Below are positions 1-33,432 of a stretch of DNA of 33,432 bases, piece after piece (position 1 is the first letter of the stretch; every line of letters begins with the position of its first letter). Source of the stretch: Acidobacteriaceae bacterium (GTDB lineage Bacteria > Acidobacteriota > Terriglobia > Terriglobales > Acidobacteriaceae); contig PLWX01000278.1 of assembly GCA_003151155.1 (NCBI GenBank), forward strand, positions 1-33,432, read 5' to 3'. A model generated the notes under the pieces. It searched no databases. It had not been told where the DNA came from and saw nothing but the letters and a program-made list of their open reading frames with translations. The position numbers were made by a program, and so were the translations under genes.

Positions 1-1627
1 TGAACAAGTCCTGGAACCACATGCCGGCCACGAAGAGGAAATTCCACCGGTCCTGACGGCGGACCTTAATGTCTTCAATCGTGCGGTCCGGCGTGCTCTT
101 GCCGTACCGTTTTTCAGCGCCCGGGGTCGCCGCGAAGGTCTTGTCGAACTTCTTCATCAAGTCCATGAACTTGAAATGCTTCGGAGCCTTGAACGGATCG
201 TAGTTGCGTCCCAGCGCGAGCGCCATACCGAGCACGCTCAGGAAGCGTCCGCGGGCAGCGTCATTCACCTTCGCCACGTCCTTGGCGATATTGTCGCCAT
301 TGAGGAACGCGGTGACGGGAACGGCTTCCTTGGTTTCCTTATCGATCATCAGCGCCATGCCGACGCCGCAATTCGGGTGGCATCCGCAGCTCAAGGAACC
401 CCAGTCGGCGTTCGGACCATGCGTAAGATCGGCCCAGTCGCTGAAGGTGCTCATGAAGCTGATCGGGAACCAGTCGCGGGTCGGCTCGCCGAGTCCGGTC
501 TGGCTCTTCACGTCGTGGGCGAGATGGCTGAGCGTGTAGCGCTGCGCCTCGCGACGCTCGTCGGTAATCTCTTCATCGCGGCCGGTAAACGAAACCGGCT
601 GGAAGGAGAGGAACGAAATGCGCTTCGGGTTATCGAGCGCGAACTGGATGATGCGGCCCACCTGCTCGTTGTTGACGCCGTTCACGATCGTGGTGACCGG
701 AACGATGTCGACACCGGCGTTGTGCAGGTTTTCGATGGCGCGCAGCTTCACGTCAAACAAGTTGCCGACCGCGCGGTGAGAATTGGCAGCGTTGCCGATA
801 CCGTCGAACTGCAGGTAAGCGTAACGCAAACCGGCTTCCGCTGCCTGCTTGGCGAACTCAGGACTCTTCGCGAACTCGATGCCGTTGGTCGCGGCCTGCA
901 CGGAGTTGTAACCGACCTTGCGGGCATACGCGACCGCATCGAGGAAGTACGGCGACAACGTCGGCTCACCACCGGAGAACTGCACGCTCATCTGGCGACG
1001 CGGCTTGATGGTGATCGCGTTGTCGAGCATCGTCTTGATCTCTTCCCACTGCAATTCGTGGACGAAGCCAACCTGGTTCGCGTCCATGAAGCAGGGATCG
1101 CACATCATGTTGCAGCGGTTCGTGAGGTCAATCGTCAGCACGGAGCCGCGGCCGTATTTCACCGTCGAGCTGCCGTGGTGGTGGAGCTTCTCGTCATTGT
1201 GGGCGCGAATGTCGCGGCCCGGGAAGACCTCTTCCAGGTGCTTGAAGAACGCGGGATCCATCGCCATCAGGTCTTCGAAGTGACCGTGCTTCGGGCAGTC
1301 CTTCACCATCAGGATCTTGCCGTCGCGCTCGATGATCTGCGCCTTGATTTCGCCGGCGCGCTCGTTGAGCAGCACTTCGTGCGGCATCTTGCCGTCCACG
1401 ATGGCATTGCGGATTTCCGGAACGCACTTCGGACAGAGCGAGTCGGTCGTACGCGGCCAGCCCAGCGGCGGCTTCGACTTCTGATACGACTTCAAAAGGG
1501 GCTTATCGCTCCACTTCGGCGTGAACGAGGGATTCTGCTTGATGCTGTTGAGCTTGTCGAAAACGACCCATGCGCCCTTCGCGCCAAATGTCAGAGCTTT
1601 CTCGAAATATTTAACTGGCTTGTGCAT
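1..1627 (-). CDS. Radical SAM protein, tetraether-lipid-synthase (Tes/MJ0619)-like, partial
   Basis: The frame is open from the ATG at 1627 to the window edge (542 codons, stop outside). The radical SAM 4Fe-4S motif CNMMCDPC (C-x3-C-x2-C) lies at residues 172-179, followed by the SAM-binding GGEPT at 219-223. An N-terminal cysteine region has LCPKC (C65, C68) and DCPKHG (C111), and a late cysteine patch reads SCGCHPNCG. An N-terminal 'LCPxC ... CPxHG' module ahead of the radical SAM core is characteristic of the MJ0619/Tes group, which couples lipid tails to make membrane-spanning tetraether lipids. Acidobacteriota make iso-diabolic acid and branched tetraethers, so a lipid role is plausible but inferred; the family also holds uncharacterised enzymes. 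An AGAGG ribosome binding site precedes the ATG. A 491-codon antisense open frame at 176-1651 is a codon-bias shadow. Radical SAM call certain, lipid role moderate. Confidence 0.88.
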   Translation of the reverse strand, partial: MHKPVKYFEKALTFGAKGAWVVFDKLNSIKQNPSFTPKWSDKPLLKSYQKSKPPLGWPRTTDSLCPKCVPEIRNAIVDGKMPHEVLLNERAGEIKAQIIERDGKILMVKDCPKHGHFEDLMAMDPAFFKHLEEVFPGRDIRAHNDEKLHHHGSSTVKYGRGSVLTIDLTNRCNMMCDPCFMDANQVGFVHELQWEEIKTMLDNAITIKPRRQMSVQFSGGEPTLSPYFLDAVAYARKVGYNSVQAATNGIEFAKSPEFAKQAAEAGLRYAYLQFDGIGNAANSHRAVGNLFDVKLRAIENLHNAGVDIVPVTTIVNGVNNEQVGRIIQFALDNPKRISFLSFQPVSFTGRDEEITDERREAQRYTLSHLAHDVKSQTGLGEPTRDWFPISFMSTFSDWADLTHGPNADWGSLSCGCHPNCGVGMALMIDKETKEAVPVTAFLNGDNIAKDVAKVNDAARGRFLSVLGMALALGRNYDPFKAPKHFKFMDLMKKFDKTFAATPGAEKRYGKSTPDRTIEDIKVRRQDRWNFLFVAGMWFQDLF

Positions 1628-1839
1628 TCTGCCTCTCGTCTGCCTAGATAGTAGAGCTTGGGGGTAGCCGGATAGACGGGTTCCCACACCTTGGTTAATG
1701 CAAGGTTACGGGGTACAGCGTTTTCGGGGAATGGTTTAGCGGGGAACGGGCGTGAACACAGGCTTAGCTGCACAATCGAACATCAAACGGTGACCTGCAT
1801 CACAGGGCTATGTTATTGGTTTTGAAGGGATCACCGGCC

Positions 1840-1869
1840 AAAAAAAGGCGGCAGATTGAGGTCTGCCGC
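1840..1869 (-). terminator. Rho-independent terminator of the 1896-2600 gene
   Basis: On the minus strand a perfect 8-bp stem GCGGCAGA/TCTGCCGC (1848-1855 and 1862-1869) with a 6-nt loop is followed, after CC, by seven T (1840-1846). It lies 27 nt after the stop of the upstream minus-strand gene and insulates it from the radical SAM gene, which begins about 210 nt further on. Confidence 0.85.
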
Positions 1870-1895
1870 TCCGGAGGTCGTACGGGCCCAAAAGT

Positions 1896-2600
1896 CTATT
1901 GTGTGCCGCTTACCATGCCGCCGCTGATCTTGCCGCGTTCGCGCTGCTCGCGAGCGATCTCGCCCAGAGACTTCGTACCGCTGTTGCCATGCACGATGTG
2001 GGCAGCCAGCGAATCCGGCTGGCTATTCGCCACCGGTGCGGCCATCATCATCGAAGATGAAGATCCAACGATTACATCGGCAGCCACGTACAGCGTCAAA
2101 AGTGAATTCTTGGGAACGGTGACAATCGGCAAGTTGGTAAAGTGCGCAAAAGGACCATACGGAGAATTCACCAGGTTGGTGAGCGTTTCCGGTCGTAAAT
2201 CGGCATTCGCTTCCGTCGGAAGCTGGCGAATTGTACGCAGCGGGATTTCCTGGCCGTTCGCCAGTTTGATTGATTCCAGCCGAAACTCGAGCATTCCGGC
2301 GGTTCCGGTATTCCGATCGTCCAATCGGGAAGCAACTACCCTCCCATAGACCGTGGACCCTTCCGTCAGCAGGACCCTATCCCCGGCTACCAAATCACGC
2401 TTGACTGTGAATTCTACGAGTTCACCGGGTTGGTCGCTTTCGGAAGAAACGGTACGCGCCAGGCAAAGTTCCACCGGGGCCCCGTCATGAAGTATGGCGG
2501 TAGCAGACGCACCATTGGATAGCTTCGATTGGCCTATCGCCAGCTCGCAACTCAACGAGAGCATCAACGCGAGCAGCAGACTTGATCCAATGCGATTCAT
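1896..2600 (-). CDS. Secreted protein of unknown function, 234 aa
   Basis: I do not recognise a named family. Residues 1-23 form a signal peptide (MNRIGSSLLLALMLSLSCEL, cleavage probably after AIG, leaving Gln at the mature N-terminus). The mature part is rich in small beta-prone stretches; around residues 70-90 GDRVLLTEGSTVYGRVV resembles short beta-barrel segments in periplasmic proteins. The C-terminal tail (SLGEIAREQRERG) is charged and probably helical, a feature I associate with small exported acidobacterial proteins. The gene has its own terminator. The ribosome binding sequence GGGGGAA ends only 2 nt before the ATG and can pair with an upstream complement, so translation may be structure-controlled. 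It lies 87 nt downstream of another secreted-protein gene on the same strand, and the two may be co-transcribed. Confidence 0.75.
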   Translation of the reverse strand: MNRIGSSLLLALMLSLSCELAIGQSKLSNGASATAILHDGAPVELCLARTVSSESDQPGELVEFTVKRDLVAGDRVLLTEGSTVYGRVVASRLDDRNTGTAGMLEFRLESIKLANGQEIPLRTIRQLPTEANADLRPETLTNLVNSPYGPFAHFTNLPIVTVPKNSLLTLYVAADVIVGSSSSMMMAAPVANSQPDSLAAHIVHGNSGTKSLGEIAREQRERGKISGGMVSGTQ

Positions 2601-2644
2601 ACTTCCCCCGTTGGAGAATGTATCCCGTCAGGGTTAAGGGGGAA
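2601..2644 (-). promoter_or_regulatory. Hairpin that can mask the ribosome binding site of the 1896-2600 gene
   Basis: On the minus strand TTCCCCC (2638-2644) is a perfect complement of the purine stretch GGGGGAA (2603-2609) that lies 2 nt before the ATG. The intervening 28 nt contains a smaller CCC/GGG hairpin. If the long stem forms, the Shine-Dalgarno region is closed. This is structure read by eye; no ligand or protein is implied. Confidence 0.35.
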
Positions 2645-2687
2645 ACATTACGATAGTCACTGGGACAGCCGCGGAGTTGCGCGGAAG

Positions 2688-3446
2688 TTATTGATTGGCG
2701 GGCACGGCGGAAGCTTGGATTCGAGGCCCGAACTGGGTTACCAGGCTCTGCATGATTTTCGGTCCATCCATCAGGCGGCTGCGTATGTCGGGCCAGAACT
2801 CGCGCAGCATGTTGATGCCCGCGTCCGCGCCGATTGTTGTTGCAGCATTCCCGGCAGCCCGTCCGTTGGTTGGATGACGATAGGGGTGGTATGCGCTCGT
2901 AATGGATGCTGCCAGCATGGCTCCGACCAACTCCGAAGTATTCAGGGTCGGCTTTCCATTATCATTGCGTCCCACTAGCACCCGCGAAATCGCGTAGAAC
3001 GCCCGATCCACCGTACCGTTCTCAGTTGACGCGTGGTACCGAGGATCCTGGTGCAGCACCGAGGGCAAGAGGAACTTGGTAAAGAACGCTTCTTCGGTAC
3101 TGTCTGCCATGGTTTTTCCCATGCGGTTCGCATAATTCTCGGTGTATTGCGGGTTGCTGCCTACAGGATGAAACCCAGCTTGAATCGCTGAACTGAAGGC
3201 CGCGTAAGGCGACATCGATTGTTCGACAAAGCTGCTGAACTTCTGGGTGCTGTCTAACCGCGACGAGGGCGTAGGGACTACCTCGCGCACTGGGCCATTT
3301 GTAAACGTCAAGGACTGAGCCTTTTGGAAGCCTCGTTCCGCGATGACAGCGGATGGGGCCGAAGGTAATTGCGCCTCTTGTGCCCCGACAACGAGCGGGC
3401 AGAAAATCAGCGCGGCGGCCACGAATTGTCGCGATCCCAGGTTCAT
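2688..3446 (-). CDS. Secreted protein of unknown function, 252 aa
   Basis: The start is set at the ATG at 3446, because AGGAAG lies 8 nt upstream and the signal peptide (MNLGSRQFVAAALIFCPLVV, then GAQ) begins there; an upstream ATG at 3491 would put 15 non-signal residues in front. The mature N-terminus QLPSAPS is a recurring style in Acidobacteriota exported proteins. The body has a conserved-looking LPSVLHQDPRY segment, a YHPY motif, and a Gly/Ala-rich stretch with INMLREFWPDI near the C-terminus. The helix-rich composition and DPRY pattern match a widespread acidobacterial hypothetical family for which I know no function. It is divergent from the 3765 gene across a 318-nt intergenic region. 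Confidence 0.75.
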   Translation of the reverse strand: MNLGSRQFVAAALIFCPLVVGAQEAQLPSAPSAVIAERGFQKAQSLTFTNGPVREVVPTPSSRLDSTQKFSSFVEQSMSPYAAFSSAIQAGFHPVGSNPQYTENYANRMGKTMADSTEEAFFTKFLLPSVLHQDPRYHASTENGTVDRAFYAISRVLVGRNDNGKPTLNTSELVGAMLAASITSAYHPYRHPTNGRAAGNAATTIGADAGINMLREFWPDIRSRLMDGPKIMQSLVTQFGPRIQASAVPANQ

Positions 3447-3764
3447 CTTGCTGACTTCCTGCTGCCCTGTATGACGCCATCTTAGAGCCATTGTTTGTAT
3501 GGGGATAATTAATTTTGCATCGCGTAACGATTTTTACAATCGCTGCGGGAAACCCGCTCTCCGATCCTCCCCACCGAGCCAACCCGGCAGCCCTGTCCAG
3601 CCTCTTTCGTTTAACCACTTTTCGAGCAACTTGCGGACATGGAAAGGGTTCGTACTTTTCGGGGGTGGCGGAAACCGGGTTGTAAGTCGTATGCTCCCCG
3701 TTGCTTCGCCGCAAGCGCAAGCCCATAATCGGAATGCCCTGGCATCCGTATCGCGGGAGAGTCT
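3447..3764. other. Divergent intergenic region
   Basis: The 318 nt separates the minus-strand secreted-protein gene from the plus-strand group. An AT-rich patch near 3500-3535 probably carries the leftward promoter, but I could not fix its boxes. A good rightward sigma-70-like promoter is at 3701-3729. Open frames crossing the region on both strands lack family features and were not accepted. Confidence 0.6.
3701..3729 (+). promoter_or_regulatory. Sigma-70-like promoter for the 3765 gene group
   Basis: A -35-like TTGCTT (3701-3706) and a -10-like CATAAT (3724-3729) are separated by exactly 17 nt and end 35 nt upstream of the ATG at 3765. Four of six -35 bases and five of six -10 bases fit the consensus. 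Confidence 0.5.
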
Positions 3765-4013
3765 ATGTCTTCGGATCCCAAGAACCGTCCGTTCGACGAG
3801 CGTTTCAACAGCGCGATCCACGAAGCGACCAATCGTATCGATCGCGAGTCGGAAAAGCTGATTGCGTACCTCAACGACGAGGTCGTGCCTGCGGTGCGCG
3901 AGCACTCCAGCCGCGGCCTGCGGATCGCCGCTGACAAGCTCGCCAAGTTCGCCGATTTCATGGACCAGCAGAGCGGCGCGAATGCGTCGCCTCCCGACGA
4001 GAAAAAGCCCTAA
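3765..4013 (+). CDS. Small acidic/helical protein of unknown function, 82 aa
   Basis: An 82-residue soluble protein without signal or membrane segment. Residues 10-60 alternate charged and hydrophobic residues (FNSAIHEATNRIDRESEKL, then the stretch around LRIAADKLAKFADFMDQQ) and would form two amphipathic helices; the tail is Pro/Lys-rich. GGGAGA precedes the ATG at a normal distance, and a sigma-70-like promoter lies just upstream. Its stop overlaps the start of rlpA (TAATG), so the two are translationally coupled and a cell-envelope link is possible by association only. No family recognised. Confidence 0.7.
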   Translation: MSSDPKNRPFDERFNSAIHEATNRIDRESEKLIAYLNDEVVPAVREHSSRGLRIAADKLAKFADFMDQQSGANASPPDEKKP

Positions 4014-4780
4014 TGCGGCTGCTTGCTTGCTGCCAATACGGACGCTCACGACGTTCCACCCTCCGCCTTTCCGCGGTGTTGGCCGTCCTGCTCGTACTCG
4101 CGTCCTGCGGCGGAAAAAAGCAGTCGCGCGTAGAGATTCCGCCACCGCCTCCACCGCCAACGCCTGCTCCGACTACAAAACCCGAGCCCACGGAACCAGC
4201 CGAAACTGCTCGCGGACCGCGATCCGGTCGCGCTCTGTTCACCGAAGAAGGCTATGCCAGCTGGTATGGGCCCGGGTTCCATAATCGCCGGGCATCGAAT
4301 GGCGAAGTCTTCAATATGAACGCTATGACCGCCGCCCATCGGAATTTTCCGCTCAACAGCGTGGTGCGCGTGACCAATGAAAAGACCGGGCACTCGGTGG
4401 TGGTGCGGATCACGGATCGCGGTCCTTTCGTACCGAACCGCATCATCGATTTATCCATGGGGGCGGCCAAGGCCGTCGACGTGTGGCGCCCTGGAACGGC
4501 TCTTGTAAAGCTGGAGGTGCTCAGCGCACCTTCGCCCATCGACCATGGCGGCCGTTGGTGTGTGCAGATCGGCGCGATTCCCCATCAGAAGGATGCGATC
4601 CGGCTAAAGGAACACTTGTTGCAGAGTTTCGAAACTACGCAAGTAATTCAGTTCCCGGCTCCCGATGGCGGTTACTGGGTTCGCGTCAAGGTTCCGAAGG
4701 ACGATAAGAGCCGAGCCCAGGAAGTGGCTCGCGAAACGCATGTCGATGAAGGTAACGTCTTCCTCGTGCGTCTCGATTAG
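4013..4780 (+). CDS. rlpA: RlpA-like septal-ring lipoprotein with SPOR domain
   Basis: An exported lipoprotein of 255 aa. A basic N-terminus and hydrophobic segment lead to a lipobox LASC (Cys32), then a polyproline linker (residues 43-50 PPPPPPP) and a Pro/Glu-rich spacer. Residues about 78-170 form the double-psi beta-barrel: YASWYGPGFH, ASNGEVF, the VRITDRGPF core and NRIIDLS. The ITDRGPF and IDLS segments carry the conserved acidic residues of this transglycosylase-like fold. Residues about 180-252 match a SPOR domain (WCVQIGAI and YWVRVKV strands), which binds denuded glycan at division sites. RlpA proteins cleave or bind peptidoglycan strands lacking stem peptides. The start overlaps the stop of the preceding gene. 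Confidence 0.93.
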   Translation: MRLLACCQYGRSRRSTLRLSAVLAVLLVLASCGGKKQSRVEIPPPPPPPTPAPTTKPEPTEPAETARGPRSGRALFTEEGYASWYGPGFHNRRASNGEVFNMNAMTAAHRNFPLNSVVRVTNEKTGHSVVVRITDRGPFVPNRIIDLSMGAAKAVDVWRPGTALVKLEVLSAPSPIDHGGRWCVQIGAIPHQKDAIRLKEHLLQSFETTQVIQFPAPDGGYWVRVKVPKDDKSRAQEVARETHVDEGNVFLVRLD

Positions 4781-4789
4781 AATTTCCCC

Positions 4790-5512
4790 GTGCCCGACAT
4801 CCAGGATTTCATCTGCGGCGGATACTTCATCACAAAATATGTCAGAGATTATGCTCGTGAGGGCCGTCCCGAGCTTCCTTGTCCACTAGTTTCTTTATCG
4901 CGCTGTGTTAATGATAACTTTTTTCCGGATGATTGGGCGATCGACTGGATGGGCGATGTCGATGCAGATTCGATTGGGCACGCAGCAGCATTCGGAATTG
5001 ATCCCGCCGTTTTGCCGGCGATGTCGAAAGAGATCGGAAAGACAATCGGCAATGAGATTGGATTCCCAAACGTCTGTCGATCTCTGAATCAGGCACGAGC
5101 GCTTCTCGCAAAGTATTACCTTCAAAGCGAGGATCTCCTGGTCCTTGGAATCGGCCTGGCTCCGGAATTTCGCGCGGAACTATTGGCAAAGGCGGCCCTC
5201 CCAAAGGGCACGGTGCAAGCAGGCGTGTACGAGATGATCACTTCGGGCCAAGCTCTCTCGACAGGAGCGACAGTTCTTGGTAGTGATCTCGTTAACCTGG
5301 ACGAATTCGGTCCGATGTTGCAGCATTCGTTTTTGTGCAACTCTCTCGAGAAAAAGTATCGGGACGAATTCGATATAACACTCAATCAATTCGGTTTAAT
5401 CGCCGATCATGACGCTGCTTGCAAATGCGCAATTCTCACGAATGATGTGAAAACCGGAGCGGAACCTGGGTATTGGGCAGCTTGGCGCATCGTCAGTTAT
5501 CCTTTGTCGTAG
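4790..5512 (+). CDS. Unknown protein, 240 aa
   Basis: The frame starts at GTG 4790, nine nt after the rlpA stop, and ends 8 nt before the HIT gene, so it sits in a tight co-directional group. There is no signal peptide and no membrane segment. The N-terminal half has FICGGYFITKYVRDYAREG and a cysteine in LSRCVNDNFFPDDWAIDW; the middle is Ala-rich and helical; the C-terminal third contains a CKC pair (DAACKCAIL) and aromatic residues. I recognise no family. Base composition is a little lower in GC than its neighbours, which could mean a later arrival. The GTG start lacks a strong Shine-Dalgarno, consistent with coupling to rlpA. Confidence 0.7.
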   Translation: MPDIQDFICGGYFITKYVRDYAREGRPELPCPLVSLSRCVNDNFFPDDWAIDWMGDVDADSIGHAAAFGIDPAVLPAMSKEIGKTIGNEIGFPNVCRSLNQARALLAKYYLQSEDLLVLGIGLAPEFRAELLAKAALPKGTVQAGVYEMITSGQALSTGATVLGSDLVNLDEFGPMLQHSFLCNSLEKKYRDEFDITLNQFGLIADHDAACKCAILTNDVKTGAEPGYWAAWRIVSYPLS

Positions 5513-5520
5513 GAGCATCA

Positions 5521-5862
5521 ATGGCCGACTGTCTTTTCTGCAAGCTTATCGCCGGCGAGATCCCGTCGAAAAAAATCTACGAAGACGAAAAGGTCTTCGT
5601 TTTTCAGGACATCAACCCACAGGCGCCGGTGCATTTCCTGATCATTCCACGCGAGCACATCGTTGGCCTGAAGGAAGCAACCGCGAAAGATGCCGAGATC
5701 CTCGGCTATTGCCAATTGGTCGCAGCGAAATTGGGAAGAGAGTACAAGATCGAAGAGGGCTACCGGACGGTGTACAACGTGGGCCCGAAATCGGGCCAGT
5801 CGGTGTTCCACCTGCATTTGCACTTAATCGGTGGGCGCGATATGAAGTGGCCGCCAGGCTAG
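5521..5862 (+). CDS. HIT-family (HINT-like) nucleotide hydrolase
   Basis: A 113-aa histidine triad protein. It begins CLFCKLIAGEIPSKKIYEDE, the typical HINT start with the zinc-type C-x2-C, and ends with the catalytic triad motif HLHLHLIGGR near residue 100. HINT proteins hydrolyse purine-nucleoside phosphoramidates, for example adenylate-lysine. The ATG at 5521 follows GGAGCATCA at a good distance; a start 48 nt upstream would add non-conserved residues. The length is normal for bacterial HINT. Its stop overlaps the convergent small gene by 4 nt. Confidence 0.93.
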   Translation: MADCLFCKLIAGEIPSKKIYEDEKVFVFQDINPQAPVHFLIIPREHIVGLKEATAKDAEILGYCQLVAAKLGREYKIEEGYRTVYNVGPKSGQSVFHLHLHLIGGRDMKWPPG

Positions 5863-6035
5863 TCGTTAGCGACGTTCTTTGCCGGCCGGCTGGCAGCAAG
5901 ATTTAACTTCGCCGGTAGCGGCTCCAGGCAAAAATGACCGTTTTCACAGAGATAGGCGGGCCCACTCTCGGTCATCGGCGTAAGCGCCTTGATTTCGTGC
6001 GTGCCACATTCCGGACAGATTTTAGAAAACCCCAT
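5859..6035 (-). CDS. Small zinc-ribbon-like protein, 58 aa
   Basis: From the ATG at 6035 the product begins MGFSKICPECGTHEIKAL, then has YLCENGHFC, giving C-x2-C and C-x5-C knuckles that could bind one zinc. A longer frame from 6098 adds 21 residues with no conserved feature, so I chose the internal start just ahead of the CPEC knuckle. The last codons overlap the end of the HIT gene on the other strand. Zinc binding is inferred from Cys spacing; function unknown. Confidence 0.55.
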   Translation of the reverse strand: MGFSKICPECGTHEIKALTPMTESGPAYLCENGHFCLEPLPAKLNLAASRPAKNVAND

Positions 6036-6125
6036 GCACCCAGCGTAAACGCCATGCCGCGCCGAGGCTATTCCCCTAATTGCGCGAACGCCTACCACCT
6101 TCGTTCGCGGTCGCCTGAACAGCCC

Positions 6126-6977
6126 TTAGCCCACCATTAGCTGGTTCTGTTCACTCGCAAACGATCGTCGCCACACGGCCGCGCCCAGCGCAAATTGCGG
6201 CAACAGGCGCGAATCACTATCCACCAGTTGTTCGATCTCATTCCACTGCCCGGGCGTCAGGTCATCCAGCGCCTCGCGATGATCGCCGACGGGGAGTCCA
6301 TGCAAAAGCGTTAAGCTTCGCCGCGATACTTCATCGCGCGCACGCAGGAAATCGCGGTCCGCAAAGAGTTTCCTGGTATCGACCCATACCGAGGCGAGGT
6401 ACCCGGGAAACGGAGAGAGCGCGCGGAACAGGCTTGGCACCTGCTTCGCGCCGGTCGTGCGCTTGATTTCCGAATAGGTCATCCAGGTCCGCAGGGACGC
6501 TTCACTCTCGTTCGGAACATGCAGGGTGATCATCCGCGCAAAGGGCGAAGCCGCATGTCTGGCGCTCACACGTCCTGACTGTCCGCCACTGTAGCCACGT
6601 TGCATAAGGCGCGCAAAAAGTGCCAACCGTGGCAAAGCCCGCTGGAAGGTCGCGGCCACACCCGCCATCATGCGCGCGTCGGAGGGCGAGAATTTCTGTG
6701 CCGCCAGGGCACGCTCCTGGCTGGAAAACTGCCAGTTCGTGCCGATTACCCGGGCGTTCACAAACTGCGAGAGCACATCAGCCGCGGCGTGAAACTCGCG
6801 AGAAGCCGCGACTTCGTAAAGGTCCTCCCACATCTCGCGAAGGTACTTTGGATTTCCCGCAGCTACTTTGATAATGGTCGGGACGAAAGGCAGGTCGAGC
6901 GCGGTGCGGACTTCTTCGTAGATCGGGCGGAGATCGCCGGCGACTTCGTTAACTTCGAAAGCGCGAGTGAGAGACAT
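6126..6977 (-). CDS. DehI-family (group I haloacid dehalogenase-like) protein
   Basis: A protein of 283 aa. The start region IYEEVRTALDLPFVPTIIK, followed by AAGNPKYLREMWEDL, is the recognisable first repeat of the DehI fold; a second related repeat occurs at IKRTTGAKQVPSLFRALSPF followed by PGYLASVW. This pseudo-dimeric helical family includes 2-haloacid dehalogenases that attack both D- and L-substrates directly with water, but many members in Acidobacteriota are annotated only by homology. The ATG at 6977 has AGAGG upstream; an in-frame extension to 7199 is Arg-rich and rejected. I cannot confirm the catalytic Asp by eye, so dehalogenase activity is inference. No haloacid transporter or regulator is adjacent. 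Confidence 0.78.
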   Translation of the reverse strand: MSLTRAFEVNEVAGDLRPIYEEVRTALDLPFVPTIIKVAAGNPKYLREMWEDLYEVAASREFHAAADVLSQFVNARVIGTNWQFSSQERALAAQKFSPSDARMMAGVAATFQRALPRLALFARLMQRGYSGGQSGRVSARHAASPFARMITLHVPNESEASLRTWMTYSEIKRTTGAKQVPSLFRALSPFPGYLASVWVDTRKLFADRDFLRARDEVSRRSLTLLHGLPVGDHREALDDLTPGQWNEIEQLVDSDSRLLPQFALGAAVWRRSFASEQNQLMVG

Positions 6978-7099
6978 GTGGCCTCTCTGGCTTAGAGTGA
7001 CATCGCCTGCAGGGCGTTGCCGGGCATTTATGAATCGCGGACAAAGAGCAACGCCAATGCCGCGCTCCTCCGACGGGAAGCAGCAGCATGGGCGTCGAA

Positions 7100-7939
7100 C
7101 TACTGAACTTCTTCTTCGATCTCGTCCGGAGCTCCGTGACGCCGGAGCAGGTTCGGCAAGTTCTGTGAAAACGCCGAGCGCGGAACCACGGTATCGCAAC
7201 CCGCCTCGATCGCTTTCAACTTCAAATCGCCCTGGATGTGCGAGACAAAGCCGAGAATGTTGGTCTCTTTCTTGAATTCTTTCTTCAGCTTTGGAATCGT
7301 CTTCAAAGGATTCGCCAGGTGATTGTTTAAATCAAAGATGATCAGCGATGGCTTCTCACCGGCGGCTTCGACCTTCTCCAGGATGTCTTTCTCGGTCTTC
7401 ACGAACGCAACTTTTACGTTGAGTTTTCGCGCCGTTTCCTGGATCTTGGCGAGGAAAAACAGGTCCTCGATAAACGCGTAGATGCGCGTTGCGTCGTCGG
7501 GCTGACCCGCCGCTACCGGCTCCAGATGGGGCTCGCGATAGACCTTTGCGGGCGGCTGCTGGCTGCCGAAATGACGCGGAGCACCAGTCCCATTGCCGTT
7601 GCCGTTTCCATTGTGGTTGCCGTTGAAGTCGCCGTTGCCGTTCGCGCGATAGCTGTGATCCATCGGCGCGCTGAACACTCCGGGCTGCGCATTTTCGTTT
7701 TGCCGCTGCGGCTTGCCGAATTTCTTGCCGCCACGGAAACGCTTGCGTTGTCCGCGGCCCTTAAAGCCGCCTGCCGGGTCACCGCCTTGTGGCTGCGACT
7801 GTTGATTTTGAACAGGCTGCCCCTGTTGCTGGCCGGGTTGTCCGGGCTTTGCACCTGGACCGCGACGTCCACGACGCCGCCTGCGGCCTCTGCCTCCCGC
7901 GGGTGGTTGACCCGAAGGATGGTTCGGTCCTTCACTCAT
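7100..7939 (-). CDS. Arg/Gly-rich disordered protein with receiver-like C-terminal domain
   Basis: A 279-aa protein in two parts. Residues 1-145 are disordered: a basic GRGRRRRRGRRGPG patch, a Gln/Pro-rich run, RGQRKRFRGGKKF, then an Asn/Gly run encoded by imperfect 6-nt repeats (7590-7650). Such RGG-type tails commonly bind RNA. Residues about 155-275 alternate strands and helices like a response-regulator receiver: VKVAFV, then SLIIFDLNN with an Asp where the phosphoacceptor normally sits, ILGFVSH, and CDTVVPRSAF at the end. The paired acidic residues of true receivers are not obvious at the start, so it may be a pseudo-receiver. No histidine kinase is nearby. AGAGAG lies upstream of the ATG. 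Confidence 0.75.
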   Translation of the reverse strand: MSEGPNHPSGQPPAGGRGRRRRRGRRGPGAKPGQPGQQQGQPVQNQQSQPQGGDPAGGFKGRGQRKRFRGGKKFGKPQRQNENAQPGVFSAPMDHSYRANGNGDFNGNHNGNGNGNGTGAPRHFGSQQPPAKVYREPHLEPVAAGQPDDATRIYAFIEDLFFLAKIQETARKLNVKVAFVKTEKDILEKVEAAGEKPSLIIFDLNNHLANPLKTIPKLKKEFKKETNILGFVSHIQGDLKLKAIEAGCDTVVPRSAFSQNLPNLLRRHGAPDEIEEEVQ

Positions 7940-8511
7940 ATTTCTCTCTTGTCCTGCCTTACTTGATTACCCACGTACTCTGCCGTTAGAAACCTGACGT
8001 CGGCTCGCGCAGTTTTGCGTGCTGTTCTCACTTACAGGCTACGGCTGGAAAGTCTTCATCAAAATCGACCGGAACGCTTGAAACTGTTTCGTTGCCGGAG
8101 TGCCAGCACGGGAAGTGCGGCTCTTTTGGAGGACATTTGTGATACTACCCGCACTCGCTGTTGAAACGCAAGCGCGAAAGCAAACCATGCCTGCATCGTT
8201 GGATGCCATCTCCGTAAAGAAGTTGCAGAGTTGTTGAAAAGAGAGACACTTCCCTGAATCTCATGGCCTCTGTAGGACATTCGGAATTCCGTGCGGCGCA
8301 ACTAAAGAAAGGCTTGAAACGATTCTATCAGACTGTAACTAAAATACTTAGACGATACTTGATGCGGTCTTCTCCCCCTTCTTCTCGTGGTTCACGGCCG
8401 TCGGGACACCCCCGTGAAGCCATTGTCGTTCACGCAGGCCTGTCCTTCTCTGAGCGGCCGCATGGATTGACCGTCTTTTGTCGCGGTACACTCCTCCCTC
8501 GAGCTATTGGT
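7940..8511. other. Intergenic region of 572 nt, no accepted gene
   Basis: The left part should hold the promoter of the leftward Arg/Gly-rich gene. A 32-codon frame at 8139-8237 starts with GTG behind GGAGG (TTTGGAGGACATTT) and ends TGA; this is the only small reading frame with a good ribosome binding site, but the peptide resembles nothing I know. A CGTGAA/TTCACG inverted repeat sits near 8412-8433. The rest shows nothing I can name. Confidence 0.5.
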
Positions 8512-9105
8512 ATGCCCCTCACCGCCGCGAATGTTCGCCTTCGTCCTGCCATCGCCGCCGACATCCCGGAGCTTCACCGATTGATCGAGCTATCGGTACG
8601 TCGCCTGCAGGCCAGCGACTACACCCCCGCGCAGATCGAGGGTGCCCTTGGACACGCGCTCGGTCTCGACACTCAGCTTGTCGCCGACGGAACCTACTTC
8701 GTCGCAGAACTTGCGACGGCCGATGGCAGCCCACAGATCGTCGGTTGTGGAGGCTGGAGCAATCGCAGAACGCTCTTCGGCAGCGATGGCGGTCCGAATC
8801 GTCAAAGCGAATTGCTCGATCCCAAAACCGACGCCGCTAAAATTCGAGCGATCTTCGTTCACCCTGACTTCGCACGCCTTGGTCTGGGCACGCTGATCTT
8901 GAAGCACTGCGAAGAGGCTGCCGCATCCGCCGGATTCACTCGCCTCGAGATGGGCTCGACGCTCACCGGCGTACCGCTTTATAAGCTGAAGGGCTACGAG
9001 GAGCGGGAAGCCATCAACATTCCCTTGCCGAATGGAGAAGTTTTACCAGTTGTAAAGATGACCAAGGAACTAGCAGATCCAGGATCAAAACTTCCGCCAG
9101 ATTAG
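8512..9105 (+). CDS. GNAT-family N-acetyltransferase
   Basis: From the ATG at 8512 the product has 197 aa and starts directly in the fold (VRLRPAIAADIPELHRLI). The acetyl-CoA-binding motif A is IFVHPDFARLGLGTLIL, with the pyrophosphate-loop R-x-G-x-G pattern, at about residues 122-140; a motif-B-like segment follows around GFTRLEMGSTLTGVPLYK and GYEE. GNAT enzymes move an acetyl group from acetyl-CoA to amines; the substrate cannot be told. The open frame extends to 8263, but the added residues are Arg/Ser-rich and unlike GNAT, so the later ATG is preferred even though its Shine-Dalgarno is weak. It converges with the APC permease remnant 4 nt away. Confidence 0.85.
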   Translation: MPLTAANVRLRPAIAADIPELHRLIELSVRRLQASDYTPAQIEGALGHALGLDTQLVADGTYFVAELATADGSPQIVGCGGWSNRRTLFGSDGGPNRQSELLDPKTDAAKIRAIFVHPDFARLGLGTLILKHCEEAAASAGFTRLEMGSTLTGVPLYKLKGYEEREAINIPLPNGEVLPVVKMTKELADPGSKLPPD

Positions 9106-9109
9106 AAAT

Positions 9110-10558
9110 TTATTCGGCAATACTTTGTGCCGCCTCGAATCGCCGGATGCCACGCGGCCCTGCGACGTTGCGACGGAGAAAATACAATCCGATCCCCATG
9201 CCCACAACCGCCGGCACGATCATCAGTTGCCCCGGATACAATCGCCAGTCGCGTAGCGTGGCGTAAAGCACCAGGGACGCGAACGCGAACGGCGTAACGC
9301 AGACATATGCCAGTCCCCACCATCCTCCAGGAACACGAAAGCTGCGGTGTGCCTTCGGATGTCGAACCCGTAGCGTGATCAGCGACAGAAACTCAAGCGT
9401 CAGCGCGATCGAGTAAAGCAGGCACTGGATGACGGCGAGATTGCCGAACGGCAGCGCGGTAAAGAGCGCGGCGATTCCGCAGAAGCAGAAAATTGCCGCG
9501 CGGGGCACACCGGTACCGGACGACACCCTCGCAAAAATTTTCGGAAGCCAACCGTCGATCGCCAAGGCATAAGGCAGCCGCGATACGTACAGGAGTTGCC
9601 CGTTAAATAATCCCCACGTCGACACCAATCCCGCTGCAGCCACCAGTAAGCCAAGCCATCTTCCTCCCATCAACTGCGAGATGACTGGCCAGCCGGCATC
9701 CGAACTCCAAACTTCGGCTTTTGTCGTGATCGTGATCCCCGCGAGCACCGGCAGCAGGTACGAGAGAACCAGGACCAGAAGCGCGATGCCCATGGCCCGT
9801 GGGTAATTGCGTTGTGGTTCGTCCACCTCGCCAGCATAAGTGGAAACATTGTCCCATCCGGAGTAGTTGAAGATGACGACCGAAAGCCCCAGCAGCAAAG
9901 CTCCCCTGTGATCTGACGCAAGATCGTTGTGGATGCATGCTCGCAAACGAACCTGCTGATGGCGTCCGCACTATCCAGATCAGCAAGAACAGGACGAAAA
10001 CGCCCAGGACAAAATAGGTGCTGAGCTTCGCGGAACTTCCTACCTCGTGAGCGCCGCGCAGATTCAGCGCCATCCCCGATCCGATCACCAGCACCGTGAT
10101 CGCCCAGCGCAGCAGCGCGCTCCATCCGGGATGGGCCACATCTGAGACTCCGAGGCCTGGAAAAAAGAATGCGAGATAGCTGACGAAGAGCACCGGATAC
10201 ATCGCCAGCCACACCACAGCGGTAGTCATCGTGCAGCAGGCCTGCTGTACTCCCCAGGCTGGTCCCAGTGCTTCGCGAACCCAGACGTAGTAACCGCCCT
10301 CTTCGGGCATGAGGGTCGCCAATTCCGCAACCATGAGCACGGTCGGCAAGCTCCATACGAATGGAGTAACAAGGATGAACACTACGGCCCAGCCCGGCCC
10401 CACCGCTCCGATCAACGCCTCAAGACCAAACGCCCCGCCGCAGGTGGTAAAAAAACCAGGCACGCTAAGGCGAACATGGTAATCCGACGCTCCCGCGGCA
10501 GTTGCACCAGTTCAGGGTCTCTGACTGGCTGGGCGGGATTCAACGACGGAGTCGTCAC
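9110..10558 (-). pseudogene. APC-family amino acid permease with two opposite frameshifts
   Basis: Joined across frames this is a 482-codon APC permease from GTG 10558 (AAAGGAG 8 nt upstream) to 9110. The N-terminus runs in one frame to LVF at 10449-10455, where seven A (plus strand) should be eight. The next about 540 nt encode FFTTCGGAFGLEALIGAVG, PEEGGYYVWVREALG and several membrane helices in a second frame. Near 9903-9906 (a CCCC run) one extra base returns it to the first frame for ALLLGLSVVIFNYSGWDN and the remaining helices. GGYYVWV and NYSGWDN are hallmark segments of the family. Both lesions sit in homopolymers, so sequencing or assembly error is as likely as true decay; without them it is a full-length transporter. 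Confidence 0.85.
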
Positions 10559-10610
10559 TTACATGCTCCTTTGGAACGCAGTCTCTTGGGGGACGAAGAG
10601 TGGATTATAG
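10546..10610. repeat. Dispersed element, copy 1 (shared with 17801-17852)
   Basis: The 15-mer ACGGAGTCGTCACTT (10546-10560) recurs exactly at 17801-17815. In both places it is followed some 15-30 nt later by GGGGGA, GAAGAGT and TATAG in the same order. This copy overlaps the start of the permease gene and lacks the complementary right arm seen at the second site. Confidence 0.4.
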
Positions 10611-10849
10611 CGCCGGCTCGACAATCGAACCCGCTGAGAGGATCGCGGGCCGATGAATCACCGCGTGAATTCTGTTAGAGGACTAAGTAAGAGGCTGTTA
10701 TCCTTCCTAGTACTAAACGTGATATTGAAAAGGGCGCTGGACTTGCTGTAACGTTCGCATAGCTTGGCAACACGCCAACATCTAGGCAGGCGAAAGAACC
10801 GTCAGGCTTCGATTTTCGCTGATGGATAAGTTTCGCGTGGATAACGAGA

Positions 10850-12343
10850 ATGACTGAACATACTAGCCCGGCAGAGGTTTTCCTAGCGCAGGACCTCTCC
10901 ATCGTGCACTCTTTCTACTTATTCTTATTGGAAACTTCATTTGGGCATGAAGTTCCAGTTCCCACTTCGATCGCACACGATACCGACGTCCTGCACCGCT
11001 TTGTTCTGCTGCTCGATCGCGCCGTCACCCCACAGATGATTCGCGACGGATTTCGCATTGAGGAGCACCGAAAGGCTGCCGAAGCAATCCTGCGGATGTT
11101 CGAAGCGAAGGCGAATCGTGGACGTGAAGACCGCGACAAGGCGGATGTGATCGCCACTGCACTCTTCCGATCCCTGGTGCGTGAAGATGCCGGCGATCTC
11201 CAGGATGCCGAAGATGCCCAGGCTACCTCGCTTTTTGAAACTGAACTGAGAAAGATCTACCGCAATAAAACCATGCCCGACCCTCCCAACGAGCACATGC
11301 AACTGGTGCGTGAGTTTGAGCGCCTTCGCAGCGACGTGCAGGGATTCCGGCATTTCGACGAACTGATCGACAGCGGAATCATGCAAAAAGTTCGCGATAT
11401 GAAGCAGACCCTCGCTCCTTCATTCTTGCATCCCCGGGTGTTGTCGGTCATGGCTTCGTACAACGTGTTCTTCCACCGCCGCTTCGACCTGCTCTTCATT
11501 CAGGCTGCGAAAAACGTGAAGACGTTCGCTGCCAACATGGAGCGTGATGGCGGCAATATGATGGTCCCCGCCGGTACAGAGCTAACTGCCGAACAAAGTG
11601 CGAAGTTGAGTGCAGGCAGGATCATCAACGAAGAAACCGGTTTGGCCGAGGAAGAGTTTCAGCAGGTCTCGCAGATCAAACAAACTTTGCGGAAACAACG
11701 TTCCAGCATGGCAAACACCGCGCAGCCGAATGCGACAGGCTCCCGCGACGCAGTTCCCTCGGCAGCGGGTGAGTCCTCTAAGGAAAATCTTTTCCCTGCC
11801 GATCCCGCTCGTTCTTCGGGCACGAACGCACCCGCGCACGTTATGCCACGCAGTTCCAGCAGCGTTGCGGACGTGCAAGCCCAGGCGCTGGAAAGCACGC
11901 AGGCGACGATTCGAAGTTTCGTGCGCAGTGCGGACGAGCACTCATCCCAGGTTGTACCGTTGCCTCATGGAAACATCACCCTAACCACCGCGGAAGTCGA
12001 AGCGTTTCGTGCCGACTACGGGGATGAAAAAAGTTTTCGTGCGGATTATGTCGCACGCCTCATGCAGATGACCGCGCTCGACGCCCGCCTGATGTCGGAA
12101 TTGCATGAATTCGAAGCAACGCGCCACACTGCTTACAACTGGAAACCTCACGCAGATGCCCTCGCGCACCTGTTATCGGTAGGCCGCGATATCGTCGATC
12201 AAGCAATGCAACTGGCTGGCCTGGCAAAACAGCGCGGTTTGCAGGAAAAAGAAGCGGCTCTTCTAGAAAGCGTGGAGAATATCCGGCCACGCGGACGCGC
12301 CACCGTGGAAGCGCTTCAGTCCATCGACTCAAGCGAAAAATAG
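10850..12343 (+). CDS. Unknown 497-aa protein paired with a DUF815-type ATPase
   Basis: No known domain recognised and no signal or membrane segment. Residues 1-265 look like a folded, mostly helical domain (for example LHRFVLLLDRAVTPQM, FRHFDELIDSGIMQKVRDMK and PSFLHPRVLSVMASYNVFFH). Residues about 285-345 are a Ser/Ala/Pro linker of low complexity. Residues about 365-495 form a second helical part (TLTTAEVEAFRADYGDEKSF, then MQMTALDARLMSELHEFEAT) ending in a coiled-coil-like stretch. It lies 104 nt upstream of the AAA+ ATPase gene on the same strand with no gene or clear terminator between, so a functional pair, perhaps substrate or adaptor with remodelling ATPase, is a fair inference. Start ATG has only a weak GAGA in front. 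Confidence 0.75.
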   Translation: MTEHTSPAEVFLAQDLSIVHSFYLFLLETSFGHEVPVPTSIAHDTDVLHRFVLLLDRAVTPQMIRDGFRIEEHRKAAEAILRMFEAKANRGREDRDKADVIATALFRSLVREDAGDLQDAEDAQATSLFETELRKIYRNKTMPDPPNEHMQLVREFERLRSDVQGFRHFDELIDSGIMQKVRDMKQTLAPSFLHPRVLSVMASYNVFFHRRFDLLFIQAAKNVKTFAANMERDGGNMMVPAGTELTAEQSAKLSAGRIINEETGLAEEEFQQVSQIKQTLRKQRSSMANTAQPNATGSRDAVPSAAGESSKENLFPADPARSSGTNAPAHVMPRSSSSVADVQAQALESTQATIRSFVRSADEHSSQVVPLPHGNITLTTAEVEAFRADYGDEKSFRADYVARLMQMTALDARLMSELHEFEATRHTAYNWKPHADALAHLLSVGRDIVDQAMQLAGLAKQRGLQEKEAALLESVENIRPRGRATVEALQSIDSSEK

Positions 12344-12447
12344 CTCCTGTCTCTGAGGCCCGAATTGGCATAGACGCCTGGTCGTCGCGTGATCGCTCTG
12401 ACTGCGCCAAAATCTTCGCCGTACAATCGGCGCATCAGGCGATCTCC

Positions 12448-14007
12448 ATGGCCAATCTCAACGATGCCCTCAGCAATTTCGCTTTTCGTACCAATGCGCT
12501 CTTGCGCGACACCTGGAAGTTCACGATCTCCCTGAACAATATCGTCACGTACAGTCCCGTGACGTGGAATCAGAAGGGACTCGACACCATTCCCTTCTCG
12601 CGCGCCATGTTTCGTCTCGAAGAAGAGCTGAATTCTTTATCAAAGACCATCCTCGATGCACTGGAAGGCCAGAATATTCAGTCACTCGAGAAGCTCTACG
12701 AAAGAGTAACCCCCGTCTTCCGCGTGATGTTCGGCCCCAGCGATCACGATGTTCAGCTCGCAGCCGATGCCATCAGCCTCTACCTCGAACAGCAGCAGGT
12801 TTTGCTCTTCACCTATACCGGCAAGAATTCTCCCACGGTCTGCTCCTGCTATCACGACATCTTCTTCCGGCAGTTGGCCGCCCATACGTTCGTCACCCAT
12901 CCGTTTCTGACGAAGGAATCTCTCGATCACGCCGGCGCAGAGTTAAAGGAGTATGCGAAAGAGTTTCTCCGCGCTCTCCAACTCCTCTATCAGTCCGACG
13001 TTGAAGCCGTTTTTTCTAAGTACGCCTCCCTGCTCTTCGAAATCCACGAAGCCTTGGTGAAGGAACCCATTCGCGTTCCGACGTATTTGGGCTTCGCTCC
13101 TCGAAGGATTGCCTCGACCGGGGCGGGCGTAGCTTCGGATTTCATCGCCGCCATGCGACAAATGCCCGCTTTCGAAGATACCCAACGCGACCAGATACTC
13201 GCCTTGCGCGATGCTAACGGTATCGCTGAAAACGAGCTCTATCAGCGACTCGCCAACTCACCTGATTGGGGGGAAGAACTCTCGAGTGTAGTGGCGTTCA
13301 TGCACCGCCGGAATCAGGATCCACTCGCCAAGTACAAAGTCTTCGAAGCAGGCCGGCAGGGCGATCTGGAACCTGTGGAAGTGGGAGAAGCCAAGAGCGA
13401 TCAGGTCGTCGGACAGGAGGCTAATGTCGCTCGCCTCCGCACCCTGCTCACCGCATTCGTCAAGGGAAGCCACATGCCGTTTACTCTGCTCGAGGGGGAA
13501 GGAGGCGTCGGAAAAACGCTCTCACTACAAGCACTCGTCCACGAGATCGATGGCCTGAAGCTCGTCCTCATCTCATCCGAGCATCTCGGACAGATTCGTG
13601 AGTATGCTCGCGTCATGGCCGAGGGTCCTTGGCGGACCGTGCTTTACATAGACGACATGACTTTCGACCCACGTCACTACGAAAGTTTCAAGATCGCCAC
13701 CCAGGGCATGAAACAGTTCTATGACAACGTGACCGTCGTCGCGAGTGCCAACCCTTCATCCCTCGCGCATCTTCCCCCGGAAGTGCTGCGCCGCTGGCCG
13801 ATCCGCATCAGGTACGAGCGTCCCAACCTCTCGGACAATGTGACCTTGCGCAGGGTGCTCAAAGCCAATTGCGACCGCGTGAAACTGGAGTTTGATGCTA
13901 GCCTCGGCGCTGCTTTTCGGAAACAGCACAAGGAAGGACTCGATACCATCGCCCCTTCCGCGGTCTACGATTTCTTGCGCGAAGTTAAGCTGACCAGAGG
14001 GCTATAG
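12448..14007 (+). CDS. DUF815-type AAA+ ATPase with long N-terminal domain
   Basis: A 519-aa protein. Residues 1-310 are a helical N-terminal domain I do not recognise, longer than usual for the family. The ATPase core starts at about 318 (QVVGQEANVARLRTLL). Walker A is GEGGVGKT (350-357), Walker B is VLYIDD (398-403), the sensor-1 region is VVASANPSS (about 430-438) and the arginine-rich region LRRWPIRIRY follows. DUF815 ATPases of bacteria have a similar order (VGQ, Walker A, YIDDLSFE-like, ASNR-like) and few are characterised; some sit with MoxR-like systems. Its neighbour at 10850 is unknown and co-directional, pointing to a two-component machine. AGGCGATCTCC precedes the ATG. Confidence 0.82.
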   Translation: MANLNDALSNFAFRTNALLRDTWKFTISLNNIVTYSPVTWNQKGLDTIPFSRAMFRLEEELNSLSKTILDALEGQNIQSLEKLYERVTPVFRVMFGPSDHDVQLAADAISLYLEQQQVLLFTYTGKNSPTVCSCYHDIFFRQLAAHTFVTHPFLTKESLDHAGAELKEYAKEFLRALQLLYQSDVEAVFSKYASLLFEIHEALVKEPIRVPTYLGFAPRRIASTGAGVASDFIAAMRQMPAFEDTQRDQILALRDANGIAENELYQRLANSPDWGEELSSVVAFMHRRNQDPLAKYKVFEAGRQGDLEPVEVGEAKSDQVVGQEANVARLRTLLTAFVKGSHMPFTLLEGEGGVGKTLSLQALVHEIDGLKLVLISSEHLGQIREYARVMAEGPWRTVLYIDDMTFDPRHYESFKIATQGMKQFYDNVTVVASANPSSLAHLPPEVLRRWPIRIRYERPNLSDNVTLRRVLKANCDRVKLEFDASLGAAFRKQHKEGLDTIAPSAVYDFLREVKLTRGL

Positions 14008-14036
14008 ACAAGCGCCACGGTTGACGTGCGGAAAAA

Positions 14037-15941
14037 CTATTGTCCCAACCCAATGTGCCGCAACAATTCCTGGAAGCGTGGGTCGCCCCGAAGTGGGTCG
14101 AACGCTGGATCAACCTTGAGGCTCGTCACGAGGTTGGAATGTTGCCGGTAAGCGGCTTGCAGGACCGATATGGCTTCCTCTTTCTTGCCCATTGCGACGT
14201 AAGCCTGTACGACCGTTAGGTCCAACGTGTCCGTTCTTCGCGTCCTATTCCACTTCGCGGTTGCAAGTGCCCGCTCAGCCTTCAACATGTCACCGGAACG
14301 CCCATAAATGTAGGCTTGCGACTCCCACGCCCGGGAATCATTCGCCTGCCAAGATTGCGTGTCCGCCAGGGCTTCCTGAAACATTCCCTTTTCTACGTAT
14401 GGCAGGGTCACCATGTGTGCGCGCGCGAAGTTCGGTTCCATGGCGATCACGACATGGAATTGATCGATAGCTCGATCATATTGTCGCGAGTAATAGAGAA
14501 TGGCCCCTTGATCCGTTGCGATGATTAACGATAGCGGGTCTAGCTGCCGCGCACGCTCGCTCTCCGACAATGCTTCCGCGAAGCGTCCCTCGAACGACAG
14601 GCACTCGGCATACCATTGATGGGCCGTGGCATATTGCGGATCCAGTTCAATCGCTCTTCGATATTCTTTCTCTGCCGTCTGCCAATCGTAGTCATAGTTC
14701 TCTGCAATCAGCGCTAAGGATGTATGCGCCTCCGCGAGGTTGTCGTCCAGTTGAAGTGCTCGCAAAGCGGCCGCGCGCGCTTTCGGCATGAACTCATTCT
14801 GCGGAACCTGTGTCCAACTGCTCATCAGGGCAAAGGTGTCAGCCAGACCAGCGTAAGCCGGCGCGTAATTCGGGTCCTTGTCGATAGCCTTCTGGAAGTA
14901 ATCCGCTGCTTGTCGAAAACCTTCGCCTGTCCGCTTGTTCCAAAAGTATCGCCCTCGCAGGTAAAGGTCATACGCTGCGTAGGAGGTATCTGGAGCGAGC
15001 TTGCGACTCGCGGCAATTGGTTTGGGACCTCTCCCGAGTGTCAGTTGAATCTCGTCCGCCGTCTCTTGTGCGATCTCGCTCTGTAGCGCTAGCAGGCTGT
15101 TCAGTTCGCGATCGTATTGTCGTGACCAGACACGGGTCTGGTCCTTCATCTGGATCAGTTGGGTGGTCACTCGCACCCTGTCCGCTTCCCTCCGGACGCT
15201 GCCCTCCAGCAGGTACTGCACGCCTAACTCGCGGCCGATCTGACCTATTTCCTCATTCCCGTGTTTGTAATGCATTACGGAAGTCCGTGAGATCAATCCC
15301 AGGTGCTCCGGATCCATTCGGCCCAATTGCGCAATGATTTCTTCAGTCAGGCCATCGCTCAAATAGTCTTGCGCGGCGTCTCCGGTAAGGTTTTCGAAAG
15401 GCAACACGGCTATCGTGAGGCGCGTCGGAAGCGGCGTCCGTGCACGCGCTCGAGACCAGGCGACAATGCCGGCGGCCAGTACGACGAGAAGTGCCGCGAT
15501 GCCGAGCCAGAGCGGCCAACGGCGCTGAAGCGCTGGCACTGTCGGCATTTCAACCGTCTCGGTGGGTGGGATCGCAGCCGCCAACTCAGCAAGCGCGATC
15601 TCCTCGACTGGTGCAATGAACCGGTACCCCTGCCGCGGCAGCGTCTCAATGTAGCGTGGATTTTCCGGGGAATCTCCCAGCGCCGCCCGCAGTTTCTTCA
15701 TCGCGCTGTTCAGGCTGTGTTCAAAATCCACGAAGACATCGGCGGTCCACAACTTCTCCCGCATTTCCTCGCGGGTTACTACTTCCCCAGGTTTCTCCAG
15801 CAGGATCGAGAGGATGCAAAATGGCTGACCAGGCAGGCGGATCTGTACCCCGTGCTTGCGGAGTTCCCGTGCCCCTAGGTTCACCTGGAAGACGCCGAAG
15901 CGGAGAATTCGTCCCGGCAAAGATGTTTTCGTTTCTGCCAA
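14037..15941 (-). CDS. CadC-like winged-helix regulator with TM segment and TPR repeats
   Basis: A 634-aa membrane regulator common in Acidobacteriota. Residues 12-112 are an OmpR/CadC-type winged-helix DNA-binding domain (RELRKHGVQIRL, the EVVTREEMREKLW recognition region, RYIETLPRQGYRFI wing). One transmembrane helix lies at about 143-162 (PLWLGIAALLVVLAAGIVAW). Residues 175-310 form a periplasmic domain of the adenylate-cyclase/FlgO-like type (IAVLPFENLTGD, YLSDGLTEEIIAQL). About seven TPR-like repeats follow from 340. The start is TTG at 15941: a TGA stop lies two codons upstream in frame and no ATG precedes the DNA-binding domain, so TTG is forced. The signal sensed is unknown. It is divergent from the cytochrome peroxidase-like gene and may control it. 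Confidence 0.88.
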   Translation of the reverse strand: MAETKTSLPGRILRFGVFQVNLGARELRKHGVQIRLPGQPFCILSILLEKPGEVVTREEMREKLWTADVFVDFEHSLNSAMKKLRAALGDSPENPRYIETLPRQGYRFIAPVEEIALAELAAAIPPTETVEMPTVPALQRRWPLWLGIAALLVVLAAGIVAWSRARARTPLPTRLTIAVLPFENLTGDAAQDYLSDGLTEEIIAQLGRMDPEHLGLISRTSVMHYKHGNEEIGQIGRELGVQYLLEGSVRREADRVRVTTQLIQMKDQTRVWSRQYDRELNSLLALQSEIAQETADEIQLTLGRGPKPIAASRKLAPDTSYAAYDLYLRGRYFWNKRTGEGFRQAADYFQKAIDKDPNYAPAYAGLADTFALMSSWTQVPQNEFMPKARAAALRALQLDDNLAEAHTSLALIAENYDYDWQTAEKEYRRAIELDPQYATAHQWYAECLSFEGRFAEALSESERARQLDPLSLIIATDQGAILYYSRQYDRAIDQFHVVIAMEPNFARAHMVTLPYVEKGMFQEALADTQSWQANDSRAWESQAYIYGRSGDMLKAERALATAKWNRTRRTDTLDLTVVQAYVAMGKKEEAISVLQAAYRQHSNLVTSLKVDPAFDPLRGDPRFQELLRHIGLGQ

Positions 15942-16054
15942 TTCTCACCGCACCCAAGGGTAAGAAACAGGGCCCGATCGCGCAGTTACCAATTGAGGTA
16001 AGCCGAAGCTTATCTTAGATTTGGCTGGTCATCAACAGATCATCCGGGCGAGCA

Positions 16055-16083
16055 TTGCATTTGTCCTATTTCCTGCTTAACGT
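16055..16083 (+). promoter_or_regulatory. Possible promoter of the 16159 gene
   Basis: TTGCAT (16055-16060) and TAACGT (16078-16083) are spaced by 17 nt and end 75 nt upstream of the ATG. The -35 box is good, the -10 box weak (3 of 6). Confidence 0.3.
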
Positions 16084-16158
16084 GCTCACAATTCCGGGCC
16101 CGAGTTCCCCCAAAACCAAGAAACCCAAGCCGCGCCAAAGGCGCTATCGGAGCATTCC

Positions 16159-17751
16159 ATGCAGATTTGGTCAGCCGCTAAGTCCAGCCTCAGCTATCGT
16201 TTGTCCCGGCTTTTTTCAAGAATCTCGGCACCCAGGCGACCGAATAAACGATGGATCATCGCTACCGTCCTCACCACCGTCGCGATCTTGATGACGATCG
16301 CTGTCCTTAACGGCGAACAACCGCGAGAAGATGAGAACCGGATGTACTTCGCCAATCCGAGCGGCGTATCGCAAACTTTCAGCACCATGCACAACGCTTT
16401 CGATCCGAGGGGTCCGTTCTTCCAAAGCATGGGAACCAACGGCCGCTCCTGCTCGACCTGTCATCAACCGAGCGACGGCATGTCCATCGCCCCTGCCAGC
16501 ATTCAGCAGCGCTTTCGATACACCCGCGGCCAGGATCCTCTCTTCCGCACCGTCGATGGGTCCAACTGCAACCACAATATCGACGTTTCGACCCGCGAAG
16601 GCATGCAGGCCGCCTACAGCTTACTGCTGACCCGCGGCTTGATTCGTGTCGCAGTCGCCGTTCCTGCCACTGCAGATTACAAATTGGTCAGCGTGAACAA
16701 CCCCTACGGCTGCAGCGAAACCGATGTGATTTCCCAGTATCGGCGGGTTTTACCGTCCACTAATCTCCGCTTTCTCAGTTCGGTCATGTTCGACGGACGG
16801 GAATCGAGCCCCGCTACCGGCACGACCAAGATTCTGTTTGCAAACTATCCCACTGCCTTGCAAAGCGATTTGGCCCACCAATCGGTATCGGCCACAATGA
16901 CCCACGCCGAGGGGGATGGCACCCGGCCTACTGCGGCCGAACAGCAACAGATCGTCAACTTCGAGATGTCCCTCTTCACCGCCCAAATTCTCGACTTCAA
17001 GGCTGGCCGATTGGATGTCCACGGTGCCAACGGCGGACCGATGGCGCTCGTCAATCAGCCCTTCTTCATCAGCGCTAACTCCAGCGTTCACTTTCTATTG
17101 CCTCAATTAGAACTTCCCGGCGGGTTGAACACTCCCGGCGATAACCTGTTCACCTCCGCGATCTTCAATCTCTATGATGGTTGGGACAACACTCCCGCCA
17201 ATTCCCCGCGAGCAGCGATCGCCCGCGGGCAAGCCATCTTCGCCTCCAAGCCCATCAACATTACCGATGTCGCCGGCATTAACGATGACGTCGCTGCCGG
17301 AGGCTTGGTTGCCGGTGGCATTCCCGCTCTCCAAGGAACCTGCGGCACCTGCCACGACAGTCCCAACGTCGGCAACCACTCCTTCCCGACGCCATTGGAC
17401 ATCGGCACTGGCGATCCCAATGCCTCCGATCCTTCTATCAACCTGGGTGGTCTGGATGTCAGCTATCTGCCGAGTATCACTGTCTGCAAGTTAGACCCAT
17501 CCACTAATCTGCCGACGAGCAATTGCAAAACCACGACCGACCTTGGCCAGGCCCTGATCGATGGTCGCTTCGACCACGTCGCCAAAATCAAAGGACCGAT
17601 CCTGCGCGGACTCGCTAGCCGTGCCCCGTACTTCCACAATGGCTCCGCGCAGTCGCTCCTCGACGCGGTTCACTTTTACGAAACTCGTTTCGGCCTGGTG
17701 CTAACGCCACAGGAGGAGTCGGACTTGGTAGCGTTCCTGAAGACGTTGTAA
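16159..17751 (+). CDS. Di-heme cytochrome c peroxidase-like exported protein
   Basis: A 530-aa protein with a hydrophobic segment at about 33-51 (WIIATVLTTVAILMTIAVL), acting as signal anchor or uncleaved signal. The first heme c site is CSTCH (98-102) and the second CGTCH (395-399), each binding a covalent heme in the periplasm. The spacing between them and the closing segments GLASRAPYFHNGS and LLDAVHFYETRF, with final DLVAFLKTL, match the cytochrome c peroxidase/MauG superfamily C-terminal domain. Members reduce peroxide or oxidise a protein or small substrate; the physiological partner is unknown. It is larger than classical CcpA (about 330 aa), with insertions between hemes. GGAG precedes the ATG, and a strong hairpin terminator follows 50 nt after the stop. 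Confidence 0.88.
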   Translation: MQIWSAAKSSLSYRLSRLFSRISAPRRPNKRWIIATVLTTVAILMTIAVLNGEQPREDENRMYFANPSGVSQTFSTMHNAFDPRGPFFQSMGTNGRSCSTCHQPSDGMSIAPASIQQRFRYTRGQDPLFRTVDGSNCNHNIDVSTREGMQAAYSLLLTRGLIRVAVAVPATADYKLVSVNNPYGCSETDVISQYRRVLPSTNLRFLSSVMFDGRESSPATGTTKILFANYPTALQSDLAHQSVSATMTHAEGDGTRPTAAEQQQIVNFEMSLFTAQILDFKAGRLDVHGANGGPMALVNQPFFISANSSVHFLLPQLELPGGLNTPGDNLFTSAIFNLYDGWDNTPANSPRAAIARGQAIFASKPINITDVAGINDDVAAGGLVAGGIPALQGTCGTCHDSPNVGNHSFPTPLDIGTGDPNASDPSINLGGLDVSYLPSITVCKLDPSTNLPTSNCKTTTDLGQALIDGRFDHVAKIKGPILRGLASRAPYFHNGSAQSLLDAVHFYETRFGLVLTPQEESDLVAFLKTL

Positions 17752-17800
17752 CTCGCAATGGGAAATTTCTAGCTGGTTGCATCCACAACGGAATGCAACA

Positions 17801-17876
17801 ACGGAGTCGTCACTTTCCAATTTCTTCGGCTCAGGGGGAGCGAAGAGTATAGAAAGTGCGACTCCGTTTTCTCTCT
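17801..17876 (+). terminator. Long hairpin terminator after the cytochrome peroxidase-like gene
   Basis: ACGGAGTCGTCACTTTC (17801-17817) pairs with GAAAGTGCGACTCCGT (17852-17867), 16 bp with one bulged T. Inside, CTTCGGCTC and GAGCGAAG (17824-17845) make a second stem. TTTTCTCTCTC follows on the plus strand. A small hairpin GTTGCAT/ATGCAAC lies immediately before (about 17777-17798). The element ends two convergent genes; the left arm is also repeated at 10546. Confidence 0.7.
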
Positions 17877-17897
17877 CTAAAATTGTTCCTCTAGTCG

Positions 17898-18875
17898 CTA
17901 CCAGTACGTGACCGTCATCTTGTCGATCCACACGCTGAAATTGTCCTGGTGCGAATCTCCATCCAGTTGGATCGCCGGATTCATCTCGAACGAGTTCACC
18001 GCGCCAGCCGGATAGTCACGGTTCACATAATGCATGTCGCCGTTCATGGATACCGAAACAAAGTGCGTGCTGCCGTCAGGGTTTCGATAGAACTGGAGCA
18101 CCACGTGGTTCCAGGCATAGGCATTCACGTGGCATGGCAAGCCCGTGTGCTGCCAGGTGTCGATCACCGCGTTGGAAACCTGCCACGTTCCCGCGTACTG
18201 TCCGCTCAGATCGCATTCCGTCAAGAAATAATTCTTGTGTCCGCCGCGCGAGTAGAAGATGTCCATCTCGATCGCCTGCGTTTTCGTCGGATCTTTCACG
18301 TACATGTAGAAATCAAGTTTGAAATTATTCGCCACCGCTGCCGGCGCCAGCTTTTCAAAGAACAACGCATTCGCGTACGGCGTAGCCGGCGTCCCGCCCA
18401 GCCAGAACTGTGCCGATTGTCCGTCCAGCGACGGGCTCGTCTGGTTTGGGGTCATGCTGTTCGGAACATTCGGTCCGGTTCCGCCCTTACCCGCGCAACT
18501 GCTGCACGACGTCCACCCCGACATGCTCTGAATGTTGGAGATTGTCACCGTGCCCGTGGTCCCGGCGTTGACCGTCAGCACCTGCTGGAAGTAGTGGTCC
18601 TGGTTGTCCCAAGCTTTCACATACACCTGGTGGCCGCCCGCTGACAGCGGTAGCGTGACGTTCAAACTGCTCGCATTGATCTTGTACACGTCCTTGCTGT
18701 CGATATTGATGGTCATCGCTGCAATCGGCGAGTACGGCGAGGTTGCCGAAGCAACGAAGTTGGCGCTGCTCCCCACGTTCGCGTTATTTACCGGTGAACT
18801 TACGGTGACGCCTGCGTGGCAGACGATTGCTGACAATGCACAGAACAGCAGACTTCCCGGGATTCGTTTTCTCAA
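17898..18875 (-). CDS. Secreted Ig-like/lectin-like protein
   Basis: I place the start at TTG 18875, because GGAGAAG stands just upstream and the signal peptide (KRIPGSLLFCALSAIVCHAG) begins there; an ATG at 18944 would add 23 residues ahead of it and has a weak ribosome site. The mature protein has an N-terminal bacterial Ig-like domain (VSSPVNNANVGSSANFVA to YVKAWDNQDHYFQQVLTV), then a C-terminal beta-sandwich of roughly 200 residues with CSSCAGKGG, FKLDFYMYVKD, WNHVVLQFYRN and MNGDMHYVNRDY, in the style of concanavalin-like carbohydrate-binding sandwiches. It probably acts at the cell surface or outside. It is a near neighbour of another Ig-containing secreted protein. Confidence 0.8.
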   Translation of the reverse strand: MRKRIPGSLLFCALSAIVCHAGVTVSSPVNNANVGSSANFVASATSPYSPIAAMTINIDSKDVYKINASSLNVTLPLSAGGHQVYVKAWDNQDHYFQQVLTVNAGTTGTVTISNIQSMSGWTSCSSCAGKGGTGPNVPNSMTPNQTSPSLDGQSAQFWLGGTPATPYANALFFEKLAPAAVANNFKLDFYMYVKDPTKTQAIEMDIFYSRGGHKNYFLTECDLSGQYAGTWQVSNAVIDTWQHTGLPCHVNAYAWNHVVLQFYRNPDGSTHFVSVSMNGDMHYVNRDYPAGAVNSFEMNPAIQLDGDSHQDNFSVWIDKMTVTYW

Positions 18876-19108
18876 TTTCGCTTCTCCGCTGAATGAATTT
18901 CCAATAAAAAGTTGTGCAATGGAAGCTGGAGAGTAAGGAAGCATCTACTCTGCCTCAATAAGCGAAATTGCGTAGTTCGATTCGGGGAGAAACTTAGCGC
19001 CGCGCGGGATCGTGACACCTTACATCAACTATAAGAAGCACTTCCATGTTCCGCACCGGAAGTGGAGCATCGAATGGAAAGCTCGTTATGCGACTAAAGG
19101 GTGGCGAT

Positions 19109-19142
19109 AAAAACGCGCGGAGAGCCGCAGCCCTCCGCGCGT
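19109..19142 (-). terminator. Rho-independent terminator of the 19158-21830 gene
   Basis: Minus-strand stem ACGCGCGGAG/CTCCGCGCGT (19133-19142 and 19113-19122), perfect 10 bp with a 10-nt loop, followed by TTTTT (19109-19113). It starts 16 nt after the stop codon. Confidence 0.88.
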
Positions 19143-19157
19143 GGTGCCAGATTTGCT

Positions 19158-21830
19158 CTACAACAGTCCGTACACATCCAGTTCATTCGCGGTACTCACA
19201 AACACTTTCCCGTCCGTCACGGTGGGAACTACGAACTTCACCGCCGGCCCCGCTGTGTCGCGCGTTCCCGCCTGTGAGCTGTTGTAGAGTTCGGTGGCAA
19301 CGTTGTTGGCATCGTAAGCGTGCAGAACCGCCGGTCCTCCGGTCGTCTGCGCTGTCGACTCGATCTCCCACACGATCCCGTCCTGATTGCCGTTCGACGA
19401 AATCGATACCGTCGCGCCGTGCACGCCAAACACATGCGCGCCCTTCGACGTGTAGGTGCTCGAAAGCAAGCCGGTCGTGTTCGACCAGCTGTAGGCCTTC
19501 AGAACATCGCTCTCACAATGAATGTACAGGTTGCCGTTCCAATAGCCAGGTGTTGAGAAGATGTTGTCGAACTGTTGCGTACCCGTCTGCACCTTCTGGA
19601 TCACCTGGTCCGTGGTCGAGTTGAACTTGCCCATGTTGTCGCGATCGACCACGAAAATACGGCCGTCTTTTCCGCCCCCGATGACCTCGTTCGGGTGGCT
19701 CGAAGAATTCGTTGGCATCAGCACCACGTCTCCACTACCAAGGTCAGCATCGTTCGTGCGCAGGAAGGCTTCGTTCGAAGGCATGAAGAAGTCTGCTACC
19801 GCAAGCGCGCCCGTAATCTTGAGGAAACTGTCGTTATACCCCGACGCCGGATCGCCGGCATCGACGGCCGAGATCAGGAACATGTTCCCCGAAGAATCAA
19901 TTGCCGGAGCACCCCCTGCGTTCCAGATCGCTCCACCACCGCCATTCGGCGTCGTGTTCAGAATGCCCGTCGGAGTCAACGACGTCTTGTCATAGGAGAG
20001 AATCCAGCCATGGCTGCAATGCCCGAACGCTATGTAGATAGTATTGCCGGTCAGCGCCAGCGCAGACCGCTGGTAGCACGACCGTTCGAGAGTGATCGTT
20101 CCGCTCACGCTGTCGTAGCCGGTGCCGCTGACGGTACCAGTTACGATCTTCGATCCTCCGAACTTCTCTGCACCGGTCGTCACATCGAGCGCGTGCAGCC
20201 GGAAGGTTCTCCCGGAGGATTCCACCGTGTGCGAAACCACGTACATGGTGTTGGTCGCTGTATCGATCACCGGCGTGCTCGTGATGCCAATCAGCGGGCT
20301 GATGCCCTCCGTGTCTGTACTACTCAATGGAGTGCCGAAATGTACGCTCCACAACGGTGAAGTCGTGCTCCCGTCCGCGTCGAAAGCGTACACCGTGTTG
20401 TTCTCCGTCGCCGTGAACACCACGTTGTGTTGCGCACCCGCAATGGTCAGGTTCGGCAGATAGAGCGGCTGTGCATAGATCTGCCCATCCACCGCAAACG
20501 AATACTTCTTCCCAAACGTGCTTTGGTTCACGTTCGACGGAGTCAGTATCGTCTCGTTAGTGTTCGCTCCGGCGCGAGTTACATCGTTGTGATAGGTCGT
20601 CACCGGCACCAATCCTGGCGGCGGCGGATTCTGGACCGTCACCGTCGCGTTTGCGCTTTTCGTCGTATCCGCGGCGCTGGTTGCCGTGATGCTGTGCGTT
20701 CCCAGCGTGGAAGGTGCGGTGTAGAGTCCAGTCGCATCGATCGTACCAATGCTGGAGTTTCCACCCGGCGTCCCATCCACCGACCAGGAAGCAGCCGTGT
20801 TCGTGGTGCCCGTAACCGTTGCCGTGAACTGCTGGGTCGCGTTCGGCGCCACACTTGCCGTGCTCGGGCTCACGCTGATGCCCACCCCCACCGATACCGT
20901 TACGTATTCCGACGCACTCGTCCATGCTCCATTCGAGTAGATCTGGAAGACCAGGTGGTTGTTCCCCGAGGGCAGGCTGAGTGAAGTGTTCACCGTGTTG
21001 GCCGTCGTCGAATACTTCAGGACGTTGTTGGCATATACCAGGAACTTGGTGATCGCATAGTTTGAATCCGCGGCTGCAGAGAGTTGCACCGGATTAGAAA
21101 CCGTGGAACTTGGTGTCGGACTGCAGATCGTGATCGACGGCGCGGGCGACTTATCGGTACATCCACTGCTCGTACTCGTGACCGTCACAATCGCCGTGTC
21201 GCTCTTGGAAGTGTCCGCCTGGCTCGTCGCTACTACATTATGCGTGCCATTCGTTGCCGGCGCTGTGTACAAGCCGGAAGGTGTAATAGTGCCTACCGTG
21301 CTGCTTCCACCCCCAACTCCATCCACCGTCCAGGTCACGGCAGTATTCGACGTATTCAAAACCGTCGCCGTAAACTGTTGCGCCGCACTCGGGGCAAGTG
21401 TCACCGAGTTGGGCGAGACCGCTACGGAAACCGGTCCCGTTCCCGTCCCTGACGCCGTCACAATCACCGTGCTCTTAAACACCGCTCCGCTGGAATCCCA
21501 TGCGTTGATCGTGATGTTGTGCTTCCCGTTCGTCAACGTGAGCGAGATGCTCACCTGGTTTGAACTCGCCTTATAGGCGATCGCATTGTCCAGGTAGACG
21601 ATCATGGTCGTCACTGGATGAGCGTTATCCGTCGTGCCGGCGGTCACCTGCACCGTGGACGTCACCGTCGCGCCGTTCGCTGGCGTACAGATCGTCACCG
21701 ACGGCGAAGCAGGATTCAATGTACAGGGCGCCGCCGAAGCGACAACCGCAAGCGAAAAAACCACGGTGAGAAGGGTGAGTACAAAACGTGCGGGGGAGGG
21801 AAACGGGCGGCACCAGCGAACTTCGTTCAC
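19158..21830 (-). CDS. Secreted multi-Ig-domain protein with PQQ-type beta-propeller
   Basis: An 890-aa exported protein. GTG start at 21830 with GGAG upstream; signal peptide within residues 1-34 (FVLTLLTVVFSLAVVASAA). An Ig-like domain (about 40-150, TICTPANGATVTSTVQVTAG) is followed by a Big-2-like repeat (VSPNSVTLAPSAAQQFTATV), another Ig-like unit (SITICSPTPSSTVSNPVQL) and a second Big-2-like repeat (VSPSTASVAPNATQQFTATV), so the unit Ig-Big is duplicated. From about 430 to the end a PQQ/quinoprotein-like propeller is seen (TYHNDVTRAGANTNETILT, NTVYAFDADG, MYVVSHTVESSGRTFRLHAL, GRIFVVDRDNMGKF, LHAYDANNVATELYNSS). Such proteins are plentiful in Acidobacteriota and probably scaffold or bind at the surface; no dehydrogenase residues are claimed. 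Own terminator. Confidence 0.87.
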   Translation of the reverse strand: MNEVRWCRPFPSPARFVLTLLTVVFSLAVVASAAPCTLNPASPSVTICTPANGATVTSTVQVTAGTTDNAHPVTTMIVYLDNAIAYKASSNQVSISLTLTNGKHNITINAWDSSGAVFKSTVIVTASGTGTGPVSVAVSPNSVTLAPSAAQQFTATVLNTSNTAVTWTVDGVGGGSSTVGTITPSGLYTAPATNGTHNVVATSQADTSKSDTAIVTVTSTSSGCTDKSPAPSITICSPTPSSTVSNPVQLSAAADSNYAITKFLVYANNVLKYSTTANTVNTSLSLPSGNNHLVFQIYSNGAWTSASEYVTVSVGVGISVSPSTASVAPNATQQFTATVTGTTNTAASWSVDGTPGGNSSIGTIDATGLYTAPSTLGTHSITATSAADTTKSANATVTVQNPPPPGLVPVTTYHNDVTRAGANTNETILTPSNVNQSTFGKKYSFAVDGQIYAQPLYLPNLTIAGAQHNVVFTATENNTVYAFDADGSTTSPLWSVHFGTPLSSTDTEGISPLIGITSTPVIDTATNTMYVVSHTVESSGRTFRLHALDVTTGAEKFGGSKIVTGTVSGTGYDSVSGTITLERSCYQRSALALTGNTIYIAFGHCSHGWILSYDKTSLTPTGILNTTPNGGGGAIWNAGGAPAIDSSGNMFLISAVDAGDPASGYNDSFLKITGALAVADFFMPSNEAFLRTNDADLGSGDVVLMPTNSSSHPNEVIGGGKDGRIFVVDRDNMGKFNSTTDQVIQKVQTGTQQFDNIFSTPGYWNGNLYIHCESDVLKAYSWSNTTGLLSSTYTSKGAHVFGVHGATVSISSNGNQDGIVWEIESTAQTTGGPAVLHAYDANNVATELYNSSQAGTRDTAGPAVKFVVPTVTDGKVFVSTANELDVYGLL

Positions 21831-21986
21831 AGCGGACTCCGGAGGATGATTCAGGTGACTTGCTGGTTTTGTGTGCTTGCGGTGTGTTCATCTCGACTTT
21901 TGATGTGTTAAAAGTGATGCCGCAGCTCACGTCCGGGATGCTGGGCAGCTTGGAAGTGGAAAGTTAAAATGTTTTGATTTTCCGGT

Positions 21987-22009
21987 TACGGGCGATTTTC
22001 CAGCCCGTA
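21987..22009 (-). terminator. Weak hairpin downstream of the 22089-23024 gene
   Basis: TACGGGC/GCCCGTA 7-bp stem with a 9-nt loop, 80 nt beyond the stop. On the minus strand it is followed by A/T-rich sequence but no clean T run, so termination is uncertain. The rest of 21831-22088 shows nothing else I can name. Confidence 0.3.
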
Positions 22010-22088
22010 CTAAGGCATGGTTGGCAAAAACCAGCTAGGCCAACCACCCGCGCCTGTCGCCAGCCTCACGGGCGGCGGTTTGTCATTT

Positions 22089-23024
22089 TTACGGGGCCCT
22101 GTGCGGCAACTTGTTGTAGTCGCGCATGAACACGCGCAGGTCGTAGTTTGGGGTCTCCTTTGTGTATCCCGCCACCAATTGCTGCTGGTAATGGTCGAGG
22201 AAAAAATCAAACGGATCTTTCGGATCCATGTCCACGATCACCATGTCCGTATCTTTCATCGTGAGCTTCCCAAATCGCAACTGGTTGCCGCGATACACCA
22301 TGTAGTTGGTGGCAGCCACCTTCATTGCCGGCAGAGCGTTCGGTACTCCAAATACCTGCACAATCCCGCCCTGATCCACCCGAACCGCCGTGACTTTGCC
22401 CACAATGTGAGGCGGCGGCAACAGCGTCTCCGTATCCAGGATGAGATCGTCCTTGTCGATCTCCACTCCGTGCAGGCTCCCACCCTTGATCAGGTCCGCC
22501 ATGTTGATCCCGATCAAATCCATCAGACCTTTCACGGGAAGATGCAGCGCCTTCACCTTTTCGGTGTGCAACCGGACCTTGCCGTCGGGCGTAGCCGTCA
22601 GCGTTCCCAGCATTTCGAACCCGATGTCGCCCTTGCTGTGCAGTTTTCCTTTGGCTTTCAGCCGACCACCCTGTGCAATCTCGATCGACAGGTCCTTGAT
22701 CGGCGCATCGCTCTTGGCGAACACGTACGAATTGAGAATGTTGGCGAGCGATTCGGGGCTGATGGCGATTTCCGCCGATGCAATCTTCAGGCTGAAAGAA
22801 TTCTTGTCGTCGAACACTTGTATGTCGCCCGTCGTTGGCACCAGTTGCCCGCGCAACGTGCGGATGCTGACGCCAACCTTGTCGGTGAAGTGATACATCA
22901 CGTTCCGCATCTGCACTTCCACCGCTCGCGACGATTCGTCCGGCTTCGACGAGGCCTGGCCGAGAATCCCGCCCGCCGACATCAACATCACCGCCGCAGC
23001 AACCCATATTCGGCTTACCGGCAT
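22089..23024 (-). CDS. Secreted protein of unknown function, LmeA/TULIP-like at most
   Basis: A 311-aa exported protein; signal peptide MPVSRIWVAAAVMLMSAGG, cut near ILGQ. AAAGGAG lies 5 nt before the ATG. The mature part is beta-rich with two lipid-binding-like halves: VQMRNVMYHFTDKVGVSIRT, then FSLKIASAEIAISPESLANI, IAQGGRLKAKGKLHSKGDIG and KVRLHTEKVKALHLPVKG. The pattern of amphipathic strands (LKAKGKL, TLTATPDGKVRL) recalls periplasmic lipid-binding DUF2993/LmeA-type proteins, but I see no diagnostic motif, so this is a suggestion. No partner gene is adjacent. It is the last core-like gene before the tRNA fragment and island. Confidence 0.75.
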   Translation of the reverse strand: MPVSRIWVAAAVMLMSAGGILGQASSKPDESSRAVEVQMRNVMYHFTDKVGVSIRTLRGQLVPTTGDIQVFDDKNSFSLKIASAEIAISPESLANILNSYVFAKSDAPIKDLSIEIAQGGRLKAKGKLHSKGDIGFEMLGTLTATPDGKVRLHTEKVKALHLPVKGLMDLIGINMADLIKGGSLHGVEIDKDDLILDTETLLPPPHIVGKVTAVRVDQGGIVQVFGVPNALPAMKVAATNYMVYRGNQLRFGKLTMKDTDMVIVDMDPKDPFDFFLDHYQQQLVAGYTKETPNYDLRVFMRDYNKLPHRAP

Positions 23025-23155
23025 CTTGCTCCTTTCGTTCGGACCTGTGGCACGCTGTAGTGCCCTGTCTTAGGATGAGAATCTGCGGGGTCGATGCTTG
23101 TCAAAAGCGCTTGAAGTTGTGAAAGTTTTGTAGACTGAGAGAGAAAACAGGAGGA

Positions 23156-23200
23156 TGGTGGGCGCTGCAGGATTCGAACCTGCGACTTCCACCGTGTGAA
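23156..23200 (-). pseudogene. 3' fragment of tRNA-Val(CAC), probable attachment-site remnant
   Basis: On the minus strand the last 45 nt of a tRNA are intact: anticodon loop TTCACAC (anticodon CAC at 23196-23198), 3' anticodon arm GGTGG, variable AAGTC, T arm GCAGG-TTCGAAT-CCTGC, acceptor AGCGCCC, discriminator A and encoded CCA (23156-23158). The 5' half is missing: the bases next to the loop (plus strand GCTGC) pair at only three of five positions, and there is no D arm or 5' acceptor strand upstream. A break inside the anticodon loop is where tyrosine recombinases often cross over, so this reads as one end of an integrated element. No integrase is in the window. Confidence 0.7.
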
Positions 23201-23231
23201 GCTGCAAGCTTCATAAACTACAACAACTTAC

Positions 23232-23272
23232 AAGTGCTCGCAGGGGCTGCTAACTTCCGCTAAGTGCTTGCA
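23232..23272. repeat. Direct repeat AAGTGCTYGCA next to the tRNA fragment
   Basis: AAGTGCTCGCA (23232-23242) and AAGTGCTTGCA (23262-23272) are spaced exactly 30 nt start to start. Related TTGCA or TGCAAG patches lie at about 23203-23209, 23340-23353 (TCTTGC-AG-GCAAGA) and 23375-23381. Placement beside a truncated tRNA suggests recombinase arm sites. From 23273 to 23485 I see no gene. Confidence 0.35.
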
Positions 23273-23485
23273 AGATTGCCGCCTATCGGGCTGGCCATCG
23301 GGCTGAGAATGTTAGGTTGTCCTCGCCAAGTCTCACCGGTCTTGCAGGCAAGAAACAGCGAAAAAATTCCTATTGCAAGGGCGTCTGCTCCAAACCGAAA
23401 CGCACGATCATGCCTTGGGGCTTAGCCACCGTGACCAAATCCCTTCCGAGGGTTTTTGGGACAGCACCGGTGGCGATTTAAAAGA

Positions 23486-23554
23486 GTTGGCCGCCGCGAT
23501 CTCGACCTGCCGCAGGATTGCGACGATCTGGTCGGAACTGTGCTTCTTCCTCGC
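23486..23554 (-). pseudogene. IS3-family OrfA remnant
   Basis: A minus-strand stretch reads ARKKHSSDQIVAILRQVE and a few further residues, the typical first helix of IS3 OrfA helix-turn-helix proteins. The codon where the initiator Met belongs is ATC, and homology stops after about 23 residues, running into unrelated sequence. It is a dead insertion-sequence end. Confidence 0.6.
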
Positions 23555-23680
23555 GATGCTCCAGCTCCTTCGTACCAGATTTTCTCTCATTCCCTCTGGT
23601 ACAAAAAATGCCGGTCACGTCACTTGCAGACCCATGGCTGAATCCTCAAATTATGTTCTAAAGTCTTAGTTTTCTATTGT

Positions 23681-23697
23681 ATTTCATCGCGTGAAAT
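23681..23697. promoter_or_regulatory. Palindrome in front of the AAA_14 ATPase gene
   Basis: ATTTCA-TCGCG-TGAAAT, a perfect 6-bp inverted repeat ending 15 nt before the ATG, inside an AT-rich patch (TTATGT and TATTGT, 18-nt spacing, at about 23651-23680) that could be the promoter. Position suits an operator. Confidence 0.35.
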
Positions 23698-23712
23698 GAT
23701 TTATTACATGAT

Positions 23713-24945
23713 ATGGAAAGGATTAGACCACGCTGGTTTCGTCGCAATCTCCAAGCGGCCCTTCGGGTCTTGCCCGTCACTGTGTTGACGGGCGCGCGGC
23801 AGACGGGCAAGACCACACTCACGCAGACGATTGAGCCGGCGCGGGCGTATTTCACTCTCGATGATGTAGGCGTTCTCGATCAGGCCGAGCGCAATCCTGA
23901 TTCGCTGCTTGCCACGCGCCCCGTCATTCTCGACGAGGTCCAGCGAGCACCACAAATCCTGCTCGCAGTCAAACGGGCCGTGGACACACAGAGGAAAGCC
24001 GGAGACTTCATTCTGACCGGCTCCGCCAACCTGCTGCTGATGAAACATGTGGCGGACTCACTGGCTGGCCGCGCGATCTACTTGGATCTCCGGCCGTTTT
24101 GTCCCACGGAGTGGCAGGAACGCAAGGACGCATTGTTGCCGCTGGAACGTTTGTTTGCCCCGGATTTTGATTGGCGTGAGTGGCCGGACGAACCAGGCGA
24201 CTGGCCTCGATGGCTGCTGCGCGGAGGCTTCCCGCCTGCACTGCAGATCGCTTCCGAAGCGGACCGCGGCCTGTGGTTCGCTGCGTATGTGCAGACGTAT
24301 CTGGAACGGGATTTGCGTCAATTAAGCGCCGTTTCCAGCCTGCCTGATTTTCAGCGCGTGATGATGCTGGCCGCGCAACGGACCGGCAAGCTGCTCAACC
24401 AAGCCGACCTGGCCCGCGACGCGGCGCTCAGTCATCCGACCACGCACCGGTATTTGAACTTGCTGGAAACAGGTTGCCTGATTACGCGCATCCGCCCGCT
24501 GGCGACCAATCCTTCCACGGCGCTCGTCAAAGCGCCGAAGCTGCTCTGGACGGATTGCGGCCTTGCCGCCTGGCTTGCCGGAATCAAGTCGTCCGCGGGT
24601 GTATCGACCCGCATCGACGCGGGGTTTTGGTTGGAGCAAACCCTGTTCCAGACCCTGGAGACATGGCGCGCCCTTGATCCACAACAACGCAAGGTGCACT
24701 TCTGGCGCGACCGCGCGGGGCACGAAGTGGATTTCATTTTGGAAGAGGCCGGCAAGTTGGTTGCATTGGAAATCAAGGCAGGCAGTCAGGTAACCACCAG
24801 TGACGCAACCGGAATCCGCGCCTTCCGGGATGATTTGAAACGCAAAGCATCTCTTGTACGAGGAGTGGTGTTGCATGGCGGCAAAGCACGTCTGCTTGAA
24901 GAAGGCGTTCTCGCTCTGCCTTGGGGATGGCTAGTCCCCAAATGA
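23713..24945 (+). CDS. AAA_14/DUF4143 ATP-binding protein
   Basis: A 410-aa protein of the widespread family with an N-terminal AAA_14 ATPase and C-terminal DUF4143. Walker A is GARQTGKT (27-34), Walker B is VILDEVQ (71-77), and the sensor segment is FILTGSANLLL (about 98-108). The middle region YVQTYLERDLRQLSAVSSL and the winged-helix-like QADLARDAALSHPTTHRYLN are typical. The C-terminal FWRDRAGHEVDFILEE and LVALEIKAG form the E-V-D-F-x(n)-E-I-K pattern of a PD-(D/E)XK-like nuclease fold. These solitary genes are abundant in mobile and defence-rich regions; no clear function is known. It is intact although everything around it is broken, and it sits between an IS remnant and a ugd fragment. 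Confidence 0.9.
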   Translation: MERIRPRWFRRNLQAALRVLPVTVLTGARQTGKTTLTQTIEPARAYFTLDDVGVLDQAERNPDSLLATRPVILDEVQRAPQILLAVKRAVDTQRKAGDFILTGSANLLLMKHVADSLAGRAIYLDLRPFCPTEWQERKDALLPLERLFAPDFDWREWPDEPGDWPRWLLRGGFPPALQIASEADRGLWFAAYVQTYLERDLRQLSAVSSLPDFQRVMMLAAQRTGKLLNQADLARDAALSHPTTHRYLNLLETGCLITRIRPLATNPSTALVKAPKLLWTDCGLAAWLAGIKSSAGVSTRIDAGFWLEQTLFQTLETWRALDPQQRKVHFWRDRAGHEVDFILEEAGKLVALEIKAGSQVTTSDATGIRAFRDDLKRKASLVRGVVLHGGKARLLEEGVLALPWGWLVPK

Positions 24946-24977
24946 GGACTGCTGGATATGCGTTCGTCCGCGGCGCA

Positions 24978-25041
24978 CAAAACAAAAAGCCCGCGTTGAA
25001 CAAGAAAGACCCGAGCGGTCTTCCCTGCCCAAACGCGGGCT
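24978..25041 (-). terminator. Terminator of the ugd remnant
   Basis: Outer stem AGCCCGCGTT/AACGCGGGCT (25032-25041 and 24988-24997), inner perfect hairpin AAGACC-CGAGC-GGTCTT (25006-25022). On the minus strand TTTTTGTTTTG follows. It lies 40 nt after the ugd fragment stop, so the native 3' flank was carried along with the fragment. Confidence 0.75.
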
Positions 25042-25080
25042 GATTCCTGGATGAATCGATGCCAAGGGCGAAAAGCAGGG

Positions 25081-25329
25081 CTAGGCTACGGCCTCAGTGC
25101 TCGCATTGCGTTCTACTTCAACGCGAGTTACATCGGGCCGACCGATGCTCAGGTAGTTGAAATCGAGCTTGCGCATCTCTTCAGGGCTCAGCAAATTGCG
25201 GCCATCGACGATGATCGGATAGCGCAACAAGCGGCGAATGCGAGCGTAATCCAGATGTTTGAACTCATCCCACTCCGTCAGCACCAGAAGAGCGTCAGCC
25301 CCCTCCGCGGCGTTTTCCAAAAAGAGAAT
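25081..25329 (-). pseudogene. ugd: UDP-glucose 6-dehydrogenase, C-terminal remnant
   Basis: About 80 residues of the UDP-glucose/GDP-mannose dehydrogenase C-terminal domain are present: AAEGADALLVLTEWDEFKHL, then RRLLRYPIIVDGRNLLSP and FNYLSIGRP, the standard end of the protein. The NAD-binding and catalytic domains (about 350 residues) are absent: homology stops near 25320-25330, where unrelated AT-rich sequence begins. Intact Ugd makes UDP-glucuronate for polysaccharides. The retained stop, 3' flank and terminator show this was a true gene end, truncated by a rearrangement whose breakpoint is near 25,325. Confidence 0.8.
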
Positions 25330-25708
25330 AGCAGCATTTCAGTACATACGCGGAGCAAGCTATTTTGGCAGGAAATGGGTTCAGAATCTGCATTCCGGCC
25401 TCGGTGCGTCGTTTTTTGCACGTTGAACGTGCGAGGAGTTTTTAAGATATCTTAGGGGCCTCGAACCGGGCTGAAGTCGGCGCGGGTGAGAGTAGAAGAA
25501 CGATGAACGGAGGGGACTTATAGATGTCATCCGACATCACCCCTGCCAGCCAAAAACAACTCCCGCTATCCAGCCAATCCATCGCATCGGCCCTCACCAG
25601 GCTTCCATAGAAACTTCCGCACTGATCCGGAAATATGCTTGCTGCCGTCAGCTCGCCAGCGAAGGTAGGCCGAGTGAGTGAGGATCGCGCCGCGCGCAGG
25701 CGCGCGAG
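25330..25708. other. Gene-free scar between ugd and P63C remnants
   Basis: It contains a palindrome GCACGT-TGA-ACGTGC (25418-25432) and an ATG at 25524 with GGAGGGG upstream that opens a 28-codon frame (MSSDITPASQKQLPLSS..., stop 25608). That could be the real start of the P63C gene, whose middle is now lost. A GATGTC/GACATC inverted repeat overlaps it. Nothing else recognised. Confidence 0.45.
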
Positions 25709-26197
25709 GTGTTTTTATCCAACTCAGGACGGAGCGACCGGAGGATCCGGAACTGGCACAGCACGATGTCCGCCTCGATCGTCTTCCCGAGGCCGAAGGA
25801 ACTACGCAAATGGGTAAAGACATTTCCTGCCGAGTTCTATCAGGAAATGTTCCGGTTGAGGAAATTGCCATACACCAGCAGTGTCAAAAAACCTCAATAT
25901 ATCGGGCACCTGACGAATGACCTCGTCTATGCTCGACTTGCGCCAGGTGTTTTAGAGGAGCTGAGACGAGTTACGCCTCGTGACGATAAAGGAAAATTGA
26001 GGCACAGACTTTTCCAGCACCTCACGGAGGACATAGGCCATCCCAAGTTACGCGAACACCTCGCATCTGTAATTGCCCTTATGAAGGCGGCCGATAAATG
26101 GGATCAGTTTATGGTGATGATGGATAGATCGCTAAAGCGGCATACTCCGCTCCCGCTCTTCGATGGACAGGATGACGAGGCTATGACGGTATCCTAA
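25709..26197 (+). pseudogene. P63C-domain protein, C-terminal remnant
   Basis: From about 25796 the frame matches the P63C domain: KELRKWVKTFPAEFYQEMFR, YIGHLTNDLVYARLAPGVLE, LFQHLTEDIGHPKLREHLAS and VIALMKAADKWDQFM, with an apparently natural C-terminus. The residues before Lys30 (MFLSNSGRSDRRIR...) are not P63C-like, and intact proteins are roughly 250-400 aa, so the N-terminal part is gone. P63C proteins occur on phages, plasmids and islands; function unknown. Fits the mobile-debris setting. Confidence 0.75.
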
Positions 26198-26362
26198 TCG
26201 TCTGTCGCCTCTCTCACGATCCGTACAGCCGCTTGGCTAAAATCCTCGCGGCTTTTCTTTTTGAATGGAAGTTCCACATCTTGTGGCGTACCTCAGCCGT
26301 TGCAGGTGAATGAAACGGAGGCGATTGATTGGTAGCATCGAGGGCCTCCGCCAGGAGGCGAG

Positions 26363-26467
26363 ATGGGAAGAAAGCCGAAGCAGCAGAGAAGCGCAGAAGA
26401 GAAGTTAGCCATTGTGATGGAAGGCCTGAAGTCGGGGAACGTGGCTGAGACCTGCCGCAAGTTTGGG
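26363..26467 (+). pseudogene. IS3 OrfA, N-terminal 35 codons only
   Basis: MGRKPKQQRSAEEKLAIVME, then KSGNVAETCRKFG, is the start of an IS3 OrfA helix-turn-helix protein of normally about 90-100 aa. After CRKFG the frame runs into orfB-side sequence, so the recognition helix end, leucine zipper and the usual programmed-frameshift region are deleted. Confidence 0.75.
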
Positions 26468-27356
26468 GCGAGTGAGCTGCGGGCAAGCGCATTCGTCGGC
26501 GCGGGAGTTGGTGGCCCAGGGTCAGGAAGTGAAGCTGGTGGCCGAGACGGTCGGCATCAGCCGCTCGAGTCTGTATTACAAACGGAAGGCGCACGGTTCG
26601 CGTGCCGATCGCCGGCTCGACGGCATCATCGTCGAGGCCTGCGGCGCCAAACCGGCGTATGGCTATCGCCGGGTGGCGTGGTGGATGCACCGCAAGCAAG
26701 GTCTACAGGTGAATGGCAAGCGGGTGTTGCGCGTGATGCGCGAGCGCGGACTGCTGGTCACGCCGCGACGCACCCGGGCGCGACGCAAGAAGGAGTGGAG
26801 TCGCATCGTGGCGGAGTTACCGAATCAGCTGTGGCAGACCGACATGACCAAGGTCTGGGCGGGAACCAGTGTCGGCTGGGCCTATCTGGTGTCGGTGATC
26901 GACTGCTGCACCCGCGACATCGTGGGCTGGGACCTCAGCCTGCGCTGTCGCACCCAGGAGGCGATCGCCGCTGTCGAGCGCGCCGTGCTGGAGCAGATGT
27001 CGGATGGCTCGCGTCACTACGAACTGACGCTCAACACCGATAACGGCACGCAGTTCACTTCGACGCGTTTCCTGGACACGCTCTCACGGCTCGGCATCAC
27101 GCACCGCCGCACCGCGTTCAACCGTCCTGAAGGCAACGGCATGATCGAGCGCTTCCATCGCAGCTTGAAGGAGGAGGAGATCTGGCTGAACGAGTACCGC
27201 GGTCTGGAAGAAGCGAAGCAGTCGATCGGCCGCTGGATCGAAGAGTACAATCACGACCGCCCTCACCGGGCGCTCGGAAACCGAACTCCACGCGAAGCCC
27301 GGGCGGGCTTCGCACAACCTCAACCCCTAACTAAAACCGAGGCCCTCTGTGTCTAG
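26463..27356 (+). CDS. IS3 OrfB transposase (DDE), lacking its normal start
   Basis: The integrase core is complete: D127 (QTDMTKVW), D193 (NTDNGTQF) and E229 (NGMIERFHRSL), with exact D-35-E spacing. An HTH_21-like region (KPAYGYRRVAWWMHRKQG) precedes it and the tail (YNHDRPHRALGNRTPREARA) is typical. The first about 14 codons are not OrfB; they derive from the deletion joining orfA to orfB, and the only start is a TTG at 26463. Normal IS3 makes OrfAB by -1 frameshifting; here orfA is lost, so autonomous transposition is unlikely. Confidence 0.88.
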   Translation: MGRVSCGQAHSSARELVAQGQEVKLVAETVGISRSSLYYKRKAHGSRADRRLDGIIVEACGAKPAYGYRRVAWWMHRKQGLQVNGKRVLRVMRERGLLVTPRRTRARRKKEWSRIVAELPNQLWQTDMTKVWAGTSVGWAYLVSVIDCCTRDIVGWDLSLRCRTQEAIAAVERAVLEQMSDGSRHYELTLNTDNGTQFTSTRFLDTLSRLGITHRRTAFNRPEGNGMIERFHRSLKEEEIWLNEYRGLEEAKQSIGRWIEEYNHDRPHRALGNRTPREARAGFAQPQPLTKTEALCV

Positions 27357-27500
27357 TTTAAGAGGGTGCACTACAAATCGCTCACGGAGGAATTATCCTG
27401 GCGACAAGTGCAAAATTATCGCCCCAATCGGCGAGGCCGCAAGTAGTCCTCGCCTGTGAAAACTTGCTGCAGCAGCTTCGCCGCGCCAAAAGCCCGGTGA

Positions 27501-28076
27501 CCATGGGAGAGCCTCTTCTTCCTCACCCTCAGCTCCGCCTTCTTCGTAGTGCGCACCAAAGCCAACGTCCTGTTGCAACGCCGCTACTCCCACAAGATCG
27601 ATAAGAGCACCGGCGTCCGTTCCGATCACACCGTCATCCTGACCTCTTTTGAGTCTGCTTCCGTTTACCCGGATGCGCTCCGCCGCGTCACCTTTCTGGA
27701 CGTGGAAAAGAAAAAACGATTCAAGTTCCTTACCAACAACTTCACTCTCCCGGCACCTGTGATTGCTCAGATCTACAAGTCGAGGGGGGCCGTGGAATTG
27801 TTTTTCAAATGGATCAAACAGCATCTCAGAATTAAGGCATTCTACGGCACCAGCGAGAACGCGGTGAAGACCCAGATCTGGATCGCTGTGTCGATGTATG
27901 TGCTGGTCGCCATCGCGCGAAAGCGGTTGGACCTGGAGGCAAGTCTCTACCAAACTCTACAGATTCTTAGTGTCACCCTTTTCGAGAGAACGCCCATTTC
28001 ACAGGCACTTCAGCCACTCGACATGGACGCAAATCTACTCGGGGACCCTAACCAACTGATTTTGTTCGATCTTTAA
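27501..28076 (+). pseudogene. IS4-family transposase, C-terminal remnant
   Basis: The frame opens after a TGA at 27498-27500 and reads SLFFLTLSSAFFVVRTKANV, then FLTNNFTLPAPVIAQIY, and YKSRGAVELFFKWIK, which is the Y-(2)-R-(3)-E-(6)-K signature of IS4 DDE transposases, then LRIKAFYGTSENAVKTQIW. The N-terminal half with the first two catalytic Asp residues is missing. The right end probably lies at the CCGGACAGCAGT just after the stop. The 140 nt before it (27361-27500) show nothing I can name. Confidence 0.82.
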
Positions 28077-28158
28077 CCGGACAGCAGTATCTTCATATCT
28101 ATTCCTGTCCTCTTCGTGCGTACTAGAACCTTATTGAATTAGATATAGCTCAAGCCGC

Positions 28159-29031
28159 CTATCCTTGCTTTTCCTTCGGAAAATCGGCCCCGCGAGAAAC
28201 CGCTTCCCACGCAGAGAACTGCTTGCGTAGCTCTTCGAGCTTTGCCGTAGCGGCTTCGTAAGCATCGTTGCCAAGAAGAAGACGATGGGGCGGGTTCGGG
28301 GACTCGATTGCCTTTACGATAGCGTGCGCAGCGCGAACCGGATCACCCGGCTGTTTGCCGGAGTTGGCGCGCACTTGACTGCGCCACGAGCCCGCCGTCG
28401 CAGCGTAATCGTCAATTTGCCGCTTGCTGTCGTTCGCCGAACGCCCGGCCCAATCGGTGCGGAAGCCACTCGGCTCGACAAGCATAACCTTGATGCCCAG
28501 CGGTTCCACCTCTTGCCAGAGTGCTTCGGACAAACCTTCCACCGCAAATTTAGTCGCGTTGTAGTATCCGACCGACGGGAATGAACGAAGTCCGCTGATG
28601 GAAGAGAAATTGACGATGAATCCTTTGCGACGTTTGCGCATTCCAGGCAGAGCCGCATGGATCATTCGACTCAGACCGAATACGTTGATCTCGAACATTC
28701 TACGTACTTGATCTTCTTCACTTTCTTCAACGGCCGCGAAATAGCCGATGCCCGCGTTGTTCACGAGTACGTCGATGCGATCGAATTTATCCTCGGCCGC
28801 CTTGATGGCCGCGTCGATCTGGCCCTGATCCGTGACGTCGAGCTTGAGCACCAAAGCCTCTCCCTTGGCTGCCAAACCGTTCAGCTCATCGGGATTGCGT
28901 GCGGTCACAACCGTGCGGTAGCCAAGCTCAAGCACATGTTTGGCGAGCTCGCGGCCAAAGCCGGTCGAGCAGCCCGTAATGAACCAAACGGGCTGCTCGG
29001 TGATCGCCGATTTGCCTTTTGTCGTTGCCAT
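28159..29031 (-). CDS. Short-chain dehydrogenase/reductase
   Basis: A 290-aa classical SDR. The cofactor loop is TGCSTGFG (19-26), NNAG at 91-94, the catalytic Ser in FSSISG (143/144) and Y157-x3-K161 (YYNATK). The C-terminal part (VEPSGFRTDWAGRS) is of the type seen in SDRs acting on small carbonyls. The residue after the second strand suggests NADP(H) is possible (TARNPDEL) but not certain. AAAGGAG lies 8 nt before the ATG. It is downstream of the aldehyde dehydrogenase on the same strand with a 37-nt gap, so co-transcription is likely. Substrate unknown; a carbonyl detoxification role fits the neighbours. Confidence 0.9.
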   Translation of the reverse strand: MATTKGKSAITEQPVWFITGCSTGFGRELAKHVLELGYRTVVTARNPDELNGLAAKGEALVLKLDVTDQGQIDAAIKAAEDKFDRIDVLVNNAGIGYFAAVEESEEDQVRRMFEINVFGLSRMIHAALPGMRKRRKGFIVNFSSISGLRSFPSVGYYNATKFAVEGLSEALWQEVEPLGIKVMLVEPSGFRTDWAGRSANDSKRQIDDYAATAGSWRSQVRANSGKQPGDPVRAAHAIVKAIESPNPPHRLLLGNDAYEAATAKLEELRKQFSAWEAVSRGADFPKEKQG

Positions 29032-29068
29032 TGTCGTATCTCCTTTGATGTGATTGCGAATATCGCCG

Positions 29069-30451
29069 TTATGCCGGCGCGTCGATCGGGGCGACGCGAA
29101 CCAACTTTTTGTTCACGAACTCCTGGATGCCCATGCTGGAGAGCTCGCGTCCGTAGCCGGAGTTCTTGATGCCGCCGAACGGCAAGTCCGGTGCCGTCCA
29201 GGTTGGGTGATTGACGAACATCATGCCCGTGTCGACGCGGCTTGCGACGCGTTTGCCGCGCGCAACATCCTTGGTGAAGACCGCCCCCCCCAACCCGAAA
29301 TCCGAATCATTGGCGAGCGCCACCGCCTCGTCCTCATTCTTGACTCGGAAGAAGAGCGCGACCGGACCGAAGAATTCCTCCCTAAAGGCGGGATTGCTGG
29401 GCTTGATATTCGTTAGGATCGTCGGCTGCATGAAAGAGCCCGGTCGCTCGATCCGTTTGCCGCCCATCACAAGGGTGGCGCCCTTGGCGACGGCTCGTTT
29501 GACCTGGTCCAGCAGTTGCGCCAGGGCTGCTTCCGTGGACAGAGGTCCGAGCGTCGTCGCCTTGTCCATCGGGTCTCCTGGCTCGAGTGCTGCCAGTGCT
29601 GTCTGGAACTTGTCGAGAAAACGGTCGGCCAGTTCTTCGACAACGATGAACCGCTTCGCTGCAACGCAGCACTGGCCCGTGTTGTTCATTTTGGCCCAGA
29701 CCGCCCACGCGACCGTCTTGTCGAGGTCGGCATCCTCGAGCACGATGAAGGCGTCGCTGCCGCCAAGCTCCATCGTCGACTTCTTGAGGTTTTGTCCAGC
29801 TCTCCCGGCAAGGCTTTTTGCGGCTTCCACGCCACCGGTCAACGCCACACCCTTGATCCGGGGATCGTCGATCACGCGGTTCACCTGGTCATGCGAGATC
29901 AGCAGGTTGGTGTAGGCGCCCGCCGGCGCACCCGCCTCCAGCCACAGTTTCTCAAAGGCAATGGCGCATTGCGGGACGCACCCTGCGTGCTTCACCATCA
30001 CGACATTGCCCGCCATCAGATTGGGAGCGGCAAAGCGCGCGAGCTGGTAGTAAGGAAAGTTCCAGGGCTGGACGCCGAAGAGCACGCCGAGCGGGGTGCT
30101 TACGACCTCTGCTTCGCCTGAGCTCGGCTTGAGGTGTTCTGGTGCGAGGAAGCGCTCGGCGTTCTTGGCATAGTAGTCGATGATGTCCGCGCTGAGCGCC
30201 ACTTCGCCGCGGGCCTGTTCGATGAGCTTGCCCATCTCGAGCGTCACAGGGCGAGCGAACTCATCCACACGCGTGCGCATGATAGTGGCGGCTTTTGCGA
30301 CCACAGCCGCTCGTTCAGCGAAGGTCGTGTGCCGCCAAGTCTCGAAGCACGTCGCGGCGGTTTCAATTGCCGTCTCAAGCTGCTTGTCGGTAAGTTCCCC
30401 GAACGTCTTCAGTATTTTGCCGTCGTAAGGGTTGATACTTTGGTAGGTCAT
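29069..30451 (-). CDS. NAD(P)-dependent succinate-semialdehyde-type aldehyde dehydrogenase
   Basis: A 460-aa ALDH, normal length for the short GabD2-like group. Asn131 in VQPWNFP, Glu228 in MELGGSDAF and the nucleophile in NNTGQCC (C262, preceded by another Cys) are present. Start Met is followed directly by SINPYDGK, as in SSADH-like proteins; AGAAAGGAA is the ribosome site. It oxidises aldehydes to acids; succinate semialdehyde is the usual assumption, but specificity is not proved. The gene follows a phosphoketolase remnant whose frame runs into the start region, and precedes the SDR. Confidence 0.92.
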
Positions 30452-30470
30452 GGCTTTGTTCCTTTCTAAT

Positions 30471-30807
30471 GTTGTTGTGCGGTTGCTCGCTCTTAGACTG
30501 CAGCTTCATCAGATCGTCGACATTGATCATCCGGATCTTCAAATTGGGCAGATGCTCGCGAAGGATGGAAACGGCCGCCAAGATCTCCAGCGTAGGCGTG
30601 TCTCCTCAACAGGCCAGTACCACGACCGGCTCGGTGCCTTGATCGTTGCTGGCCCATTGCCAGATGCCAATTCCTTCCGTGCAAGGCACGGCCGCCATGT
30701 CCATGGTCAGCCATTGCGGGAGGGCGGGTTTACCTGCAACGGTTGACGTAGTGCCGGCTGCGCAAGCAGTGGTCAAAGACCGATAGGCGACATTTGGCGT
30801 CTAGCGG
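30471..30807 (-). pseudogene. Phosphoketolase (xfp) 3' remnant with nonsense and frameshift
   Basis: Reading from 30807, [20 protein letters not shown] plus VN is a phosphoketolase segment. A 5-nt gap at 30741/30742 (normal proteins read about VNVIVAGK) shifts frame; from there [37 protein letters not shown], then AC-stop-GDTPTLE and [20 protein letters not shown] and LMKLQ follow. The stop is TGA at 30606-30608, where intact enzymes have Cys or Ala. The fragment ends at SEQPH and runs into the ALDH leader. The N-terminal about 500 residues and the last about 190 are absent. Between 30808 and 30930 I see nothing certain. Confidence 0.82.
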
Positions 30808-30930
30808 TTAAGTACTCGGCAAGCCGTGAGCACGCGGTAAACAAACGCACCGTGCCTTGGGCAATGCGGCCCAGTTGCACAATGCACTCGGCGATCATGT
30901 CCATATTGCAACACGCTCATGGCATAAGGA

Positions 30931-32031
30931 TTACGAAAGAGTGGCGAGAGCCTCTTTGCTAAAACCGCTCAGTTCGGAGGAATGCCCTTCACGGATTTTT
31001 CGAGCCCACTCCGCGTCGGCGAGCAGAGGGCGGCCCACTGCCACTAAGTCAAAATCTCCCCGGTCGAAACGTCGGAGGAGTTCATCCAAAGAGCTGGGTG
31101 TCGAGGTTTCTCCCTGGAAGGCTGCCAAAAAATCTCCTGAAAGCCCGATCGAGCCCACCGTGATCGTCGATTTACCAGTCAGCTTTTTGGCCCACCCAGC
31201 AAAGTTCAAATCAGAGCCGATGAACTCGGGCTCCCAGAACCGGCGCTGCGAACAATGGAAGATGTCAACACCCGCTTCCGCCAATGGTACTAGCCACGTC
31301 TCCATCTCTTGGGGCGTAGTCGCGAGCATCGCGGCATAATCTTGAAGCTTCCATTGCGAGATACGAAGACTGATCGTAAAGTCCGGGCCGACGGCCTTGC
31401 GAACGGCACGAATAAGTTCCGCGGCAAATCGGGTGCGCTCTGCTAATTTTGGGCCTCCGTAACCATCGGTGCGTTGATTGGTGGGGTGCCAAAAGAACTG
31501 GTCAATCAAATAGCCATGCGCTCCATGAATTTCAACCGCGTTAAATCCCAGTGCTTTCGCATCCGCCGCCGCTTGCGCGAACGCACGGATCGTTTCGGCA
31601 ATATCATATTCCGTCATCGCGACACCGCCAATTTTCCCGGGTGCGACGTAGCCCGAAGGGCCTTCAAACGGAGCGGGCGGCAGCCAGCCCGATTCCTTGG
31701 GAGGCACCACGCCCACATGCCAGAGTTGCGGGGCCATGACGCCACCGACTGCATGCACCTTGTCAATCACGGCGTTCCATCCACGGAGCGGCTTCTCACC
31801 ATAGAAATGGGGAATGTTCGGATCATAGGAAGAAGCTGGTCGATTTACCACGGTGCCCTCTGACACGATCAGGCCGACCCCTCCCTCAGCGCGACGAGCA
31901 TAATAGTCCGCCACATTCGAAGTTGGCACACCTCCGGGAGAAAATGAGCGCGTCATGGGAGCCATGACAATTCGGTTCTTGAGTTCAAGAGACTTCAACC
32001 GGAATGGCTCAAAAAGTTGGTGAGCAGTCAT
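30931..32031 (-). CDS. Old Yellow Enzyme-family flavin oxidoreductase
   Basis: A 366-aa TIM-barrel flavoprotein from the ATG at 32031 (an upstream ATG at 32058 would lie within the sodB remnant). KNRIVMAPMTRSFSPGG is the N-terminal FMN site, GLIVSEGTVVNRPA follows, QLWHVG carries the flavin-side residues, and FNAVEIHGAHGYLIDQFFWH with the TDGYGG loop holds the substrate-binding and proton-relay region. The C-terminal phosphate site is VGSIGLSGDF and DLVAVGRPLLAD. Such NADPH-dependent enzymes reduce activated C=C bonds of enones and nitro compounds. Its start follows the sodB remnant stop by 4 nt, so translation may be coupled to it. Confidence 0.92.
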   Translation of the reverse strand: MTAHQLFEPFRLKSLELKNRIVMAPMTRSFSPGGVPTSNVADYYARRAEGGVGLIVSEGTVVNRPASSYDPNIPHFYGEKPLRGWNAVIDKVHAVGGVMAPQLWHVGVVPPKESGWLPPAPFEGPSGYVAPGKIGGVAMTEYDIAETIRAFAQAAADAKALGFNAVEIHGAHGYLIDQFFWHPTNQRTDGYGGPKLAERTRFAAELIRAVRKAVGPDFTISLRISQWKLQDYAAMLATTPQEMETWLVPLAEAGVDIFHCSQRRFWEPEFIGSDLNFAGWAKKLTGKSTITVGSIGLSGDFLAAFQGETSTPSSLDELLRRFDRGDFDLVAVGRPLLADAEWARKIREGHSSELSGFSKEALATLS

Positions 32032-32035
32032 AATA

Positions 32036-32416
32036 TTAAACTTCGCTTCTACATGCATCCAAGCTTCCGAAGGAAGCCTCGATCTTTTGCTTCAACACTG
32101 CGGATGGTTCACCACCGCCTTTCGGCTTTAGACTGCGCCAGTAAAACGTGTGATTCCATGTTTGCGCTGCATTATTGAAGATCGCGGTCTTGTCAGCTTT
32201 GCCGGCTGTCGCGGTAATGATATTTTCCAATGGCAGGTCTGCAAGCTCCGTACCCGCTACCAGCTTGTTCAGATTATCGACATATCCCTTGTGGTGTTTG
32301 CCGTAGTGAAAGCCAATCGTATTTGCGGAGATTACGGGATTCAGCGCGTTCTCCGCGTAGGGCAGGGACGGTAAAACATACAAAGATGCCCTTTCAGTCG
32401 TGTCATTGCTCTTCAT
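32036..32416 (-). pseudogene. sodB: Fe/Mn superoxide dismutase, 5' remnant
   Basis: 126 codons from ATG 32416 (GAGGAGAAAAT upstream). [36 protein letters not shown] and [18 protein letters not shown] contain the two N-terminal metal-binding histidines (GFHYGKHH region and WNHTFYW). Homology ends at about ASFGSLDAC; the C-terminal alpha/beta domain with the other Asp and His ligands is gone, and the frame closes at 32036, four nt before the oxidoreductase start. It cannot be an active dismutase alone. Intact proteins are about 195 aa. Confidence 0.85.
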
Positions 32417-32442
32417 ATTTTCTCCTCGGCGGTGATGTAAAA

Positions 32443-32508
32443 GCCTAACGCTGCACTTCAGCGGGGCGCCGCTTGCGGATCATCCGCTATAAGGACTCGT
32501 TAGAAGGC
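32443..32508 (-). repeat. Degenerate integron attC-like site
   Basis: Minus strand: TTCTAAC (32499-32505) and GTTAGGC (32443-32449) correspond to the RYYYAAC and GTTRRRY core boxes (the second perfect, the first off by one base). Between them AGCGG/CCGCT can pair, and CCGC-TT-GCGG forms an inner hairpin; the right part GCTGAAGTGCAGCGTTAGGC is very like known attC ends. It lies between the hydrolase stop and the sodB start, as a cassette junction would. A GGCGCC/GGCGCC inverted repeat is just upstream (32532-32553). No integrase in the window. Confidence 0.45.
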
Positions 32509-32571
32509 CGACCAGTACGATTTCCAGTACCGGCGCCCCAGCCAGGCGGCGCCAGCAAAGCAATCTCAGCT

Positions 32572-33390
32572 TTAAAGGAATGCCAGCAGGTCGGTGTTGA
32601 GCTGGTCTTTGTGCGTGTATGGGAGGCCGTGAGGTGCGCCGGCGTAAATTTTTAGGGTTGCGTTCTTCACCAGCTTAGATGAGCGGAGAGCCGCGGCGCC
32701 GATCGGCACGATCTGGTCGTCGTCGCCGTGAAGGATCAGTGTCGGTACATCGAACTTCTTGAGGTCTTCGGTAAAATCCGTTTCAGAGAACGCCTTGATG
32801 CAGTCGAAGGTGTTCTTGTGACCGGCCTGCATCCCCTGGAGCCAGAACGAGTCGATCATACCCTGCGAGACCTTGGCACCGGGCCTGTTAGCACCAAAGA
32901 ACGGGCCGCTGGCGAGATCCTTGTAGAACTGCGAGCGGTCGGCGCTGGAGCCGAGGCGAATCCCGTCGAACACCTCAATCGGCAAGCCGCCGGGATTGGC
33001 CGCCGTTTTCAGCATCAGCGGCGGGACGGCAGAGATCAGCGCGGCCTTGGCCAGTCGCTTCGTACCGTGTCGGCCGATATAGCGGGCAACTTCGCCGCCG
33101 CCCGCAGAGAAGCCGATCAGGACGGCGTTCTTCAAGTCAAGCGTTTCAATAAGCTCTGAGAGGTCGTCGGCGTAGGTGTCCATGTCGTTGCCACTCCAGG
33201 GCTGGCTCGACCGGCCATGGCCGCGACGGTCATGGGCAATGCAGCGATAGCCGTTGGAGACAAGAAACATCATCTGCACCTCCCAGCTATCCGCACTGAG
33301 GGGCCAGCCATGACTAAACACTACAGGCTGACCTCTACCCCAGTCCTTGTAATAGATCTGCGTTCCGTCTTTCGTCGTAATCGTGCTCAT
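32572..33390 (-). CDS. Alpha/beta hydrolase, non-heme chloroperoxidase/perhydrolase-like
   Basis: A 272-aa hydrolase from the ATG at 33390 (AGAGGA upstream; an in-frame ATG at 33417 adds 9 residues). The start [30 protein letters not shown] oxyanion region, nucleophile elbow GFSAGGG (Ser95), acid in [10 protein letters not shown] (about D224/225) and His254 in PHGLPYTH give a complete catalytic triad. Close relatives are called chloroperoxidases or arylesterases because they make peracids from acetate and hydrogen peroxide, but natural substrates are usually esters. Canonical relatives have GFSTGGG; this one has Ala at the fourth position. It is the first gene of the minus-strand redox group. 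Confidence 0.92.
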
Positions 33391-33432
33391 CGTTTTCCTC
33401 TTATCTGCGAGAGTCATTGACCTCTCCTGTCC

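Follow-up and report, generated by a model that had tools for sequence, protein, structure and literature searches.

The window analysed here is a whole contig (C140) of 33,432 bp, one of the 336 contigs of a draft genome that is 93.4% complete and 5.3% contaminated, and it is free of N runs. On its minus strand, at positions 23156-23200, lies one half of a tRNA-Val(CAC) gene. The original prediction of a perfect 3' half with encoded CCA was borne out at exactly this place. The 45 nt run from the anticodon loop TTCACAC, which holds the CAC anticodon, through the 3' strand of the anticodon stem, the variable loop, the T-arm and the 3' strand of the acceptor stem to the encoded CCA. The 5' half is absent, as had also been predicted, since the flank agrees with the 5' half of the intact gene at 6 of 30 positions and a consensus search for this half came back empty across the window. 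A chance origin is excluded because the next-best ungapped match to the 45-mer within the window reaches 27/45. No sharp shift of base composition was observed at the junction. The features of the window are the following.

1..8180, no strand: chromosomal flank, syntenic with the region 8.6-16.5 kb downstream of tRNA-Val(CAC) in genome G001
8181..23155, no strand: DNA between the chromosomal flank and the half, non-syntenic with G001; either native to the site or an older insertion
23156..23200, minus strand: 3' half of tRNA-Val(CAC), very probably displaced, core of the attR-side junction; its intact copy is at 11369-11322 (-) of contig C297
23201..33432, no strand: putative element side of the junction, as indicated by synteny and by the direction of the half; it runs off the end of the contig
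23221..23230, plus strand: CAACAACTTA, a candidate arm site for the integrase; it lies toward the element, 20 nt away from the core
23232..23272, plus strand: direct repeat AAGTGCTCGCA (23232-23242) / AAGTGCTTGCA (23262-23272), possible further arm sites
23713..24945, plus strand: AAA_14 / DUF4143 ATPase ORF, from its Pfam domains
25084..25323, minus strand: C-terminal fragment of a UDP-glucose/GDP-mannose dehydrogenase
25709..26197, plus strand: P63C-domain ORF whose alignment covers just the C-terminal part of phrog_2384
26463..27356, plus strand: transposase with rve and HTH_21 domains; 162 bp close to the end of this ORF are common with C297 at 93%
27549..28076, plus strand: DDE_Tnp_1 transposase fragment
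28159..33417, minus strand: metabolic ORFs (short-chain dehydrogenase, aldehyde dehydrogenase, FMN oxidoreductase, Sod_Fe_N ORF, alpha/beta hydrolase)

Rfam calls no tRNA at the half at gathering score (RF00005 gives 15 bits for a cut-off of 29). ARAGORN reports a 73-nt 'tRNA-Val' at 23156-23228 by filling the 5' side with unrelated sequence; this call was rejected as a tRNA gene, its 5' side being unrelated and its fold not tRNA-like. An automatic annotation would list this false gene. Around the half, Rfam returned no intron family at gathering score, with sub-threshold matches only, and neither the nearby 5' half nor the intron model match of a tRNA gene with a group I intron was found.

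The location of the other end came from synteny with G001, a complete genome of the same genus in a single contig of 5,650,368 bases, where an intact tRNA-Val(CAC) lies at 965656-965730. The DNA upstream of this gene matches contig C297 of the own genome, and the DNA 8.6-16.5 kb downstream matches the window from 8180 to 1, in reverse. The comparison with relatives that had been proposed thus places a flank of C297 and a flank of the window on the two sides of one intact gene. As the G001 gene has C297 DNA on its 5' side and the left end of the window on its 3' side, C297 would therefore represent the attL side and the window the attR side of the DNA between them. The 15 kb that separate the half from the syntenic flank are unlike the intervening 8.6 kb of G001. 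They include an ORF of 311 aa (22089-23024) with homologues in 10 other genomes of 61 searched, and no tRNA was found near these homologues within the loci examined in the 10 genomes. A second att remnant gave no signal near 8.2 kb (best ungapped 45-mer match elsewhere in the window, 27/45) or in the ~9 kb downstream of the G001 gene (best 23/45). Two further observations concern these regions: the syntenic flank carries an ORF with a DehI (haloacid dehalogenase-type) domain at 6126-7199, and ~35 bp near the G001 tRNA-Val (L145 18509-18543) have many matches of 90-97% in the own genome (G000), as expected for a dispersed short repeat.

On C297, positions 11369-11322 of the minus strand read as 24 bases of the 5' side of the gene, NN, and 22 bases of its 3' end. 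The 29 bases absent under this 2-N gap come from the middle of the gene, mostly from the part that is repeated in the window; since the missing part is largely repeated there, a break of a short-read assembly is expected at this point, and C297 contains seven 2-N gaps of this type. The intact gene that the original prediction proposed to look for is thus present in the own genome, interrupted by a gap, and it surfaced solely through synteny. Direct searches for an intact copy had failed, whether with the 45-mer, for which no second copy was found in the own genome even at ≤3 mismatches, contrary to the identical copy that had been sought, with the pattern of the 5' half, or with RF00005 (46 matches; anticodons read at 30 loci and 13 further stretches). 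The 2-N gap, which interrupts the gene, explains why all three missed it.

A tyrosine recombinase had also been suggested as a neighbour of the intact gene, and a remnant of one is present. The ORF at C297 10523-11236 has a Phage_integrase domain (E 2.2e-11) that aligns only from profile position 57 onward; it lies 86 bp behind the CCA and reads toward the tRNA. Since another 2-N gap, at 10603-10604, falls inside this ORF, assembly damage and real truncation of the integrase are inseparable. C297 also encodes a resolvase, a KaiC-type ATPase and a histidine kinase. The own genome has five matches to the integrase of the relative G032, C297 included, and ARAGORN found tRNA-Met as the sole tRNA at these five loci. 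At ~11301-11284 of C297 (L187), we observed after the CCA a terminator-like hairpin that is common to C297 and G001 (L145), with paired stem changes. No such hairpin follows the half in the window, and in G001 the tRNA adjoins an aldo/keto reductase gene rather than an integrase gene. Should the hairpin belong to the native chromosome, a single insertion would need an extra event. In a separate observation, contig C231 (L188) starts, at 1-44, inside a third partial tRNA-Val(CAC), which is degenerate beyond the anticodon arm; its positions 5593-6513 share ~850 bp at 96-98% with C297 4330-5170. C231 may be a stacked element, a strain variant or a contaminant.

The gene was then compared across genomes. 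In a set of 100 genomes (the own genome and 99 relatives), the 45-mer is present with ≤3 mismatches in 25 genomes and at 29 places. ARAGORN recognises a full tRNA-Val(CAC) at 25 of the 28 places outside the window; two of the others are halves (L046 and L065) and one (L049) is incomplete because its stretch ends within it. The GTDB genomes contain 50 exact copies in 49 stretches; in 47 of them the 5' half is complete, with 29 or 30 of 30 bases matching, and the other three are halves (L190, L220 and one of the two copies in L223). A looser core search added a half in L226. In total, 81 copies (78 distinct) include seven halves, window included, plus the cut copy L049. The first base of the anticodon loop is where identity with the intact gene stops in three of the seven halves (L190, L220 and L226); it runs one or two bases further in the window and L223, and four further in L046 and L065. 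Judging from where this identity ends, the crossover probably takes place within the anticodon loop. Two stretches hold a pair of copies, which are perhaps remnants or tandem insertions: those of L223 are 2,057 bp apart, and in L226 an intact copy and an altered half are separated by 982 bp.

Sequence comparison among relatives confirms the mechanism of insertion. A complete element of 9.75 kb is found in G032, where the intact gene and the half stand 9.75 kb apart on the same strand. A tyrosine recombinase of 419 aa is encoded beside the intact gene, as is an HTH_17 protein, and the cargo includes dehydrogenases, an aldo/keto reductase and a LysR regulator. The recombinase frame (L073 14614-15873) ends inside the tRNA in antisense, so that its last residues are tRNA-encoded. 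In the MAG DBS1-3.bin155, both junctions are present (L231 and L190), and the MAG YS5.bin43 (L238) displays the unoccupied site with a full gene. The 5' flank and tRNA of L238 match L231 over 430 bp at 94%, while its tRNA 3' half and 3' flank match L190 over 86 bp at 95% and then over 4974 bp at 91%. Two findings had been named as fatal to an attachment site: a complete gene with its 5' half just outside, and the same half at an unoccupied site. Neither was seen, as no 5' half stands beside the half and both G001 and L238, which lack the element, have the full gene. More broadly, leaving the window aside, 15 of 80 copies have an integrase match no more than 2.5 kb downstream, a lower bound given that many loci extend less than 2.5 kb downstream and that two integrase queries were used, and all 15 integrases read toward the tRNA.

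The sequence next to the half brings a further clue. CAACAACTTA has one exact copy in the window. It is found in the same direction at 21 nt from the half of L220, as a 2-mismatch version at 20 nt from that of L190, and in the opposite direction at 15 nt from that of L223; no copy stands beside the halves of L046, L065 and L226. In intact genes with an integrase, it is located 4-7 nt after the CCA in mirror direction. With ≤2 mismatches and within 35 nt of the CCA, it accompanies 12 of the 15 copies with an integrase versus 9 of the 65 others (Fisher p 1.5e-6); among these 65 are six halves and three duplicate records that have neither motif nor integrase. Its position and this association suggest that CAACAACTTA may be an integrase arm site. 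The adjacent direct repeat could provide further arm sites, a short two-copy repeat that may also be due to chance.

The DNA on the element side is a mixture. The original prediction that everything to the right of the half is debris holds for the transposases and remnants but not for five long ORFs that are matched by Pfam domains over most of their length (23713-24945, 28159-29031, 29069-30451, 30931-32058 and 32572-33417). The transposase at 26463-27356 is presumably IS3-like. The P63C-domain ORF is probably truncated, as suggested by the restriction of its alignment to the C-terminal part of the phrog family. No integrase was found in the window. Relaxase or type IV secretion genes were found neither among the 10 element-side ORFs of the window nor among the Pfam-tested ORFs of C297, and none of 10 proteins (four from the window, three from C297 and three from C231) matches a phage structural family in PHROGs, the middle of the island lying outside the scope of both searches. 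Searches of viral contigs for the element end and for the tRNA 3' end returned 0 stretches each.

Taken together, these data make it very probable that an integrative element, or a tandem of elements, entered tRNA-Val(CAC) by a tyrosine-recombinase crossover and that the half is the displaced 3' fragment of the gene. The gene and integrase remnant of C297 and the synteny with G001 thus lend support to the predicted attachment site. In the mechanism that we propose, one or more mobile integrative elements would have been inserted by a crossover within TTCACAC, the 7-nt anticodon loop. The element's own copy of the 3' half would have rebuilt the gene at one end (attL, now on C297, with the integrase remnant behind it), and the original 3' half of the chromosome would have been displaced to the far end, at 23156-23200 (attR), next to the DNA that originally followed the gene. 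Order and orientation, as deduced from synteny with G001, are those expected, with the intact gene 5' and the 3' fragment downstream on the same strand. A single element may span everything between C297 and the window; if both belong to one island, it measures at least about 21.5 kb. It is probably decayed, and it is predicted to be immobile by itself since the adjacent integrase of C297 lacks its N-terminal part. Against the proposed mechanism, C297 and the window are not joined by any contig, 5.3% of the draft is contamination, the 29 middle bases of the C297 gene are missing, C297 lacks CAACAACTTA, the 15 kb left of the half are unlike the DNA of G001, the hairpin after the C297 gene has no counterpart after the half, and no integrase was found in the window.

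Tandem or successive insertions by the same mechanism are a serious possibility, to which we give somewhat less than an even chance. C297 would then represent the first of the junctions and the half of the window the final fragment, the region between 8.2 and 23.1 kb possibly being an older insert. Since CAACAACTTA is present in the window and absent from C297, the two need not be ends of one element. The third partial gene copy on C231 and its similarity to C297, the motif-bearing DNA on both sides of the half in L223 and the 15 kb of non-syntenic DNA left of the half point in the same direction. However, no further half or intact copy was detected in the own genome at ≤3 mismatches, and the att remnant sought near 8.2 kb was not found.

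Two other explanations are much less probable. In a simple decay, the 5' half would have been lost by deletion or IS insertion, or the gene split by an intron; transposase ORFs do occur ~3 kb right of the half, but its breakpoint is at the anticodon loop, like those of the halves elsewhere, C297 has a fuller copy accompanied by an integrase, and neither an intron family (Rfam) nor a 5' half was found in the window, which makes this scenario very improbable. Equally improbable is a chimeric assembly, in which a wrong join in the tRNA repeat would have misplaced the right-hand DNA: the draft has 336 contigs, C297 breaks exactly in the tRNA repeat and C231 begins in the tRNA gene too, but the window sequence is uninterrupted by N, and to the right of its half CAACAACTTA occurs at the spacing seen at the half of L220.

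Insertion by a tyrosine recombinase being the preferred reading, the locus can be compared with known systems. Sites within tRNA genes were reportedly the subject of work by Williams (2002). Among the matches listed by our literature searches on anticodon-loop integration sites and on tRNA-Val islands of Acidobacteria, no title dealt with this site. According to the Islander paper (PMC4383910), its catalogue comprises 3919 tDNA islands, of which 2083 are anticodon-centred and 3760 have a 3' fragment. As reconstructed from synteny, ours resembles such islands in combining an intact gene with a displaced 3' fragment on the same strand, a tyrosine integrase inside and a crossover at the anticodon subsite; it differs in that its ends are on different contigs and its integrase appears truncated. 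Of what defines an Islander island, three features were found here: an intact gene with a fragment (the C297 gene with its 2-N gap and the half of the window), a tyrosine integrase between both (C297 10523-11236, N-terminal part missing) and an intact gene where the element is absent (G001, and L238 for the L190/L231 element). Such islands also have gene and downstream 3' fragment in the same orientation on one replicon; here synteny with G001 yields a fitting order and orientation, while no contig joins the two. Their length is 2-200 kb, and ours, open at both contig ends, would reach the minimum of about 21.5 kb given above if C297 and the window form one island. Our locus thus adds another member to the tDNA islands with an anticodon-loop site, an ordinary kind catalogued in thousands (PMC4383910).

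Closer parallels come from the relatives. The 9.75-kb element of G032, of the same family, shares the tRNA-Val(CAC) site, the loop and an integrase that converges on the tRNA. Unlike here, this integrase is full-length (31% identical to the C297 remnant over 132 aligned positions), the cargo is different and CAACAACTTA does not stand beside its half. The element of DBS1-3.bin155 shares the 45-mer, a half cut at the loop and the 2-mismatch motif at 20 nt, and its integrase is the best match of the C297 remnant (35% over 159). It is likewise split over contigs, but its unoccupied site is known. In the same vein, PMC9897764 describes tRNA gene fragments that are made by integration of elements and listed as tRNAs by software. 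The miscall is alike, here by ARAGORN, whereas the examples in that paper are mainly archaeal and concern tRNAscan-SE.

To conclude, one end of a genomic island is fixed in a poorly known soil group and the contig with the other end is named. Our results also serve as a warning, as ARAGORN annotates the scar as a gene, whereas the real gene is masked by a 2-N gap. We propose, as a tentative view that falls short of an even chance, that tRNA-Val(CAC) is a recurrent and multiply occupied hot spot in Terriglobales-type Acidobacteriota for diverse anticodon-loop integrases that share CAACAACTTA and bring metabolic cargo; several stacked or strain-variable elements would be present here, with C297, C231 and the window as three different att copies. 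Besides, a half tRNA-Val(CAC), often together with CAACAACTTA, offers a cheap rule for recognising islands in draft genomes of Acidobacteriota.
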